NCBI RefSeq assembly: GCF_000426665.1
Contig: NZ_AUFU01000008.1
Coordinates: forward strand, 1-64,000
Direction: 5' to 3'
From: Centipeda artemidis DSM 19719
Lineage (GTDB): Bacteria; Bacillota; Negativicutes; Selenomonadales; Selenomonadaceae
Length of the DNA stretch: 64,000 nucleotides
Translations under genes and position numbers: made by a program
Notes under the pieces: model-generated
Told to the model about the DNA's origin: nothing
What the model saw: the letters and a program-made list of their open reading frames with translations, nothing else
Databases searched by the model: none
Shown here: in pieces, positions 1 to 64,000 of the stretch
Layout of the letters: the number at the start of each line of letters is the position of its first letter
Numbering within the stretch: position 1 is the stretch's first letter

Positions 1-55
1 AAACTACGAAAATGTGCATAAAGGGAGTATTTTCATTGGCATAAAGTCAGTGTTT

Positions 56-262
56 TCAAGGTCTGTGGAACGTTTTTGATGTGCGAAGTTTGAGTACACT
101 AAGTTCAATTACTTTATCCTCACTCAACAAGTCAGAATGAATAATTTTATTGCATATTTCCTGAATTTCCCAGTCATACTCATCCGGAGGCGCTGATGGG
201 AAAAATCTCATTGGATCCCACGAATCAATATTATATTTTACAACTTCATATACTATTTCCAT
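56..262 (-). CDS. Short DUF1871-like protein, possibly C-terminally truncated
   Basis: A 68-residue reading frame starting at ATG 262. Its N-terminal half carries the pattern WDP (residues 15-17) followed by PPDEYDWEIQEI (residues 25-36), which resembles the small DUF1871 family of unknown function found in Firmicutes. Family members are, as I recall, somewhat longer, and the last 20 residues here do not follow the family pattern, so the gene may have lost its end by frameshift. Base composition is clearly more AT-rich than the neighbouring mutS2 operon. It lies downstream of mutS2 on the same strand with a 56-base gap and has only a weak ribosome binding site. Family assignment is from memory of the motif; function unknown. 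Confidence 0.5.
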   Translation of the reverse strand: MEIVYEVVKYNIDSWDPMRFFPSAPPDEYDWEIQEICNKIIHSDLLSEDKVIELSVLKLRTSKTFHRP

Positions 263-318
263 AATAAGAATTCTTTCACTGCACAGATGTCAACAAACCA
301 TATACTCAATGCCACTGC

Positions 319-2676
319 TCATTTCAGCTCCGCAACGCTTGCACCACTTCCACCTTCGGAAATATCAGCAAAAGCAACGGATAAAACGGATGGATGACGC
401 TTCAAATAATCCTGTATGCCAAGGCGCAAGGCACCCGTCCCTTTGCCGTGAATGATCAGGATTTTTGAAAGTCCTGCAAAGACCGCATCGTCAATAAATT
501 TGCCAAGGGTGAGTTCCGCTTCGGATACGGTCATGCCGCGCACATCGATCTGCGAGTGTACCCGCGCCGCTTTTTGAGAGATTCCTCCCGTGAAGCCGAC
601 TTTTTCGGTGCGGTGTTTTTTCTTTTTTCGTGAAACGAACGTGCATTCATCCGTTTTGACGACGGTACGCAGTGCGCCGATTTGAACGGTGAGCTCCTTC
701 CCCTGGATGGCGAGGACGGTGCCCTCCTGTGCCAGCCGCGTGATATGGACAATATCTCCGGGCTCGATCTCGCCCGCGTGGATCTTTTGCCCGACTTTCG
801 CGGCAGAGGGATGTCGCTGCGGCATATAGGCTTCGGTCAGACGCTCGCGCGCTTCTTGGATCGCCTTGCGGCGCTCTTTCACGCCGTGATCATCAAACTG
901 CTGCTTGAGCTTTTTGATTGTCTCTTCCGCGCTCCGCCTCGCCTCGCGTACAATGCTGTTCGCCTCTTCGCGCGCCTTGTGTAGGAGCTCTCTATGCGCC
1001 CGGATAAACTTGTCGCGTTCCGTGCGCAGCTGCTCCTCCATGGCGGATATTTTCTGTGCGCGTGTACGCAGTTCGGTTTGACGGGTCTCGTACACGCGCT
1101 TTTCCTGCTCAAGCTCGTTGACGACCGTCTCGAACCGCACGTGATCTTCGTCGATATACCGCTGTGCACGCGCTACGATAGCGTCGGCAAGTCCGAGCCG
1201 ACGGCTGATCGAAAACGCGTTGCTCGCGCCCGGCGTGCCGATCAAGAGACGATAGGTGGGACGCAGTGTCCCCGTATCAAATTCGACGCTGGCATTCATA
1301 ACGCCCTGTCTGCCGTAAGCATATGTCTTGAGCGCGGCGTAATGCGTCGTTGCAATCACACTGATGCGGCGCTGTAAAAGATGCTCGATGATACTGCGCG
1401 CTAACGCTGCGCCTTCGCCGGGATCCGTCCCCGCGCCCACTTCGTCTAATAGGACGAGATCGGCGCTCTCCGCCTTTTGCAGAATCCGCACGATATTTTT
1501 CGTGTGTGCCGAAAACGTAGAGAGACTTTGCTCTATGCTCTGCTCGTCTCCGATATCCGCATAGATGCTTCCGTACACGGGGAGTTCCGCCCCCGACGCG
1601 GTTGGGAGAAAGCAGCCGGACTGCGCCATGAGCGCCAAAATACCGAGCGTTTTCATGCTGACGGTTTTCCCGCCGGTATTGGGTCCCGTAATCAACAGCA
1701 CGGAAAAATCTCGTCCCAGTTCAATATCGATGGGGACGACGCGGTCTTTCGGGAGCAGTGGATGCCGCGCCCTTTGCAGTCGAACGTATCCGGCACGATT
1801 GAACGTCGGCGCATAGGCTTCCATATCGCGGGATAGTCCGGCGCGCGCAAAAATGAGATCAATGTCTGCCAATATCGTGCAGTTTTCGGATAAAATATCT
1901 GCGGCGCGTGCAATTTCCTGCGATAGCTGCTGCAAAATACGCCGTATTTCCTGCTCTCTCGCGAGTTCCATTTGACGCACGGTGTTATTGAGTTCTACGG
2001 TCGCCAGCGGCTCGACAAAGAGCGTTGCGCCGCTTGCGGATCGATCGTGAATGACGCCGGGAAATTGCGCACGGTACTCCTGCTTGACAGGGATAACGTA
2101 GCGTTCGGCACGAACGGTGACAATTGCATCTTGAAAGCATTTTTGATATGCCGCGTCGTGCAGAATCGCGGAGAGCCGTTCTTTCACACGGTTTTGTGCG
2201 GAAAGCATCTCTCGCGTCACACGCCGAAGTTCCGGACTCGCGTCGTCACGGAAATTTCCGTGCTCGTCAATGGTATTCTGCAAGTGTTTTTCGAGCATCC
2301 CTAGGATTTCGATCCGTACGCTTTTCTCTTTCAAAAGAGGAAGTGACAGTTCCGCATCGCGGAAGAAATACTTGACGTTTCTCATGCCCTGCATCGTGCT
2401 CATGATCTCGCGCAGCTCTTCAACTTCGAGGATAGAGCCAAGCGTGGCTTTTTGCAGTGTGCGGCGCAGGTCGTAGATGCCGCCAAAGGGCGGCGACTGC
2501 ATTTGCAGGACACTCACAGCCTCCGCAGTCTCCGCGTGCAGTCGCAGAACCGTATCGAAATCGGGTGCGGGAGTCATCGTGCGGCACAGTTCTTTCCCCC
2601 GCATAGAGGACGCGAACGATGCCAGTCGATCTTTAATTTTTTCGTATTCTAAAACCTTGAACGCCTCAGAGTCCAT
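319..2676 (-). CDS. mutS2: Endonuclease MutS2 (Smr-domain MutS homologue)
   Basis: A 785-residue protein of normal MutS2 length. Residues about 325-340 hold the Walker A motif GPNTGGKTVSMKT, followed by Walker B LVLLDEVGAGTDPGEGAAL; the N-terminal part is the MutS core/clamp region and a long charged coiled coil separates it from the end. The C-terminal 80 residues form an Smr domain with IDVRGMTVSEAE and HGKGTGALR, the nuclease signature. MutS2 proteins lack the mismatch-reading domain and are linked to suppression of recombination and to rescue of collided ribosomes. Start ATG 2676 has GAGGTAGG just upstream. It is the last gene of the operon starting at smc, 16 bases behind the U32 gene. 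Confidence 0.96.
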   Translation of the reverse strand: MDSEAFKVLEYEKIKDRLASFASSMRGKELCRTMTPAPDFDTVLRLHAETAEAVSVLQMQSPPFGGIYDLRRTLQKATLGSILEVEELREIMSTMQGMRNVKYFFRDAELSLPLLKEKSVRIEILGMLEKHLQNTIDEHGNFRDDASPELRRVTREMLSAQNRVKERLSAILHDAAYQKCFQDAIVTVRAERYVIPVKQEYRAQFPGVIHDRSASGATLFVEPLATVELNNTVRQMELAREQEIRRILQQLSQEIARAADILSENCTILADIDLIFARAGLSRDMEAYAPTFNRAGYVRLQRARHPLLPKDRVVPIDIELGRDFSVLLITGPNTGGKTVSMKTLGILALMAQSGCFLPTASGAELPVYGSIYADIGDEQSIEQSLSTFSAHTKNIVRILQKAESADLVLLDEVGAGTDPGEGAALARSIIEHLLQRRISVIATTHYAALKTYAYGRQGVMNASVEFDTGTLRPTYRLLIGTPGASNAFSISRRLGLADAIVARAQRYIDEDHVRFETVVNELEQEKRVYETRQTELRTRAQKISAMEEQLRTERDKFIRAHRELLHKAREEANSIVREARRSAEETIKKLKQQFDDHGVKERRKAIQEARERLTEAYMPQRHPSAAKVGQKIHAGEIEPGDIVHITRLAQEGTVLAIQGKELTVQIGALRTVVKTDECTFVSRKKKKHRTEKVGFTGGISQKAARVHSQIDVRGMTVSEAELTLGKFIDDAVFAGLSKILIIHGKGTGALRLGIQDYLKRHPSVLSVAFADISEGGSGASVAELK

Positions 2677-2692
2677 GATCCTACCTCAAAAA

Positions 2693-5218
2693 TTACAAAA
2701 TACCGCGGGAATAATGCCCGCGTGTGATATTGCCGCCCTCCTGTATACGCAGCATACGCTCCGCTTCCGCGCTGAGCGGGAGCGACATGCGCAGGGCATT
2801 TTTGTAAGCGGCAACCGTCTTGCGAAGCTCATCTATTGTCATACCGCGCCCCTCGATTCGAATGCACGAAATGCCGCTGTGCATCAAACGCGCGGCATAC
2901 GGAAGCAGTGACAGCGTCTTAGCGTTGCATATATGCATACGGCAGAATTGATCAGTCTCTATCGGGAAATCAATACCTTTGCGATCACGCAGGAAATACT
3001 TTTCCCTTCGGCAGGGATGTGAACATGTACCGCCGTTTAAGCCCCCGAGAAAGCTGCCGACAGCACAATACTCCGAGATCATGAGCGGCAGTCTGCCGTG
3101 CGCCAATACGGTCAGCGGAAGTACACTGCGCCCTGCCATACGCGAAATCTGCTTTGCATTCAGCTCCGGTGAGAGTGTCGCCTCGGAAAATCCATAGGAA
3201 TGCAGAAACTCCATGGTCATCGTATTATAGGAGATCATAGAGTAATCTGCATGAAGAGGAACTGAAAGATATGATCGCGCCAAATACGCCATGCCAATAT
3301 GATGCACGTGAAGCGCGTCGGGCGGCTCTGTACGGAACGATGTCAGGAGACGCACGATCTCCGCCTCTTCCGCCGCACGGACAATGCGCGGCGTATTGAA
3401 GTCGATGCGAACGCCGCGCTCTTTTGCACAGTTCCACGCCGCTCGATAATCCTCGGCACGCAGGTGAATACCGTCATAGTTTTCTCCGCCGTAGAGAATA
3501 CCGTCTGCCCCTGCGTCTATAGCCGCCTTTAACGTCTCTATGTCATCCACCGCCGCCATGAGCGGCGCAGGCTTCGGCGCAGGAGCGGGGCTACCGGTCG
3601 GCATGTGCCAATCTTTTTTTGGCAGTGAGCCGCGCCTTGCCCGCTCGAAAGATACGATGCGCTGCTGCGCTAACGCGGCGATCGCTTCTCTGCGCACGTT
3701 GTTCAGTTCGCTGACGGGCATCATCAGCCCGTCCTCTATATCGTATACCAAGTGCGCTATCGTGAAAGCCGTTGCTCCGAGCCGATTGATCTGCTTTTCT
3801 ACAGTTTCCTCCGTGAGCGGTCGATTCTTTGCCGGCTCTGCGATATACTCGGTCTCTGCCCGAACGGTATTACCTCTATCGTCCGTAAACGCAAGGCGCA
3901 GCGGCTTCCCTATCCGTGCCTCAACGTGCGCGCAGACGGGGATTTTTTTACGCGCATCCTCCTCATAAGAACGGCGGGCTTCATCCATTAGAGCCTTGTC
4001 ATAGACCTTGAACACGGCGTCGCTCATGTGAACCTTTCCCTTGATTTCAAAGGATACGGTTGCTCCTGCTTGGGCATGGTCGATGCTCTTCCCTCGACTC
4101 GTATAGAGCGAGGAAATATCCGCGCCGATATGTTCGCCGTTCGTCCCCCACACATCGACTTGGTCACCGACGGACAGAGGTCTTGTTAATTTGACCGTTA
4201 GCATTCCCGTTTTACTTGCATACGCAGTGACTCGACCGATACGCAGCCCGCGATTGTTGGGACGCCGATCACTCATCATATACTTTCCGGGACGTTTCTC
4301 CAAATACGCCGTCGTAAAATCACGATTGAACACCTGCGCCAATCGGTCGCGATCCCCCTCGTCAACGGGCGGCTTTTCCATATCAATATGGCTGTCGATT
4401 GCTTTACGGTAAGCGCGCACAATCGTCGCGACGTATTCGGGACGCTTCATGCGCCCTTCTATTTTGAGAGAATCAACACCGGCGTCCATCAACTGCGGGA
4501 TCAAGTCGATCGTATTGAGGTCACGCGGAGACAGCAAAAAATCTCCCGCCGTATCGCCGAGGACATCATGTCCCCGGCGATCCACGAGCGTATATGGAAG
4601 CCGGCAGGGCTGCGCGCACCTGCCGCGATTCCCGCTGCGCCCGCCGATCATACTGCTCATCAGGCACTGCCCGGAATAACATACGCAGAGCGCGCCGTGT
4701 ACAAAACATTCGATTTCTATGCGGCTGTGCGCGCAAATAGAACGAATTTCTTTGAGAGAAAGTTCACGCGAGAGTACAACGCGAGAAAATCCCAGCTCCT
4801 CTAACGCCTGCACACCGGAAATATGATGCACAGTCATCTGTGTGCTCGCGTGCAGGGGAAGATTCGGAACGGTAGCCCGCGCGAGTTTTGCCGCGCCAAG
4901 ATCCTGCAAGAGAACGGCATCCGCACCTGCCTCATAGAGGAACTGCAAATAACTCCTGAGTTTTGGCAACTCGTCGTTATCGATGATCGTATTGACGGCG
5001 ACATGTACACTGACATTCCTGAGATGAGCATATCGGATCAGTTCCGCGAGCGTATCGTTATCGAAATTAGATGCATAAGCACGCGCGCCAAACATCTTCC
5101 CCGCGAGATAAACCGCATTTGCGCCGTTTTCCACAGCAGCAAAAAAAGACTCCTTGCTTCCTGCCGGAGCAAGCAATTCTACCAAGTGTGTCACACTCCA
5201 AAAATACGTCGTCCGCAT
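2693..5218 (-). CDS. Large two-domain U32 family peptidase (RlhA/TrhP-type)
   Basis: An 841-residue protein. The N-terminal half opens with LVELLAPAGSKESFFAAV and contains the U32 signature CFVHGALCVCYSGQCLMSS with further cysteines (RGRCAQPC). A second U32-like TIM-barrel half starts near residue 560 (DIETLKAAIDAGADGILYGG) and has its own cysteine cluster (GGTCSHPCRREKYFL). Characterised relatives (RlhA, TrhP, YrrN/YrrO) hydroxylate rRNA or tRNA pyrimidines with prephenate and an iron-sulfur cluster rather than act as peptidases, so RNA modification is the likelier role. ATG 5218 lacks a good ribosome site; a TTG at 5185 behind GGAG would give the usual family N-terminus. It follows scpB with an 18-base gap. 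Confidence 0.9.
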   Translation of the reverse strand: MRTTYFWSVTHLVELLAPAGSKESFFAAVENGANAVYLAGKMFGARAYASNFDNDTLAELIRYAHLRNVSVHVAVNTIIDNDELPKLRSYLQFLYEAGADAVLLQDLGAAKLARATVPNLPLHASTQMTVHHISGVQALEELGFSRVVLSRELSLKEIRSICAHSRIEIECFVHGALCVCYSGQCLMSSMIGGRSGNRGRCAQPCRLPYTLVDRRGHDVLGDTAGDFLLSPRDLNTIDLIPQLMDAGVDSLKIEGRMKRPEYVATIVRAYRKAIDSHIDMEKPPVDEGDRDRLAQVFNRDFTTAYLEKRPGKYMMSDRRPNNRGLRIGRVTAYASKTGMLTVKLTRPLSVGDQVDVWGTNGEHIGADISSLYTSRGKSIDHAQAGATVSFEIKGKVHMSDAVFKVYDKALMDEARRSYEEDARKKIPVCAHVEARIGKPLRLAFTDDRGNTVRAETEYIAEPAKNRPLTEETVEKQINRLGATAFTIAHLVYDIEDGLMMPVSELNNVRREAIAALAQQRIVSFERARRGSLPKKDWHMPTGSPAPAPKPAPLMAAVDDIETLKAAIDAGADGILYGGENYDGIHLRAEDYRAAWNCAKERGVRIDFNTPRIVRAAEEAEIVRLLTSFRTEPPDALHVHHIGMAYLARSYLSVPLHADYSMISYNTMTMEFLHSYGFSEATLSPELNAKQISRMAGRSVLPLTVLAHGRLPLMISEYCAVGSFLGGLNGGTCSHPCRREKYFLRDRKGIDFPIETDQFCRMHICNAKTLSLLPYAARLMHSGISCIRIEGRGMTIDELRKTVAAYKNALRMSLPLSAEAERMLRIQEGGNITRGHYSRGIL

Positions 5219-5236
5219 CTATTTGACCGAACAACA

Positions 5237-5845
5237 TCATTCCTCAATGGCATCGCTCTCGTCAATGAAGGCGGATGTCGTCTGCAATTCTTCAAACAGT
5301 CGGAGCTGATCGTTATCAAGTGTATCCTTCAACTCATCCGCCGTCGGAAGCGCAGGCAAATCCTCTAACCGCTCCAAACCAAAGGCGCGCAAAAATAGCT
5401 CCGTCGTTCCGTAGAGGATTGGGCGTCCGACGACCTGCTTTCGCCCCGTTTCACAGATCAGCTCCAGCTCTAAGAGGCGCGCAATAGAGCGCTCTGCCCG
5501 CACACCTCGGATATACTCCACTTCCTGTTTCGTAATGGGCTGTTTGTAGGCGATGATAGAGAGCGTTTCCATCGCGGCAGTGGACAGCGTTGGCCGCACA
5601 ACGTCCGATAGTTTTTGCACTGCGGAAAATGCCGCCGGATGCGTGACGAGCTGATATCCCCCGGCGGATCTGCGCAAGGAAATACCGCTGCCGCGTTCAC
5701 GCAGGCTACTCTCCAATGCAGTCAGCAGTTCTTGTACGCTCCACTCAGGCGTTTCGATGATTTCGGCAAGTTTCTGCACGGAGAGCGGCGTCCCTGAGGC
5801 AAAGAGAATCGCCTCCAATATCGCTTTTTGGCTAAGAGACTCCAA
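5237..5845 (-). CDS. scpB: Segregation and condensation protein B
   Basis: A 202-residue ScpB of typical size, made of two winged-helix domains. The pattern ETLSIIAYKQPITKQEVEYIRGV at residues near 95-115 is the hallmark of the family, followed by LLELELICETGRKQVVGRPILYGTT. ScpB dimerises and binds ScpA to form the non-SMC part of the Smc-ScpAB condensin, which acts on the nucleoid. The start ATG 5845 overlaps the end of scpA by 14 bases, so translation is probably coupled. Having smc in the same operon (8746-12309) supports the role directly. Confidence 0.96.
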   Translation of the reverse strand: MESLSQKAILEAILFASGTPLSVQKLAEIIETPEWSVQELLTALESSLRERGSGISLRRSAGGYQLVTHPAAFSAVQKLSDVVRPTLSTAAMETLSIIAYKQPITKQEVEYIRGVRAERSIARLLELELICETGRKQVVGRPILYGTTELFLRAFGLERLEDLPALPTADELKDTLDNDQLRLFEELQTTSAFIDESDAIEE

Positions 5846-6560
5846 CTGCCGCCTCCTTCATCACAATCTGTATGTCGTCATATAGCCGGTCTTGGTACAC
5901 AATGACGGTCTGCATTTTCGTCAGTTCCAAGAGTGCTAAAAAAGCCGCCAAGAGCTCTTCGCGTGTGCCCGTAGGAAAGGCGTTCCGCAAGGCGATTCTT
6001 CCGCGGTGCTCTGTAAGAAGTTCCAGTATATCCGTCATCTTATCCCGGACACGATATTCTTCCGCGGCGATCACGACGGTCGGTATCGTAATTTCTCGAT
6101 GCATACGCCGCAGCGTGCAAAAAATCTTCATCAGCACATCTGCCGATAGATTTTCGGGTGCTGACCGCTGCGCGGGAAGAGATGTCGGCGGACGTTCTAC
6201 ATAGCCGTTTTGCCCTTCCACCATCGCATACAGCGTCGGCGTAATCTCCTTGAATCGTCTGTACTCGAGCAGGCGAAGCACGAGCTCCATGCGAGGGTCC
6301 TCGTCCGGCGACGTCTCCGCATCGGTTTTGGGAAGCATCATGCGCGACTTAATCCGCAGCAACGTTGCCGCCATCACCAAGAACTCACTGGCAAATTCAA
6401 TGTCGAATTCATATGCCGCATCAATATATGCAAGGTACTGTTTTGTCAGCTCGGCAATCGGAATATCGTAGAGATCGATCTTATTCTTTTCAATCAAATG
6501 CATCAAAAGATCCATAGGACCTTCGAACGTCTCCAATTTTACAAGATAATTTGACGCCAT
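5832..6560 (-). CDS. scpA: Segregation and condensation protein A (kleisin)
   Basis: A 242-residue ScpA. The N-terminus YLVKLETFEGPMDLLMHLIEKNKIDLYDIPIAE is the conserved Smc-neck-binding region, SEFLVMAATLLRIKSRMMLP follows near residues 77-96, and the C-terminal winged helix (residues about 190-230, including FLALLELTKMQTVIVYQ) would contact the other Smc head. It is the kleisin bridging the two Smc heads. An in-frame GTG at 6569 would overlap the stop of the upstream protease gene; I prefer ATG 6560, which gives the usual family start. Overlaps scpB by 14 bases. Confidence 0.96.
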   Translation of the reverse strand: MASNYLVKLETFEGPMDLLMHLIEKNKIDLYDIPIAELTKQYLAYIDAAYEFDIEFASEFLVMAATLLRIKSRMMLPKTDAETSPDEDPRMELVLRLLEYRRFKEITPTLYAMVEGQNGYVERPPTSLPAQRSAPENLSADVLMKIFCTLRRMHREITIPTVVIAAEEYRVRDKMTDILELLTEHRGRIALRNAFPTGTREELLAAFLALLELTKMQTVIVYQDRLYDDIQIVMKEAAVGVS

Positions 6561-6568
6561 AATCCACA

Positions 6569-7198
6569 CTAAAATACAAGTATGCCCGCAAGCGCTTTAT
6601 AAATGGCATACACGAATTGGAACATCGGCATGAGAACGACGCCGAGCACAGGCGTCGCAATAAATACAATCATAATGAGGATACTGTACCGCTCCAGCGC
6701 CTGATAGCGATAGGCGAGATCCGCCGGCAAGAGGTTCCGCAGAATGTGTGATCCGTCGAGCGGCGGGATCGGCAGGATATTAAACACGGCGAAGTTGACG
6801 TTATAGATGAAGATCATCTGTATGATGCTGAAGGTAATCGCCGAGACGTCTATGTTGTGATAGCGAATAAAATACAACATATAAAAAGCGATAAATCCCA
6901 GCAGAAGATTCATCGCAGGTCCCGCGAGCGATACGATAATATCGTCCCGCTTTGGATTGCGAAAATTGACCGGATTGATCATCACGGGCTTTGCCCATCC
7001 GAACCGTACGAGAAAGAGCATGATCAGTCCAATCGGATCGATATGCGCCCTCGGGTCAATGGTCAAGCGCCCCATTAACCGCGGTGTGAAATCACCTAGG
7101 GATACGGCGGCACGCGCGTGCGCGTACTCATGGAACGTCATGGCTATGATAAGTCCCGGAATGCCGAGCAGCATTTCGGTAAAATTAAATCCGAACAT
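6569..7198 (-). CDS. Site-2 protease family membrane zinc metalloprotease (M50)
   Basis: A 209-residue polytopic membrane protein. The zinc motif HEYAH (residues 24-28) lies in the first transmembrane segment and the third ligand motif NILPIPPLDGSHIL lies near residues 140-153, the standard M50 arrangement of the short YwhC/Rv-type site-2 proteases, which lack a PDZ domain. About five to six hydrophobic segments are visible. Short M50 enzymes of this type are common beside scpAB and ftsY-type genes, but their substrates are mostly unknown. ATG 7198 is preceded by AGGAGATATTT. It sits 12 bases behind the Nudix gene in the smc operon. Confidence 0.9.
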   Translation of the reverse strand: MFGFNFTEMLLGIPGLIIAMTFHEYAHARAAVSLGDFTPRLMGRLTIDPRAHIDPIGLIMLFLVRFGWAKPVMINPVNFRNPKRDDIIVSLAGPAMNLLLGFIAFYMLYFIRYHNIDVSAITFSIIQMIFIYNVNFAVFNILPIPPLDGSHILRNLLPADLAYRYQALERYSILIMIVFIATPVLGVVLMPMFQFVYAIYKALAGILVF

Positions 7199-7210
7199 AA
7201 ATATCTCCTA

Positions 7211-7759
7211 TCAATCAGTCCCGAATCGCTCTGCCGCCATCATTAAGGAGATGATGGTCTTGGAGTCGATAATCTCCCCCTTTTTTATCAGTTCGAGCGC
7301 ACGCGAAAACGGCATTTGCACGACGTTGACAAATTCGTCCGCATCCGTGTGCTGCACGCCGGAGGACAGACCTCGTGCGGCATAGAGATGAATATACTCG
7401 TTGGAGAATCCGACCGTGGTCGCAATCGTCGTCAATTTCTCGTAGGTCTTTGCCGTGTATCCGGTCTCTTCCGAGAGCTCCCGGCGCGCGCAGTGCAGCG
7501 GATCCTCACCGTCGGCGTCGAGCTTTCCTGCCGGCACCTCGAGCGTCATCGCACTGATCGGGTAGCGGTACTGCCGCACCAAAATAACGTCGCCGTTCGG
7601 CAAGATCGGCAGTACGGCAGCAGCCCCCGGATGTATGATCCACTCCCGTACGGCGTCTTTGCCGTTCGGGAGCCGTACGGTATCGCGCCGGACATGCAGC
7701 AGTGTGCCGTCAAAGATTTTTTCACAGGCGAGTTTCGTTTCAACAAGATCTTCGTACAT
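7211..7759 (-). CDS. Nudix hydrolase, ADP-ribose pyrophosphatase type
   Basis: A 182-residue Nudix protein. The Nudix box reads AGKLDADGEDPLHCARRELSEETGY (given here in parts: G at the start, RRELSEETGY at the catalytic helix), with EVPAGK immediately before it as in the NudF/ADP-ribose pyrophosphatase branch. The substrate is probably ADP-ribose or a related nucleotide sugar, giving ribose-5-phosphate and AMP. Two further in-frame ATGs lie upstream (7765 and 7777); 7759 has AAGGGA at the best distance. It lies between ftsY and the M50 protease, 23 bases behind ftsY, as a housecleaning gene with no obvious link to chromosome segregation. Confidence 0.9.
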   Translation of the reverse strand: MYEDLVETKLACEKIFDGTLLHVRRDTVRLPNGKDAVREWIIHPGAAAVLPILPNGDVILVRQYRYPISAMTLEVPAGKLDADGEDPLHCARRELSEETGYTAKTYEKLTTIATTVGFSNEYIHLYAARGLSSGVQHTDADEFVNVVQMPFSRALELIKKGEIIDSKTIISLMMAAERFGTD

Positions 7760-7782
7760 AATCATGTTCCCTTTCATCTGCG

Positions 7783-8721
7783 TTACGATGATACGTCCTC
7801 ATCTTCCTTTTTCAGGAACAGCGCGCTCACGAAGTCCTCCGCGCGGAACGGACGCAGATCGTCAACTCCTTCTCCGACGCCGATCCACTTTATTGGAATG
7901 GAAAGCTGTGATTTGATACCGATGGTTACGCCGCCCTTTGCCGTGCCGTCCAATTTCGTCAGCACAACGCCTGAGACCGGCGCCGCCTTGGTAAACAGCT
8001 CCGCCTGACTGATGGCGTTCTGCCCCGTCCCCGCATCGAGTACGAGCAGCGTCTCATGCGGCGCGCCCGGAATCTCGCGCCCGATGACACGGTATATTTT
8101 CTCGAGCTCCTGCATAAGGTTGGATTTTGTTTGCAAACGTCCCGCCGTGTCTACGATCACGATGTCGACGCCGCGCGCCTTTGCCGCCTGCATCGCGTCG
8201 AATACGACCGCAGCGGGGTCGGAGCCCTCCGCATGTTTGACCACCTGCGCGTTCGTGCGGTTCCCCCAAATCTCCAACTGGTCGATCGCCGCCGCACGGA
8301 AGGTGTCCGCAGCAGCCAAAAGAACAGCCTTCCCCTGCCGTCTATAATATGCACTCAATTTGCCGATGGTCGTTGTCTTGCCGACGCCGTTGGTTCCGAC
8401 TACAAGTAGCACTGTCGGTCCCTGCGCCGCCATCCGGAACGTATCGTCGCCTTCTTCCAGGATGCGTACAATCTCTTTCTCCAGGAACGGAATCAGGTCT
8501 TCGGGACTCCGAATCTCTTTCTGTTTAATCCCCTTTCGCACGGCGGCAATCAGCGTTTCCGTCGTCTTTACGCCGACATCCGCCATGAGCAGCGTCTCCT
8601 CGAGCTCGTCAATGAGATCGTCGTCAATGTCCGCATAACCGATGATGAGCCGTTCTATATTGTGGGTGAGATTTTCTCGGGTCTTGCTGAGCCCTTTTTT
8701 GAGTCGATCAAAAAATCCCAT
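7783..8721 (-). CDS. ftsY: Signal recognition particle receptor FtsY
   Basis: A 312-residue SRP GTPase lacking the long acidic N-terminal extension of E. coli FtsY, as usual in Firmicutes. Visible motifs in order are the N-domain four-helix region, G1 GTNGVGKTTTIGKLSAYY, the DTFRAAAIDQLEIW switch, G3 DTAGRLQTKSNLM, G4 TKLDGTAKGG and the closing GVGEGVDDLRPF. It receives ribosome-nascent chain-SRP complexes at the membrane and hands them to SecYEG. It starts 24 bases behind smc, an ordering (smc-ftsY) widely seen in Firmicutes. Confidence 0.97.
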   Translation of the reverse strand: MGFFDRLKKGLSKTRENLTHNIERLIIGYADIDDDLIDELEETLLMADVGVKTTETLIAAVRKGIKQKEIRSPEDLIPFLEKEIVRILEEGDDTFRMAAQGPTVLLVVGTNGVGKTTTIGKLSAYYRRQGKAVLLAAADTFRAAAIDQLEIWGNRTNAQVVKHAEGSDPAAVVFDAMQAAKARGVDIVIVDTAGRLQTKSNLMQELEKIYRVIGREIPGAPHETLLVLDAGTGQNAISQAELFTKAAPVSGVVLTKLDGTAKGGVTIGIKSQLSIPIKWIGVGEGVDDLRPFRAEDFVSALFLKKEDEDVSS

Positions 8722-8745
8722 GCCTGCTCCTTTATTTCTAAAAAC

Positions 8746-11700
8746 CTAAGCGGTCGCACTCTCTTCGTAATCCTTCAGCCGGATCGAGAGAACCTTCGAC
8801 ACGCCCGCATCCTCGACCGTGACGCCGTACATACTGTCCGCCGCCCGCATTGTGCCTTTCCGATGTGTCACGATGATGAACTGTGTATTGTGTGCAAATT
8901 CTTGTAAGAAATCTCCGAATCGAGAAACATTCGCCTCATCAAGCGGCGCATCAATTTCATCCAAAATAGAGAACGGTGACGGGCGGTACTTCAGGAAGGA
9001 GAAGAGGAGCGCAATCACGGTGAGAGCACGTTCGCCCCCGGAGAGAGCCGAGAGATTCTGCCGTTTTTTATGCGGTAGTGTGACGAGAATCTCCACACCA
9101 CTCGAGAGTATATCGCTTTGATCCGTGAGCCGCAATTCCGCAACGCCGCCGCCAAAGAGCCTCATAAATATCTCGTTGAAATATCCCTGAATTTGCTGAA
9201 ACGCCTCCCGAAATGTCTGCGTCATATCCGTGTCTATCTTTTGGATGATGCGCTCTATATCTTCCTTCGCCTTTTGAAGGTCGTGAATCTGTGCTTCTTC
9301 CTCTTCATAGCGCGCTTTCTTTTCCGCGTATTCCTCGACGGCGTTGGGGTTGACCGCGCCGAGTGCGTTGATGGCGTTCGTCAGCTCATTGAGACGTTCG
9401 TTCAGTACGGATTCGTCAATGGGAGAAATTTGCTGCGCTGCAGTTTCCGCCGTCATGCCAAATTCTGAAATCAAATTTTCGCTGCAATCGGCAAGACGCA
9501 CATTGATGCGATCGAGCTGCTTGTCGTTCTCATGGAGCTTCGCGCGCACCTGCTCCGTGCAGGCGGTCGTACGCTTAATCGCGTCGTCCAGCAGACGCAT
9601 ATCTGCCTCGTATCGCAGACGCCGATCCTTGAGGATCTGCGCATTGTCTCTATGGGCGCGCAGCTTCCCCTCTTCTTCCGAGATGGCGGATTCCAATGCA
9701 GCGTTCCGTTGTTCTCCGGCGGATAATTCTTCGCTGAGCTTCGCAATTTGCTCCGTAAAACCGTCCAACATCTCGGTCGCCTCACGGCATTCGAGAGTAC
9801 GCGTTTTCACATGGTCGGTTCCCGTCCGAATCTCCGCGTCCAGTGCGGCAGATTCTACCTCGAGCGCATGGAGCCCCTGCGCGCAGGATTGCTCCTCGGA
9901 TGAGAGCGCCGTCATTTTCTGCGCAATCTCTTCCGTCTCTTTGGAAAAACGCCGTGCATGATCGCCGCACTGCGCGAGATGACGCTCGAGTAGCTCTTTT
10001 TTGCGCGCGGCTCTCGCACTGCTTTCCTGCGCCACACGTTCTTTGCGTTCTAAATCCTCTACCGCAGCCGTTTGATCCGCGAGACGCGTGCGGTATATAT
10101 CGCGTTGACTGCGCGCCGCAAGGAGGTCGCGGTTAAGCTCTGCCTCTTCGGCGGACGCGGCGTCCCGGCGTGTGCAGTCGTCATGCAGAAGCCTGTTTCG
10201 TTCCTCCAAATCGGATTGTAATGCAATATGCCGTTTTTTTTGCGTGCGCAGCGTCTCTGCCAATGTCTCCGCCTCATGGCGGCGGTTCAGTAAGAAGGAC
10301 TGACGGTGTCGCTGCCCGCCGCCCGAGATCGCGCCGCCCGGGTTCAGCAGCTCCCCCGTCAGTGTCACCATGCGGATTCGATACCCGTGTTCCTTTGCCG
10401 CAGCAAGCGCATCGTCCAGCGTCTCCATCACAAGCGTCCGGGAGAGCAAATGATCCACGGCTCTTTGAAACCGCTCCTCCGCCGAGACCAGCGTATTCGC
10501 CCAACCGACGGCACCCCGGACGCGGCAGAGATCAACGTCATACGGACGTTGAACGACGATGGAGGAAAGCGGAAGAAAGGTCACGCGTCCCCCGTTCCAC
10601 CGCTTGAGGCAGCCGATCGCCGCCTTCGCCGTCTGCGCATCATCCGTGATAATGTTGCGCACACTGCCGCCAAGTGCAATTTCAATCGCGGTCAGATAAC
10701 GCTCCGGGATGCTGATCAGATCGGCAACGGTGCCAAAAACACCGCTGCGCCAGCCCTCCTTTGCCTGCAGCACCATTTGTACGTCTTTGCCAAATCCCTC
10801 ATAGCTTTCCTGTAGTTTTCGAACAAAGTCATAGCGTTGCTGCGCACGTTGAATTTCCTCTGCAGTGCGGCGCATCTCTTCCTCGATGCCCTGCGCTTTC
10901 GCCCGGTGTTCTTCCACTGCATGAGAAAGGCGTACGCGATCGTCGGCGCATTTATCTCGCTGTTGCTCGAGGTCTTGCAGTGCGGCTTCCATACGGCTCA
11001 ATTCGCTTTGCGCCTCTATAATCCGGCATTTCTTTTGTGACAGCTCTTCGCTGCGCCGCAAACGCCCCTCATCTCCGCGTTCAGAGTGATCGGCGGCAAC
11101 GGCAAGCGACTCGCGCAGCCTTACCATGACGCGCTCCACGGCGCGTAGCGATCGGCTGCCGCGTGCCGATTGTTCCTCATACAGCGCACGATGCGTGCGG
11201 ATGTTCTTTAGTTGTTCCTGCGCCTCTGTGTGCGCCTTCTCCTTTTCCTCCCGTGCGGCAATCTTACCGGAGAGCATATTTTGAATTTGCACAATTTCCT
11301 GCTCGGTCGCTTCAATCTTTGCCCGGCTCGACTCGCGCAGCCGCTCCAAATCCTCTTTGCGCCGCACACATTGATCCTGCCGCCCTAGGAGCATAGCGGA
11401 TTCCTTCTTGAGCGCGTCAAGCGCATTCTGCAGCTCTGTATCACTTTTTTCTATCTCTGCGAGATCGCTGTCGATTTGCTCCATCTCAAGCTCTATATTG
11501 CGTTTTTTCCCCTCCGTCTGCGCGCGTTCTCCAATAAGAGACGCCTCTTCATCACGGTCATTATGCAGGAGGCGCATGAGATTTTCCTGCGCGCCGACGA
11601 GCTGTTCATGCGTCTGCACGAGCGACGTCAGGCGATATTGACGCCGCTCCGCCTCGAGCTCACGATACGCGCTTGTCTTTTCCGCTTGTGCCGCCAGCGG

Positions 11701-12309
11701 CTCTAGCTCGGCGCGTTGCGCATACATGATGTCGCTCAAGCGAATGAGATCGGCGTCGTTTTCGCGCAGCTTGCGCAGCGCCTCCTGTTTCCTCGTGCGA
11801 TACTTCGTAATGCCTGCCGTTTCTTCGAAAAAGACGCGGCGTTCCTCTGGGCGGCTGTCGAGAATATCGTTCAGACGGTTCTGCCCGATGATGCTCATGC
11901 CGTCATGTCCGATACCGGTATCGGCAAAGAGACGGTAAATATCCTTGATACGGCAGCGCGCGTCGTTGAGATATACCTCGCTTTCCCCGCTGCGATAAAG
12001 ACGGCGTTTGACGACAACTTCCTCATAATCAATGGGGAGTGTCTTATCCCGATTGTCAAAGACGAGCACGACTTCCGCGACACTGAGTGCACGCCGCGCG
12101 GTGGAACCTGCAAAGATAATATCTTCGGAGCGAAGCCCGCGCAGCATTCGGATATTCTGTTCGCCAAGAACCCAACGAACGGCATCCGTAATATTGCTTT
12201 TGCCGCTGCCGTTTGGCCCTACAACCGCCGTAATGCCGCGGTCAAATTCCACGACGATGCGGTCGGCAAAGGACTTGAATCCGTACGCTTCCAAGCGTTT
12301 TAACTGCAC
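8746..12309 (-). CDS. smc: Chromosome segregation protein SMC
   Basis: An 1187-residue SMC protein. The N-terminal head has Walker A VVGPNGSGKSNITDAVRWVLGEQ (P-loop GPNGSGKS at residues about 32-39); two long coiled coils flank a hinge around residues 515-680 (GVFGTVADLI through ELLNPGGAISGGG); the C-terminal head has signature LSGGERALT and Walker B FSILDEIDAPLDEANV. Together with ScpA and ScpB, encoded downstream in the same operon, it loads on DNA and organises sister chromosomes. Translation starts at GTG 12309, eight bases after AGAGGAGGGG. The upstream promoter is listed separately. It begins the minus-strand operon running to mutS2. Confidence 0.97.
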   Translation of the reverse strand: MQLKRLEAYGFKSFADRIVVEFDRGITAVVGPNGSGKSNITDAVRWVLGEQNIRMLRGLRSEDIIFAGSTARRALSVAEVVLVFDNRDKTLPIDYEEVVVKRRLYRSGESEVYLNDARCRIKDIYRLFADTGIGHDGMSIIGQNRLNDILDSRPEERRVFFEETAGITKYRTRKQEALRKLRENDADLIRLSDIMYAQRAELEPLAAQAEKTSAYRELEAERRQYRLTSLVQTHEQLVGAQENLMRLLHNDRDEEASLIGERAQTEGKKRNIELEMEQIDSDLAEIEKSDTELQNALDALKKESAMLLGRQDQCVRRKEDLERLRESSRAKIEATEQEIVQIQNMLSGKIAAREEKEKAHTEAQEQLKNIRTHRALYEEQSARGSRSLRAVERVMVRLRESLAVAADHSERGDEGRLRRSEELSQKKCRIIEAQSELSRMEAALQDLEQQRDKCADDRVRLSHAVEEHRAKAQGIEEEMRRTAEEIQRAQQRYDFVRKLQESYEGFGKDVQMVLQAKEGWRSGVFGTVADLISIPERYLTAIEIALGGSVRNIITDDAQTAKAAIGCLKRWNGGRVTFLPLSSIVVQRPYDVDLCRVRGAVGWANTLVSAEERFQRAVDHLLSRTLVMETLDDALAAAKEHGYRIRMVTLTGELLNPGGAISGGGQRHRQSFLLNRRHEAETLAETLRTQKKRHIALQSDLEERNRLLHDDCTRRDAASAEEAELNRDLLAARSQRDIYRTRLADQTAAVEDLERKERVAQESSARAARKKELLERHLAQCGDHARRFSKETEEIAQKMTALSSEEQSCAQGLHALEVESAALDAEIRTGTDHVKTRTLECREATEMLDGFTEQIAKLSEELSAGEQRNAALESAISEEEGKLRAHRDNAQILKDRRLRYEADMRLLDDAIKRTTACTEQVRAKLHENDKQLDRINVRLADCSENLISEFGMTAETAAQQISPIDESVLNERLNELTNAINALGAVNPNAVEEYAEKKARYEEEEAQIHDLQKAKEDIERIIQKIDTDMTQTFREAFQQIQGYFNEIFMRLFGGGVAELRLTDQSDILSSGVEILVTLPHKKRQNLSALSGGERALTVIALLFSFLKYRPSPFSILDEIDAPLDEANVSRFGDFLQEFAHNTQFIIVTHRKGTMRAADSMYGVTVEDAGVSKVLSIRLKDYEESATA

Positions 12310-12341
12310 GCTGCGCCCCTCCTCTACAAATAAGTGCCCCC

Positions 12342-12350
12342 ATTATAGCA
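12342..12350 (-). promoter_or_regulatory. Extended -10 promoter for smc operon
   Basis: The minus strand reads TGCTATAAT here, a full TGn extended -10 element, about 30 bases upstream of the smc GTG. I see no matching -35 hexamer at the normal distance, which is usual for TGn promoters. It is the only promoter-like site ahead of the eight-gene operon. Confidence 0.65.
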
Positions 12351-12397
12351 GAACGTGAGGGAAATTACAAAAAGCAGTATCTCGGAATGATAAACTA

Positions 12398-12406
12398 TGC
12401 TATAAT
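12398..12406 (+). promoter_or_regulatory. Extended -10 promoter for fba
   Basis: The plus strand reads TGCTATAAT, the same extended -10 as the divergent smc promoter about 50 bases away. The fba start codon lies 44 bases downstream. No good -35 box is seen. Confidence 0.65.
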
Positions 12407-12449
12407 GCAAGTGTCGATTCTGTGTTTTAACTTTTTAGGGGGTAATTAC

Positions 12450-13445
12450 ATGCCACTCGTTGGAACAAAAGAAATGTTTAAGAACGCCTATGACGGCGGC
12501 TATGCCATCGGCGCTTTCAACGTCAACAACATGGAGATCGTTCAGGGCATTACGGACGCCGCGGGCGAACTCGGTTCCCCTCTGATTTTGCAGGTCTCCG
12601 CAGGGGCACGCAAGTACGCACGTCATGAGTATCTTGTTCATCTTGTGCGCGCCGCTCTCGAGATCAACGACATCCCCATCGCACTCCACCTCGATCACGG
12701 CGCGGACTTTGACATCTGCAAGTCCTGCATCGACGGCGGTTTTACCTCCGTGATGATTGACGGCTCCCATCTCCCCTATGATGAAAATGTTGCGCTTGCA
12801 AAGCGCGTTGCCGAGTATGCTCATGCGCACGGCGTTGTCGTTGAAGCGGAGCTCGGTCAGCTTGCAGGCATCGAGGACGATGTAAATGTCTCCGCAGAAG
12901 ATGCGTCCTATACAAAACCGGAAGAAGTACAGGATTTCGTAGAAAAGACCGGCGTCGACTCTCTCGCCATAGCGATCGGCACATCGCACGGCGCATTCAA
13001 ATTCACGCCGGATCAGTGCACGCGCAACGCCGACGGCGTGCTCGTCCCGCCGCCGCTGCGCTTTGACATCTTGGAAGAAATCGAAAAACGCATCCCAGGC
13101 TTCCCCATCGTGCTCCACGGTGCTTCCTCCGTCATTCCAAAATATGTGAAAATCATCAACGAGAACGGCGGGCATATGCCGGATGCGGTAGGAATCCCCG
13201 AGGATCAGCTCCGCCGCGCAGCAAAATCCTCCGTCTGCAAGATCAACATTGACTCAGATCTGCGTCTTGCCATGACGGCGGGCATTCGCGAACATTTCAA
13301 GAAAGAGCCGTCTCACTTCGACCCGCGTCAATACCTTACGGACGGTCGCAGCTACATCAAAGAACTTGTCGAGCACAAGATTAAGGAAGTTCTCGGATCG
13401 GACGGCAAAGCCGCCGAGATTCAAGCGCTACTCGACAAAAAATAA
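12450..13445 (+). CDS. fba: Class II fructose-1,6-bisphosphate aldolase
   Basis: A 331-residue zinc-dependent aldolase, which splits fructose-1,6-bisphosphate into dihydroxyacetone phosphate and glyceraldehyde-3-phosphate. The N-terminus MPLVGTKEMFKNAYDGGYAI and motif GAFNVNNMEIVQG are typical. The catalytic/zinc region HLDHGAD (residues about 84-90), the glycine loop AIGTSHGAFKF and LHGASS are all present. An in-frame ATG lies 63 bases upstream, but ATG 12450 follows TTAGGGGG at a good distance and gives the family N-terminus. It is a single-gene unit with its own promoter and a strong terminator at 13501. Confidence 0.97.
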   Translation: MPLVGTKEMFKNAYDGGYAIGAFNVNNMEIVQGITDAAGELGSPLILQVSAGARKYARHEYLVHLVRAALEINDIPIALHLDHGADFDICKSCIDGGFTSVMIDGSHLPYDENVALAKRVAEYAHAHGVVVEAELGQLAGIEDDVNVSAEDASYTKPEEVQDFVEKTGVDSLAIAIGTSHGAFKFTPDQCTRNADGVLVPPPLRFDILEEIEKRIPGFPIVLHGASSVIPKYVKIINENGGHMPDAVGIPEDQLRRAAKSSVCKINIDSDLRLAMTAGIREHFKKEPSHFDPRQYLTDGRSYIKELVEHKIKEVLGSDGKAAEIQALLDKK

Positions 13446-13500
13446 ATATCTCTGTTCCTTTCCTCCGGTCGGATAGAAGGACTTCATCAAAATCATCAAA

Positions 13501-13539
13501 AAAGGCTGCTGCATTCATGAGTAATGCGGCAGCCTTTTT
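13501..13539. terminator. Bidirectional terminator between fba and the ABC importer operon
   Basis: A hairpin with arms AAGGCTGCTGCATT and AATGCGGCAGCCTT (one mismatch) around a 7-base loop, followed by T5 on the plus strand and preceded by AAA on the other. It lies between two convergent genes and can end both transcripts. Confidence 0.85.
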
Positions 13540-13589
13540 ATTAAAGAAGACGACCCGAGTAAATACTTCAGTCATCCTCTGAAAAGCTT

Positions 13590-14630
13590 TTACTGAACGC
13601 TCGTAAAGATATCCTTGAACTTGTCGAGCCAAGCCTTCTTATTTTTTTCGACCGTTGCTTCATCGTCGTTGATGATGTTGATCTGTTCCTTCGGGATGAG
13701 ACCAACGGGCGGATCCACATCGTCGCGAACAGAACGGCGATGGAGCTGTGAGGCAATGATGCTCTGCGCTTCTTTGCTCGTGATGAAGTCGATGAACTTC
13801 TTTGCATTCTCCATATGCTTTGCATTTTTGATGATGTAGATGCCATCCGGCTTGGAGATAACGCCTTCCTCCATGTAGACGAGCTTTACGGGTGCACCGT
13901 CGGCAACGTATTTTGCGCCGCCCTCTTCAAACGTGCAGCCGACCGCATACTCGCCGTCCGCAACGCCTTTATAGACGGCGGAGGAGCCGGAGAGGAGCTT
14001 GCCGTCAAGATTGCGGCAGAACTTCTCGACATAATCCCAGCCCTTGTCAGGATCGCCTTTGCCCATCGCATAGAGCATGTTGACGAGGTGCTCGTAGGAC
14101 GAGGAGGACTTGGAGGGATCGCTCATCGCGATCTTGCCCTTGAGCGCAGGATTGAGGAGATCCTCATAGCCGTTGACCTTGATGTCGCCGATGAGGTTCG
14201 TGTTGACCATGATGACGCTCGGTATGTCGGTGAAGCGCGTCATTGAGCCCTCGACGTTCTTGAACGCCTGCTGCACATGGTCTTCGTTCGCGGACGTGTA
14301 GTTCTCGAATAGTCCCGCCTTCGGCTTCATCGTGTTGAGTGAACCGCCCCAGAAGATGTCCCCGAGTGGATTCGCTTTCTCCGACTCAACGCGCTTGAGC
14401 AGCTCGCCGGTTCCTGCTGCGATGACTTCAACGTGGATGCCGCTCTGTTTCTCGAACTCCTGCACAAGCGGGTTGATAAACGCGAGCGGATGCGGGCAGT
14501 AGACGACGAGCGTTTTATCGCTGTCAGCCGCCGCCTTCTCCTCTTTCTGCGCGCCCCCGCTGCAACCTGCGAGTACGCCGCCGAGGAACACGCCTGCCAC
14601 CAATCCGGTGAACAGTTTCTTGAACTTCAT
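13590..14630 (-). CDS. ABC importer substrate-binding lipoprotein (iron/phosphorylated-solute family)
   Basis: A 346-residue exported binding protein. The N-terminus MKFKKLFTGLVAGVFLGGVLAGCSGG is a lipoprotein signal with lipobox LAGC (cysteine near residue 23). The mature part begins KTLVVYCPHP and resembles type II binding proteins of the family containing FbpA/FutA (ferric iron), AfuA (hexose phosphates) and PhnS (aminoethylphosphonate). I cannot tell these ligands apart from sequence alone. ATG 14630 follows AAAGGAGGT. It is the last gene of the three-gene importer, 64 bases behind the permease. Confidence 0.85.
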   Translation of the reverse strand: MKFKKLFTGLVAGVFLGGVLAGCSGGAQKEEKAAADSDKTLVVYCPHPLAFINPLVQEFEKQSGIHVEVIAAGTGELLKRVESEKANPLGDIFWGGSLNTMKPKAGLFENYTSANEDHVQQAFKNVEGSMTRFTDIPSVIMVNTNLIGDIKVNGYEDLLNPALKGKIAMSDPSKSSSSYEHLVNMLYAMGKGDPDKGWDYVEKFCRNLDGKLLSGSSAVYKGVADGEYAVGCTFEEGGAKYVADGAPVKLVYMEEGVISKPDGIYIIKNAKHMENAKKFIDFITSKEAQSIIASQLHRRSVRDDVDPPVGLIPKEQINIINDDEATVEKNKKAWLDKFKDIFTSVQ

Positions 14631-14694
14631 GGAAATACCTCCTTTATATTTTTCGGAACAATTTGTTCCAAAGAAACGCGAATGTATCAAATCT

Positions 14695-16350
14695 CTAGAG
14701 GGTAACATCCTTGCTGCCGGAGACGCGGAAGAAAATCACCATCGCCGCAATCGTCGTTATTGTGAGGATTGTAGAGAGCGCTGCCGCCGTGCCGTAGCTG
14801 GCGCGGATGACCTCAGTGTAGATGGCGACGGACATGGTTTTAGTCGCGCCAGTAAAGAGGATGACCGAGGAACTCAGCTCGTTGATTGCAGTAATCCATG
14901 AGAGGATCGCGCCGCTCATCACTCCGGGAAGCATCATGACCGCGGTGACCTTAAAGAAGGTCTTGAGCGGTGATGCGCCAAGGCTGATGGATGCCTCTTC
15001 GATGCTCGGACTGATCTGATAGAGGATTGCCGAGCTGGAGCGCAGTGTGTACGGCAGACGCCGAATGACGAGGGAGATGATGATGATGAACGCCGTGCCC
15101 GAGAGCAGGATCGGATCGTCGTTGAATGCGAGAAGGAGCGTGATACCGAGTACCGAGCCGGGGATGATGTATGGGAACATGGTCAGCACATCGATGAACT
15201 CGGTCAGCGCACTGCGGCGTCGTGTGGTCAGATACGCAACGGTCGCGCCGAGGAATACGATCAGTAGAATCGCCGAGGTACTGTAAAGATAGGTATTCGT
15301 AATCGCCGTGCCGAGCGTTTCGAAGATGGTTCGATAGCTGTCCAGCGAATACCCTTCGACAAAGACCGCACCTCTCGTATTGAGGAACGACGTATAGACA
15401 ACGACAAGCTGCGGTATCATCGACAGCGCAACCAAGAGGTAGATGATCGCGTGCATCACGATGTTGCCCGCGCCGGTCATGGGTTCGGACTGCATGGGAC
15501 GCAGAGAGCTCATTGTGAAAGACTTGCGATTGACGACAAATTTTTGCAGGAGGAATATGGTCGATGTGATGATGACCATGATCGCCGCCATTGCCGCCGC
15601 GAAGTTTGCTTGATCACCGACCTCATTGATGAACTCCGAGTATATCATGACGGGCATGACGTTGAATCCTTCGCCGATGAGCATCGGCGTGCCGAAATCC
15701 GCCATGGCGTTCATGAATACCATGAGTGCACCCGCGAGAATCGTCGGTGTGATGAGCGGCACAATAACGGTGAATACTTTCCGAACGCCGCTGCACCCAA
15801 GACTCTCTGCCGCCTCTATGAGCGCGGAGTCGATATTTTTCATCGCGCCCGCCGCATAGAGATAGATGAACGGATAGAGCTTCAGCGTAAGGACGAGCAG
15901 GATACCTGCAAATCCGTAGATAGATGGGAACTCATAGCCAAACGTATTGTAAAGCCACTGTGTCAGCATCCCGCTGCGCCCGCCGATGAGGATCCACGAG
16001 TACGCACCGATGAATGGCGGCGAGAGGAGCGAGATGATGATGCAGATCTCCACAACGTTTTTTCCCTTGATTTTGTATTTCGTCATGAAGTACGCGAGCG
16101 TTGTGCCGATGAGGATGGCGAGTACCGTTACGCAGAGCGTCACGGAAAAGCTGTTGATCATCGACTGGTAATAATATTTGCGTTGAAAGAAATGTACAAA
16201 ATGTTCCAGCGAAAATGCTCCTGTCTCTGCATTCTGGAACGCGGAAACGAAGAGCGAGAAGAGCGGATAGATGAGAAAGAGCGAAAATATAGCGATGGAG
16301 AGGACGGTGACGCCCGTCCAAAAATCGAGCCTTATTTTCTGCTTATTCAT
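14695..16350 (-). CDS. ABC importer permease, duplicated two-domain type
   Basis: A 551-residue membrane protein with two homologous permease halves, about 12 transmembrane segments in all. Each half carries an EAA loop for docking the ATPase: IDSALIEAAESLGCSGVRKVF in the first (near residues 175-195) and SPSIEEASISLGASPLKTFF in the second (near residues 445-465). This fused form is typical of FbpB/AfuB/FutB-type iron or sugar-phosphate importers. The chosen start ATG 16350 overlaps the ATPase gene by 8 bases; an ATG 12 bases upstream is also possible. Confidence 0.88.
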   Translation of the reverse strand: MNKQKIRLDFWTGVTVLSIAIFSLFLIYPLFSLFVSAFQNAETGAFSLEHFVHFFQRKYYYQSMINSFSVTLCVTVLAILIGTTLAYFMTKYKIKGKNVVEICIIISLLSPPFIGAYSWILIGGRSGMLTQWLYNTFGYEFPSIYGFAGILLVLTLKLYPFIYLYAAGAMKNIDSALIEAAESLGCSGVRKVFTVIVPLITPTILAGALMVFMNAMADFGTPMLIGEGFNVMPVMIYSEFINEVGDQANFAAAMAAIMVIITSTIFLLQKFVVNRKSFTMSSLRPMQSEPMTGAGNIVMHAIIYLLVALSMIPQLVVVYTSFLNTRGAVFVEGYSLDSYRTIFETLGTAITNTYLYSTSAILLIVFLGATVAYLTTRRRSALTEFIDVLTMFPYIIPGSVLGITLLLAFNDDPILLSGTAFIIIISLVIRRLPYTLRSSSAILYQISPSIEEASISLGASPLKTFFKVTAVMMLPGVMSGAILSWITAINELSSSVILFTGATKTMSVAIYTEVIRASYGTAAALSTILTITTIAAMVIFFRVSGSKDVTL

Positions 16351-17449
16351 AGCGAACCACATCCTTCAGGAGGTTGCGGCTGCCGTCCGCTGTGAACACA
16401 TTTACCTTGGCTGCGTTCGGGCGCAGACGAATCGTCTCTCCGACCTCGAGGATGCGCTCCGCATGTCCTACATCCTGCGAGAACTCGATTGACGGCTGTC
16501 CCATGCAGATCATGTCCTCGGGGAACTCCAGCCAGTAATTGACATATTTGCCAAGGAACACCTTGCCCGTGATGCGGCATTCCATGCCGTCCTCCTGCAG
16601 GGAGAACTCCTCCGGACGCACGGAGAGAACGACCTCCTGCCCGTCCGATGCGCCTTCGATGCCGTCTACTTGGAACGTGTAGCCGTCCGAGAGGACGATG
16701 TTCCTGCCGCCCTCGATGCGCGCACGGAACAGGTTCGAATGTCCAATGAACGTTGAGACAAAGGCATTATATGGGCGCGCGTAGAGCGTCTCCGGATCCG
16801 CTGTCTGCTGGATGACGCCCTTGTCCATGACCGCGATGCGATCCGAGATCGAGAGCGCTTCCTCCTGATCATGTGTCACATAGATCGTTGTGATGCCGAC
16901 TTTCTGCTGTACCTCGCGAATCGCGGAGCGCATCTCCACACGCAGCTTCGCGTCGAGGTTCGAGAGCGGTTCGTCCATGAGCAGCACGCTCGGATGAATG
17001 ACGATGGCGCGCGCAAGCGCAACGCGCTGCTGCTGACCACCGGAAAGCCGCTCGGGCAGGCGATCCTGATACTCTGTGATCTTCACCGCGTCAAGGATGT
17101 CGTCGACGAGACGTTTCATCTCATCTTTCGCCGTCTTGCGGAGTTTCAGACCGTATTCCACATTCTCACGCACCGTGAGATGCGGAAAGATCGCATAACT
17201 CTGGAATACCATGCCGATGTTGCGTTTATGCGCGGGCAAATCGTTGATCGTCTCCCCATTGAATTGGATCACGCCGCCCTCGATGGAGTTGAACCCCGCG
17301 ATCATCCGCAGGAGCGTCGTCTTGCCGCAGCCCGACGGTCCCAAAAGTGTGAAAAACTCACCGTTTTTTATCTCCTGCGAGAGCCCCGGAATAATCGTAA
17401 CATCTCCGTAACGCTTCACCACATCTTTGATCTGTATCGCTACACTCAC
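16343..17449 (-). CDS. ABC importer ATP-binding protein (FbpC/PotA-like)
   Basis: A 368-residue ATPase with Walker A LLGPSGCGKTTLLRMI, Q-loop MVFQSYAIFPHLTV, signature LSGGQQQRVALARA, Walker B VLLMDEPLSNLDAKLR and the switch histidine in YVTHDQEEA. The C-terminal third (from about residue 240) is a regulatory TOBE region (NIVLSDGYTFQV, VVLSVRPEEFSL). It powers the permease encoded next. I chose GTG 17449, eight bases after AAGGTGG; another GTG lies at 17461. It begins the importer operon, downstream of an unusual palindromic promoter. Confidence 0.92.
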   Translation of the reverse strand: MSVAIQIKDVVKRYGDVTIIPGLSQEIKNGEFFTLLGPSGCGKTTLLRMIAGFNSIEGGVIQFNGETINDLPAHKRNIGMVFQSYAIFPHLTVRENVEYGLKLRKTAKDEMKRLVDDILDAVKITEYQDRLPERLSGGQQQRVALARAIVIHPSVLLMDEPLSNLDAKLRVEMRSAIREVQQKVGITTIYVTHDQEEALSISDRIAVMDKGVIQQTADPETLYARPYNAFVSTFIGHSNLFRARIEGGRNIVLSDGYTFQVDGIEGASDGQEVVLSVRPEEFSLQEDGMECRITGKVFLGKYVNYWLEFPEDMICMGQPSIEFSQDVGHAERILEVGETIRLRPNAAKVNVFTADGSRNLLKDVVRYE

Positions 17450-17565
17450 TCTGTATCCCACCTTCTATCAAGTTGTCCCGTACATCGTCAAGAATTTTCC
17501 GTGAATCACGACAAATATCGCCATAAAAGAATCCATCGTCTTTTATGAAGTTTCCGACTTCTTAT

Positions 17566-17611
17566 ATTTTACAGAATTAAATATAGCGATACAATCCTTA
17601 ATTCTGTAAAA
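17566..17611 (-). promoter_or_regulatory. Promoter of ABC importer embedded in a perfect inverted repeat
   Basis: On the minus strand TTGTAT (17589-17594) and TAAAAT (17566-17571) are spaced by 17 bases, a good sigma-70 promoter. A perfect 14-bp inverted repeat, TTTTACAGAATTAA at 17567-17580 and its complement at 17598-17611, brackets the -35 box: one arm covers the spacer and -10, the other lies just upstream of -35. This geometry suggests an operator for a dimeric repressor or activator. The rest of the 326-base gap 17450-17775 is AT-rich and holds no gene I can support. Confidence 0.6.
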
Positions 17612-17775
17612 ATATCTGAATTTCTGAACTAAGGTATTATTTTAAAATAAAATTAAAAACTGTATTGAATAATTTTTATCAGTTTTTCCCATCCTTCCTC
17701 CTGATAAAATTCATGCTAGATAATTTGACTTTTGTTATTATTAATAAAAATATTCTATTATGCCTCATATACTTT

Positions 17776-18204
17776 TTAATGATCACTATCCACTTTTTTT
17801 AATGGAAACATCCATACCTTACGTGGATGTTCATCTTCTCCATTTTGAATTTCTTGATATGGCTTATTCGAAAGCTTTACTATCCCTTGATAGGTATACT
17901 TTGTAGGCTCAAAAACTTCAAATAGATGGATCTCAACACCATTATGATCTGATTCAAGTAAAGTCTTATTTTGATTTCCATCTATTGTCTGATCACCATT
18001 TTTCCCCATACCCGTATAATGGAGCTCATTTCCATACCATTTATCAGCGTACATTTTCGTATGATCTGATATGATAACAAGTGTACCTGTTGCTTTAGAC
18101 CGACGCATTCCTCCCATATTTCCACAACGAAATGTACGATATAATTCTTCATTTGTTACAACATCTCCAACAGAAAATATTGGCTTAACTTTTTGAGATT
18201 CCAC
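17776..18204 (-). CDS. Solo SRA-like (ScoMcrA-SRA-type) DNA-binding domain protein
   Basis: A 142-residue protein starting at GTG 18204 behind AAAGGAAATAAGCA. The run FSVGDVVTNEELYRTFRCGN followed by MGGMRRSKATGTLVIISDHTK, then YTGMGKNGDQTI, NKTL and HLFEVFEPTKYTYQG, matches what I know of the SRA-like domain found in McrA-type HNH restriction enzymes and helicase-nuclease fusions, where it reads modified DNA. Here it stands alone, with no nuclease or helicase beside it. The gene is strikingly AT-rich against its neighbours, suggesting recent transfer. It may be a remnant of a modification-dependent restriction enzyme or an independent reader. Domain call is from recalled motifs. Confidence 0.65.
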   Translation of the reverse strand: MESQKVKPIFSVGDVVTNEELYRTFRCGNMGGMRRSKATGTLVIISDHTKMYADKWYGNELHYTGMGKNGDQTIDGNQNKTLLESDHNGVEIHLFEVFEPTKYTYQGIVKLSNKPYQEIQNGEDEHPRKVWMFPLKKVDSDH

Positions 18205-18278
18205 TGCTTATTTCCTTTCTCCTATTATTTTTGATTTTCTTATCAACATTCTTGAATATGAACAAAACTAATACATTC

Positions 18279-18287
18279 ATTATAACA
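18279..18287 (-). promoter_or_regulatory. Extended -10 promoter for the SRA-like gene
   Basis: The minus strand reads TGTTATAAT, about 75 bases upstream of GTG 18204, with only a poor -35 (TTAAAG). The 175-base gap 18205-18379 holds nothing else I can name. Confidence 0.5.
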
Positions 18288-18379
18288 GAAAAATATCCTC
18301 TCTTTAATATTAAAAATAAGAGCATCAGTGTATTGATTCCAAATACATGGATTTATATATGGCAAGACTTTGTATGACT

Positions 18380-19753
18380 TCACCGCCCCGTCTGCGTCAT
18401 CCATGCCACGCACTCGACATGCGATGTCTGCGGAAATAAATCAACAGGCTGAATCTCCTGCGCTTCGTAGCCGAGGTCTTTCATGATAGCGAGGTCGCGT
18501 GCGAGGGTTGCGGGGTTGCAGGAGACGTAGACGATGCGGCGGGGCTTCATATTAGCGAAGGTTTTCAGGACGGTCGGCGTACAGCCCGCGCGCGGGGGAT
18601 CGACGACAACGACATCGGGGCGTACGCCCTGCCGATAGAGCGACGGCATGACGGCGGTCGCGTCACCGACGATAAACTCGGCGTTTTTGATGCCGTTGTC
18701 GCACGCATTTTTCCGTGCGTCGAGGATGGCGGGACGGACGATCTCGATGCCGTAGACGTTCCGCGCCCTCTGTGCGAGGAAGAGTGTGATCGTCCCCGTG
18801 CCGCAGTAGGCGTCGATGACGGTCTCCGTGCCGTGGAGGTCGGCGTATTGCAGCGCCTGCTCATAGAGGACTGCCGCCTGTGCGGTATTGACTTGGAAGA
18901 AGGAGCGCGGCGAGATGTGAAAGCTAAGCTTTCCAAGTGTGTCTTTGATGGTCGGCTTCCCCCATAGCAGTATGGTTTCCCGCCCCATGACGACGTTATT
19001 GCGGTAGGTCTGAATGTTCTGCTGTATACTGACAAGCTGCGGCAGACGTTCACGCATCATGCGGATCAATTCTTTTTTGCGCGGCAGCTCCTTCGCTACG
19101 GTCACAATGACCGCCATGAGTTCATCCCCCTGCCCGACACGCCCGACGATGTGACGCAAAATGCCGCGGTGTGTGTCCTCGTTGTAAATGGGAATCCGGA
19201 GTTTCGTTACGATGTCACGCACGGCGTTTGCGAGCGCGTTATTCCCCGCCCGCTGGATATGGCAGTCCTCGCTGTCGATGATCCGATGACTTCCCTGCGC
19301 GAAGCATCCGACGACAATTTGCCCCTGATGAATGCCGACGGGGAACTGCATTTTGTTGCGATAGTTCCACGGCGATGCTGCGCCCAATGTTTCTTTGACC
19401 GGGACATGCGGCAGTTTTCCGATATGCGTCATAGCGTCCACGACTTGGAGACGCTTTGCCGTAAGCTGTGCTTCGTAGGAAAGGTGCTGGAACTGACAGC
19501 CGCCGCAGTCTCTGTAGATCTCGCAACACGGGCGTACGCGGTCGACGCTCGCGGCGCGAATATCCATGATACGCGCGCGCGCGTAGGTCTTTTTTACTTC
19601 TTCGATACGCGCGGAAACCTGCTCGCCCGGCAGTGCGTTCGGCACGAATACGGTGAAGTTATCGTACCTGCCGACGCCTTCACCCGAGGTGCCGAGACGT
19701 TCTATCCGGATGTCGTAATTCTTTCCCTGCTGTACGGGTATTGCCGTCTTCAT
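18380..19753 (-). CDS. 23S rRNA (uracil-5-)-methyltransferase, RlmD/RlmCD family
   Basis: A 457-residue RumA/TrmA-family enzyme. Residues about 10-65 form a TRAM RNA-binding domain (IRIERLGTSGEGVGRYDNFTVFV). An iron-sulfur motif CCEIYRDCGGCQFQHL follows near residues 77-92. The SAM-binding part has VIDAYCGTGTITLFLA, the catalytic region ends VVVDPPRAGC and YVSCNPATLARDL, with the nucleophilic cysteine in SCNP. It makes 5-methyluridine in 23S rRNA (U747 and/or U1939 by analogy; which one cannot be told). It follows the HAD gene with a 16-base gap at the end of the gat operon. Confidence 0.93.
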   Translation of the reverse strand: MKTAIPVQQGKNYDIRIERLGTSGEGVGRYDNFTVFVPNALPGEQVSARIEEVKKTYARARIMDIRAASVDRVRPCCEIYRDCGGCQFQHLSYEAQLTAKRLQVVDAMTHIGKLPHVPVKETLGAASPWNYRNKMQFPVGIHQGQIVVGCFAQGSHRIIDSEDCHIQRAGNNALANAVRDIVTKLRIPIYNEDTHRGILRHIVGRVGQGDELMAVIVTVAKELPRKKELIRMMRERLPQLVSIQQNIQTYRNNVVMGRETILLWGKPTIKDTLGKLSFHISPRSFFQVNTAQAAVLYEQALQYADLHGTETVIDAYCGTGTITLFLAQRARNVYGIEIVRPAILDARKNACDNGIKNAEFIVGDATAVMPSLYRQGVRPDVVVVDPPRAGCTPTVLKTFANMKPRRIVYVSCNPATLARDLAIMKDLGYEAQEIQPVDLFPQTSHVECVAWMTQTGR

Positions 19754-19769
19754 TCTGCCTCTCTCTGTA

Positions 19770-20447
19770 TCATACTATATCCTGCGCGCAAAACGTCAGT
19801 TTTTGAAAGAGTTCGCGCGGATGCGATAAAAGAATCTGCGCGCCGTGCGCCGTGAGTTCCTGCTGCGGGCGAAAGCCCCATAGAACGCCGACCGCGAGCG
19901 CCCCCGCGTTGTGCGCGGTATCCATGTCGACGGCAGTGTCGCCAAAATACGCTGTGGATGCAGGCGATACGCCCATTCGACGGGCGATGTGCAAGACCTT
20001 CTGCGGATCGGGCTTGCGCGGCAGACCGCGCCGGTCGCCGATGACTTCTTGGAATATATTTTTAGGAAATAGGGCTTCTACGATGGCATCCGCCGCGCTC
20101 TGATGCTTATTCGTGCAGATTGCCATGGGGATATTCCTGCGCCGAAGTTCCTCCAGCATCTCCGGGATGCCGTCATAGAGCTGCGTCCGGTGCAGCAGAC
20201 GCTCCGCGTAGCAGTCTTTGTAGCGCGCCATTGCTTCATCCACGAACGCCGCATCCCGGCTCCGCTCCTCGGGCAATATGCGCTCAATCAGTTTGCGAGA
20301 GCCATCACCGACGAAATAGCGATATGCGCCCACGTCATGCGTTCGAAATCCATAGGATGCGAGCATGGCGTTCGCGGCGTCCGCGAGATCCGCCAGCGAG
20401 TCGACCAGTGTTCCGTCCAAATCAAATACGGCGGCTTGACAGTGCAT
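19770..20447 (-). CDS. HAD-family phosphatase, phosphoglycolate phosphatase-like
   Basis: A 225-residue HAD hydrolase. Motif I AVFDLDGTLVDSLADLADAAN, motif II AICTNKHQSAAD, motif III KPDPQKVLHIARRM and motif IV AYFGDTAVDMDTAHNAG are all present, with an alpha-helical cap between motifs I and II. The DSLADL pattern fits the phosphoglycolate phosphatase branch (Gph), but substrate is not certain. Start ATG 20447 follows GGAGGGGC; a longer frame upstream has no family match. It lies between gatB and the rRNA methyltransferase; a hairpin separates it from gatB. Confidence 0.85.
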   Translation of the reverse strand: MHCQAAVFDLDGTLVDSLADLADAANAMLASYGFRTHDVGAYRYFVGDGSRKLIERILPEERSRDAAFVDEAMARYKDCYAERLLHRTQLYDGIPEMLEELRRRNIPMAICTNKHQSAADAIVEALFPKNIFQEVIGDRRGLPRKPDPQKVLHIARRMGVSPASTAYFGDTAVDMDTAHNAGALAVGVLWGFRPQQELTAHGAQILLSHPRELFQKLTFCAQDIV

Positions 20448-20473
20448 GACCGTGCCCCTCCTTCCGCAAGTGC

Positions 20474-20505
20474 AATCAGCCCTTTCCATACGGGGAGGGC
20501 TGATT
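20474..20505. terminator. Hairpin between gatB and the HAD gene
   Basis: Arms AATCAGCCCT and AGGGCTGATT are perfect 10-bp complements around a 12-base loop. The T-tract lies on the plus-strand side; on the minus strand, in which gatB and the HAD gene are read, no U-run follows. It may be only a partial attenuator, or an RNA stabiliser, for the gat transcript. Confidence 0.5.
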
Positions 20506-20544
20506 TTTATGTCCGCTCACAACGAGATATTTGTTTTCGAAAAA

Positions 20545-21987
20545 TCAGGCGTCCAGTTTTTTGGCGAGCAGTTCGTTCACCATCTGCGGGTTTGCCTTGC
20601 CCTTGGACTGTTTCATGACCTGCCCGACCAGCGCGCCGATGGCCTTCTTGTTGCCGCCCTTGTAGTCCTCGACCGCCTTTGTATTCGCGGCGATGACGTT
20701 CTCGACGATCTCCTCGATCTCCTTGGTATCGGTGATCTGGACGAGCCCCTTATCCTTGACGATTTTCTCCGGTGCGTCGGGCGATGTCCACATTTCCTTG
20801 AACACGGTTTTGCCGATCTTCGAGGAAATCGTTCCCTTCGATATGAGTAATATCATCTCGCCAAGGCGTTTGGCATCGACGGGAGACTGCTCGATCGTCA
20901 GCCCCTCGGCGTTGAGGTTTTTCGAGAGATCACCCATCAGCCAGTTCGCCGCGAGCTTCGCATCCGCCCCCGTTGCCGTAATGGCATCGTAATACTCCGC
21001 CATGGCGCGCGAGCTCGTGATGACGCCCGCGTCGTAGGCGGAAAGCCCCGCCTCGTCCATCAGACGAGCGCGGCGTGCATCGGGCAGTTCCGGCAGCGCG
21101 GCGCGGATCGCCTCGATCTCAGCGGCGCTCGTGACGATCGGCGGCAGATCGGGTTCCGGCATATAGCGGTAGTCGTGCGCCTCTTCCTTGCTGCGCATAG
21201 AGAGCGTGATGCCGCGTTCGGGATCCCATGTGCGCGTCTCCTGAACGATGTGTCCGCCGTCCTCAAGCACCTCGGTCTGCCGTTCTACTTCGTAGTTGAT
21301 GGCGTCTTCGAGCGCCTTAAAGGAGTTGATGTTCTTCATCTCCGTGCGCGTGCCGAGCACATCGGAGCCGACCGGACGCAGCGACACGTTGATGTCCGCG
21401 CGGAGATTGCCCTCCTCCATGCGGCAGTTGGAGACGTCGATGTACTCCATGATCGCCTTGATCTTCTCCATGTAGGCGCGCGCTTCCTCCGCCGAGGACA
21501 TATCCGGTTCCGAGACGATCTCGAGCAGCGGCACGCCCGTGCGGTTGTAGTCCACGTTCGACGTTGCGGAGTCCTTGATCGTCGTGCCGGAGTGCACGAG
21601 TTTCCCCGCGTCCTCCTCCATGTGGATGCGCGTCAGGCGAATCCGTTTCTTCCCCGCCGCCGTATCGATGTCAACCCAGCCGTGCTCGGCGATGGGCAGA
21701 TCGTATTGGGAGGTCTGAAAATTCTTCGGCAAATCGGGATAGTAATAATTCTTTCGGTCAAATTTGCTGTACTCGTTGATCGTGCAGTTCGTCGCAAGCC
21801 CCGCCTTGATCGCGAACTCTACGACGCGGCGGTTGACGACCGGCAGGACGCCCGGCAGACCGAGACAGACGGGACAGACATGCGTGTTCTGCGCGGCGCC
21901 GAAGGTTGTGGCGCAGCCGCAGAAAATCTTCGTGTTGGTCTTGAGCTCGCAGTGAATCTCAAGACCGATGACAGTTTCGAATTTCAT
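20545..21987 (-). CDS. gatB: Asp-tRNA(Asn)/Glu-tRNA(Gln) amidotransferase subunit B
   Basis: A 480-residue GatB. Landmarks: [12 protein letters not shown] near the start, [14 protein letters not shown]-type region ([13 protein letters not shown]), [30 protein letters not shown], and the C-terminal YqeY-like tail from about residue 410. It activates the side-chain carboxyl of mischarged Asp- or Glu-tRNA with ATP so that ammonia from GatA can be added. The start ATG overlaps gatA by 4 bases. Confidence 0.97.
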
Positions 21988-23450
21988 GCGTTCCCTCCAA
22001 TCGGCGCTAGTTTCGTATGATAGTCGTGCGCCTGTTCATAGGCAAATGCCGCACGCAAAATCGTCTCTTCCGCAAGAGGTTTCCCTATGATTTGCAGTCC
22101 GATCGGAAGTCCCGCCGCACTGAATCCGCACGGCACAGAAATGCCCGGCAGTCCCGCAAGGTTGACCGGTACGGTAGAGATGTCCTGCAAATACATTTGC
22201 AGCGGGTTTTCTATCTCTCCGATGCGATACGCGGTCGTCGGCGCCGTCGGCGTCATAATCACGTCGACGTCCTCAAAGGCGCGTGTAAAGTCCTCGCGAA
22301 TCAGTGTCCGCACCTTGAGCGCCTTCAGATAATAGGCGTCGTAGTAGCCCGCCGAGAGCGCATAGTTGCCGATGAGGATGCGGCGGCGCACCTCATCGCC
22401 GAATTTCTCCGTGCGCGTGCGCGTCATCATATCGACGAGGTCTTCCCCGTCCACGCGCGCGCCGTAGCTCACGCCGTCATAGCGTTCGAGATTGGTCGCC
22501 GCCTCCGCGGGCGCGATGAGATAGTAGGTCGACACCGCGTAGTCCGTATGCGGCAGGGAGATTTCCCGCACCTCGGCGCCCATGGATTCGAAATCGTGAA
22601 TCGCCTTGCGGACGGCAGTCTCAACCTCTGCGTCCATGCCGGGGATGAAATATTCCTTTGGCAGTCCGATCTTCAGTCCCTTGACATCCTGCGTCAATGC
22701 TTTCGTATAGTCGGGCACGAGGCTTTTGCTTGCCGTCGAATCCATCACGTCGTGTCCCGCGATGATGTTCAGCAGATGTGCGGCATCCGTGACGTCGCGA
22801 GTCACGGGACCGATCTGATCGAGAGAAGATGCGTATGCGATAAGCCCGTAGCGGGAGACGCGCCCGTAGGTTGGCTTGAGTCCGACGATGCCGCAGAACG
22901 AGGCGGGCTGACGGATGGAGCCGCCCGTATCGGAGCCGAGCGCCCAAATCGCCGTTCCCGCCGCAACCGCCGCAGCACTGCCGCCGGACGAGCCACCGGG
23001 CACGCGTTCCGTATCCCACGGATTGTGCGTCGGTCGGTACGCGGAGTTCTCCGTCGATCCGCCCATCGCAAACTCGTCCATATTTGCCTTGCCGAGGACA
23101 ACAGCCGCGGCATCGTGCAGTTTTGTCACAACCGTCGCATCGTAGGGCGGAACAAAGTTTTCGAGAATCTTCGAGGCGGCGGTCGTCCGCACGCCCTTCG
23201 TGCAGATATTATCTTTCACCGCGCCGGGAATCCCCGCGAGGAACGGAATCTCTTCCTTCGCCGCAATTTTCGCATCAACGGCGTCCGCCTGCGTGCGCGC
23301 CGCTTCGCGTATCTCGAGGAGATACGCGCCCACCTGCGGCTCTGCGGCATCCATACGTGCAAAGACGTCCTCCGTGAGTTCGCGCGCGCTGATCTCGCGG
23401 CGCGAGAGCATATCGTGCAGGACATGCGCCGGTTTTTCATAGAGATGCAA
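21984..23450 (-). CDS. gatA: Asp-tRNA(Asn)/Glu-tRNA(Gln) amidotransferase subunit A
   Basis: A 488-residue amidase-signature protein that frees ammonia from glutamine for the GatCAB complex. The Ser-cisSer-Lys triad is visible: lysine in [13 protein letters not shown], the serine of [16 protein letters not shown], and the glycine-serine region [15 protein letters not shown]. Length and order are standard. It lies 11 bases behind gatC and overlaps gatB by 4 bases. Confidence 0.97.
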
Positions 23451-23461
23451 AAGAGTCCCTC

Positions 23462-23752
23462 CTATCCTTCCAGTACCTTCGGCACCTTGAAGTACCCGTC
23501 CTCCCGGAGCGGCGCATTGGAGAGCGCGGCTTCGTTCGGGAGAGACGGACGTACCTCGTCGGCACGAAACACATTCTCGATCGGCAGCGCGTACGTCGTC
23601 GGCCGGACGCCCTCCGTATCGACACCGGAAAGATTATCCACATAGGTCAGGAAGTCCCCGAGACGCGCGAGCGCATCCGCCCTTTCGTCCGCAGGAATGG
23701 CGAGACGCGAGAGACGCGCGGTCGTCTCCAGATCCTTTTCCGTCACATTCAT
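23462..23752 (-). CDS. gatC: Asp-tRNA(Asn)/Glu-tRNA(Gln) amidotransferase subunit C
   Basis: A 96-residue GatC that wraps around GatA and stabilises its contact with GatB. The pattern [21 protein letters not shown] at the start and [19 protein letters not shown] in the middle match the family. Two ATGs, 23770 and 23752, are possible; 23752 gives the normal family length. It is the first gene of gatCAB-HAD-rRNA methyltransferase. Confidence 0.95.
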
Positions 23753-23785
23753 AGCTTCACCGTCTTTCATTGCAATATCCTAGAT

Positions 23786-23814
23786 ATTATAACAAATTGG
23801 CGCGCGCCTATCAA
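23786..23814 (-). promoter_or_regulatory. Promoter of the gatCAB operon
   Basis: On the minus strand TTGATA (23809-23814) and TATAAT (23786-23791) are spaced by 17 bases, with TGT before the -10 (extended form TGTTATAAT). The spacer contains the perfect palindrome GGCGCGCGCC at 23799-23808. Confidence 0.75.
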
Positions 23815-23852
23815 ATCGAAATCCGCGCCGAGTCGATATTCCCGGCAGAAAA

Positions 23853-25400
23853 TCACCGCAGGAGTCCCTTGCTGCGGAGATGCTCTTCCGCCACCGCACG
23901 CGGTTCGCGCCCCGCGCTCTCAACGGCATAATTCATCCGCGCCATTTCGGCATCCGTGATCGTATCCGTCAGCTTTTCAAGCGTATCCGCCAGCTCCGGA
24001 TGTGCGGTCAAAACTTCCTCGCGGACGACATTGCCGCAGCGGTAGGATGGGAAAAAACCGCGGTCGTCTTGAAGAACGACGGCATCCGATGCGGGGAGCT
24101 GTCCGTCCGTCGTGAAAATCGTCATAACGTCTATTTGACCGCTTTCGAGCGCCCTATATTTAAGCCCGATATCGAGATCCATCGTCCGCGCAAAGCTGAG
24201 CCCATAGGCGCGGCAAAGCCCCGCATATCCGTCCTCGCGTTCGAAGAAATCGTACTCCGCCCCAAAGGTCAGCGCCGGCGCAGCATTTACTAAATCGGAA
24301 TACGTTCGCAGTCCATATTGCTTCGCGATGTCCCGGCGCACCGCAATGCCAAACGTATCGTTGAATCCATACATGCCGATCCACCGCATATGATAACGCT
24401 CACGATATGCCGCCGTGAGTGACGGAAAGAATCGCTCGTCATACGCCCGTTTTTCCTTCAGCACCATGTTCCACCCCGTGCCCGTATACTCCGGATAGAG
24501 GTCAAAATCACCGCTTTCCATAGCGGGCTGAATATTCGACGTTCCGCCGCCGACGCCCGGCGTCAGACGAACCGAAAGATTCGTGTCCTGCTCGATGAGG
24601 AGCTTCAGCATCTCTCCCATGACGAGCTGCTCCGTCATGGGTTTTGTCGCGATGCGGATAACATCTTTTGTTCCAAACATCCCGTAGAGCACCCCGCCGG
24701 CAAGACCGATGAACACAAGAAGTCCGGCGGCGATACCGAGAGATTTACCCGACCTGCGCCGATGCAGATCTTTTTTCGCGCCCTGCTCCAATGCGCCGAG
24801 GATGGCGTCGAGCACCAGCGCAAGCGCGGCGATGAGGAGACTGCCCGCGATCGTCAGCGCGGGGTTGTTCGTCGTAATGCCGCGATAGATCGCAACGCCG
24901 AGCCCGCCCGCACCGATGAACGAGGCGATTCCCGCAAGCGCGACGGTCATCGTCACCATATTGCGAATGCCCGACATGATAATCGGCAGTGCAAGCGGCA
25001 GTTCGACGCGCGCGAGCACATAGATCGGCGTCCCGCCCATGCCGACCGCCGCTTCGACGAGCGAGCGGTCGACCTGCGCGAGCCCCGTATGTGTCGCGCG
25101 CACCATCGGCAGGAGCGCATAAACGGTCAGCGCGATGATCGCCGCCGTATTGCCCACGCCGAAAAACGGGATCAAAAAGCCCAGCATCGAAATGGACGGG
25201 ATCGTATAGAGGAAATTCACCACGCCGAGCGTCGGCTGTACCGCCCGTTCGTAGCGGCTGATCAAAATCCCCGCCGCGCCGCCGACAACAAGCGCAATCC
25301 CAATCGCGGACGCAGAAATCCAAAGATGTTCCAGTGTCAGCTGCAAAAAAAATTGACCGCGCTCCGCAAATATCGAAACGACCGCCTGTAACAAGTCCAT
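23853..25400 (-). CDS. ABC importer permease fused to substrate-binding domain (OpuC/EgtU type)
   Basis: A 515-residue fusion. Residues 1-220 are a permease with about six membrane segments and an EAA loop (LVEAAVGMGGTPIYVLARVELP). A seventh hydrophobic stretch near 230-250 anchors the second half, from about residue 255, a binding domain of the glycine betaine/carnitine/choline family (MESGDFDLYPEYTGTGWNMVL, GQIDVMTIFTTDGQL). Such fusions import osmolytes, or ergothioneine in EgtU of streptococci. The ligand here is not determined. No ATPase gene lies next to it, so the partner must be elsewhere. It is monocistronic, between gatC and the oxidoreductase terminator. Confidence 0.88.
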   Translation of the reverse strand: MDLLQAVVSIFAERGQFFLQLTLEHLWISASAIGIALVVGGAAGILISRYERAVQPTLGVVNFLYTIPSISMLGFLIPFFGVGNTAAIIALTVYALLPMVRATHTGLAQVDRSLVEAAVGMGGTPIYVLARVELPLALPIIMSGIRNMVTMTVALAGIASFIGAGGLGVAIYRGITTNNPALTIAGSLLIAALALVLDAILGALEQGAKKDLHRRRSGKSLGIAAGLLVFIGLAGGVLYGMFGTKDVIRIATKPMTEQLVMGEMLKLLIEQDTNLSVRLTPGVGGGTSNIQPAMESGDFDLYPEYTGTGWNMVLKEKRAYDERFFPSLTAAYRERYHMRWIGMYGFNDTFGIAVRRDIAKQYGLRTYSDLVNAAPALTFGAEYDFFEREDGYAGLCRAYGLSFARTMDLDIGLKYRALESGQIDVMTIFTTDGQLPASDAVVLQDDRGFFPSYRCGNVVREEVLTAHPELADTLEKLTDTITDAEMARMNYAVESAGREPRAVAEEHLRSKGLLR

Positions 25401-25478
25401 CGTTCACCTCTTTTCAAATTGTAATAAAACAAATTCTATAAGACTATATCATCACTCCCGTGTTTTTTCAACAGAAAA

Positions 25479-25514
25479 TGCCCTTGCGCATAGTTCAAAA
25501 CATACGCAAGGGCA
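25479..25514 (-). terminator. Terminator of the mnmA-polyamine operon
   Basis: Perfect 10-bp arms TGCCCTTGCG and CGCAAGGGCA around a 16-base loop, just after the stop codon of the oxidoreductase gene; the minus strand continues TTTTCTGTTG. It ends the operon running from mnmA. Confidence 0.8.
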
Positions 25515-25520
25515 GAACAT

Positions 25521-26474
25521 TCAAATGACGATGACAACCTTTCCGAATCCAGTTCTGCTTTCCAAATAACGATGTGCATCAATGATTTCCGAAAGTGAAA
25601 ATATTTTTTCGGGGCGAATACGGACGCGATACCGGTCGATATAATCAATCAGATCATTGAGGCGTCCCTCACGCACATTGCCCGAATAGAACGAGGTTAG
25701 ATAGCTGTCCTCTGCCAAATCGATAATGGGGTCGAACTGTTCCAAGTACCATTTCCCGCCGAGCTGACCCGTACTGCACAGAATGCCGAATCGGCAGAAG
25801 TGTTTCATGCTGTCCTTTATCACTGCGGGATCGATGAGTTCCAAAATCCGGTCATAGGATCGCTCCGTCTCAAGGCGTCCGTCCCGATCTATCACAATAT
25901 CGATATAGCCCTCGGCAAGAAGTGATGACCGCATATCCGCACGCCGCGTTGTCCCGTCGATACGCATATCCGGATATTTCCCTCGCAAAAGGCGCAGCGC
26001 CGCCACACCAACGCCGCTTGCACCGCCATGAACGAGGACGCTGTGCTCCGCCGAAATGCGAAGGTTCTCCAGTGAACAAAATGCCGTATAGTACGTCTCC
26101 GGAATCGCCGCCAGTTCTGCCCACGGCAGGTCAGTGTCCACCGGATAAATCTGTGCATTCGGAATCAGGACGTACTCCGCATAACTTCCGTCAAATGCCC
26201 GCCCCATCTCTCCCATAATGGAAACGACGCGCCGCCCGACGGGAAGTCGCTCCGGCTCCGTCGTCTCCTCGACCGTGCCGACGCACTCGATACCAAGGAT
26301 GCGCGGGATTTTTACCGAAGGAGACAGTCCCTGCCGCGTGAATATTTCCGAATGATTGATGCCGAATCCGCGCACCTTGACGAGAGACCGTCCCTCTTTG
26401 ATTGTGGGACGTGGAACATCCGTATAAACGAGCTGCTGCGCCCCGCCCGCCTCATAAACGACAACCGCCTTCAT
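25521..26474 (-). CDS. Zinc-less medium-chain alcohol dehydrogenase / quinone oxidoreductase
   Basis: A 317-residue MDR protein. The N-terminal GroES-like domain has MKAVVVYEAGGAQQL and VKVRGFGINHSEIFTRQG; the NADPH-binding region is VLVHGGASGVGVAALRLLRGKYPD; the end reads RIRPEKIFSLSEIIDAHRYLESRTGFGKVVI. Zinc ligands are absent, as in quinone oxidoreductases (Qor) and related enoyl reductases; the substrate is unknown. ATG 26474 follows AGAGAGG. It is the last gene of the polyamine operon, 38 bases behind speB; a functional tie to polyamines is not evident. Confidence 0.85.
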   Translation of the reverse strand: MKAVVVYEAGGAQQLVYTDVPRPTIKEGRSLVKVRGFGINHSEIFTRQGLSPSVKIPRILGIECVGTVEETTEPERLPVGRRVVSIMGEMGRAFDGSYAEYVLIPNAQIYPVDTDLPWAELAAIPETYYTAFCSLENLRISAEHSVLVHGGASGVGVAALRLLRGKYPDMRIDGTTRRADMRSSLLAEGYIDIVIDRDGRLETERSYDRILELIDPAVIKDSMKHFCRFGILCSTGQLGGKWYLEQFDPIIDLAEDSYLTSFYSGNVREGRLNDLIDYIDRYRVRIRPEKIFSLSEIIDAHRYLESRTGFGKVVIVI

Positions 26475-26512
26475 AGCGAATGTACCTCTCTTTTCACCGG
26501 TACTTAAATATA

Positions 26513-27394
26513 TCATACGATCTGCGGGCGAATAAAATCCTCCTCGAACGCGAGCAGCATCTCACGCAGGAGCTTCAGCGCCGTCGCCGTAGATGCGCCG
26601 CTTGCATCGAGCGGCGGGGACAGCTCCACCATATCGCAGGCGACAATCCGACATCCGTGAATGACGGAGAGCGCCGCCTTCATCAGCTCGATAAAGGTCA
26701 CGCCGCCCGCCTCGGGTGTTCCCGTCCCGGGGAATACCGACGGATCGAGCACGTCGAGGTCAATCGTGAGGTATACGGGACGCCCTTTCACCGCAGCGAC
26801 GGCATCGGAAAGCCCCGCAAAGGTAAAGGGACGCAGGTTCGTGTGTCCCGCGCGCGCCCACTCCCATTCGGCACGCTCGCCGCTGCGAATGCCGAACTGA
26901 TGGATGCGCCCGTCCCCCAAAATATCCCAGACGCGCCGGATAACAGTCGCATGTGACAGACGGTTGCCGAGATATTCGTCGCGCAGATCGGTATGCGCGT
27001 CAAAATGAATCACGGCGAGGTCGGAATATTTTTCGGCAGCCGCCTCAATCGCAGGCAGGCTCACAAGATGTTCCCCTCCGATGAGAAACGGGAGCTTCCC
27101 GTCCCTCAGGACTTCCGTGGCAAAATCTCGAATCATCCCGAGCGCACACGCCGTATCCCCGAAGGGCAGCTCCAAATCGCCGCCGTCAAACACGCGCGCA
27201 TCCTCAAGGTCAAGATCCTGATACGGACTGTACGTCTCCAGTCCATAGGATTCAGCGCGCATTGTCCGCGATGCAAAGCGCGTGCCGGGACGGTACGAGG
27301 TCGTCGAGTCGAACGGCGCGCCAAAGAGGACAATGTGCCCCTCTTCATATGCGGCGTCACATCCTAGGAACGTCTCTATATTACGATTCCACAT
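26513..27394 (-). CDS. speB: Agmatinase
   Basis: A 293-residue ureohydrolase. Manganese ligands are visible in GGEHLVSLP (residues about 115-123), VIHFDAHTDLRDEY (near 140-153) and YLTIDLDVLDPSVFPG (near 215-230). It hydrolyses agmatine to putrescine and urea. Context fixes the substrate: spermidine synthase overlaps it by 14 bases upstream and an arginine-type decarboxylase follows further up. Start ATG 27394 is the family-consistent one; the reading frame extends 47 codons farther without family match. Confidence 0.93.
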   Translation of the reverse strand: MWNRNIETFLGCDAAYEEGHIVLFGAPFDSTTSYRPGTRFASRTMRAESYGLETYSPYQDLDLEDARVFDGGDLELPFGDTACALGMIRDFATEVLRDGKLPFLIGGEHLVSLPAIEAAAEKYSDLAVIHFDAHTDLRDEYLGNRLSHATVIRRVWDILGDGRIHQFGIRSGERAEWEWARAGHTNLRPFTFAGLSDAVAAVKGRPVYLTIDLDVLDPSVFPGTGTPEAGGVTFIELMKAALSVIHGCRIVACDMVELSPPLDASGASTATALKLLREMLLAFEEDFIRPQIV

Positions 27395-28235
27395 CTTCGA
27401 GCATCTCCTCCACATAGTTGGGCAGCGCAAAGGAAGCCGCGTGCAGCTGCGTGTTATAATAGCGCGTCTTGATGCCGAGGGCTCTCCAGCGTGCAAAATC
27501 CGCATCCTCAACGGGATGATATTTCTTTGACGCAAAGCCGAAGAGCCAATGCCCCGACGGGTAGGTCGGTATATGTGCCTGGTATACGCGGCTGATCGAA
27601 AACGACGTTACAATGCGCCGGTGCATACGCTGCATTGCATAGGCATCCTGCTCGTAAAAAGGGCTTTCATGCTGATTGACCATGATGCCGTCGTCTTTCA
27701 GCGCCTTGAAGCAGTTGCCGTAAAATTCCTTTGTAAAAAGCCCTTCTCCTGGGCCGAAGGGATCCGTCGAGTCCACAATAATGAGATCGTAGGCGCTCAC
27801 GGGCTTGCGTACAAATCGCAGACCGTCCTCATAGTGGAGACTGACGCGCGGATCGTCAAGCCCCGCCGCGGTAAACGGCAAATATTTTTTACAGATGTCA
27901 ACAACCTGCTCGTCGATCTCCACGAGATCGATATGACGGACAGAGGAATAGCGGAGCAATTCACGCACCGTCCCGCCGTCACCGCCCCCGATGACGAGGA
28001 TATTTTCCGCATCGGGACGCACGCACATGGGCACATGCGCAATCATCTCATGATAGATAAACTCGTCCTTTTCGGTCAGCATCATATAGCCGTCGAGCGT
28101 CAAAAAACGCCCGAACTCGGGTGATTCAAACACATCGATGCGCTGGAACTCGCTCTGTCCGCTGTAGAGCTGGCGATCCACACGAATCGAGAGCCGCACG
28201 TCCGGCGTATGCTGTTCGGTATACCAAAATTCCAT
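27381..28235 (-). CDS. speE: Polyamine aminopropyltransferase (spermidine synthase)
   Basis: A 284-residue SpeE. Motifs in order: FWYTEQHTPDVRLSIRV, LDGYMMLTEKDEFIYHEMIAHVP, the nucleotide-binding VIGGGDGGTVRELLRY, VEIDEQVVD and the catalytic aspartate in DLIIVDSTDPFGPGEGLF. It moves an aminopropyl group from decarboxylated SAM to putrescine. The donor requires an active SAM decarboxylase; the only SpeD homologue in the window lacks its key serine (34378-34836). It starts 3 bases after the decarboxylase gene. Confidence 0.95.
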   Translation of the reverse strand: MEFWYTEQHTPDVRLSIRVDRQLYSGQSEFQRIDVFESPEFGRFLTLDGYMMLTEKDEFIYHEMIAHVPMCVRPDAENILVIGGGDGGTVRELLRYSSVRHIDLVEIDEQVVDICKKYLPFTAAGLDDPRVSLHYEDGLRFVRKPVSAYDLIIVDSTDPFGPGEGLFTKEFYGNCFKALKDDGIMVNQHESPFYEQDAYAMQRMHRRIVTSFSISRVYQAHIPTYPSGHWLFGFASKKYHPVEDADFARWRALGIKTRYYNTQLHAASFALPNYVEEMLEDVES

Positions 28236-28238
28236 CGT

Positions 28239-29693
28239 TCACCTCTCCGTCATGACGTTGAGACACCGTATGCTCATATCCTCCGGGCCTGTTATCTGAC
28301 AGCCCTTTTTCTTTGCATAGCGGATATAGGTCAGAATCTCCTCCGTGATCTGCTCGCCCGGCGCGAGGATCGGGATGCCCGGCGGATAGCACATGACGAA
28401 CTCCGTGCAGATGCGCCCTGCCGTCTCCTCGATGGGCAGGGATTCTTTCTCGGCATAGAACGCGTCCTGCGGGCCGCATACGACAACGGGATCCATGTAC
28501 TCCATGCGCAGCGTCTTTGCAGGATCTTTGCGGTAGTTGCGCCGAATCTCGGCAAGCGCCGCGACAAGCCGCTCAATATCCTTCGGACGGTCGCCGACGG
28601 ACACATAGGCGAGCAGGTTTGCAATATCGCCGAACTCCGTTTGAATATCGTAGTCGTCACGCAGTATATCATAGACCTCGATGCCCGCAAGACCGGTTGG
28701 GCGCGTAAAAATGGATAGCTTCGTCGTGTCAAAATCAAATACCGCGCCGCCGTCCACGAGTTCTCGCCCATAGGCGTAGTAATCGCCGATAGCATTGATT
28801 TCATCCCGCGCATAGGCAACGAGATCGATGATCTTATCGATCACCTCGCGCCCGCGCAGCGCGAGGTTTCTGCGGCTGATGTCAAGACTTGCGAGCAACA
28901 AATAGGACGCGCTCGTCGTCTGCGTGATGTTGATGATCTGATGCACATAGCCGAGCGGCATCCGATCGGAGCAGAGCAGGATCGAGCTCTGTGTCAGCGA
29001 GCCGCCTGATTTATGCATACTGATTGCCGCCATATCCGCGCCCGCATCCATCGCCGCCACGGGCAGGCGATCGCTGAAATAGAGATGTGTGCCGTGCGCC
29101 TCATCCGCAAGCACCTTCATCCCGTGCGCGTGCGCCAGCTCCGTAATCGCGCGCAGATCGGAGCAGATACCGTAGTAGGTCGGATTGTTGACAAAGACCG
29201 CCTTTGCATCAGGATGGCGTGCAATCGCCGCCGCAACATCCTCTAGGCACATCCCGAGCGCAATGCCGAGGGTATCGTCAATGCCCGGGTTGACATAGAT
29301 GGGGATCGCGCCGCACAGAATAAGTGCATTGATCGCGCTGCGATGGACGTTGCGCGGCATGATAATCTTATCCCCGCGCCCGACCGCAGACAGCACCATC
29401 GCCTGAACGGAGCCCGTTGTGCCGCTGACCATAAAAAATGCGTGCGCAGCGCGAAACGCCTCTGCCGCAAGGGTCTCCGCATCCTTGATCACCGAGACGG
29501 GATGACAGAGGTTGTCCAGCATCTTCATGGAGTTCACATCGACATCCAGACAGGCTGCGCCGAGGAATGCCGAGAGCTCCGGATTCCCCCTGCCGCGCTT
29601 ATGCCCCGGCACGTCAAACGGAACCAAGCGCGCGCGCTTCATACGCTCAAGAGCCTCTTGGATGGGCGCGTTTTCCTGTGAGAGATACGGCAT
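28239..29693 (-). CDS. speA: PLP-dependent arginine (Orn/Lys/Arg) decarboxylase
   Basis: A 484-residue fold-type I decarboxylase of the short Bacillus SpeA type. The PLP-binding lysine lies in AAISMHKSGGSLTQSS (near residue 225), with DEAHGTHLYF just before it. The C-terminal domain contains MCYPPGIPILAPGEQI, the usual substrate-site region. Arginine is the likely substrate because agmatinase and spermidine synthase follow in the same operon, giving arginine to agmatine to putrescine to spermidine. The start codon shares a base with the stop of the upstream binding-protein gene (TAATG), so expression is translationally coupled. Confidence 0.92.
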   Translation of the reverse strand: MPYLSQENAPIQEALERMKRARLVPFDVPGHKRGRGNPELSAFLGAACLDVDVNSMKMLDNLCHPVSVIKDAETLAAEAFRAAHAFFMVSGTTGSVQAMVLSAVGRGDKIIMPRNVHRSAINALILCGAIPIYVNPGIDDTLGIALGMCLEDVAAAIARHPDAKAVFVNNPTYYGICSDLRAITELAHAHGMKVLADEAHGTHLYFSDRLPVAAMDAGADMAAISMHKSGGSLTQSSILLCSDRMPLGYVHQIINITQTTSASYLLLASLDISRRNLALRGREVIDKIIDLVAYARDEINAIGDYYAYGRELVDGGAVFDFDTTKLSIFTRPTGLAGIEVYDILRDDYDIQTEFGDIANLLAYVSVGDRPKDIERLVAALAEIRRNYRKDPAKTLRMEYMDPVVVCGPQDAFYAEKESLPIEETAGRICTEFVMCYPPGIPILAPGEQITEEILTYIRYAKKKGCQITGPEDMSIRCLNVMTER

Positions 29694-30634
29694 TATTTCC
29701 CCTCCGAAAGGAGATCGACAACGAGGTCGTTATAGCTATAGTCTCTGGCGAGGTCTTTCCCTTTCACCCAACCGGCCGCCTCTTCGACGTCTTTTTCCGT
29801 CGGAAGCCCTGCCGAACGATAGGGATTGAGCTTTAACGCATCGCGCGCGGGAGCGGGAAAGCCGCTCTTTTCCATCACGAGGTCGATATACTCTTCGCGT
29901 GGCGTGTTGTTCAGATACTCCACCGCTTTATCATAAGCGCGGTACATCGCCCGGATAGAGGACTTTTTCCCCTGAATCGATTGGTCTGTAAAGATCATAA
30001 CGCCCGGATTGATGCCGAGATCGCCCGATCCCGTGATATAGCGCCCGCCCGACGCCACGGCAACGCTCGCCATCGGTTCCGGCAGCAGCGCCGCGTCAAG
30101 ATTGCCGCTTTGCAGCATCTCAAGACGCACGGGAATCTGCGGGATCACGACCTTTGAGACATCTTGTTCACTCATCTTATGCGACGCAAGAATTTCATCC
30201 GTCACATACTCAATGATGGTATTGCGCGAGATTGCAATCTCCTTGCCGCACATACCGTCAACTGATGAAATATCCGTATGACCACCCGCGATAAGGTTGT
30301 AGCTGCCGTCTGTGTAGGACGTCGCGTGTACGGCAAAGCCGCCGGAACGCGCAAAGATGACGGCGAGCAGATCGGAGACCGCACCGTCGAGATTACCGCT
30401 CTGGAGCGCCGCATCACGCTCCATCGCACTCTTAAAGGGCATGAGTTCAACCTCAATGCCCTCTTCCTTGAAGTATCCTTGCTGTTCCGCAATAATGAAC
30501 GGGATTGAATCCGTATCCGGCATGAGTCCAACGGTGAGCTTTGGCAAAGTCTCCGCCTGTTGCTCCTTTTCCGCAGCGCAGCCGAGTGTCAAAAACAGCC
30601 CCAAAGCGGCGATCACCGCAAGAATCTTCTTCAT
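29693..30634 (-). CDS. Orphan ABC substrate-binding lipoprotein (NMT1/SsuA-like)
   Basis: A 313-residue exported protein. Signal MKKILAVIAALGLFLTLGCAAEK ends in lipobox TLGC (cysteine near residue 19). The mature protein begins LTVGLMPDTDSIPFIIAEQQGYFKEEGIEVE, the pattern of NitT/SsuA/ThiY-type binding proteins for nitrate, sulfonates or thiamine precursors. No permease or ATPase lies beside it. Its stop overlaps the arginine decarboxylase start by one base, and the DUF3783 gene lies 19 bases upstream. The ligand is unknown; an amine or amino-acid-related compound would fit the context but is a guess. Confidence 0.85.
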   Translation of the reverse strand: MKKILAVIAALGLFLTLGCAAEKEQQAETLPKLTVGLMPDTDSIPFIIAEQQGYFKEEGIEVELMPFKSAMERDAALQSGNLDGAVSDLLAVIFARSGGFAVHATSYTDGSYNLIAGGHTDISSVDGMCGKEIAISRNTIIEYVTDEILASHKMSEQDVSKVVIPQIPVRLEMLQSGNLDAALLPEPMASVAVASGGRYITGSGDLGINPGVMIFTDQSIQGKKSSIRAMYRAYDKAVEYLNNTPREEYIDLVMEKSGFPAPARDALKLNPYRSAGLPTEKDVEEAAGWVKGKDLARDYSYNDLVVDLLSEGK

Positions 30635-30653
30635 TTCATCCCGTCCTTTACCA

Positions 30654-31052
30654 CTAGTCCCGCGATTCATCCTTCAGCGCTGCGCCGTGTTCGTGCGACA
30701 TATGCTCGCACAAATAGCGCAGCGTCCACAGCGTATTGTACGGCGTAATCGAGGATTTATAGGAAATGCGCGGCACCCCCGCCTCCGCAAGTGCGGTGAG
30801 TACCTTTGTCAATCGCTTTCCACGGATATGCTCAAGCAGCATCACCTCATGGGGGAAATCAAAATGCGCCTCGTCCGCCGGTAGTGCCGGACGATAGCCC
30901 TTGAGCCCCAGCAGATAGCCGACCTTCTCGCGCCACGCATCGGGAGGAAGAATCTGCACGCGAATCCCGAGCGCCCGCAGCGCCGTCTGTGCCGCAGGCA
31001 AATGCTCCGGCGGGAATTGATACAGGAGGACACGCTCCTCTTTCTTCGCCAT
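30654..31052 (-). CDS. DUF3783 domain protein
   Basis: A 132-residue soluble protein. From about residue 55 to 120 it shows the DUF3783 pattern (PHEVMLLEHIRGKRLTKVLTAL, then ISYKSSITPYNTLWTLRYLCEHM). Function of the family is unknown. It has a small alpha/beta look at the N-terminus (RVLLYQFPPEHLPAAQTALRALGIRVQIL). It lies between the NYN-domain gene (12-base gap) and the binding-protein gene in the mnmA-polyamine operon. Confidence 0.75.
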   Translation of the reverse strand: MAKKEERVLLYQFPPEHLPAAQTALRALGIRVQILPPDAWREKVGYLLGLKGYRPALPADEAHFDFPHEVMLLEHIRGKRLTKVLTALAEAGVPRISYKSSITPYNTLWTLRYLCEHMSHEHGAALKDESRD

Positions 31053-31064
31053 CTCAATGCTCCG

Positions 31065-31982
31065 TTATTTTACAGAAAGACCGCGCATCAGGAGGTATGT
31101 GACGAGCTCGTCAAGAGAAACCTCCTCCTCGATCATTTTCTGTTCGAGCGAGGTGCGCAGCGTCTTCGGCAACCGAACTGTAAGGAATCCGTTTACCGCG
31201 GACGCCTGTGCCGCCGGTTCGGGCGCCGTACTCACAAGCATTGCCGGAGACTGCATAGAGGGGTGAGCCGCGGCTTTCTTCTTCGTTTTGGCTGCCGATT
31301 TTTGCATCTCTTTTGCGGCTTCTTTCACAGGTTTTACTTCCACTGCAGGCGGCTCCGGCTTCTTCTTTCCGGTATTCGCAGGAGCCGGCTGTTTCTTTGT
31401 TTCCTGCTTTACAGCGGCTTTATCCACAGCGGGCTTCTGCCCGGTCTTGCTCCCCTTTTCATCCGATTTCTTCTTTGCCATTGTATCCGCCTCCGTCGCT
31501 TTTTCTTCTGTATTCTTCTTCGTCGTACGCCCCTTAATCTTTCGTTCCGGCGGATAGACGAAGAACTCATTATACGCATTTCGCAGGTCTTCGCTCGCCT
31601 GCTTCGTCCCGACACCGATGATGTAGGATGGATCCTGCGCATTCAGCGACTCCGCAATCCGCACGAAGTCCGAATCCGTTGTGATGATAAAGTATTTTCG
31701 CACGCCCTCTTGATAGAGAATCTGCGCAGAATCATAGAGCGCCGAATCCAGCGAATTTTTACCGAAAAATGTCCGGCTGATCTGCCGAAAGGTGAAGTCC
31801 GGATACTGCATGAGGCGATCCCATCGCTTTTGCTCCGGATGCGCCTCCCAATCGGAGACGACGATCATGCGGCAGGGCTGATAACGCTGCGCTTTGTCTA
31901 TCGTATATTGAAGCATTTCGATGGGTGCATTCTCTATATCGTAAAGGATCGCAACCGTATCGTTACTCGAATCAAGCGTCAT
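31065..31982 (-). CDS. NYN-domain putative RNase with basic linker and RHH-like C-terminus
   Basis: A 305-residue protein in three parts. Residues 1-150 are a NYN/PIN-like nuclease domain: AILYDIENAP at the first acidic site, SLDSALYDSAQ in the middle and IITTDSDFVRIAESL at the last acidic site. Residues about 155-255 are a low-complexity Lys/Ala/Pro/Glu linker. The last 45 residues (FLTVRLPKTLRTSLEQKMIE and VSLDELVTYLLMRGL) look like a ribbon-helix-helix DNA-binding or dimerisation unit. NYN domains cut RNA in characterised cases. It starts 9 bases after the unknown gene upstream, behind GAGGGAGATCT. Confidence 0.8.
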   Translation of the reverse strand: MTLDSSNDTVAILYDIENAPIEMLQYTIDKAQRYQPCRMIVVSDWEAHPEQKRWDRLMQYPDFTFRQISRTFFGKNSLDSALYDSAQILYQEGVRKYFIITTDSDFVRIAESLNAQDPSYIIGVGTKQASEDLRNAYNEFFVYPPERKIKGRTTKKNTEEKATEADTMAKKKSDEKGSKTGQKPAVDKAAVKQETKKQPAPANTGKKKPEPPAVEVKPVKEAAKEMQKSAAKTKKKAAAHPSMQSPAMLVSTAPEPAAQASAVNGFLTVRLPKTLRTSLEQKMIEEEVSLDELVTYLLMRGLSVK

Positions 31983-31991
31983 AGATCTCCC

Positions 31992-33041
31992 TCACTCCAT
32001 TTTGTCTCCGGACGATCGCTTCGCACGCTGCACGAGGAAGGACTCCTCGACCTCCAGCACCTCCGCCTGACGCAGGCTGCTCTCTGCGCTGCGGATCGTC
32101 GCCGCATTCTTATCCGTCATCCATGCCGCATAGCCCTCCGCATATGCGATGTGCAGATCGCATATCTTCAGACGGAGCTGCTGGAGACTCTGCATACTAC
32201 GGGGTACGGACACCGCAGAAAGCTCTTCCTTCCGCTGCTTCCAGTCGACGAGAATATCCTGCTCCATGATCCTGCGTGCCATATCCCGTGTCGCTTGATT
32301 GCCGAGCGTTCCAACGGCAAGCGAACTGTAAAGTCTGAGCTGCGCCAAGCGTACACTCTGATCATGTCGAGCAATGATCGCTCCGGTTGCAGTAAGATAG
32401 TCCTCCACGTGCGCGCGACGTGCCTTCCCTAAGAACACCGCGTATTCATACAGATTCGTAATACCCGTTACCTGCCAGTCGCCCTCGTCCGAGGGGGCAA
32501 GCGCGACTTGAAAGGTGAAATCTGCATCCGCCTCGCCCTGATGGGCAAGGATCTCCGCGACAGCCGTCCTATTTTCCTCATTGACGTTCAGCGCAGTAAT
32601 CTCACGGAAACTCAGATCGCGCAGCCCGATACGCGATAGTATATTCTCAGACTCCGCACCGTCGGCAGTCTGATCTACCGCAGGAAACTCCCCGGTCGTC
32701 AGTCGCGCCTCTATGGCATCATACAACATCTTGGTAAAGGCCGGTTTGAGCATTTTAGTGAAATCATCCAGTCCCGCAGGCGTTTCTTGCCCCTGTCCGA
32801 AATCCACCGCAATCGTACCTGCCATGAAATCATCATAGCCCCGGTCAAGAACCTCATCCAAACGCACATAGCGCAGGAAGCGATTTTCATCATGCCGGTC
32901 AAGCGCCTGCACGATTGCTCCCATGGCATATTCCGGCGTCTTGGTATGAATGCGAAAATACCAAAAGAGCCCCGCAAATAATACCGCAACACCAAGCAGT
33001 ACGAAGCAGGAAATCTTGATCTTTACACTGCGGCTCATCAT
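31992..33041 (-). CDS. Membrane-anchored protein of unknown function
   Basis: A 349-residue protein with one N-terminal membrane anchor (IKISCFVLLGVAVLFAGLFW, about residues 8-27) and the rest predicted outside the cytoplasm. The part just after the anchor (TPEYAMGAIVQALDRHDENRFLRYVRLDEVLDRG) resembles the DUF2939-like pattern of extracytoplasmic proteins, with two or three repeated alpha/beta segments. The C-terminal third is helical. I do not recognise the family with confidence. Start ATG 33041 follows GAGGGG. It lies 32 bases behind mnmA and 9 bases ahead of the NYN gene. Confidence 0.7.
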   Translation of the reverse strand: MMSRSVKIKISCFVLLGVAVLFAGLFWYFRIHTKTPEYAMGAIVQALDRHDENRFLRYVRLDEVLDRGYDDFMAGTIAVDFGQGQETPAGLDDFTKMLKPAFTKMLYDAIEARLTTGEFPAVDQTADGAESENILSRIGLRDLSFREITALNVNEENRTAVAEILAHQGEADADFTFQVALAPSDEGDWQVTGITNLYEYAVFLGKARRAHVEDYLTATGAIIARHDQSVRLAQLRLYSSLAVGTLGNQATRDMARRIMEQDILVDWKQRKEELSAVSVPRSMQSLQQLRLKICDLHIAYAEGYAAWMTDKNAATIRSAESSLRQAEVLEVEESFLVQRAKRSSGDKME

Positions 33042-33073
33042 TTGAATCCCCTCTCTCCCCATGGATGAATGTA

Positions 33074-34159
33074 TCACGCAAGCACAGCATCAATGACGCC
33101 GCCCCCCAGCACAACGTCTCCCTCGTAGAACACAATGGACTGCCCCGGCGTCACCGCACGCTGCGGTTCTGTAAAGCGAACTCGTAGTCTGTTCCCGTCA
33201 AGAGGCATTATCCGTGCCTCTGCCTCACGCTTCCCGTATCGAATCTTCGCGTGTGCCATACGCACCTCGTCAAGCGACTCCCACATCGTCCAACTCAGAT
33301 CCGATGCCGTAAGTTCCCGCGCAAAAACCTCCTCCGCCGTCCCCACGACAACATGATTGTGCACGGCATCAAGCGCCGTCACATAGAGCGGCTGAGGAGC
33401 CGCGATGCCTAAGCCCCGTCGTTGACCGATCGTATAAAATGAAATCCCGTCGTGATGCCCCAGCACATTCCCCGCACGGTCGACAATATCCCCGGGCACG
33501 GATCGCCCCGGGCGCTTTTCCTTCATATAGGACTTATAATCGTCACGCGGAACAAAGCAGATTTCTTGACTCTCCGGCTTATGCGCAACGGGCAGACGGT
33601 ATTCCTCCGCCATGCGGCGCGTCGTCCCCTTGTCAAAGTCGCCAAGCGGCAGAAGCACATGCGCTAACGTCTCCTGATTGAGATGATAGAGCACATAGGA
33701 CTGATCCTTATCTACATCTTTCCCCTTGCGCAGACGATACATCCCTCCGTCAAAATCAATACGTGCATAATGTCCCGTCGCAACATGGGACGCGCCCAGC
33801 TCCGCCGACTTATGCAGCAGCCCTTCAAATTTAATATACCGATTGCACGCAATACACGGATTTGGTGTGCGTCCGAGCAGATACTCATCCAAAAAATAGT
33901 CGATCACCGACGTTTGGAACGGCATCGTAAAGTCCATCACATAATGCCGAATCCCCAGAACATCCGCCACGCGTCGCGCATCATCCACACTGCTGAGCGA
34001 ACAGCAGCTGCGGTCGTTTTCCGGATCCACATCGCGGTTCTCATTGGAAAGACGCATCGTAACCCCGACGACATCATAGCCCTGTGCAAGGAGCAGCGCC
34101 GCCGCAAGAGAACTATCCACACCGCCGCTCATCGCGACGACAACACGCTCTTTCCCCAT
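33074..34159 (-). CDS. mnmA: tRNA-specific 2-thiouridylase MnmA
   Basis: A 361-residue enzyme. The ATP pyrophosphatase loop AMSGGVDSSLAAALL is at residues about 8-22; the two catalytic cysteines lie in PNPCIACNRYIKF (near 95-107) and SQEICFVPRDDY (near 193-204); the C-terminal beta-barrel follows YTIGQRRGLGI. It transfers persulfide sulfur to U34 of Lys, Glu and Gln tRNAs. ATG 34159 is preferred over a GTG four codons upstream because GGAGCGG precedes it. It is the first gene of the long operon running to the oxidoreductase at 25521. Confidence 0.96.
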   Translation of the reverse strand: MGKERVVVAMSGGVDSSLAAALLLAQGYDVVGVTMRLSNENRDVDPENDRSCCSLSSVDDARRVADVLGIRHYVMDFTMPFQTSVIDYFLDEYLLGRTPNPCIACNRYIKFEGLLHKSAELGASHVATGHYARIDFDGGMYRLRKGKDVDKDQSYVLYHLNQETLAHVLLPLGDFDKGTTRRMAEEYRLPVAHKPESQEICFVPRDDYKSYMKEKRPGRSVPGDIVDRAGNVLGHHDGISFYTIGQRRGLGIAAPQPLYVTALDAVHNHVVVGTAEEVFARELTASDLSWTMWESLDEVRMAHAKIRYGKREAEARIMPLDGNRLRVRFTEPQRAVTPGQSIVFYEGDVVLGGGVIDAVLA

Positions 34160-34200
34160 TATCCGCTCCACTGATATGATATCCTCCTAATTTTTCGTTT

Positions 34201-34229
34201 AGTATATCATTCGCCATGGGAAAATACAA
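34201..34229 (-). promoter_or_regulatory. Promoter of the mnmA-polyamine operon
   Basis: On the minus strand TTGTAT (34224-34229) and TATACT (34201-34206) are spaced by exactly 17 bases, about 40 bases ahead of the mnmA start with AGGAGG in the leader. Confidence 0.75.
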
Positions 34230-34310
34230 GATATGGTATTTGTTTCGAAAGGATCTACGAAGATGTCGCTTCATAGATACGACGACATTAGGACAATTCA
34301 GCTAGATTCC

Positions 34311-34339
34311 TTGACGGACATGTCACTTTCATCTATAAT
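34311..34339 (+). promoter_or_regulatory. Sigma-70 promoter for the SpeD homologue
   Basis: TTGACG (34311-34316) and TATAAT (34334-34339) are spaced by 17 bases, a near-consensus promoter giving a leader of about 32 bases before ATG 34378. Confidence 0.85.
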
Positions 34340-34377
34340 GAGAACAGATGATGTGCTGGGTAAGGAGACTGAGGCGA

Positions 34378-34836
34378 ATGACCATTCAATCAAGATTATT
34401 GACGGTAGACTTTTATAATTGTAAAGGAGACAAATGCGGCAATGAGGCATTACTCCGCGAAAAAGTCTCGGAAGCACTCGCACAGATGAATCTCGTCCCA
34501 CTCCAAATGATCAGCGATGTGCAGATGGGCGGACATATATCGCTCATGGCACTCCTGCCGGACGGTCACATCGCGCTCCATGTACACCCGGATCTGCGCC
34601 ATGTCTCTCTCGACATCTACCTTTGTGCGGAGAACGCTGCACTCGAGCCAATTGCAAACAGTATGCGCCGGGCGTTCCAGCCCGACAAAACAAAGAGCAC
34701 TCATCTGCGTCGCGGGGACTTCCGCGCGCCTTCAGAAATCCGTCCCAAAACCACGACGCGCGTCGCCCCATTTCGCAGGATTAAGAGTACTGGCGCTAAG
34801 GTCATCCGCATCCTCGCGCGGCGTACGCGCAGATAA
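34378..34836 (+). CDS. S-adenosylmethionine decarboxylase homologue lacking the pyruvoyl-forming serine
   Basis: A 152-residue protein. Residues 1-100 follow the bacterial SpeD fold (SRLLTVDFYNC at the start, LDIYLC near the end). In SpeD the chain cuts itself at Glu-Ser and Ser63 becomes the pyruvoyl cofactor; His68 and Cys83 assist. Here the site reads PDGHIALHVHPD, so position 63 is glycine (codon GGT) while His68 and Cys83 are kept. Pyruvoyl formation should be impossible, so this is probably not an active decarboxylase. A basic tail of about 50 residues (110-152) is added. It has a strong promoter, and start ATG 34378 follows AAGGAG. It is divergent from mnmA and 5 kb from speA-speE-speB. 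Confidence 0.85.
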   Translation: MTIQSRLLTVDFYNCKGDKCGNEALLREKVSEALAQMNLVPLQMISDVQMGGHISLMALLPDGHIALHVHPDLRHVSLDIYLCAENAALEPIANSMRRAFQPDKTKSTHLRRGDFRAPSEIRPKTTTRVAPFRRIKSTGAKVIRILARRTRR

Positions 34837-34849
34837 GTAAGATACGAAC

Positions 34850-34877
34850 AAAGCACTCGCAGTCGGGTGCTTTTCTT
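34850..34877 (+). terminator. Terminator of the SpeD-like gene
   Basis: Arms AAAGCAC and GTGCTTT around a short loop, followed by TTTCTTTTG on the plus strand, 13 bases after the stop codon. Confidence 0.75.
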
Positions 34878-34895
34878 TTGGTGTTTTCTACCCGC

Positions 34896-34922
34896 AAAAG
34901 AAAACCTGCCGAACACGGCAGG
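34896..34922 (-). terminator. Terminator of the Fur-family gene
   Basis: On the minus strand CCTGCCG, a 4-base loop, CGGCAGG and then TTTTCTTTT, 18 bases after the stop of the repressor gene. It lies back to back with the terminator of the SpeD-like gene. Confidence 0.85.
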
Positions 34923-34940
34923 CATCATGCGGATATATAT

Positions 34941-35393
34941 TCAGTTCTGATTGATTTTTTTCTTCTGGCACTCGGGACAATACCCAAAGAAATACATCTG
35001 CTGCGCGACGACGCGATAACCCGTCACTGACGCAACGTTCTTGTCGAGTGCAGGCAACGATGTGATGGGCACGTCCGCGACCTTGTCGCAGGCAATGCAG
35101 CGCACATGTGGATGTGGTGAGATGTCTGCATCGTAACGGAATGCCTCCTCACCTACGTTCAGCTCACGTACAATGCCGATCTCGCAGAACGCATCGAGCG
35201 ACTTATAGACCGTTGCAAGACTCATTGTCGGGTAATTCGGGCGCAGCTCCTTGTAGAGCGTCTCCGCGGTTGGATGCTCTTTGGTCGCTGCGAGCGCCGC
35301 ATAGACGGCGAGGCGCTGCGGTGTCACTTTCTTTTTATTTTGACGGAGAATGTCCGTGACTTCACTCATGGTCAGCATCGAATCTGCATGCAT
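34941..35393 (-). CDS. Fur/PerR-family transcriptional repressor
   Basis: A 150-residue metalloregulator. The N-terminal winged helix contains KVTPQRLAVYAALAATKEHPTAETLYKEL and MSLATVYKSLDAFCEIGIV; the metal-binding part has HPHVRCIACDKVAD and the C-terminal CPEC pair. Two CxxC motifs (CIAC and CPEC) form a structural zinc site as in PerR. I cannot separate PerR (peroxide), Fur (iron) and Zur (zinc) on sequence alone. Start ATG 35393 follows AGGAACG. It is a single-gene unit, divergent from tex. A Fur box lies ahead of exbB at 44105, so this protein is a candidate regulator. Confidence 0.9.
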   Translation of the reverse strand: MHADSMLTMSEVTDILRQNKKKVTPQRLAVYAALAATKEHPTAETLYKELRPNYPTMSLATVYKSLDAFCEIGIVRELNVGEEAFRYDADISPHPHVRCIACDKVADVPITSLPALDKNVASVTGYRVVAQQMYFFGYCPECQKKKINQN

Positions 35394-35448
35394 AATCGTT
35401 CCTACTTTTCAATCATACCAAAACTAAAATCATTATTACTTATGTATT

Positions 35449-35477
35449 ATAATACTCTATCCTAAAATTCCTGTCAA
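35449..35477 (-). promoter_or_regulatory. Promoter of the Fur-family gene
   Basis: On the minus strand TTGACA (35472-35477) and TATTAT (35449-35454) are spaced by 17 bases. An AT-rich stretch with ATTATAAT-like runs follows at the likely start site, which could hold an autoregulatory site; the match is only partial. Confidence 0.75.
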
Positions 35478-35537
35478 TAGTCCTATGTCATATTCGTCCT
35501 ATAAAATGAGTGTTCCTTTTGTTTGCCGCAAAAATCA

Positions 35538-35546
35538 TGCTATAAT
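35538..35546 (+). promoter_or_regulatory. Extended -10 promoter for tex
   Basis: The plus strand reads TGCTATAAT, 36 bases ahead of the tex start codon. No -35 hexamer at a normal distance. Confidence 0.65.
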
Positions 35547-35581
35547 GTAGGACATTGACGAATGAAGAAAGGTTTGATTTC

Positions 35582-37783
35582 ATGCGTATTTCCGACATTC
35601 CTGCCGTCATCGCAAAAGAGCTTTCCGTCCGTCCGCAGCAAATCGATGCGGTCATCACGCTCCTAGACGACGGGAACACGATCCCCTTCATTGCCCGCTA
35701 CCGCAAGGAAGCAACAGGATCACTCGATGATGAAACGCTGCGCAGTGTCGAGACACGGCTGAGCTATCTGCGCGGTCTCGTCAAACGACAGGAGGAAGTC
35801 CTCGCGCGCATCGAGGAGCAGGGCAAACTCACGGACGAGCTGCGCGCCGCCGTTGAAGCGGCGGAAAAACTGCAAACGCTGGAGGATCTCTATCGCCCCT
35901 ACAAGCAAAAGAAGCGTACGCGGGCGTCGGTCGCACGGGCGCGCGGACTGGAACCGCTCGCAGACGCCATGCTCGTGCAGAAGGAAACAACCGGGACGCC
36001 CGAGGAGTACGCCGCCGCCTTTGTAAATCCCGCGCAGGAGGTACGGGCGCCGGCAGACGCACTCGCGGGTGCGCGCGATATTCTCGCCGAGACCATCATG
36101 GACGACGCATCGCTGCGCTCGCAGATGCGTGAATATTTTTGGAAAAATGCCGTCCTTGAGACGGCGCTGGACGCGGCGTCGGAGGACGCGCAGACATTCC
36201 AAATGTACGACAAGTACAGCGAACCCGTGCGCACGCTGCCGTCGCACCGCATCCTCGCCATCAACCGCGGTGAGAAGAAAAGCTGTCTCACCGTACGCGT
36301 CAATATCGAACACGAGAAAAATATCGAAACGATTGCTCGCCGTATCCTCCGGCAGCCTTCTATCTTTACCGCGGAGCTGCGCGCCGCCGTCGAGGACGGG
36401 TATAAACGCCTGCTCCTCCCCGCGCTGGAGCGCGAGCTGCGCGCGCGTCTCACCGAAGAGGCGGAGGAAAAGGCAATCAAAATCTTTGGTCAAAACCTGA
36501 AACAATTGCTCCTCCAACCGCCGCTCGCAGGACATGTCGTCATGGGGCTCGATCCCGGCTACCGCACGGGCTGCAAGGTCGCCGTCGTCGACGCGACAGG
36601 GCATGTCCGCGCAAGCGGCGTCGTGCAGGTCACGCAGAGCGATGCCGCCCGCCGCGCCGCCGCACAGCAGCTTCTCAGTCTCATCAAGGAGCACGGCGTC
36701 ACGCTCATCTCCATCGGCAACGGCACGGCTTCCTACGAGACGGAGCAGTTCACCGCAGCCCTCATCCGCGACAACAACCTCGCGAACGTCCACTACCTCA
36801 TCACGAACGAAGCGGGCGCATCCGTCTACTCCGCATCGGCGCTCGCAAAAGAGGAGCTGCCGGACTACGACGTGACGATTCGCGGCGCCGTCTCCATCGC
36901 GCGCCGCGTGCAGGATCCCTTGGCGGAGCTGGTCAAAATCGATCCGCAGGCGATCGGCGTCGGTCAGTATCAGCACGACGTCAGTCAAAAGGAACTCAAA
37001 GAGACGCTCGACGCCACCGTCGAGGATGCCGTCAACCACGTCGGCGTCGATCTCAACACGGCGTCCCCCGCCCTGCTCGGGCGCATCGCGGGCATCAATG
37101 CCGCCATCGCAAAGAACATCGTCGCATACCGCAACGAGCACGGCAAATTCACGAACCGCAGCACCCTGCACAAGGTCTCTCGTCTCGGCGACGCGGCGTT
37201 TACCCAGTGTGCAGGCTTTCTGCGCATCCGCGCGGGCGAAACGCCGCTCGACGATACGTCCGTACACCCCGAGTCCTATAACCTCGCGCGCGCCCTGCTC
37301 AGGGAGCTGTGCGCCGCGGAAGGCGATCTCACCGACCGTGCCGCACTCCCTGCCCTCGCGCTCAAAATTGCGCAAACGGACGCCGCTGCCCTTGCAAAGA
37401 AGCTCGGCGCAGGCGTTCCGACGGTCACGGACATCCTCAAGGCGCTCGCCCGTCCGGGACGCGACCCGCGCGAAGATCTGCCCGCACCGCTCACACGGCA
37501 AAACATCGTGAAGCTCTCCGACCTCGCCGTCGGCACCATCCTGCGCGGAACCGTACGCAACATCACGGATTTCGGCGCATTCATCGACATCGGACTGAAA
37601 CAGGCGGGGCTGCTCCACATCTCCGAAATGAGCGGACGCCGCGTGCGGCATCCGCTTGACGTCCTTTCGGTCGGCGACGTGCTCGACGTCATGATCATCA
37701 GCATTGACGAAACGCGCGGACGCATCGGACTTTCGCTCAAACAACTGCAAATGCAACGTGAAAAGGAAAAGAAACGCGCATGA
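35582..37783 (+). CDS. tex: Transcription accessory protein Tex (S1 RNA-binding)
   Basis: A 733-residue Tex protein. The N-terminal helical part begins ISDIPAVIAKELSVRPQQ and DGNTIPFIARYRKEATGSLDDE; the YqgF/RNase H-like domain has GLDPGYRTGCKVAVVD near residue 320; helix-hairpin-helix motifs lie near 490-560 (NTASPALLGRIAGINAAIAKNIV); the C-terminal S1 domain is GTILRGTVRNITDFGAFIDIG through HISEMSG. It binds RNA and is thought to aid ribosome or transcription-complex rescue. ATG 35582 follows AAAGG; the frame is open 9 codons farther upstream. The stop overlaps the next gene by 4 bases. Confidence 0.96.
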   Translation: MRISDIPAVIAKELSVRPQQIDAVITLLDDGNTIPFIARYRKEATGSLDDETLRSVETRLSYLRGLVKRQEEVLARIEEQGKLTDELRAAVEAAEKLQTLEDLYRPYKQKKRTRASVARARGLEPLADAMLVQKETTGTPEEYAAAFVNPAQEVRAPADALAGARDILAETIMDDASLRSQMREYFWKNAVLETALDAASEDAQTFQMYDKYSEPVRTLPSHRILAINRGEKKSCLTVRVNIEHEKNIETIARRILRQPSIFTAELRAAVEDGYKRLLLPALERELRARLTEEAEEKAIKIFGQNLKQLLLQPPLAGHVVMGLDPGYRTGCKVAVVDATGHVRASGVVQVTQSDAARRAAAQQLLSLIKEHGVTLISIGNGTASYETEQFTAALIRDNNLANVHYLITNEAGASVYSASALAKEELPDYDVTIRGAVSIARRVQDPLAELVKIDPQAIGVGQYQHDVSQKELKETLDATVEDAVNHVGVDLNTASPALLGRIAGINAAIAKNIVAYRNEHGKFTNRSTLHKVSRLGDAAFTQCAGFLRIRAGETPLDDTSVHPESYNLARALLRELCAAEGDLTDRAALPALALKIAQTDAAALAKKLGAGVPTVTDILKALARPGRDPREDLPAPLTRQNIVKLSDLAVGTILRGTVRNITDFGAFIDIGLKQAGLLHISEMSGRRVRHPLDVLSVGDVLDVMIISIDETRGRIGLSLKQLQMQREKEKKRA

Positions 37784-39567
37784 CACTCTTAGAACGTACC
37801 GTTCGGGACATCAAGGTTCCCGATCCGACGATTTCCGAAGGGATCAAAGAATCCCTCCTCACCCATCACCGCATCGATTTTGGACGTCTCACGGACGCCC
37901 TCGTCCGCTATATCCGCATCACGGGCGAGCGGCATCCCGCACCGCCGCAGACGAGTGTCGTCATCTCCTGCGCCGATCACGGCGTTGCCGCGGAGAGCGT
38001 CAGCGCCTATCCGCCCGAGACGACGCTCAACATGATGTGCAACTACCTCGTCGCACACGGCGGCGCCGCGAACGCGGTGGCGAATTATGCAAATGCAAAT
38101 CTCATCGTCGCCGATCTGGGCGTCAATGCCGATACCGCTCATATCCCGGGTCTCGTGCACCGCAGCATCGCGCGCGGCACGCAGAACATGACACAGGGCG
38201 CAGCAATGACGCGTGCGCAGGCAATCAAAGCCGTCGAGGCGGGCATAGAGCTTGCGGGCATCTGCGCCGACCGCGGCGATCGCTGCATCCTCCCGGGCGA
38301 AATGGGCATCTCCAACACAACCTCGAGCGCCGCTATCGTCGCCGCGATTCTAGGGCTCTCTCCCGAGGAGGTCACGGGACGCGGCGCGAACATCTCGGAC
38401 GCGCGTCTTGCGCATAAGATCGAGATCGTCCGTCGTGCGCTCGCGGTCAATACGCCCGATCCTGCGGACGGGCTCGACGTCCTCAGGAAAGTCGGCGGAT
38501 TTGAACTCGGATGCATTGCGGGCATCATCCTCGGCGCCGCCGCCCGCCGTATGCTCGTCATCCTTGACGGTGCAAACACGACCTCCGCCGCACTCGTCGC
38601 CCACGTACTTTGCCCCGACTGCGCATATTACCTGCTCGCCTCGCACGGCTCGCTGACCGAGCTGTCTCAGCCGCACGCGCTGCGCCGGCTCGGACTCACG
38701 CCCATGCTGCGGCTCGACATCCGCCTGAGCGAGGCGGCGGGATCGTCCATCGCACTTGACCATCTCCGACAAATGCTGTGCGTGTGGGATGCGCTCGACG
38801 GCAAAACCGCAGGTGCGGACGGCATTCACCCCGCCGTGCTCGAATCGGACGCGAACGCCGACGAGAGCGACAATATACGGCTCAAAATTCTCTCGCCGGA
38901 CGGGGCGGCAATAGACGCCTGTCAATATCGTTTGGACAACCTCGCAAAGCCCATTCACAGCCTCGGCTATCTCGAACGGATCGCTGTCGTTCTCGCAGGT
39001 GCAATGAGAACCCCGCAGCCACCCGTCGATACAAAGGCTGTGCTCATCCTCGCCGTCCGCGACACCGCGCTGCCTGCGCCGCAGAGTACCGCGCTTGTGG
39101 CGATGTGCTCATATGCCGGCATCCCCATATATGTCCTGCCGCTCCCGGATGAAATAACGGAGAGCGCACTCATCCGTCTGCATCGGAGCATCGAGCGCAT
39201 TGCCAAAGATGCCCCCATCCTCTTGATCGGCATGGAAGAGGACGGTTCCCCCGACCTGCGCATCGCATCGACGATCATGACAGCCGCCGCCAACGCGCGC
39301 AGTCTCATCATCCCCGCCGACGAGCCGACCGAAGACCGCGCCTGCCGGGTCTGCGAACCGTATCGCACCGTCGCCCCCTATATCCTCCATATCTTTTCCG
39401 ATATGATCAAACTTGATGCCAATCCTCCCATCGGCACCGCGGGATCGCTCGCGTTCGGCATCATACGCGCCGCCCTGCACATACTGAACGATATGAAAAC
39501 CTTCACCGAAGCGAATGTCGCCGTCGCCATCGACGGCGCGGGCGCGGGCAGACAGGTACGTGATTAA
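37780..39567 (+). CDS. Tandem CobT-like base phosphoribosyltransferase (fused ArsA/ArsB-like)
   Basis: A 595-residue protein, far longer than CobT (about 350). Residues 1-375 are a CobT domain: SCADHGVAAESVSAYPPETT, GEMGISNTTSSAA, LDGANTTSAALVAHVL, and the catalytic glutamate at residue 318 in LDIRLSEAAGSSIALDHL. From residue 384 a second, shorter CobT-like domain starts with the family N-terminal motif RLDNLAKPIHSLGYLERIAV and ends IGTAGSLAFGIIRAALHILN and MKTFTEANV, matching CobT start and end but without the glutamate. CobT activates the lower-ligand base of cobamides. The layout recalls ArsA/ArsB of Sporomusa ovata, which act as a pair on phenol and p-cresol. It overlaps tex by 4 bases (ATGA). 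Confidence 0.85.
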   Translation: MTLLERTVRDIKVPDPTISEGIKESLLTHHRIDFGRLTDALVRYIRITGERHPAPPQTSVVISCADHGVAAESVSAYPPETTLNMMCNYLVAHGGAANAVANYANANLIVADLGVNADTAHIPGLVHRSIARGTQNMTQGAAMTRAQAIKAVEAGIELAGICADRGDRCILPGEMGISNTTSSAAIVAAILGLSPEEVTGRGANISDARLAHKIEIVRRALAVNTPDPADGLDVLRKVGGFELGCIAGIILGAAARRMLVILDGANTTSAALVAHVLCPDCAYYLLASHGSLTELSQPHALRRLGLTPMLRLDIRLSEAAGSSIALDHLRQMLCVWDALDGKTAGADGIHPAVLESDANADESDNIRLKILSPDGAAIDACQYRLDNLAKPIHSLGYLERIAVVLAGAMRTPQPPVDTKAVLILAVRDTALPAPQSTALVAMCSYAGIPIYVLPLPDEITESALIRLHRSIERIAKDAPILLIGMEEDGSPDLRIASTIMTAAANARSLIIPADEPTEDRACRVCEPYRTVAPYILHIFSDMIKLDANPPIGTAGSLAFGIIRAALHILNDMKTFTEANVAVAIDGAGAGRQVRD

Positions 39568-39575
39568 TAAAATAG

Positions 39576-39625
39576 AAAAGGCTATTGTATAAACACATGA
39601 TTTTGCATCTGTACAATAGCCTTTT
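39576..39625. terminator. Bidirectional terminator between the CobT-like gene and the unknown 302-residue gene
   Basis: Perfect 14-bp arms AAAAGGCTATTGTA (39576-39589) and TACAATAGCCTTTT (39612-39625) with T-runs on both sides, lying between two converging genes. Confidence 0.85.
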
Positions 39626-39640
39626 TGAATGGTGAAACTG

Positions 39641-40549
39641 TTATACTTCCACTTCAAGCTGTCCGCGGCGAAAGACTTTGCCGATGGTGCCGAATTGGAA
39701 GGTGGCGGTTTCTTTGACGGTGAATCTGCCGTAGACGGTGCCGGGGCGGTAATTGGAGTTGAACGCTTCGCGCATTCCACCCGCGATGTGCATCTCCTCG
39801 CCGTAGACGAGGAAGGGATTCGGCACGACGGCGAAGAGGTTGTTGCCGAGCGGCATTCCCCAGTAGTCGGCGTCGCGCGGCAGCGTGACCGCGACGAAGC
39901 GCGGCTCGAGCTCGGGACGGCTGAGACGAAGCTGCATGTTCGTGCACTTCATGCCCTGCACTTCATATTGTTTGATGAAGTCGTCCTGTGCTTTTTTCTT
40001 TTGGAACATAGTTCCCTGCACGTCGTAGAGTGCGTTGTAGCCGGCGATGTAGTCCGCCGTGCGCTCTGCGGGTGTTTTTTCACGCAGTTCGCGCGGCGGT
40101 GTCTGCGGGAGCGCGGCGGCATCAGCGGTCTTTTTCCGTACGGCTTCGTTCTGCTTTGCGCGGTCGCTCTGCACGGGTTCTTTCCCGCCCGTAGCGCGGG
40201 CATAGCTGCCGGCGGCGCGCGCCATGGCGTTCGTTAGGCTGTCCTGCACGCTCTCCGCGGTCTTTTCGGGCGGCGGCTCCGCGCCGTAGGCACGGGCGAG
40301 GTCGCGCTTTAGTTCCTCATCGAGGAGGTCGCTGACGGAGGAAAGGACGCCCGTGTCGGCATCTTTGGAGACAGGGGGCGCGAACGCCGGTTTTTGCGCG
40401 GTAAATTTAGCGCAGACTTCTCCGCTCTCGAGCGATTCGATCCGCCGGATGAGCTCGTCCATGCGGCTTTGCTGACGCAGTACCAGTTTTTCGAGCAGGA
40501 TCACGCGCCGCGCGAGTTCCTGCATCGGTGTGAGTTCGTCCGTCCCCAT
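39641..40549 (-). CDS. Conserved-looking protein of unknown function with N-terminal coiled coil
   Basis: A 302-residue soluble protein I do not recognise. Residues 10-45 form a coiled coil (ELARRVILLEKLVLRQQSRM, then IRRIESLES). Residues about 50-165 are low-complexity and charged, rich in Ala, Lys and Pro. The C-terminal 100 residues look folded and beta-rich (LEPRFVAVTLPRDADYWGMP, LFAVVPNPFLVYGEEMHIAG, VYGRFTVKETATFQFGTIG). No signal peptide or membrane segment. It is the last gene of the operon with fabK, ispF and ispD, 19 bases behind fabK, and ends 15 bases from the shared terminator. Confidence 0.75.
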   Translation of the reverse strand: MGTDELTPMQELARRVILLEKLVLRQQSRMDELIRRIESLESGEVCAKFTAQKPAFAPPVSKDADTGVLSSVSDLLDEELKRDLARAYGAEPPPEKTAESVQDSLTNAMARAAGSYARATGGKEPVQSDRAKQNEAVRKKTADAAALPQTPPRELREKTPAERTADYIAGYNALYDVQGTMFQKKKAQDDFIKQYEVQGMKCTNMQLRLSRPELEPRFVAVTLPRDADYWGMPLGNNLFAVVPNPFLVYGEEMHIAGGMREAFNSNYRPGTVYGRFTVKETATFQFGTIGKVFRRGQLEVEV

Positions 40550-40568
40550 GCTCCGCCCCTATATGCCG

Positions 40569-41513
40569 TTAGAGTTCGATCTTCTGCGCGTTTGCGAGGG
40601 TTTCCTTTGCCTCGCGGACGATGCGCTCGATAATGGTCTGCACCGGCTCGATCTCGCGCAGGAGGGTAAGCGTCTCGCCCGCCTGTACCATGCCGTTGAC
40701 GACGTCGCCGTCGACGGCGGCAAGCTTGTTCGTGCCGGTGGCGCGGTCGAGCAGTTCCTGTTTCGTCGCTTTGCCGGAGAATTCGAGCGCGACGAAGTCC
40801 TCGGAGAATTTATTCTTCACGCCGCGCACAGAGCCACCGATGGTGCTCCCGGTGACGATGGTGTCGGTGTCGACGGATGCGATCAGTTTTTCCTTGACGT
40901 TCGGATGCACGACGCACTCCTCGGCGATGAGGAAGCGCGTGCCCATCTGCACACCCGCCGCGCCCATGAGGAGGGCTGCCGCGAGTCCGCGTCCGTCGCC
41001 GAAGCCGCCCGCCATGACGACGGGGAGCGAAACCTCGGGGATGACCTGCTCCATGAGCGGCATGGTCGAGAGGACGCCGATGTGTCCGCCCGCCTCCATG
41101 CCCTCGACGACGATGGCGTCGGCGCCCTTCTCCTCGACACGCTTTGCGAGCTTGACGCTCGGGACGACAGGGATGACCTTCACGCCCGCGGCGTGGAATT
41201 TTTCAAAATACGGGACGGGGTTGCCTGCGCCGAGTGTGACGAATGCGGGTTTTTCCTCGCAGATGACGTCGACGATCTCGTCCTTGTTCGGCGCCATGAG
41301 CATGACGTTGACGCCGAACGGGCGATCCGTGAGACTGCGGCAGCGGCGAATCTCATCGCGCGTGTACTCGGTGGTACGTCCGCCCGTCGAGATGATGCCT
41401 GCGCCGCCCGCGTTCGAGACGGCAGAGGCGAGATTTGCCTCTGAGATCCATGCCATGCCGCCCTGCAAAATGGGAACCTCGATGCCGAGCAGTTCCTTTA
41501 ACCGATTTGCCAT
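40569..41513 (-). CDS. fabK: FMN-dependent enoyl-ACP reductase FabK
   Basis: A 314-residue TIM-barrel flavoprotein. It begins LKELLGIEVPILQGGMAWIS, has GGAGIISTGG, FGVNVMLMAPN, the catalytic-loop histidine in VVEGMEAGGHIG and phosphate-binding MAGGFGDGRGLAAAL plus GVQMGTRFL. These match FabK, the last step of fatty acid chain elongation in streptococci, clostridia and Negativicutes; the related nitronate monooxygenases share the fold but the overall pattern favours FabK. It lies 20 bases behind ispF. No other fab gene is nearby. Confidence 0.9.
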   Translation of the reverse strand: MANRLKELLGIEVPILQGGMAWISEANLASAVSNAGGAGIISTGGRTTEYTRDEIRRCRSLTDRPFGVNVMLMAPNKDEIVDVICEEKPAFVTLGAGNPVPYFEKFHAAGVKVIPVVPSVKLAKRVEEKGADAIVVEGMEAGGHIGVLSTMPLMEQVIPEVSLPVVMAGGFGDGRGLAAALLMGAAGVQMGTRFLIAEECVVHPNVKEKLIASVDTDTIVTGSTIGGSVRGVKNKFSEDFVALEFSGKATKQELLDRATGTNKLAAVDGDVVNGMVQAGETLTLLREIEPVQTIIERIVREAKETLANAQKIEL

Positions 41514-41533
41514 ATGTATACCTCCATATTTCC

Positions 41534-42010
41534 TTATACACGCTCAACGCCTGCGATGGCGTAAGCGGACATCCCTTCTCCTGCGCCCGTAAAGCCGAGC
41601 CGTTCCTCCGTGGTCGCCTTGACGTTGACGTCCTCGACAGCGATGCCGAGACGCTGTGCGATATTGCCGCGCATCTCGTCGATGTACGGGCGCAGCTTCG
41701 GCGCCTGTGCGACGACGGTGGCGTCGACGTTGCCGATGGCAAAGCCCGCGCCGCGCACGATCCGCGCGACCTCTGCGAGCAATACGCCGCTGTCGGCACC
41801 CGCATAGCGCGCGTCCGTGTCGGGGAAATGCAGCCCGATGTCGCCGAGCGCCGCTGCGCCGAGGAGTGCGTCGGAGACGGCGTGCAGCAGCACGTCGGCA
41901 TCCGAATGACCGAGCAGTCCCTTATTGTGCGGGATGTCAACCCCGCCGATGACGAGACGCCGCCCCTCAACGAGTTGATGTACATCGTAGCCGATGCCGA
42001 ATCGTGTCAT
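41534..42010 (-). CDS. ispF: 2-C-methyl-D-erythritol 2,4-cyclodiphosphate synthase
   Basis: A 158-residue IspF trimer subunit. [24 protein letters not shown] holds the zinc-binding Asp and His, [28 protein letters not shown] carries the signature with the third zinc histidine, and the C-terminus has [20 protein letters not shown]. It closes the cyclodiphosphate ring in the MEP isoprenoid pathway. The start overlaps ispD by 4 bases, so the two are coupled. Confidence 0.97.
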
Positions 42011-42777
42011 TCTTCCTCCCCTTTCCGACAGCGGACGACGCCGCCGAGCAGCCGTTTTGCCTCGTGGACAGCCGTTTTCATCAGCTCGCCCGCGCCCATG
42101 TCGTTACGCAGGATCGCCTCGGCGACCACCATGTCCTCGGGCGTTGTGACCTTGATGTTGCTGTACTCCCCTCTGACGATGCGCACGGGAACGCCGAGAC
42201 GCTCGACGAGGCTCGCGTCGTCCGTGCCGAGGAAGCCGTCCTCGTCCGCCTTGCGGTTCGCCTCCATCAGGATGTCCTTGCGGAATCCCTGTGGTGTCTG
42301 CACCTGCCAAAGGGAGCTGCGCGGCGGCGTCGCGGCGACGGTGCCGTCCTCCGCGGCGATCTTGATCGTGTTCTTCTCGGGGACGGCGATGATCGCCGCG
42401 CCCTCGGCGCGCACGACGCGGATCAGCTCTTCGATGGTATCGCGGCGGATGAGCGGACGCGCGGCGTCGTGTACGAGCACGATGTCCGCCTCCTCCGAGA
42501 CGAGCGCAAGCCCGTTGCGGATGGAGTACTGCCGCTCCGTGCCGCCCTCGACGACGCGCCACGGGGCAAGCCCCTTGACACGCCCGAGGAGGCTCGTCAC
42601 CGGCTCGACCTCATCCGCGCCGACAGCGACGATGAGCTCGCCGACGTCCGGCACTTTGGAAAACGTGAGCAGTGTGCGCAGCAGCATCGGCTTGCCAGCG
42701 AGCGTTAAAAAGACTTTGTTCAGCCCCACCTGCATCCGATGCGCCTGCCCTGCCGCAGGAAAAACCACACTAACCAT
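42007..42777 (-). CDS. ispD: 2-C-methyl-D-erythritol 4-phosphate cytidylyltransferase
   Basis: A 256-residue nucleotidyltransferase. The N-terminal [20 protein letters not shown] is the CTP-binding glycine-rich loop (AAGxxxRM), [19 protein letters not shown] is the family signature and [19 protein letters not shown] is near the end. It joins CTP to methylerythritol phosphate. ATG 42777 follows GGAAGG. It is 23 bases behind the PIN-TRAM gene and overlaps ispF. Confidence 0.96.
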
Positions 42778-42800
42778 GTCTCTTCCTTCCCGCGCTAGCG

Positions 42801-43955
42801 TCAGCGCGTCACCTTGGCGAAGATCATGCGTCCCGCCGCTGTCTGGAGCGCAGACGTGACCTCGACCGAGACGATTTCGTTCATGCAGCGGAATCCGCCG
42901 TCCACAACGATCATCGTGCCGTCGTCGAGATATGCGAGCCCCTGCCCGTGCTCTTTGCCCGGGCGTACAATCTGAACGGTCATCACATCTCCCGGTATGG
43001 CGACCGGCTTTACGGCGTTGGACAGCGCGTTGATGTTGAGCACGGGGACGCCGCGGAGCTGTGCGACCTTGTTGAGGTTAAAGTCGTTCGTGATGATCTT
43101 GCCGCCGACTTCCTGCGCGAGCTGGAGGAGTTTTGAATCCACCTCGGCGATGTCCTCAAAGTCAACCTCGGTGATCTCCACCTTCATACGAGATTCCTTA
43201 CGAATTTTTTGCAGGATGTCGAGTCCGCGGCGTCCGCGGACGCGTTTCAGCGAGTCCGCCGAGTCCGCGATGTGCTGGAGCTCTTCGAGGACAAAGACGG
43301 GGATGAGGAGCGTGCCCTCAAGAAAGCCCGTCTCGCAGATGTCCGCGATGCGTCCGTCGATGATGACGCTCGTATCGAGCACCTTGTACCCGCGCTCCGT
43401 GCCGCCCTCCCGCTGCGGCATCTGTGCGGGCGCGGGCGTGCGTGCCTCGCGGCTGCGCGCCATCTCGCGCAGAAACCGTGGGAAGAAATCAAAAACCTCC
43501 GCGATCTCCGGACGTTTTTTCACCATGATGTGAACGCCGAGATAGCCGAGCACGATGCTGAACACGATGGGGATGTAATCGCCGACGATAGGGATCGTAG
43601 AAAACGAGTCGCCCAAAAGACGGGCAATGATGAGTCCGATGATCAGCCCTATCGCCCCGGCAATCACGTCGCGGATCGGCATCTTGCCAAGCTGCCCCTC
43701 GACCCAGACGGAAAACCGCCGGAGACGGGTCGTGAAGAACGGGGCGAGCGGATAGCCGACGATGCCGCCGAGCACGGTGCCGACGAGGATGCAGACGAGC
43801 CCCGCGAGCGAGAGCCCGAACACCCCGAGCTCCATCCGCCACAGCGGCGCCGACAGGTAGTCGTTTGCCGTCGGAACAAGCAGCTCAAAGAGCGTCCCGC
43901 CGATGATTGCCGTGATGAGAACGATGAAAAACCGCAATACGCGTTCGAGTAACAA
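42801..43955 (-). CDS. PIN/TRAM-domain membrane protein (YacL-like)
   Basis: A 384-residue protein with four N-terminal membrane segments (residues about 5-25, 38-62, 88-112, 118-138), a PIN domain from about 180 (KVLDTSVIIDGRIADICETG, ITNDFNLNKVAQ) and a C-terminal TRAM domain (VMTVQIVRPGKEHGQGLAYL). Proteins of this YacL type are membrane-held putative RNases; they commonly sit beside ispD-ispF in Firmicutes. I take TTG 43955 as start because AGGAGG lies seven bases before it; earlier in-frame codons give no family N-terminus. It begins the isoprenoid/fabK operon. Confidence 0.92.
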   Translation of the reverse strand: MLLERVLRFFIVLITAIIGGTLFELLVPTANDYLSAPLWRMELGVFGLSLAGLVCILVGTVLGGIVGYPLAPFFTTRLRRFSVWVEGQLGKMPIRDVIAGAIGLIIGLIIARLLGDSFSTIPIVGDYIPIVFSIVLGYLGVHIMVKKRPEIAEVFDFFPRFLREMARSREARTPAPAQMPQREGGTERGYKVLDTSVIIDGRIADICETGFLEGTLLIPVFVLEELQHIADSADSLKRVRGRRGLDILQKIRKESRMKVEITEVDFEDIAEVDSKLLQLAQEVGGKIITNDFNLNKVAQLRGVPVLNINALSNAVKPVAIPGDVMTVQIVRPGKEHGQGLAYLDDGTMIVVDGGFRCMNEIVSVEVTSALQTAAGRMIFAKVTR

Positions 43956-44001
43956 AAATTCACCTCCTTTCCTCCAATAGAAATGAACAATTGACGTTCT
44001 C

Positions 44002-44030
44002 AGTATAATAAAAAAGTTGCATGTTGTCAA
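44002..44030 (-). promoter_or_regulatory. Promoter of the yacL-like/ispDF/fabK operon
   Basis: On the minus strand TTGACA (44025-44030) and TATACT (44002-44007) are spaced by 17 bases, with AAAGGAGG about 35 bases downstream of the -10. Confidence 0.85.
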
Positions 44031-44082
44031 AAGACACATTTACAACAAAAAAGGAAAATTGTATCAAGTTATTCATTTTCTA

Positions 44083-44110
44083 TTGACATCTCTGTCTTAG
44101 TCTCTATAAT
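44083..44110 (+). promoter_or_regulatory. Sigma-70 promoter of exbB-exbD-tonB
   Basis: TTGACA (44083-44088) and TATAAT (44105-44110), both consensus, spaced by 16 bases. The leader to exbB is about 95 bases and carries two operator-like elements listed next. Confidence 0.9.
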
Positions 44111-44123
44111 GATAATCGTATTC
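44105..44123. promoter_or_regulatory. Fur box over the exbB promoter
   Basis: The 19 bases from the -10 box onward match the classical Fur consensus GATAATGATAATCATTATC at 15 of 19 positions, including an unbroken 12-base run. Binding here would block RNA polymerase, so the Ton system is probably iron-repressed. The Fur-family gene at 34941 is a candidate regulator. Confidence 0.75.
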
Positions 44124-44125
44124 AT

Positions 44126-44145
44126 GATACTATTGAGGTAGTATC
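44126..44145. promoter_or_regulatory. Perfect inverted repeat just downstream of the exbB start site
   Basis: GATACTA and TAGTATC are 7-bp perfect arms around TTGAGG, starting 2 bases after the Fur box. It is too weak and lacks T-run for a terminator, so a second operator for another dimeric regulator is the simplest reading. Confidence 0.55.
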
Positions 44146-44210
44146 TATCAATATGGGGCGAATCCGACCCAAGTATGGACGATCTATGTTATATGGAGGA
44201 GTAAAATCAT

Positions 44211-44831
44211 ATGGAAGGTTTTTCTAGTGCAATGCATCTCTTTAAGAGCGGCGGTCTCGTTATGTATCCGCTGCTCCTGCTCTCCCTGATTACTTTTGCA
44301 ATTGCGGTGGAGCGTTTTTACTACTACCGCATCAACCGCAAGGGATCACGCGTATTTTTCCATGGTGTCTATCATGCTGCCGTGCAGAAGGATTTTGATA
44401 CCATAGAAAAGCTCTGTAAGGAGTTCCCATCCGCCATCAGCCGCGTCATCGAGAGCGGTCTCATGAACGCAGGGACGGAGACGACAATGAAGGGAGCGTT
44501 CTCCGATCGTATGTCGATGGAGGCGATCAACTTTCGCCGTTATCTCGACTATCTGAGTGCAATTGTAACCATCGCTCCGCTGCTCGGACTGCTCGGCACG
44601 GTCACGGGCATGATCCAGACGTTCAGCGTGCTCGACGAGGGCGGCGGTGCAGGCGCGATCACAGGCGGCGTCGGCGAGGCACTCGTTGCAACGGCATCCG
44701 GTCTTTGCGTTGCTATTATTGCATTCTGTGTCTATACCTATTTTAGCCATCAGCTTGACGCCATTGTTACGGATACGGAGCGTCTGTGCTCCACAGTCGT
44801 TACTGCAAAGAAAGAAAGCTGGGAAACATAA
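44211..44831 (+). CDS. exbB: ExbB/TolQ/MotA family proton channel
   Basis: A 206-residue membrane protein with three transmembrane segments: near residues 14-32 (VMYPLLLLSLITFAIAVERF), 120-140 (IVTIAPLLGLLGTVTGMIQTF) and 160-185 (EALVATASGLCVAIIAFCVY). The core motif PLLGLLGTVTGMI followed by GGVGEALVATASGL is diagnostic. With ExbD it forms the proton-driven motor that energises TonB. ATG 44211 follows ATGGAGG. Its stop overlaps the exbD start by one base. Confidence 0.95.
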   Translation: MEGFSSAMHLFKSGGLVMYPLLLLSLITFAIAVERFYYYRINRKGSRVFFHGVYHAAVQKDFDTIEKLCKEFPSAISRVIESGLMNAGTETTMKGAFSDRMSMEAINFRRYLDYLSAIVTIAPLLGLLGTVTGMIQTFSVLDEGGGAGAITGGVGEALVATASGLCVAIIAFCVYTYFSHQLDAIVTDTERLCSTVVTAKKESWET

Positions 44832-45241
44832 TGAATTTTGGCAATCATCGGCTGAAAAAGAAGCCGGAATTTATGATTATTCCGATGATCGATATTATCT
44901 TCTTCCTGCTTGTCTTCTTCATGATGAACAGTTTGCAGACGGTCGCGCAGAAAGCGCTTGCCGTACAGCTTCCTCAAGCTCAGTCGGCATCTGCGCCCGC
45001 ACAGCTCCCAATCATCATGACACTCGATGAAGAAGGTCATATCACTATTGACAACAACCCCGTGAGCATCACGGAGTCAGCGGCAATCATGAAGAGCCGT
45101 ATGCAGGCAAATCCGGATGCTGCAGTCGTTTTGCAGGCGGACAAACGTACGGCACACGGGCAGGTCGTCGCAGTCATGGATATGCTTAAAGGAGCGGGGG
45201 TAAAGCGGCTCTCGATTGCCGCAGAACAAAAGAAGGGATAG
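44831..45241 (+). CDS. exbD: ExbD/TolR family biopolymer transport protein
   Basis: A 136-residue protein with one N-terminal membrane segment containing the key proton-carrying aspartate: MIIPMIDIIFFLLVFFMM (Asp near residue 24). The rest is a small periplasmic domain ending VVAVMDMLKGAGVKRLSIA, typical of the family. Start ATG overlaps the exbB stop (TAATG). The next gene, tonB, follows after 4 bases. Confidence 0.95.
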   Translation: MNFGNHRLKKKPEFMIIPMIDIIFFLLVFFMMNSLQTVAQKALAVQLPQAQSASAPAQLPIIMTLDEEGHITIDNNPVSITESAAIMKSRMQANPDAAVVLQADKRTAHGQVVAVMDMLKGAGVKRLSIAAEQKKG

Positions 45242-45245
45242 AGAT

Positions 45246-46073
45246 ATGGATCGAAATCTCTCATGGAGAAAGGCCTATATCGTCTCCGTTCTGCTGCATC
45301 TCGTGCTGTTTGCCCTCCTGGCAATCGGACTAACGGTTGTTGTTAAACAACAGGAACAGCAGGTTTACGTCGTCGACCTTGCAACATCTGATTTTAGCGA
45401 AGGTGGCGGCGGCAGTGCGGGCGGAGGCGGTGAAAGTGGTGGTGGAAACGAGTCGCTGTTCCCCGAGCCATTAAAGGCTGAAGAGGTTGCCAAACGTGTT
45501 GAAGCGGTGCAACAGACTGTTCCCACACCGGTCACAACAACCGATACGCCCCAAACGACACCAACACCGGACGCAGTCACGCTGCCTACGCCGGGATCGT
45601 CATCAACTACATCCGAATCGTCTGAAACCGGCTCCAATACCGGTAGTAATACCACCGGCGGCAGTAATAATGGCGGCAGCAACGGTGGCGGCGGCGGTGG
45701 AAGTAACGGCGGCGGCGGTGGCGGCGGCAGCAACGCTGGTGGTGGAGGCGGAAATGATGGCGGCGGTGGCGGCGGCAGCAACGGCGGCGGTGTCCAAAAG
45801 GCGCCCTTCGATTATGAGGGGTTCCGCCGCGCAGTCGATGCAAATAAGCAATATCCCTATATGGCAATTAAACGTCGTTTGGAAGGTCGCCCCATTGTTA
45901 CAGTGACAGTGTCTGCTTCCGGATCGATTGCGGGAGTCTCATTATCGAGTCCGTCCGGTCATAGTATGCTGGATGAGGCTGCTGTAAATGCAGTTTATGC
46001 CGTTGGATCCTATCCAAATCCCACGAATGACACAGTTACTTTTAATGTTCCCATATCTTTCACGTTGAACTAA
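45246..46073 (+). CDS. tonB: TonB energy transducer with polyglycine linker
   Basis: A 275-residue TonB. One membrane anchor (AYIVSVLLHLVLFALLAIGL, about residues 9-28, with the conserved His), a periplasmic spacer, and a C-terminal TonB domain from about residue 195 (KQYPYMAIKRRLEGRPIVTV, SSPSGHSMLDEAAVNAV). The spacer is unusual: instead of the Pro-Glu/Pro-Lys rod it has Gly/Ser/Asn repeats at residues about 128-182 and a shorter Gly-rich patch at 52-70. TonB carries motor energy to outer-membrane receptors for iron complexes and cobalamin, which supports a diderm cell. ATG 45246 follows AAGGGATAG. No receptor gene is in the window. Confidence 0.93.
   Translation: MDRNLSWRKAYIVSVLLHLVLFALLAIGLTVVVKQQEQQVYVVDLATSDFSEGGGGSAGGGGESGGGNESLFPEPLKAEEVAKRVEAVQQTVPTPVTTTDTPQTTPTPDAVTLPTPGSSSTTSESSETGSNTGSNTTGGSNNGGSNGGGGGGSNGGGGGGGSNAGGGGGNDGGGGGGSNGGGVQKAPFDYEGFRRAVDANKQYPYMAIKRRLEGRPIVTVTVSASGSIAGVSLSSPSGHSMLDEAAVNAVYAVGSYPNPTNDTVTFNVPISFTLN
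45655..45792 (+). repeat. Gly/Ser/Asn-coding GGC-rich tandem repeat in tonB
   Basis: A run of imperfect GGC/GGT triplet repeats broken by AGTAAC/AGCAAC units, coding about six blocks of Gly(3-7)-Ser-Asn. It is prone to slippage, so length may vary between strains without breaking frame. Confidence 0.85.
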
Positions 46074-46093
46074 CAGTCACTATGACATATCTT

Positions 46094-46138
46094 TATACAA
46101 AAAGGTCACAGAAGTCTATTCTGTGACCTTTTTGTATA
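46094..46138. terminator. Bidirectional terminator between tonB and the cobamide operon
   Basis: A perfect 18-bp inverted repeat, 46094-46111 against 46121-46138, with a 9-base loop; T5 and A5 runs are built into the stem so that it works in both directions. It lies between two converging operons. Confidence 0.9.
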
Positions 46139-46182
46139 GAGAAAATCCCCGCAATCATTTGCCGGGATGCACATCATCAATG

Positions 46183-46554
46183 TTACTCCCATGCCTGCAC
46201 CATATACCGCGCCGTTAAGAGTACACCTATGCCGAGCATAACACTAGCGCACAGATAGAGGAGCGCGAAGGGAATTTTCCCCTCATCCATCAAGGAAACG
46301 GTCTCAAGAGAAAATGTGGAAAATGTTGTAAATCCGCCGCAAATTCCCGTCTGCAGGAAGAGCACAAGACGCGGGTCGATTCCGCTGTTCCTGCCCGCGA
46401 GCGCTACAATCACACCGATAGCAAAACAGCCGACGATGTTGACGCAGAACGTGCCGAGCGGAAATCCGCCCGCGAGCCGCGGAATCGCCTGCCCGAGAAG
46501 ATAGCGCAACACGGCGCCGATTGCACCGCCGAGCCCGACGGCAAGAACATTCAT
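46183..46554 (-). CDS. crcB: Fluoride exporter CrcB/Fluc
   Basis: A 123-residue protein with four transmembrane segments. GGAIGAVLRYLLGQ at the start, the pore motif GTFCVNIVGCFAIG, the sodium/fluoride-site stretch GICGGFTTFSTFSLET with the paired Phe residues all match Fluc channels, which work as dual-topology dimers that let fluoride leave. It is the last gene of the cobamide operon, 13 bases behind cobC. No fluoride riboswitch fits in that gap, so it is expressed with the cobamide genes. Confidence 0.93.
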   Translation of the reverse strand: MNVLAVGLGGAIGAVLRYLLGQAIPRLAGGFPLGTFCVNIVGCFAIGVIVALAGRNSGIDPRLVLFLQTGICGGFTTFSTFSLETVSLMDEGKIPFALLYLCASVMLGIGVLLTARYMVQAWE

Positions 46555-46567
46555 CGCACGACACCTC

Positions 46568-47179
46568 TCACACGGACAGATGCGCCGTGTCGTTCATCAG
46601 CGTTATCGCGGCGAAGCCGTCGTCCTCGAAGCGGATGCGGTTGACCGCAGTATTGAACTGTGAGACGTGCCAGATCGCGCGCACGGGCATGGAGAGAATA
46701 TCCGCGAACAGAATGCGGATGGACGCCCCGTGCGAGATGAGCACAATGCGCCTGCCCTTATTCTGCGCGGCGATCTCGCGGACACGCCCTGCGACGCGGC
46801 GGCGGAACTCTTGGAAGTTCTCGATCCCCGGAATATCGATGGATTCAGGGTCTCTGTAGAACTGCTTCATGAGATCGGGCGTTTCCTCATTGATTTCGCT
46901 GAAATAGCGTCCTTCCCATGTGCCGAAGTTCAGTTCCCGGAGCGCCGCGTCCTTCTCTACGGGAAGCCCAAAACGCGCGGCGAGGGGCTGTGCCGTTTCC
47001 ACGGCGCGAATGAGATCGCTCGCATAGATTTTATCGATGTCGTCGAGCGCTATATTTTTCCCCAGCAGTTCCGCCTGCTCATGCCCCGCTGCGGAAAGAG
47101 GAACATCCGAATGCCCTTGGAACCGCCCCGTGATATTCCACTCCGTCTCCCCGTGCCGAATGATGATGATTTCCGTCAT
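46568..47179 (-). CDS. cobC: Histidine phosphatase, probable alpha-ribazole phosphatase (CobC)
   Basis: A 203-residue phosphoglycerate-mutase-like phosphatase. The catalytic histidine is in IIIRHGETEWN (residues 5-15), the partner acid in ALRELNFGTWEG and the second histidine in VLISHGASIRI. Alpha-ribazole phosphatases have this sequence type, and the position in a cobamide operon between the threonine kinase and crcB supports removing phosphate from the lower-ligand nucleotide or from cobamide phosphate. Substrate is inferred mainly from context. Confidence 0.85.
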   Translation of the reverse strand: MTEIIIIRHGETEWNITGRFQGHSDVPLSAAGHEQAELLGKNIALDDIDKIYASDLIRAVETAQPLAARFGLPVEKDAALRELNFGTWEGRYFSEINEETPDLMKQFYRDPESIDIPGIENFQEFRRRVAGRVREIAAQNKGRRIVLISHGASIRILFADILSMPVRAIWHVSQFNTAVNRIRFEDDGFAAITLMNDTAHLSV

Positions 47180-47202
47180 TTCTCTCGCCCCTTCATCCTA
47201 CT

Positions 47203-48081
47203 CTAGGCTCTGATCTCGCAGATGACACCGCCCGAGATCAGCCGCACCGTCTGCATATACCTGTACCGTCCCGCAAACTCCTGCGCGATCTGCTCCGTCC
47301 GCCGCGCGATGTCCCCGGCGGGCAGTGCCGATTCCCACAGCACGCCGACAACGGTGCCGCTGTGTGCGACGTTGACGCCGAGCGCGCCTTTCCCCTTGGC
47401 AAGGGCGATAAATTCGTCCAGCCCCTCTTTCGGCAGATGCTCTTGATTGAGCCGCGCACTCGCCGTCGCCACCTGTCCGAGCAAAATTTCCTGCCGATAG
47501 TCCGCCGTATGAAACGCGCTGTCCACGGTGTCAAGCAGGCGGCGATACTCGTCATCTTGACTGCCGCCGGCGCTCTTGCTTTGATAATACGAAATCGTAT
47601 CCACTTCGCCGCCCACATCGAAAATGGAGATGCCGATGAGCGGCACGTTTCGGTACTGCCCAAAGAGTGCGCCCGTCGTATGACTGACATGCGACAGTCC
47701 CTCAAAGGCGATGCCGTCGCTCGGCTCGATGGCGATGGCGATGTCCATGAGCTCCCGCGCCGTCAGCTCCCGTCCAAAAGCACGCGCCGCCGCGTATGCG
47801 CACGCGGTGATGTCCGCACTGGAGGATGCCATGCCCTTGCCCTGCGGGACAGGAGACTCGAGCCGAATCCCCCACGGCAAGGCGTCTTTCCCAACGAGGG
47901 CAAGCGCACGTGTGACCGCTTCCTGCGCCTTTGTCCCAAGTCCCTGCATCCCGGTGAACGCGTCGGACACGGTCGCCGTCGCATAGACGCTGATGGGGGC
48001 AGTCACGAGGAACGGAGTCCCTGCAATAGAACCTTCGATGAGTTCGCCGCAGGATGCGGGCGCTTTTACAATGATTTCCAT
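47203..48081 (-). CDS. pduX: GHMP kinase, probable L-threonine kinase PduX
   Basis: A 292-residue GHMP-family kinase. It begins MEIIVKAPASCGELIEGSIA and has the ATP-binding motif PVPQGKGMASSSADITACAYA near residues 80-100. This type phosphorylates L-threonine to make the precursor of the aminopropanol arm of cobamides, which fits its place behind cobS. The next enzyme, threonine-phosphate decarboxylase (CobD), is not in the window. Start ATG 48081 follows GGAG and overlaps cobS by 16 bases; the frame is open for 110 more codons upstream as an antisense-like extension without family match. Confidence 0.85.
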   Translation of the reverse strand: MEIIVKAPASCGELIEGSIAGTPFLVTAPISVYATATVSDAFTGMQGLGTKAQEAVTRALALVGKDALPWGIRLESPVPQGKGMASSSADITACAYAAARAFGRELTARELMDIAIAIEPSDGIAFEGLSHVSHTTGALFGQYRNVPLIGISIFDVGGEVDTISYYQSKSAGGSQDDEYRRLLDTVDSAFHTADYRQEILLGQVATASARLNQEHLPKEGLDEFIALAKGKGALGVNVAHSGTVVGVLWESALPAGDIARRTEQIAQEFAGRYRYMQTVRLISGGVICEIRA

Positions 48082-48872
48082 AACAACTCCAATACTGAGC
48101 ACATCGTCTGCATCGAGGCGGCAATGAGCGCTTGCTGCGTCGATACGACGGAAAAAACAAATAAAACTACGGTCTCCGTCAGCACGGTTGTCGCGCCGTA
48201 GACATCCCCCGTCACGCCGCCGAGCTGCCCGGTGATGAACCGGCAGAATAAGAGCGCGAACAGGACGCCCGCGAAGAGCGCGAGCCACGCCCCCATGCCG
48301 AATGGCAGGACGAGCAGTATAGTCGTCACGGCGGCAATGAGGAGCGTCTGCCGATCTGCCATATCCGCAAAGATTTTCCCCAGCCCATCCTTGCGCGCAT
48401 AGGGGAAACAAGCGATGGAAATCACCATGGCAAGCCGCCCGATGATCGGCATGACGAAAAGCGCGGGAATCAGCAGCAAAGGGAACATATCGGCGAGCAG
48501 TGCGTACTGGATGAACATCATCGCGGCGATGGTCACGACGCCGAACGAGCCGACGCGGCTGTCTTTCATGATCTCGAGCTTGCGCTCCCGTTCGCGCCCC
48601 GAAAACACGCCGTCCGCCGTATCCATCAGACCGTCCGCGTGCAGTCCGCCCGTCAGGATGAGCGGGAGGAGCATCAGCAGGACGCTCGTCAGCGTATGCG
48701 TGCCGATCGTATATAGGAGCACATACGCGGCAAGCGCATAGCAGAGCCCGAGTACCAGTCCGACGAGCGGGAAAAAACGTGTACTGCGCCCAAAATCCTC
48801 AGCCGTCCACTCCGTCTGGCACACCAGGCGAATCCGTGTGAGAAATTGAAGCCCGATCAAAAAGGAATGCAT
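48066..48872 (-). CDS. cobS: Adenosylcobinamide-GDP ribazoletransferase (cobalamin synthase)
   Basis: A 268-residue membrane enzyme with six or seven transmembrane segments. The signature GGLHADGLMDTADGVFSGRERERKLEIMKDSRVGSFG-type block (given in part: LHADGLMDTADGVF, MKDSRVGSFG) is exact for CobS. It joins adenosylcobinamide-GDP to alpha-ribazole (or its phenolic counterpart). ATG 48872 follows AGAGGC. It lies 9 bases behind cbiB. Confidence 0.96.
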   Translation of the reverse strand: MHSFLIGLQFLTRIRLVCQTEWTAEDFGRSTRFFPLVGLVLGLCYALAAYVLLYTIGTHTLTSVLLMLLPLILTGGLHADGLMDTADGVFSGRERERKLEIMKDSRVGSFGVVTIAAMMFIQYALLADMFPLLLIPALFVMPIIGRLAMVISIACFPYARKDGLGKIFADMADRQTLLIAAVTTILLVLPFGMGAWLALFAGVLFALLFCRFITGQLGGVTGDVYGATTVLTETVVLFVFSVVSTQQALIAASMQTMCSVLELLWKSL

Positions 48873-48881
48873 AGAAAGCCT

Positions 48882-49838
48882 CTACATGTAAAGAGAAATC
48901 ATATAATAAAAGCACAGATACAATATCGCAGCCGTCCCCATCAGGCGAATCGCGCCGAGGATGTGTTTTGGGCGAATATCAACGTGCGCATCACCCATGT
49001 AGGCGCGAAAGTGCCGCTCGCCGAAGTAGTAATTCACGCCGCCGAGACGGATGTGCAGCGCGCCCGCAACGGGCGCCTCGGCATAGCCGCCGTTTGGACT
49101 TGGATGCCCCGACGCGTCGCGTGCCATGATATACATCGCGTTGCGCCCATCATAGCCGAGCAGGAATGCCGCCATGACAAAGAGCATCCCCGTGATGCGC
49201 GCAGGGACGAAACTCAGCACGTCGTCCACGCGCGCCGCCATGCGTCCAAAATAGAGGTAGCGTTCGTTCTTGTAGCCGATCATGGAGTCCATCGTATTTG
49301 CCGCACGATAGAGCACCGCGAGCGGCGCGCCTCCAATCGCAAAGAAAAAGAGAGGCGCGATCACGCCGTCCACCGTATTCTCCGCAATCGTTTCGATCGC
49401 CGCGCGCGCCACATCCGCTTCGTCGAGCCGATCCGTATCGCGCCCGACGATCCATCCGACGCGTTCGCGCGCGCCCGGAAGATTTCCTGCGGCAAGCAGG
49501 GCATAGATGTCGCGCCCCGCCTTTGCCAGCATGTGCGGCGAAATCGTAAAGTAAAGCAGAACCGCGCTCACAGCATCGACGCCCCACGATACGGGGAGCC
49601 GCTGCGCTGCGAGAAGCAGCCCCTCGGCAACGGCATAGGAAAAACAGAGAATGAGCGCCGTGAGTACGGCGCCCATTGCCAGTCGTCGTTCATTCCCGCC
49701 CTGCTCCGGATAGAGCAAACGCTCCAGCCACGCAATCAGACGCCCGAGCAGTGCGACGGGATGCCACCGCGTCTGCGGATCTCCAAAGATCATATCGAGA
49801 CCGAACGCACACATCGCGACCAATGCCGCACTCATCAT
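48882..49838 (-). CDS. cbiB: Adenosylcobinamide-phosphate synthase CbiB
   Basis: A 318-residue polytopic membrane protein. LDMIFGDPQTRWHPVALLGRLIAWLE near the start, GRDTDRLDEADVARAAIETIAENTVDGVIAPLF in the middle (in part: AIETIAENTVDG) and MDSMIGYKN match CbiB/CobD. It attaches aminopropanol or its phosphate to adenosylcobyric acid. The start overlaps cbiP by 4 bases. Confidence 0.95.
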   Translation of the reverse strand: MMSAALVAMCAFGLDMIFGDPQTRWHPVALLGRLIAWLERLLYPEQGGNERRLAMGAVLTALILCFSYAVAEGLLLAAQRLPVSWGVDAVSAVLLYFTISPHMLAKAGRDIYALLAAGNLPGARERVGWIVGRDTDRLDEADVARAAIETIAENTVDGVIAPLFFFAIGGAPLAVLYRAANTMDSMIGYKNERYLYFGRMAARVDDVLSFVPARITGMLFVMAAFLLGYDGRNAMYIMARDASGHPSPNGGYAEAPVAGALHIRLGGVNYYFGERHFRAYMGDAHVDIRPKHILGAIRLMGTAAILYLCFYYMISLYM

Positions 49839-51376
49839 GCGTCCGCCCCCATGCCGACAATCGCGCGCAGCTTCTCCATATCAAGGCTTTTGCGCACGGT
49901 CTCGGCGAGACGGTCATAGGCGCGCTCCTTCTCTGCGCGGTAGCGGTACTGCACAGGAAGGGACGCAAGTCCGCGCCGCGTACGCAGACGATTGATGATG
50001 CCGCGCCGCAGCTCGTCGTCGTCGAAGATGCCGTGAATATACGTCCCCGCAACGAGTCCATCCGCCGAGAGAGCGCCGTCGACGGCATCCGCAGGCGCGC
50101 CGCCCGCCGCAACAATCCGGAACGGACGGTGCACCTCCTCGGTAAAGACGGTCTCGCCCATGTGGATCTCATATCCGGGCAGATCGCGCCCCGCAAGGCG
50201 CTCGCCAAGGAAGGGAAAATCCTCGCACTGCGCCGTGACCTGACGCAGACGCTTATGCGCCGCAAATGTCGTCTCGCTCGGAAGGTAGCCGAATCCCGCA
50301 ATCTCATCGTGCTCCGACTCCGTATGCAGCGGGTCGCGCACCTTGCGCCCGAGCATCTGATAGCCGCCGCAGATGCCAAAGAGCGGCGTCCCGGCGGCGG
50401 CTGCACGGCGAATCGCCTCTTCCAATCCGCATTGACGAATATAGAGGAGATCCTCCGTCGTATTCTTCGAACCGGGGAGAAGAATGAGGTCGGGACTGCC
50501 CAGCTCCGCGGGCGTACTCACATAGTAGAGTGCGACATCCGGCTCGTCTGCGAGCGCGTCAAAATCGGTAAAATTCGACAGCTTCGGCGTACGAATCACG
50601 GCGATACGAATCTTTTCAGCATCCCCCGCGTCGGCATGGGTGCTCTTCTCGTCAAGCGATACCGAGTCCTCTTCGTCAATGCCGAGCTGTTCAATGTGCG
50701 GAACGACGCCGAGGACGGGTTTGCCCGTCTTTTTCTCCAGGAACTCCAGCGCGGGCGTCAGGAGCGTGACATCCCCGCGGAATTTATTGATCACAAGCCC
50801 CTTGACAAGCATGCGTTCCTCCTCGTCGAGCAGTTCGAGTGTCCCGACGAGGGAAGCAAGCGCGCCGCCGCGGTCGATGTCCGCAATGAGGAGCACGGGT
50901 GCGTTCAGATGTTTTGCCACGCGCATATTGACAATATCGTTCGCCTTGAGATTGATCTCGGCGGGACTGCCCGCGCCCTCGATCACGATCAGCTCGTACT
51001 CATCCTGCAATCGTTTGAGAGCTTCTTCCACCGCGCCCCACGCCTTCAACGAGTATCCCGTATGATACTCGCGCGCACTCATATTGCCGACCGGCTCACC
51101 CATGATGACGACCTGCGACTGCGCGTTGCCCGTGGGTTTCAGGAGGACGGGGTTCATGTCGATCATCGGCGCGAGCCCTGCCGCCTCTGCCTGCGCGACC
51201 TGCGCGCGTCCCATCTCGCGCCCGTCGAGTGTGACATAGGAGTTCAGCGCCATATTCTGCGCCTTAAACGGCACAATGCGCCGTCCCTCCTGCAGGAAGA
51301 TACGGCAGAGAGCCGTCGTCAGAATGCTCTTGCCCACATGAGAACTCGTTCCCATCAGCATGATCGTCTTTGCCAT
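49835..51376 (-). CDS. cbiP: Cobyric acid synthase CbiP
   Basis: A 513-residue glutamine-dependent amidase. The N-terminal ATP domain has MLMGTSSHVGKSILTTALCR and PFKAQNMALNS; the C-terminal class I-like glutaminase domain has LFGICGGYQMLGRKV with the cysteine near residue 340 and the histidine in VAGTYIHGIFDD. It amidates four side chains of adenosylcobyrinic acid diamide. It lies one base behind cobU and overlaps cbiB. Confidence 0.96.
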   Translation of the reverse strand: MAKTIMLMGTSSHVGKSILTTALCRIFLQEGRRIVPFKAQNMALNSYVTLDGREMGRAQVAQAEAAGLAPMIDMNPVLLKPTGNAQSQVVIMGEPVGNMSAREYHTGYSLKAWGAVEEALKRLQDEYELIVIEGAGSPAEINLKANDIVNMRVAKHLNAPVLLIADIDRGGALASLVGTLELLDEEERMLVKGLVINKFRGDVTLLTPALEFLEKKTGKPVLGVVPHIEQLGIDEEDSVSLDEKSTHADAGDAEKIRIAVIRTPKLSNFTDFDALADEPDVALYYVSTPAELGSPDLILLPGSKNTTEDLLYIRQCGLEEAIRRAAAAGTPLFGICGGYQMLGRKVRDPLHTESEHDEIAGFGYLPSETTFAAHKRLRQVTAQCEDFPFLGERLAGRDLPGYEIHMGETVFTEEVHRPFRIVAAGGAPADAVDGALSADGLVAGTYIHGIFDDDELRRGIINRLRTRRGLASLPVQYRYRAEKERAYDRLAETVRKSLDMEKLRAIVGMGADA

Positions 51377-51377
51377 A

Positions 51378-51950
51378 CTAAATATCCTCCGCCAATTTCT
51401 TGATGTCCACGGGAATGCCGCAGGTCACGAGATATACCATATCCGCGGATGCGGCGAGCCGCTGATTCGCCAGCCCCGCCATATCCCGGTAAAGGCGCGC
51501 GAGCTTGTTCTCCGGCACAATGCCTGTCCCCACCTCGTTCGTGACAAAGACGGTCACGGCGTCGACGGACTGTGCGGCGTGAATCAGATCGTCCATCCGT
51601 GCGCGCACATGCGCGGCAAACGAATCCGCCTGCTGCTCCTCCTCCGAATACTGCAAAATATCATTGCTGAGAAACATTGTAATGCAGTCAAAGAGAATGA
51701 CGCCGTGCCGCTCCCCCGCCTCTCGCAGAGCCTCGGGCGCCTCATAAGGCGCCTCATAGGTCATCCAGTCGGCGGGGCGGCGGGAGCGATGGAGACGCAC
51801 GCGCTGCTGCATCTCGTCGTCATAGATTTGCGACGTTGCGATATAGGCAACGGACGTGCCATGCTCCCGCGCAGCGTGTGCCGCATAACGCTCCGCAAAC
51901 GCGGACTTGCCCGAGCGCGCGCCGCCCGTGACGAGGATTATTTGTCCCAT
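51378..51950 (-). CDS. cobU: Adenosylcobinamide kinase/guanylyltransferase CobU
   Basis: A 190-residue bifunctional enzyme. P-loop TGGARSGKSAFAERYAA is at the start, and VRLHRSRRPADWMTYE holds the histidine that becomes guanylylated; LFDCITMFLSND and FVTNEVGTGIVPEN follow. It phosphorylates cobinamide and adds GMP. ATG 51950 follows GGAGG; a GTG lies 9 bases upstream. It overlaps the end of cbiA by 13 bases. Confidence 0.95.
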   Translation of the reverse strand: MGQIILVTGGARSGKSAFAERYAAHAAREHGTSVAYIATSQIYDDEMQQRVRLHRSRRPADWMTYEAPYEAPEALREAGERHGVILFDCITMFLSNDILQYSEEEQQADSFAAHVRARMDDLIHAAQSVDAVTVFVTNEVGTGIVPENKLARLYRDMAGLANQRLAASADMVYLVTCGIPVDIKKLAEDI

Positions 51951-53302
51951 GTACGGCACGCCTCCACGAACGACGCGGCAACCGCGGGACAGCCCGCAAA
52001 ATGCAGGTGGAGGTAACTGCCGAGCGTCCTTTGAACAATGCGCCCCGCAGGATACTGCGCCCCGTTGCGCATCTTGGTAAAGATAAAGGGACGCGCGGTC
52101 TCCCCGACGTCCGCTTCCTCCACGGAAAAATGGAACTCGTGCCCGTGCAGAGGAAGCCCTGCCGCACCAAATACGGTATCCATCGCCTGCACGGCGTCCA
52201 CATAGCCGACCATCTGAAGTTTCTCAGTCATACGCGCCGTCCCGGGAAACACGCCCGCCATTTGATGCGACGTTCCGGCGAAATCCACAAGGTGCGACAT
52301 CAGATACATATAGCCGCCGCACTCGGCATAGATCGGCATTCCCCGCTCCGCCGCTGTGCGAATCGACGCGCGCATAGACGTGTTTGCCGCGAGCTGCGCG
52401 GCAAACATCTCCGGGAATCCACCGCCGATGATCAGTCCGTCTACGTCCGGAATCTCGGCGTCATGCAGGGGGCTAAATGGGACGAGCTGCGCCCCGCAGC
52501 CCTCGAGCTCGGCAAGACTCGCGGCGTAATAAAAGGAAAACGCATCGTCGCGCGCAATCCCGATGCGGCAAGAGGTTTTCACATCCCGGTGCGTTCCCGG
52601 CACATAGTCGAGCGGCGGCGCACTGCGCGCCAGTTCCAAGATGCGCGCGATGTCAAGTCTCGCCTCAACCTGTGCACCGATGGCGCGCACCGTCTCCGCC
52701 GCCTCGTTCTCCTCCACGGGCGTTAGCCCGAGATGTCGCTCAGGGAGCGCGAGCGCGGCATTGCGGCGGAGCGCGCCAAAGACGGGCATATCGATGCCCG
52801 CCATTGCCGTTCGAATCATCTCTTCATGCGTCTCACTGCCAAGGCGATTGATGAGAACGCCCGCAAGACGGACGTCCTCGTCATACACACGAAAGCCGAG
52901 CGCGGTTGCCGCGGCAGATGCTCCTACCGACTTTGCATCAATCACGAGCAATACGGGAGCGTCGAGAGCCTTTGCAATCGACGCCGTAGAGCTGATGCCT
53001 TTGCGCCCGCCGTCGTAGAGCCCCATGACGCCCTCGATAACCGCAACGTCCGCGCCCGCACATTCACGCGCAAATATCTCCGTGAGCCGAGATTCGGGAA
53101 CGAGCCATGTATCGAGATTGTGCCCCGCACGACCGCTCGCCATACGGTGATAGCCGAGATCGATGTAGTCGGGTCCCACCTTGAACGACTGCACGGTCAG
53201 CCCCTTGGCGTGCAGCGCCGCGAGGAGCCCCGTGACGAGCGTCGTCTTGCCGCCGCCCGATTGCGTTGCCGCAACGACGATGCGCGGGATATTCCACTCC
53301 AT
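51938..53302 (-). CDS. cbiA: Cobyrinate a,c-diamide synthase CbiA
   Basis: A 454-residue glutamine-dependent amidase. The ATP domain has VVAATQSGGGKTTLVTGLL and QSFKVGPDYIDLGYH; VIEGVMGLYDGG is near residue 90; the glutaminase domain has PIYAECGGYMYLMSHL with the cysteine near 325 and the closing LHLHFAGC. It amidates side chains a and c of (cobalt-)cobyrinate. ATG 53302 is chosen because GAGAGGAG lies before it. It lies 18 bases behind cbiC. Confidence 0.95.
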   Translation of the reverse strand: MEWNIPRIVVAATQSGGGKTTLVTGLLAALHAKGLTVQSFKVGPDYIDLGYHRMASGRAGHNLDTWLVPESRLTEIFARECAGADVAVIEGVMGLYDGGRKGISSTASIAKALDAPVLLVIDAKSVGASAAATALGFRVYDEDVRLAGVLINRLGSETHEEMIRTAMAGIDMPVFGALRRNAALALPERHLGLTPVEENEAAETVRAIGAQVEARLDIARILELARSAPPLDYVPGTHRDVKTSCRIGIARDDAFSFYYAASLAELEGCGAQLVPFSPLHDAEIPDVDGLIIGGGFPEMFAAQLAANTSMRASIRTAAERGMPIYAECGGYMYLMSHLVDFAGTSHQMAGVFPGTARMTEKLQMVGYVDAVQAMDTVFGAAGLPLHGHEFHFSVEEADVGETARPFIFTKMRNGAQYPAGRIVQRTLGSYLHLHFAGCPAVAASFVEACRTWDK

Positions 53303-53320
53303 AAGCGCTCCTCTCACCGA

Positions 53321-53956
53321 TCAGGGACGCGTATTGTCGATCAGATACATCATCGCATTGACCGCCGCCGCCGCAATGGGGCTGCCGCCCTTCGTTCCCT
53401 CTACCGTGATATAGGGAACGATGCCGTTCGCCGCAAGCTCCGCCTTCGACTCCGCCGCACCGACAAAGCCGACAGGGATGCCGACGATGCAGGCGGGACG
53501 AATCCCCTCTTCGCGCACCATGCGAAGCACTTCAAAGAGCGCCGTCGGCGCGTTGCCGATGGCAACAATGCTGCCGTTCAAATCCTTACCGAATTGACGC
53601 ATCGCGATCATCGAGCGTGTGATGCCCTCCTGCTTCGCGCGGACGGCGACGTCCGGATCGGCAACGAGGCAGTGTACCTCTCCGCCAAAGGACGCGAGCT
53701 TCTTCTTATTGATGCCCGTGCGCACCATTTCAACGTCCGTATAGATGTGCGCCCCCTTGCGCAGTGCGTCCATCGCAACCGCGATCGCCTCCGGATGCAC
53801 GCGGATGATCGGCGCATAGCCGACGTCGCCGGACGCGTGGATGAGACGCGAATACACCTTCGTCGCCGCCTCGTCGAGCCCCAGCTCCGCAAGATGCGGT
53901 GCGATCAGTTCCATACTGCGGTTCTCAATAGCCATCGGCTCTTTGATAAAATCCAT
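53321..53956 (-). CDS. cbiC: Cobalt-precorrin-8 methylmutase CbiC
   Basis: A 211-residue CbiC. The catalytic histidine is in KVYSRLIHASGDVGYAPII (near residue 40). RPACIVGIPVGFVGAAESK and TVEGTKGGSPIAAAAVNAM match the family. It moves the methyl group from C11 to C12 to give cobyrinic acid. ATG 53956 follows AGGAG; the frame is open 11 codons farther upstream. It lies 20 bases behind cbiJ. Confidence 0.95.
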   Translation of the reverse strand: MDFIKEPMAIENRSMELIAPHLAELGLDEAATKVYSRLIHASGDVGYAPIIRVHPEAIAVAMDALRKGAHIYTDVEMVRTGINKKKLASFGGEVHCLVADPDVAVRAKQEGITRSMIAMRQFGKDLNGSIVAIGNAPTALFEVLRMVREEGIRPACIVGIPVGFVGAAESKAELAANGIVPYITVEGTKGGSPIAAAAVNAMMYLIDNTRP

Positions 53957-53976
53957 TGTGATTCTCCTATTCTTTC

Positions 53977-54759
53977 TTACGATTCGCACTTGGAATCGAC
54001 AAATTTCAACACTTCCTCAAATGTATGCGCCAGATGCGGATAGTCCAGTACGGGGCGGTCGATGACGACCACGGGCAGACCGAGATCCTCCGCCGCTTGG
54101 AATTTCTCATCCGTACCGCCGACCATACCGCTGTTCTTAGTCACGATCACGTCGGCATCGTATTTTTCATACATACTGCGGTTCATTTCCCGCGAAAAAG
54201 GCCCCTGCATCGCGATGATCTGCGCGGGCGTCAGCCCGAGTTTTTCGCAGAGCTCCACGACCTCCGCCGTCGGCAGGACGCGCGCGATCAAGGTGCAGTC
54301 CTTCAGCGCCGGCGCCTTGACGAACCGCTCGAGATTACGGCTGCCCGTCGTTAAAAACACCGTTTTCCCAAGACGGGCGCACGTCTCGCACGCCTCCTCA
54401 TAACCGTGCACGAGATGCACGTTCTCGTAGGAAATATCGGTCACGTCGCGCTCATAGCGGATGTACGGAAGCCCCGCCGCCGCACATGCCGTCATCGCGT
54501 TGCGCGACACATTGACAGCATAGGGATGCGTCGCATCGACAAAGATGCGAATGTCATGTTCCTTGAAAAAATCCAATAAGCCCTGCTCGTCAAGCGGCGT
54601 GTCGTTGATGATGAGCTTTCCGCCGCCCTCGGTGCGCTGTGCGGCAAGAAGCTGCTCGCCATAGGAACTGACGACGGACGCCGCTACATCATGCCCTGCG
54701 GCGCAGAGACGGCGCACGAGTTCGCGCCCGTCCTGCGTTCCCGATGCTACAAAAATCAC
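53977..54759 (-). CDS. cbiJ: Cobalt-precorrin-6A reductase CbiJ
   Basis: A 260-residue NAD(P)H-dependent reductase. MIFVASGTQDGRELVRRLCAAG is the dinucleotide-binding start, DATHPYAVNVSRNAMTAC is the family signature and VVIDRPVLDYPHLAHTFEEV closes it. It reduces the macrocycle one step before CbiT/CbiE methylation. It overlaps cbiH by 4 bases. Confidence 0.94.
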   Translation of the reverse strand: MIFVASGTQDGRELVRRLCAAGHDVAASVVSSYGEQLLAAQRTEGGGKLIINDTPLDEQGLLDFFKEHDIRIFVDATHPYAVNVSRNAMTACAAAGLPYIRYERDVTDISYENVHLVHGYEEACETCARLGKTVFLTTGSRNLERFVKAPALKDCTLIARVLPTAEVVELCEKLGLTPAQIIAMQGPFSREMNRSMYEKYDADVIVTKNSGMVGGTDEKFQAAEDLGLPVVVIDRPVLDYPHLAHTFEEVLKFVDSKCES

Positions 54760-55511
54760 AGTCCAGGCTCCCTCTTTTGATAGCCGCGCGGCGTAATCAT
54801 CCAGTCGCCGACGGAGCGCGTCTTAGAGTTGCCGATGATGACGAGCGAGAACATATTGATGTCCTCATTCGTGAAATGACCAAGCGTCGAGATGAGCACC
54901 GCCTCATTGTCGCGGCTCGCGCCCGTCACGACGCCGACAGGCGTCTCCGGCGAACGATAGCGCAGGAAGATGTCCTGCACGGCGTTGATCTGACCGACGC
55001 GCTTGTGGCTGCGCGGATTGTAGAGCGCTGCGACAAAGTCGCCCTTTGCCGCAAGCTCCGCACGCTCCTGAATGATCTCCCACGGCGTCAGGAGGTCGGA
55101 AAGGCTGATGACGACAAAGTCGTGCATGATGGGCGCGCCCAGCAGCGCCGCCGCCGCACTCATCGCCGAGACGCCGGGAACGATCCCACCGAACTCGGGG
55201 CGCTCCGCCTCGTCGATCTTGACCAGCAGCTCGAGCACGAGCCCCGCCATACCGTAAATTCCGGCGTCGCCACTCGAGATGACGACGACCGTTTCCCCAT
55301 CCATCGCTTCCTTGAGCGCTGCGCGGCAGCGGTCGATTTCCTGCGTCATGCCCGTGTCGAGGACTCTCTTATCCTTGATAATATCCTCGATCAGCTCCAC
55401 ATAGCGCTTGTACCCGACGACCACCGTCGCCTCCTCAATTGTGCGCCGTGCGCGGTACGTCATATCGTCCAGACTGCCGGGGCCGATGCCCACAACGCTT
55501 ATTTTTCCCAT
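54756..55511 (-). CDS. cbiH: Cobalt-factor III C17-methyltransferase CbiH
   Basis: A 251-residue SAM-dependent tetrapyrrole methylase. SVVGIGPGSLDDMTYRARR at the start, VVGYKRYVELIEDIIKDKRV, VVISSGDAGIYGMAGLVLEL and NPRSHKRVGQINAVQDIFL mark the CbiH/CobJ branch. It methylates C17 and contracts the ring. It overlaps cbiG by 13 bases and cbiJ by 4. Confidence 0.94.
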   Translation of the reverse strand: MGKISVVGIGPGSLDDMTYRARRTIEEATVVVGYKRYVELIEDIIKDKRVLDTGMTQEIDRCRAALKEAMDGETVVVISSGDAGIYGMAGLVLELLVKIDEAERPEFGGIVPGVSAMSAAAALLGAPIMHDFVVISLSDLLTPWEIIQERAELAAKGDFVAALYNPRSHKRVGQINAVQDIFLRYRSPETPVGVVTGASRDNEAVLISTLGHFTNEDINMFSLVIIGNSKTRSVGDWMITPRGYQKREPGL

Positions 55512-56593
55512 AAGAGTGCCACCGTCACTTTCCCTAATACCGTTCTGCCGAGCGCCATGCGCCCGCCGCTTTTTCCTGCCGCACAGAGCGCCGCCGCCTC
55601 GGAGACATTCCCGACGCCGATCGTCTGCTTGACAAAATTAGACTCTTTTAGTCCATATTGTTCCACCATCTGCGCGAGTTCTTCGCGCGCGTAAAAGATA
55701 ATCTCGCGGTTCAGTGTGCGAGCCGCCGCGAGGAGTCCCGGCTCGTCACATTTGACCTCGGTACTTGCGAGCACTGAGATCGCCGAGACGTCACGTCCGA
55801 TCTGCGCGCACGCTTCGGTCAGCGCACGCATAATCTCCTCCTCCGGCACACCCGCGCGGCATCCGACGCCCGCAATCAGGCGGCGCGGCACGAGATAGAG
55901 CGTCCGCATAGGCATCTCCGACGCGTCCGGAACACGCTCCGCCGCAGTGACAACCACGCGGTACTGTGCCTCCTCCGGAGGCGGAAGAATCCCCTCAAAC
56001 GGTGCAGCCGAAATCCCCTCGCCGCACAGTCCTGCCTCATAAAATTCATGCTGCGCTACCGCCCTATCGAGGAAGTAATCGAGCCATTTCCCCTCCAGCA
56101 GTGCACTGTTCAGCACCTGTATCGCCGCCTTTGGCTCGGGGCGCAGTGCGAGCCGTGCCGCAATCGCATCGGGGGCGCGTACGCCTGTCACGTCCGTCGC
56201 CGTCGTGATGACGGGATCGGCGCCGATTACTGCGCAGAGCCGCTGCGTATACTCGTTTGCCCCGCCGACATGCCCCGATAACAGGCTGATGCCGTGCCGC
56301 CCCTGCTCGTCAAAGACGAGAACGGCGGGGTCGTACAGCTTGCTGTTGATATAGGGCGCGATCATGCGGACGACAATTCCCGTCGCCATTACACAGACAA
56401 GCGTGTCATAGCGTCCGAACGCGTCCTGCATGACATCTGCAAGCCGAACGAAATACCGTACCTTGCGCTCGGCAGGTACCTGCTCCCGCATCCGCTCAGG
56501 GAAAAACAGCGTCCCTTTGCCGCCTTCAGCATCGTGGAGACGCAGTGCCAAGCGTACACCGCCCTGCGTCAGCGCAAAGAGCGCGGTTCTCAT
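55499..56593 (-). CDS. cbiG: Cobalt-precorrin-5A hydrolase CbiG
   Basis: A 364-residue CbiG with the expected domains: an N-terminal part (MATGIVVRMIAPYINSKLYDPAVLV, then LLSGHVGGANEYTQRL), a middle segment and the C-terminal domain (GVGCRAGVPEEEIMRALTEA, VLASTEVKCDEPGLLAAA). It opens the lactone and releases acetaldehyde, a step specific to the anaerobic pathway. It overlaps cbiF by 4 bases and cbiH by 13. Confidence 0.94.
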   Translation of the reverse strand: MRTALFALTQGGVRLALRLHDAEGGKGTLFFPERMREQVPAERKVRYFVRLADVMQDAFGRYDTLVCVMATGIVVRMIAPYINSKLYDPAVLVFDEQGRHGISLLSGHVGGANEYTQRLCAVIGADPVITTATDVTGVRAPDAIAARLALRPEPKAAIQVLNSALLEGKWLDYFLDRAVAQHEFYEAGLCGEGISAAPFEGILPPPEEAQYRVVVTAAERVPDASEMPMRTLYLVPRRLIAGVGCRAGVPEEEIMRALTEACAQIGRDVSAISVLASTEVKCDEPGLLAAARTLNREIIFYAREELAQMVEQYGLKESNFVKQTIGVGNVSEAAALCAAGKSGGRMALGRTVLGKVTVALLWEK

Positions 56594-57345
56594 TTCTTTG
56601 CGTCCCGGAACATGTGCGAGAAACCGGAGTCATAGAGCCGTGAAAGCTCATATTCCGTATTGAGACAGTCGCCGACAACGATCATCGCCGTGCGGTCGAT
56701 CTCCTCTTCCGCCACCTGCTTGGCAATCGTCTCAAGCGTACCGCGCAGAATCTTCTGCTCCGGCCACGTTGCGCGCTGAACAATGGCAATCGGCGTCGTG
56801 ATCTCGTAGCCGCCTGCCGTGAGTTCCGCGACGACCTCTTCGATCATAGAGATCGAAAGGAAAATGCACATCGTCGCATGATGTGCCGCGAGACTGCGCA
56901 GCTTCTCACGCTCCGGCACGGGGGTACGCCCCTCGTTGCGCGTAATGATAACGGTTTGCGAGATACCGGGCAGCGTATACTCCTGGCGCAGCGCCGCCGC
57001 CGTGCCAAGGAAAGAGCTGACGCCCGGCGTGACGTCGTATTCGAATCCGCGCTTTTTCCACGCGTCCATCTGTTCCTGTATCGCACCGTAGATCGCAGGG
57101 TCTCCCGTATGGAGACGCACCGTCATTTTCCCCTCGGATTCCGCACGGGCAATGACCTCCACGACGTCGTCGAGGGTCATATGCGCCGAGTTATGAATCT
57201 CCGTGCCCTTTTTGCAGTAATTGAGCAGGGCAGGATTGACCAGCGAGCCCGCATAGATCACCACATCCGCCTCAGCAAGATAGCGCGCGCCCTTGACCGT
57301 GATCAGCTCCGGATCTCCGGGCCCCGCTCCAACAATATGAATCAT
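56590..57345 (-). CDS. cbiF: Cobalt-precorrin-4 C11-methyltransferase CbiF
   Basis: A 251-residue tetrapyrrole methylase. MIHIVGAGPGDPELITVKGARYLAEADVVIYAGSLV-type start (in part IVGAGPGDPELITVKGAR), LHTGDPAIYGAIQEQMDAW and PGVSSFLGTAAALRQEYTLP are standard for CbiF/CobM. It methylates C11. It lies 9 bases behind cbiT and overlaps cbiG. Confidence 0.95.
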   Translation of the reverse strand: MIHIVGAGPGDPELITVKGARYLAEADVVIYAGSLVNPALLNYCKKGTEIHNSAHMTLDDVVEVIARAESEGKMTVRLHTGDPAIYGAIQEQMDAWKKRGFEYDVTPGVSSFLGTAAALRQEYTLPGISQTVIITRNEGRTPVPEREKLRSLAAHHATMCIFLSISMIEEVVAELTAGGYEITTPIAIVQRATWPEQKILRGTLETIAKQVAEEEIDRTAMIVVGDCLNTEYELSRLYDSGFSHMFRDAKK

Positions 57346-57354
57346 CTGCTCTCC

Positions 57355-57930
57355 TCACTTTCTCTCTGCCGTAATGATATAGATGGGATTGAGCGCCTTT
57401 GCCATATCGTAGGGACCAACACGCTCCAATCGATTGATCTGCACCTGTACTGCCTCATAAGAATAGTCGTCCTTATGCGCGTGGAAATAATCGAGACACG
57501 CTGCAACCGTCTGCATCGTGATCGCATTCGCGACGATGCGCCCCTGCGGACGCAGGCGTGTGCCGATGATGTCGAGAATGTCCGCAAGTTTCCGCCCGCT
57601 CCCGCCGATAATCGCAGCGTCGAGCGCCGGCAGATCCGCGAGCGCATCGGGCGCCGTCCCCTCCACAATAGTAATATTTTCTGCGCCGAATTTCTTAGCA
57701 TTCTCCGCGATGAGCGCGATCCCGTCAGGATTCTTCTCAATCGCATAGACGTGTCCCTGCGGCGCCATGCGCGCCGCCTCGATGGAGATCGATCCTGTCC
57801 CCGCACCGACGTCGTAGACGACGGTATCCGGCGTGATACGCGCCTTGACCAGCGTCAGGATACGTATTTCTTCCTTCGTCATGGGAACTTTCCCACGCAC
57901 GAAGTCTTCGTCTTTGATTCCAATATTCAT
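57355..57930 (-). CDS. cbiT: Cobalt-precorrin-6B C15-methyltransferase (decarboxylating) CbiT
   Basis: A 191-residue Rossmann-fold methyltransferase. KVPMTKEEIRILTLVKAR, the SAM loop VYDVGAGTGSISIEAARM and AAIIGGSGRKLADIL match CbiT. It removes the acetate carboxyl at C12 and methylates C15; CbiE methylates C5. Here the two are separate genes, unlike CobL. It overlaps cbiE by 4 bases. Confidence 0.95.
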   Translation of the reverse strand: MNIGIKDEDFVRGKVPMTKEEIRILTLVKARITPDTVVYDVGAGTGSISIEAARMAPQGHVYAIEKNPDGIALIAENAKKFGAENITIVEGTAPDALADLPALDAAIIGGSGRKLADILDIIGTRLRPQGRIVANAITMQTVAACLDYFHAHKDDYSYEAVQVQINRLERVGPYDMAKALNPIYIITAERK

Positions 57931-58571
57931 TCTATATTCTCCTCATTTGCACAGACAATAATGACGCCGTGTCCAACGGCAGGCTCGCACACCGCCGCGC
58001 CGAGCGTCGTCGCAACGATGCGCTCGTCCTCGTAGGAAAGGCGCGTACAAATATACATGTGATCCGCATCGTGCCAGCCGTGTTGCAAGAGGCGCACCGC
58101 AATCGTCTGCGAGTTATTTTTCCCGTCCGTCAGCATACCTAGCACCGCCGCCGGTGCATATGTCAGTTCCGCAGGCAGCGGTTCGCGCCCGTGAAAACTC
58201 AGCAGACACGCGCCGTGCCACGGCAGTGCGAGCCGCGCAAAGGCAAGCTGAAGTGAGCTGATGCCGGGGACAACCTCGATCCGGTCGATCGGAAATGTCC
58301 GGCGCAGCGCGTCCAGCAGCGAATAATAGCCCGGGTCTCCCGATACCATCACCACAACGTCGTCCTCAGAGAGCGAAGTTCGAATGAACGCCAGCACGGA
58401 GGGGATATCCGCGCCAATCGAACATTCCTTTGCGCGCCCGTTCGAATAATCCGCAAGCGCACGACGACCACCGACGAGTATACGTGCATTTTCGATATAA
58501 TTCTGTGCTTTTGGCAAAAGATAGGAAGAATCCCCGGGCCCGATGCCCACCACAATGATCCGATGTGTCAT
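57927..58571 (-). CDS. cbiE: Cobalt-precorrin-7 C5-methyltransferase CbiE
   Basis: A 214-residue tetrapyrrole methylase. HRIIVVGIGPGDSSYLLPKA at the start, VVMVSGDPGYYSLLDALRR, EVVPGISSLQLAFARLALPW and LLSFHGRE are typical of CbiE. ATG 58571 lies 2 bases after the cbiD stop, with GGAG in the end of cbiD as ribosome site. The frame is open farther upstream inside cbiD without family match. Confidence 0.93.
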   Translation of the reverse strand: MTHRIIVVGIGPGDSSYLLPKAQNYIENARILVGGRRALADYSNGRAKECSIGADIPSVLAFIRTSLSEDDVVVMVSGDPGYYSLLDALRRTFPIDRIEVVPGISSLQLAFARLALPWHGACLLSFHGREPLPAELTYAPAAVLGMLTDGKNNSQTIAVRLLQHGWHDADHMYICTRLSYEDERIVATTLGAAVCEPAVGHGVIIVCANEENIE

Positions 58572-58573
58572 CG

Positions 58574-59680
58574 TCAAAGTCTCCATCCGTGTTCCCGCGC
58601 AATTGCGCGCGCCGCGGCATCCACGCCGAGAATATCCCCGGCAAAATTCACCATGATCGCGCCGACGCGCACCTTGCCAAAGAGGTATCGCTCCGCACGC
58701 ACATGAACGCGTTCGGCGATCGCGGCACAGACCGCATCCGCGAGCCCTGCCGCCGCAATGCACTCCATCGCGTCCTCCGTCGTGTTCGAGGCGAGGATCG
58801 TCCGCACGCCCTCGGTGCTCATCCCCTCCGCCGCCGCATACGCCGCCAGTGTCTCAAGGCGCGCGTCCGCGACGCGGTTGTGCGTGTGGAACACGCCCGC
58901 CGCAATCTTCACGAGTTTTCCCGTATGTCCGAGAATGACCACATTTTTAACGCCGCGCTCCGCCGCGCTGTCGAGCATGAATCCAATAAAATTGCTCGTC
59001 TCGACGGCAGCCTCCTGCGGCACGCCGATAGCGAGCGCGATGCGCTCGCCGATCTTGCCCGGCACGAATACCAATGTGTCAAGCCCTGCGGCAAGAGCGA
59101 CGTCGATCTGCGGCACAAGGGAATCCTTGAACGCCTCCTCGGACATCGGACGGAGCACGCCCGTTGTGCCGATGACGGAGATCCCACCCTCAATGCCGAG
59201 CACGGGGTTGAGCGTTTTCTTCGCGAGCTCCACGCCGGCGGGAATGGAGATGGTCACGACAGCGCCGAAGTCCGCCCTGCCCGTCATCTCCTCCACGACG
59301 CGGCGAATGAGCTCGCGCGGTCCCTTGTTGATGGACGGCTCTCCCACGGGTAGGCTCATGCCGCGCTTCGTCACCGTGCCGACGCCCTCGCCCGCACGAA
59401 ATTCAATGTGAGATAGATCGTCGCGCAGCGTTAGCGTCGTGAACACGGATGCGCCGTTTGTGATGTCCGGGTCGTCTCCCGAGAACTTTACCACCTCCGC
59501 GCGAATGCCGTCCGGGGTCTCTTCTACCGCCTTCACAGGGATCGTCAGCGGCGTGCCGTCGAGCGCCATGAGTTCCACCTCATGCCAGTCCTCGCCTGCA
59601 CGAAATAAAAATGCCGCCTTTACCCCTGCCGCCGCACATGCACCGGTCGTATATCCGCTGCGAAGTTCCGCCTTTGCCAT
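58574..59680 (-). CDS. cbiD: Cobalt-precorrin-5B C1-methyltransferase CbiD
   Basis: A 368-residue CbiD, specific to the anaerobic cobamide route. LRSGYTTGACAAAGVKAAF at the start, VVKFSGDDPDITNGA, GTTGVLRPMSEEAFKDSLVPQ and VVILGHTGKLVKIAAGVFHTH are hallmarks. ATG 59680 follows GAGGCG; another ATG lies four codons earlier. It is the first gene of the sixteen-gene cobamide operon. Confidence 0.95.
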   Translation of the reverse strand: MAKAELRSGYTTGACAAAGVKAAFLFRAGEDWHEVELMALDGTPLTIPVKAVEETPDGIRAEVVKFSGDDPDITNGASVFTTLTLRDDLSHIEFRAGEGVGTVTKRGMSLPVGEPSINKGPRELIRRVVEEMTGRADFGAVVTISIPAGVELAKKTLNPVLGIEGGISVIGTTGVLRPMSEEAFKDSLVPQIDVALAAGLDTLVFVPGKIGERIALAIGVPQEAAVETSNFIGFMLDSAAERGVKNVVILGHTGKLVKIAAGVFHTHNRVADARLETLAAYAAAEGMSTEGVRTILASNTTEDAMECIAAAGLADAVCAAIAERVHVRAERYLFGKVRVGAIMVNFAGDILGVDAAARAIAREHGWRL

Positions 59681-59712
59681 AGTTCGCCTCATTCTGTCAG
59701 AAAAACAGAGAT

Positions 59713-59741
59713 ATTATAACATTCTTCCCTGAAAATGAAAA
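59713..59741 (-). promoter_or_regulatory. Promoter of the cobamide operon
   Basis: The minus strand has TTTTCA, 17 bases, then TATAAT (59713-59718) preceded by TGT (extended form TGTTATAAT). The leader to cbiD is only about 25-30 bases, which leaves no room for a cobalamin riboswitch. Confidence 0.65.
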
Positions 59742-59773
59742 GGGAGCGCCGCGCTTTTCGCACAACGCTCCCT
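59731..59773 (-). terminator. Terminator of lexA
   Basis: On the minus strand AGGGAGCG, a 17-base loop that can extend the pairing with GC bases, CGCTCCCT, then TTTTCATTTTC. It lies 12 bases after the lexA stop and its T-run overlaps the -35 of the cobamide promoter. Confidence 0.8.
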
Positions 59774-59784
59774 CATATATCCTA

Positions 59785-60405
59785 TTATATGTGGCGGTAA
59801 AGTCCAATGACCTTACCCATGATCTGCACATCCGTCTCGTAGAACGGCTCCATGGAGTCGTTTTCCGGCTGAAGGCGAATGCACGTCTTTTCACGATAGA
59901 ACCGCTTCACCGTCGCCGTCTCACCGTCGATCAGCGCAACAACAATATCGCCATTGTTCGCCGTCGGCTGCTGGCGTACCAATACGAAATCGCCGTCAAA
60001 AATACCAACGTTGATCATACTGTCGCCCTGAATCCGCAACATGAACACATCCTCCGCCGTGCCAATAAGTGCACGCGGGAACGAGAAAATCTCCTCCACG
60101 TTCTGCTCGGCGAGGATCGGCTCGCCTGCCGTCACCGTACCGACAAGCGGGATGGGAATCGTTCTCCCCCACGGGTTCTCTCCCATGATGTCGATGGCTC
60201 GCGGCTTTGTCGCATCACGGCGAATCGCACCGTTCTCTTCGAGCATGGCGAGATAGCGGTGCACCGTCGAGCTGGATTTGAGTCCGACCGCAGTGCCAAT
60301 CTCGCGCACCGACGGCGGATATCCCTTGTCGACCAGGAAATCCTTGATGTATTGCAGGATCTCAGACTGTCGCCGTGTGGATATTCTTGTTTTCTTCACT
60401 GCCAT
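59785..60405 (-). CDS. lexA: SOS repressor LexA
   Basis: A 206-residue LexA. The N-terminal winged helix reads [20 protein letters not shown] and [23 protein letters not shown]. The self-cleavage site is the Ala-Gly in [13 protein letters not shown]; the catalytic Ser is in [15 protein letters not shown] and the Lys in TVKRFYREK. It represses SOS genes until RecA filaments trigger cleavage. The strong AAGGGGG lies too close to ATG 60405; a GTG two codons inside (60399) is ideally spaced, so the true start may be 60399. Confidence 0.95.
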
Positions 60406-60422
60406 ACCCCCTTGTAGACTGA

Positions 60423-60447
60423 CGTGCATACGTTTGAATCTATTGTA
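60423..60447 (-). promoter_or_regulatory. lexA promoter with possible SOS box
   Basis: The minus strand has TACAAT as -10 (60442-60447). Downstream, at 60423-60436, a 14-base near-palindrome matches the Bacillus SOS box CGAACATATGTTCG at 10 of 14 positions, at the place expected for autoregulation. The match is moderate. Confidence 0.4.
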
Positions 60448-60462
60448 TCATATGTACGTTCT

Positions 60463-60502
60463 AAAAAAAAGAGGTTTCCTGCAAAAAATTCAAAAAAACC
60501 TC
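60463..60502 (-). terminator. Terminator of aroF-tyrA
   Basis: On the minus strand GAGGTTT, an 18-base loop, AAACCTC and then eight T. The upstream arm begins within the tyrA stop codon. Confidence 0.8.
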
Positions 60503-61391
60503 AATTCGTATCAAATTTTTGCCCGGCATCATGCAGAATACTGTCGCGACGCTGTTTTGATGCTGTGAAATAATCGTAAATTGCCGCACGATCCCCCCGC
60601 TCGACCGCATCCGCAACCATCCCGAGAATCGCCTGCATCTCATGCAGTGCGTCGACGATCGGCTTGCGGTTCGTCATGCAGATATCTGCCCACATGTCCG
60701 CGTTTGAGGAAGCGATGCGCGTCGTATCCTTGAATCCCCCGCCGATGAGCTTGAGACAGGAATCCAGATCGTCCCCGCTGCGGTTGAGCAGGGTCACGAG
60801 CGCCGCCGCTGCAAGATGCGGTACATGGCTGATGACCGCAGCACAGCGGTCATGACGCGCAAGATCGAGCGTCGTGAAGTTCGCCTCCGTGTACCGCAGG
60901 ATACGCATCAGTCGTTCCATCACCTCCGGCGGCACTGAGGGATCCTCGATGATCACATACGCCTTGCCGCGAAAGAGATCCTTCGTCGCCGCCGTTACCC
61001 CGCTTTTCTCGCGCCCTGTCATGGGGTGCCCTGCGATGTAGTAAATGGAGGGCGGCAGAATTTTTTTCAGTGCCTCGCACAGGAAGCACTTCGTACTCCC
61101 GGCATCCGTGAGAATTGTCCCCGGCTTTAGAAACGGCAGAATGCGCTCGACCATCGGGACGATTTGGAGCACCGGAGGGCTAAGGAACACGATATCCGCA
61201 TCACCGACGACCGCTGCAATATCGGCGGTCGCCTCGTCTACGGCACCCATCTCCACCGCCCGCCGCATGGATTCTTCCGTGCGGCAGAGCCCCGTGATAT
61301 GAATCGCATCGCCGAGTTTATTCTTCAGGCAAAGCCCGAGCGAACCGCCGATGAGTCCAACGCCGATGACGGCGAGGTTTATCCTGCTCAT
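60501..61391 (-). CDS. tyrA: Prephenate dehydrogenase
   Basis: A 296-residue NAD-dependent dehydrogenase in tyrosine synthesis. GVGLIGGSLGLCLKNKLG is the dinucleotide fold, TDAGSTKCFLCEALKK and GHPMTGREKSGVTAA the substrate region, AVISHVPHLAAAALV carries the conserved histidine and FKDTTRIASSNADMWADI closes the catalytic domain. No chorismate mutase or ACT domain is fused. It overlaps aroF by 4 bases; both serve aromatic amino acid synthesis. Confidence 0.95.
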   Translation of the reverse strand: MSRINLAVIGVGLIGGSLGLCLKNKLGDAIHITGLCRTEESMRRAVEMGAVDEATADIAAVVGDADIVFLSPPVLQIVPMVERILPFLKPGTILTDAGSTKCFLCEALKKILPPSIYYIAGHPMTGREKSGVTAATKDLFRGKAYVIIEDPSVPPEVMERLMRILRYTEANFTTLDLARHDRCAAVISHVPHLAAAALVTLLNRSGDDLDSCLKLIGGGFKDTTRIASSNADMWADICMTNRKPIVDALHEMQAILGMVADAVERGDRAAIYDYFTASKQRRDSILHDAGQKFDTN

Positions 61392-62401
61392 ACCCTGCGT
61401 CCAACCGCTGGAGAGATCTGACGCACCTCGTCCATGAGTATCTCGAATTTCCGCGGAATGAGACTCTGATCGCCGTCGGAAAGAGCCAATTCGGGGTGAC
61501 AGTGTACCTCAATGATGAGCCCGTCGGCGCCGACCGCGACCGAAGCGCGCGCGATCGGACGCACCATCCGCCAACGCCCCGTCCCGTGACTGGGGTCTGC
61601 GATGACCGGGAAATGCGTCAGCTCCTTGAGCGCCGCGACCGCGTTGAGATCCATCGTGTTGCGCGTGTAGGTCTCAAATGTGCGGATACCGCGCTCGCAG
61701 AAGATGATGTTCTCGTTGCCGCCCGATGCGATGTACTCAGCCGCGTTCAGCCACTCGCTGATGGTCGCCGAGAGACCACGCTTAAAGAGAACAGGCTTCT
61801 GCGATTTTCCAATCGCCTTGAGCATTTGGAAATTCTGCATATTGCGCGCGCCGATCTGCAGGAGGTCGGCATACTCCGAGACCGCCTCGAGATCGTCCTT
61901 ATCCACGATCTCCGTGACGACGCGCAGTCCCGTCTTGTCCGCAACATCACGCAGAATCTTGAGCCCCTCAAGCCCCAGTCCTTGGAAATCATAGGGGCTT
62001 GTCCGCGGCTTGAACGCGCCGCCGCGCAGGAACTGTGCGCCCGCCGCCTTAACCGCAACCGCGATTTCATAGAGCTGATCGTAGCTCTCGACTGAACAGG
62101 GACCCGCCATGATTGCAAGCTGCTCGCCGCCGACCGGGAAGCCTGCAACATCGACGATCGTATTTGCAGGGTGGAAATCACGACTGACCAGCTTATATTT
62201 CTCCGTGATGCGGACTGTTTTTTCAACGCCTTCCATCATGTTCATCTCCAGCGCCGAGATCGCCTTCTTATCCCCGATGACACCGATAATCAGACGATCC
62301 TCGCCGCGCGACGGGTGAATGTGCAGACCTGCCTGCTCGATTTTTGCCATGACACGGTCAACATTCTCCTGTGTCGCACGGGGACTCATAACAATAATCA
62401 T
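61388..62401 (-). CDS. aroF: 3-deoxy-7-phosphoheptulonate synthase (AroA-beta type)
   Basis: A 337-residue DAHP synthase with an N-terminal ferredoxin-like regulatory domain (residues 1-70, MIIVMSPRATQENVDRVMAK) as in Thermotoga, and a KDOPS-like barrel: MAGPCSVESYDQLY, FLRGGAFKPRTSPYDFQGLG, LFKRGLSATISEW and FPVIADPSHGTGRW. The regulatory domain usually senses tyrosine or phenylalanine. It catalyses the first step of the shikimate pathway. ATG 62401 follows AGGAGG; the 62-base gap to nth has no clear promoter. Confidence 0.96.
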   Translation of the reverse strand: MIIVMSPRATQENVDRVMAKIEQAGLHIHPSRGEDRLIIGVIGDKKAISALEMNMMEGVEKTVRITEKYKLVSRDFHPANTIVDVAGFPVGGEQLAIMAGPCSVESYDQLYEIAVAVKAAGAQFLRGGAFKPRTSPYDFQGLGLEGLKILRDVADKTGLRVVTEIVDKDDLEAVSEYADLLQIGARNMQNFQMLKAIGKSQKPVLFKRGLSATISEWLNAAEYIASGGNENIIFCERGIRTFETYTRNTMDLNAVAALKELTHFPVIADPSHGTGRWRMVRPIARASVAVGADGLIIEVHCHPELALSDGDQSLIPRKFEILMDEVRQISPAVGRRV

Positions 62402-62463
62402 AATAGATTCCTCCTACTACCTTATCACAGCATATGCCGCGCAGAGGGGCAGCTCCCCCCCTG

Positions 62464-63093
62464 TTAGGCGGCACTCGGACACACAGGCGCGATCGGGCAC
62501 TGCCCGCACAGCGGCTTGCGCGCCTTGCAGAGACGCCGCCCGTGCAGGATCAGCCAGTGATGCGCATCACTCCAGTCTGCACGCGGGATCGCCTTTTGCA
62601 GCCCCTTCTCAACCTCAAGCGGTGTCTTTCCGACAGCGAGATGCAGGCGGTTCGATACGCGGAACACATGTGTATCGACCGCGATGGCAGGGATGTGAAA
62701 CGCCACGCTCATAACGACATTCGCCGTCTTGCGCCCGACGCCCGGGAGCCTTTGCAGCGCCTCAAAGTCCGCCGGAACCTCACCGCCGTATTCCCTCAGC
62801 AGGATATCGCAGGTCTCAATGATATGCTTTGCCTTCATGCGGAAAAATCCGCAGTCATGGATCGCCTCTTCAAGCTGCGACTGCCCAAGTCCCGCGATCG
62901 CCTCAGGTGTGTTCGCACGGGGGAAAAGCCGGCTCGTCACGATATTGACGCGGGCGTCTGTGCATTGTGCGGATAAAATCACCGCGACGAGGAGTTCGAA
63001 CGGGGTGGCAAAGTGAAGTGCCGGCTGCGCGTTTGGATACGTCTCGCGGAGGATGCGGAGCTGTTCCGCCTTGATTGCTTTCGTTACTCTCAT
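62464..63093 (-). CDS. nth: Endonuclease III
   Basis: A 209-residue DNA glycosylase/AP lyase for oxidised pyrimidines. The helix-hairpin-helix LPGVGRKTANVVMSVAF carries the catalytic lysine, AVDTHVFRVSNRL the catalytic aspartate, and the C-terminus the iron-sulfur cluster C-x6-C-x2-C-x5-C in CKARKPLCGQCPIAPVC. It lies 21 bases behind the UPF0210 gene and before aroF, as a housekeeping repair gene. Confidence 0.96.
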   Translation of the reverse strand: MRVTKAIKAEQLRILRETYPNAQPALHFATPFELLVAVILSAQCTDARVNIVTSRLFPRANTPEAIAGLGQSQLEEAIHDCGFFRMKAKHIIETCDILLREYGGEVPADFEALQRLPGVGRKTANVVMSVAFHIPAIAVDTHVFRVSNRLHLAVGKTPLEVEKGLQKAIPRADWSDAHHWLILHGRRLCKARKPLCGQCPIAPVCPSAA

Positions 63094-63114
63094 AAAATCA
63101 CAGTCTAATATATA

Positions 63115-64000
63115 TTAGTTCGTTAAGGAGCGCGTCGGCGCCGGAATGCGCCCGCCGCGCGCGATGAATGCCGCGGAGCTGAACGCACTCCGCACGGGCA
63201 CGATCGGCGAATAACCGAGCAAACCGCCGAACGAGACGCCCTCGCCGACCTTCTTCCCCGGCACGGGGATCACGCGCACCGCCGTGGTCTTGTTATTGAC
63301 CATGCCGATCGCCGCCTCGTCCGCGATGATGCCCGCGATTGTCGCTGCGGGCGTATCGCCCTCAATCGCGATCATATCGAGCCCGACCGAGCAGACGCAG
63401 GTCATCGCCTCGAGCTTTTCGATGGAAAGACTGCCGCGCTGCACCGCGTCGATCATACCCTCGTCCTCGCTCACGGGGATAAACGCCCCCGAGAGTCCGC
63501 CGACGTGGGAGCTTGCCATCAGACCGCCTTTTTTCACCGCATCGTTCAGGAGCGCGAGCGCCGCCGTCGTCCCCGGTGCGCCGCACGCCTCGAGCCCCAT
63601 TTCCTCAAGGATGCGCGCAACGCTGTCCCCGACCTCCGAGGTCGGCGCAAGCGAGAGATCGATGATGCCGAACGGCACACCGAGACGGCGCGAGGCTTCG
63701 CGTGCAACGAGCTGTCCCACACGCGTGATCTTGAACGCCGTGCGCTTCACCGTCTCGGCGATCTCGGTGAAGTCCGCACCCTTGAGATCCTCAAGCGCAT
63801 GTTTGACCACTCCGGGACCGCTGACGCCGACGTTGATCACACGGTCACCCTCGGCAACACCGTGGAACGCGCCCGCCATGAACGGATTATCCCCCGGTGC
63901 ATTGCAGAACACAACGATCTTCGCACAGCCGATCGCTTCCTGCTCACGCGTCAGCTCCGCCGTCCGCTTGATCATATCGCCCATCTCGCGCACCGCATCC
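63115..64000 (-). CDS. UPF0210 (DUF711) family protein, 5' end outside the window
   Basis: The C-terminal 290-odd residues of a UPF0210 protein (full members are about 450). [56 protein letters not shown] and [19 protein letters not shown] are highly characteristic. The family is related to pyruvate-formate-lyase-like barrels in some annotations but has no proven reaction. The reading frame is open to the window edge. It lies 21 bases ahead of nth on the same strand. Confidence 0.9.

Follow-up and report, generated by a model that had tools for sequence, protein, structure and literature searches.

A single-chain ArsA-ArsB-like member of the CobT family with a reduced ArsB half in Centipeda artemidis and other Selenomonadaceae

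The closest described systems belong to the CobT family. Salmonella CobT (PDB 1jh8, 4kqj) is a homodimer with one kind of chain, in which the base pocket is reported to be built from both chains and E317 to act as the general base; a role of E174 is also described (excerpts of PMC9561151). In Sporomusa ovata, ArsAB (PDB 4hdk, 4hdm, 4hdn, 4hdr and 4hds) consists of two chains, encoded by tandem genes with overlapping frames (locus L133), and includes a full-length ArsB; this enzyme has been reported to accept DMB too (PMC8123684, in part; title of PDB 4hdr). Tandem arsA and arsB genes are also found in Veillonella, with ArsB frames of 361-388 aa, and V. parvula reportedly produces phenolyl cobamide. 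The consulted part of the same source names only S. ovata and V. parvula as known producers and puts phenolyl cobamides at 20-34% in bovine rumen and at 16% in human feces (PMC8123684). An arsAB survey that, according to the excerpt consulted, required two adjacent cobT genes found 27 species (PMC6461909); by this rule, a fused gene would have been skipped by construction. A natural fusion including CobT is known from Propionibacterium freudenreichii, where, going by the title of the report, BluB is joined to CobT (BluB/CobT2; PMC4657239), whereas the fusion described here joins two CobT homologues. No description of a fused ArsAB was found among the papers listed for open-licence PubMed Central, covered mostly at the level of titles and the beginnings of abstracts.

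The window, i.e., the whole stretch of DNA analyzed, comprises 64,000 nt of Centipeda artemidis DSM 19719 (contig NZ_AUFU01000008.1, positions 1 to 64,000); the analysis placed the organism in Selenomonas, with Selenomonas sp. F0473 as its closest named relative. The following features are referred to below:

35555 to 37783, plus strand: tex gene (assigned from its translation), directly upstream of the fused gene and overlapping it by ATGA (tex stop, arsAB start)
37780 to 39567, plus strand: fused arsAB gene, an open frame of 595 aa matching PF02277
37780 to 38799, plus strand: ArsA-type catalytic half, residues 1-340, assigned by phmmer, VIA-align, tree and ArsA-type positions
38299 to 38301, plus strand: codon of Glu174, equivalent to E174 of Salmonella CobT in the CobT alignment
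38731 to 38733, plus strand: codon of Glu318, equivalent to the catalytic E317 of Salmonella CobT in the CobT alignment
38800 to 38901, plus strand: linker, residues 341-374
38902 to 39018, plus strand: N-terminal part of the small helical domain, residues 375-413, matching ArsB 11-71 (phmmer)
39019 to 39399, plus strand: shrunken alpha/beta (Rossmann-like) remnant, residues 414-540, with strands and helices in the AF2 model
39400 to 39564, plus strand: C-terminal helix and MKTF..VAVAIDGAGAGRQ tail, residues 541-595, matching ArsB 285-347 (phmmer)
46568 to 59692, minus strand: cobamide (cob/cbi) cluster

A preliminary description of this DNA had proposed two CobT-family domains in one 595-aa chain, the second of them shortened, and this architecture was confirmed. 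The frame is open from the ATG at 37780 to the stop ending at 39567, and PF02277 matches both parts, with 365.6 bits for the full ORF (best stretch 27-331) and 56.7 bits for residues 361-595 alone (cut-off 22.6; best stretch at profile positions 3-56). The ORF also scores 346.3 bits against NCBIfam TIGR03160 (CobT), above the equivalog cut-off of 319.3, a score that cannot separate ArsA from CobT. A chance origin of the architecture can be excluded because every genome of the genus shares it (14/14, including that of the window). The AF2 model of the full chain is confident (pLDDT 93, pTM 0.94), the pTM suggesting that the orientation of the two halves is confidently predicted, with pLDDT falling to 61-67 in the blocks covering residues 341-370 of the linker, a region with a pairwise identity of 0.27 and a median dN/dS of 0.709 in the genus. 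Rows of archaeal CobT in the VIA-align output span both halves of the fused protein.

The first half belongs, by sequence, to the ArsA clade, apart from canonical CobT. Residues 1-333 score 339 bits against S. ovata ArsA vs 183 against ArsB (phmmer), and the N-terminal half aligns to ArsA (4hdm_A) with a Z of 50.6 and an rmsd of 1.3 A over 329 residues at 51% identity (VIA-align). In the tree, 24 fused N-terminal halves (from the window, 16 of the 59 named fused loci and 7 further ones) group with 18 ArsA in a single clade (SH-aLRT 100), separate from 15 CobT, these being the even-numbered of 30 loci of the phylum. The Veillonella loci L136, L139 and L140 were left out of this tree, which also held 9 C-terminal halves of fused proteins other than the window's and for which the tool issued a long-branch warning concerning the ArsB side. 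All 11 positions that separate ArsA from CobT have the ArsA-type residue in the window, these positions having been chosen on the same alignment with the window included. Glu318, which the preliminary description had named as the retained catalytic glutamate, is indeed invariant, as is Glu174, in all 55 rows of the full-length alignment (54 of the 59 named fused loci and the window); both are common to CobT too and are therefore not specific for the ArsA subfamily.

The second half is ArsB-derived by sequence, fold and tail signatures. It matches ArsB in two stretches, separated by 99 residues vs 213 in ArsB (phmmer), and the four best Foldseek matches of its model are all ArsB chains. In structural alignment, too, the model fits ArsB best (Z 21.9, 215 residues aligned, 2.5 A), followed by CobT 1jh8 (Z 20.1) and ArsA 4hdn_A (Z 18.5). 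A C-terminal DGxG tail motif, a signature defined in the present analysis without a printed source, was found in 18/18 ArsB, 0/18 ArsA and 0/15 CobT and is present in the window protein; of the 92 fused entries (77 distinct C-termini, some genes having been entered twice), 91 likewise have it, the exception being L066. An unrelated fold for this half is thus contradicted by sequence, structure and tail alike, and the proposal of an ArsA-ArsB fusion held for both halves. Both family motifs noted in the preliminary description, LDNLAKPIHSLGYLERIAV and GSLAFGIIRAALHILN, are present, the latter followed by the conserved tail, and the reported absence of the glutamate was also verified: at the equivalent column, 551, the window has Ile, and only one of the 60 rows aligned (L126) has Glu. 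CobT self-duplication was ruled out by the phmmer scores, the tree and the ArsB tail signature.

Within the window's genus, the small helical domain is almost as constrained as the catalytic half, and the alpha/beta remnant is relaxed. The dN/dS values were 0.155 and 0.145 for the N- and C-terminal parts of the small domain, 0.107 for the catalytic half and 0.372 for the remnant, calculated only from pairs with dS < 2 (37 to 86 of 91 pairs depending on the region) and with dS near saturation (medians 1.0-1.3). Between L035 and L036, the closest pair, dN is 0.041 and dS 0.039 in the remnant. Identity is 0.77 in the N-terminal part of the small domain and 0.46 in the remnant, and all 14 invariant columns of the C-terminal half alignment (46 rows; 45 of the 59 named fused loci and the window) fall within the small-domain stretches. 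Moreover, relatives form a reduction series of the ArsB half, down to the loss of the whole alpha/beta domain: the small domain is all that remains of this half in 5/5 genomes of genus code g4 and in two further genomes, and such minimal forms occur in three genus codes (g4, g11 and g24).

We consider it probable that the gene encodes a single-chain ArsAB base phosphoribosyltransferase in which a miniaturized ArsB completes the base pocket of the catalytic ArsA half. The ArsA half would move phosphoribose from nicotinate mononucleotide onto a lower-ligand base; the C-terminal half would be a degenerate ArsB with its own active site dead and its alpha/beta domain shrunken. The two halves may pack like the dimer, and the small helical domain and tail may have been kept because the partner chain forms part of the base-pocket wall, as in the CobT dimer. 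Fusion would have fixed the 1:1 pairing, and the rest of ArsB would have been discarded through reduction. Phenol or p-cresol could be used, probably beside benzimidazoles as by S. ovata ArsAB. With that system, the protein has in common an ArsA-like and an ArsB-like part, the catalytic glutamate in the A part and the tail motif; it differs in its shrunken ArsB and, because it is encoded in one frame rather than in two adjacent genes, is classed as a single-chain variant and not as a standard ArsAB. The Veillonella genes likewise share the ArsA clade and the ArsB tail, but not the fusion. Salmonella CobT shares the fold and the catalytic glutamate, but not the two kinds of half, and the canonical CobT of the phylum form a separate clade and lack the ArsB tail.

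Kinship with ArsAB makes the use of phenolic bases by the fused protein plausible. Pocket residues were considered as proof of such use and dropped, since they do not discriminate cleanly between ArsA and CobT. A Salmonella CobT variant found with bound p-cresol carries S80Y, Q88M and L175M (PDB titles), and only Tyr77, among the equivalents of these three positions, shows a tendency to distinguish ArsA from canonical CobT; it is invariant in the fused proteins, with an equivalent Tyr in 2/15 CobT and in Thermus CobT, and the positions of Met85 and Met175 are Met in 15/15 CobT. The preliminary suggestion of a pocket broadened by the fusion itself was not supported, as the ArsA of split tandem pairs carry the same ArsA-type residues. 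One competing explanation, which we regard as unlikely but worth serious attention, is that this single-chain ArsAB relative has lost the use of phenolics, acts in Selenomonas as an ordinary enzyme for activating adenine or benzimidazoles that are imported, and retains the ArsB half only for stability. The fused ORF is the sole PF02277 gene in the genome and must therefore serve whichever cobamide the cell makes, no BluB was found above the cut-off (best 23.3 bits) and no ThiC-like/Bza match was obtained; the ambiguous pocket residues and the shortening of the C-terminal half also fit this explanation. On the other hand, the retention of all ArsA-type positions and the invariant Tyr77 speak against it, and at least 15 relatives' genomes contain, in addition to the fused gene, a separate CobT-family gene (frames of 333-472 aa), which is consistent with a specialized function of the fused gene in those genomes, though not in this one. 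Models for HydG and ThiH gave no match above the cut-off in the genome (best 17.7 and 36.2 bits, respectively), and there is therefore no obvious internal source of p-cresol by those routes.

Two further explanations concern the C-terminal half. Its compact and confidently predicted alpha/beta remnant could be taken to indicate a new role, e.g., in sensing or binding a different ligand, instead of that of an ArsB partner; this is improbable, as the remnant evolves faster and is missing in the minimal forms, and the part that is conserved is the partner part. Hardly credible is a recent tandem duplication of cobT within one genome with a decaying, functionless second copy: although the missing glutamate and the loss of much of the domain would be expected of such a copy, the halves sit in two old subfamilies, the architecture is retained family-wide, purifying selection acts on the small domain, and the distribution and tail signature already contradict it.

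The search for other fused copies that had been proposed showed that the fusion is no rarity in the family. All 107 searched genomes of at least 90% completeness had a PF02277 match, in 99 of them in one frame of at least 590 aa; G297, of the same family but 84% complete and thus below this limit, had no PF02277 match in an earlier class search. Carriers of the fused gene include Selenomonas ruminantium (L087, L093, L096 and L102). Under the model used, constraining the 24 fused rows among 48 to group together gave a p-AU of 0.000131, which rejects a single origin of the fusion. The data suggest that Selenomonas and its relatives, common in mouth and rumen, may be able to make phenol-type relatives of B12. 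Should the fused protein accept phenolics, an entire family, S. ruminantium included, would join the predicted producers of phenolyl cobamides. The minimal forms also represent a ready-made deletion series for testing what ArsB does. More tentatively, and with somewhat less than even confidence, Selenomonadaceae may make phenolyl cobamides family-wide via a one-chain ArsAB, with the small helical domain of ArsB alone as the minimal partner for a phenol-accepting pocket and rumen Selenomonas as a main source of those reported in bovine rumen.

The cobamide cluster in the window would be the pathway that the predicted base activator serves. It contains CobC-like, GHMP kinase, CobS, CbiB, CbiP, CobU, CbiA, CbiF, CbiT and CbiD frames, the remaining ones presumably being further cbi genes; of the ten tested against NCBIfam, all but the CobC-like and GHMP kinase frames were above the curated cut-off. 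No Rfam family, riboswitches included, was found in the window at gathering score. An AAGGA stretch lies approximately 12 nt upstream of the ATG of the fused gene, whose upstream neighbor we take to be tex. Among the relatives' loci, for which the best 80 of 123 were taken, tex is present in 41; it lies no more than 60 nt upstream in 33, all 33 of them fused and 0 split.

The 595-residue frame of the fused gene is the sole gene with DBI_PRT (PF02277) matches in the 2.35 Mb genome, and both matches fall within it. It starts inside the stop codon (ATGA) of the upstream gene, as follows:
35555-37783, forward strand, gene directly upstream of the fused gene, which we take to be tex
37780-39567, forward strand, fused gene
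Among the best 80 of 123 named loci, tex ends no more than 60 nt from the arsA start in 33, and all 33 carry the fused form. The closest named relative among these 80 is that of Selenomonas sp. F0473 (85% identity over the N-half and 55% over the C-half), which places the organism in Selenomonas; an oral taxon (L071) is among further near relatives.

Residues 1-333 match Sporomusa ovata ArsA with 339 bits, the runner-up being ArsB (183 bits). The two ends of ArsB are matched by residues 372-432 and 532-595, and the stretch between them comprises 99 residues here versus 213 in ArsB. In a tree of 84 rows, in which the protein described here was represented by its N-half, 24 fused N-halves (this one among them) and 18 separate ArsA formed one clade (SH-aLRT 100), with 15 canonical CobT outside it (96). 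Beyond another branch (support 100), 18 ArsB and 9 C-halves of other fused proteins were interleaved, with mostly modest support and a long-branch warning from the tool. Of 92 fused entries (77 distinct), 91 carry a C-terminal DGxG tail, which is shared by 18/18 ArsB and occurs in 0/18 ArsA and 0/15 CobT. The ArsB origin of the C-half rests on the end matches, the fold and this tail; together with the ArsA match of the N-half, these bear out the single-chain ArsA-ArsB proposed in the preliminary description.

The whole chain, modelled using AlphaFold2 with 55 fused sequences, reached a pLDDT of 93.0 and a pTM of 0.94, and its N-half superimposed on ArsA (4hdm_A) with Z 50.6 and an rmsd of 1.3 Å over 329 residues. 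For the C-half modelled alone (46 sequences; pLDDT 91.6, pTM 0.88), the top four Foldseek matches were ArsB chains; against ArsB (chain residues 2-333) its alignment scored Z 21.9 (2.5 Å, 215 residues), the best values for other families being Z 20.1 for CobT and 18.5 for ArsA. Because both ranks and Z scores favour ArsB, the C-half as predicted is a shrunken CobT-family domain with ArsB as its nearest fold, and an unrelated domain is ruled out. We infer that the two halves pack in a dimer-like manner.

Constraint was compared by region among 14 sequences of the genus (91 pairs). The catalytic half had a mean identity of 0.80 and a median dN/dS of 0.107, and the linker had 0.27 and 0.709. Within the C-half, the corresponding values were 0.77 and 0.155 (first part of the small domain), 0.46 and 0.372 (alpha/beta remnant) and 0.76 and 0.145 (C-terminal helix and tail). 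The ratios are rough, since dS was near saturation and only 37 to 86 of the 91 pairs were usable. In the closest pair, dN approximated dS in the alpha/beta remnant. The C-half alignment (46 rows) has 14 invariant columns, every one of them within the small-domain stretches. As both chains contribute to the base pocket of Salmonella CobT, according to the available text of PMC9561151, the small domain would, most simply, be retained for its contact with the ArsA pocket.

The fused gene is present in 14/14 genomes of the genus, including this one; 11 of the others align in one piece (61-71% identity) and two in two pieces. A search for further fused copies, suggested at the outset, yielded a match to the fused alignment in all 107 family genomes searched (completeness at least 90%), the best match lying in a single open frame of at least 590 aa in 99 and in a shorter frame in 8. 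Among the 99, one in-frame stop was flagged within the matching stretch in 5 (G459, G449, G251, G448 and G258), and the match in G456 reaches a contig end. Seven of the 8 exceptions are minimal forms, with ArsA and the ArsB small domain only: five belong to genus g4, with frames of 484-512 aa, and the other two to g11 and g24, where the N-terminal ends seem damaged in draft contigs; the g24 form is also tailless. In the remaining exception, G268, an ordinary long form is broken over two frames. In G297, a genome of the same family that is 84% complete, the class search gave no PF02277 match. Seven other families of the class (f2, f5, f10, f14, f17, f24 and f30) contain fused forms as well. The best 80 of 123 named loci comprise 59 fused loci (among them Selenomonas, Centipeda, Schwartzia, Mitsuokella, Anaerovibrio, Propionispira and one Propionispora) and 21 tandem pairs, including Sporomusa and Veillonella. 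In other families of the phylum, CobT matches were found within an 808-aa open frame (G405:C152:27548-28501) and a 505-aa open frame (G421:C1:1742704-1743711), possibly representing other CobT fusions.

A single origin of all fused rows was rejected (p-AU 0.00013; 24 of 48 rows constrained together), and fusion, or fission, therefore probably occurred more than once. Fused proteins step down in length from 709 aa (L058, the longest, with a near-complete ArsB half) through 680-685, 657-662 and 626-640 aa to 581-635 aa in this genus and then to the minimal forms. Shrinkage of ArsB is possible without fusion, since it is also shortened in some unfused pairs (frames of 267 aa in L120, 290 in L124, 291 in L135, 310 in L122 and 326 in L147); in L120 and L124, arsA and the short arsB share one frame, separated by a single stop. 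L124 is a metagenome bin labelled Acholeplasmataceae, but its ArsA sequence groups with Sporomusa-type sequences, which may point to a wrong label or a faulty bin.

Two-chain ArsAB is already known and its structures have been solved (PDB), whereas the protein described here is one chain. No report of a fused form was found among the open-licence PubMed Central listings and excerpts examined, and a survey that identified 27 species scored arsAB by the adjacency of two cobT genes (PMC6461909, in excerpt). The single-chain ArsAB is thus an apparently new form of the known enzyme, widespread and invisible to the adjacency rule. The table of predicted ArsAB carriers in PMC8123684, as available in part, has 15 strains and no Selenomonas. 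The fused form also raises the unproven but testable possibility of phenolyl cobamides in bacteria of the mouth and rumen.

Cobamide genes are found further along the window:
46568-59692, reverse strand, cobamide cluster, 8/10 tested frames above the curated cut-off
Besides corrin-ring genes, this cluster includes late genes for a CobC-like protein (under the cut-off), a GHMP kinase (presumably PduX), CobS, CbiB, CbiP and CobU, and cobT is absent among its genes. In the genome as a whole, no BluB was found over the cut-off (best 23.3 bits), the ThiC-like Bza model TIGR04386 had no match, and no internal source of p-cresol via HydG or ThiH was above the cut-off. With TIGR04386 unmatched and ThiH not above the cut-off, thiamin or its precursors may have to be imported by this strain. 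The fused protein keeps 11/11 ArsA-type positions; the three positions altered in the p-cresol-bound Salmonella variant discriminate poorly. Kinship with ArsAB and the 11 positions point to the use of phenolic bases, the overall odds of which are put at somewhat better than even. The genome has three methylmalonyl-CoA mutase matches; in the available text of PMC6759758, such mutases of other bacteria bind phenolyl cobamide in vitro and growth of S. meliloti required high amounts of it. 

Next to the cobamide cluster, the window also has the following set:
44211-46073, forward strand, genes that we take to be ExbB/ExbD/TonB-like, the TonB-like protein having a long glycine/asparagine-rich linker
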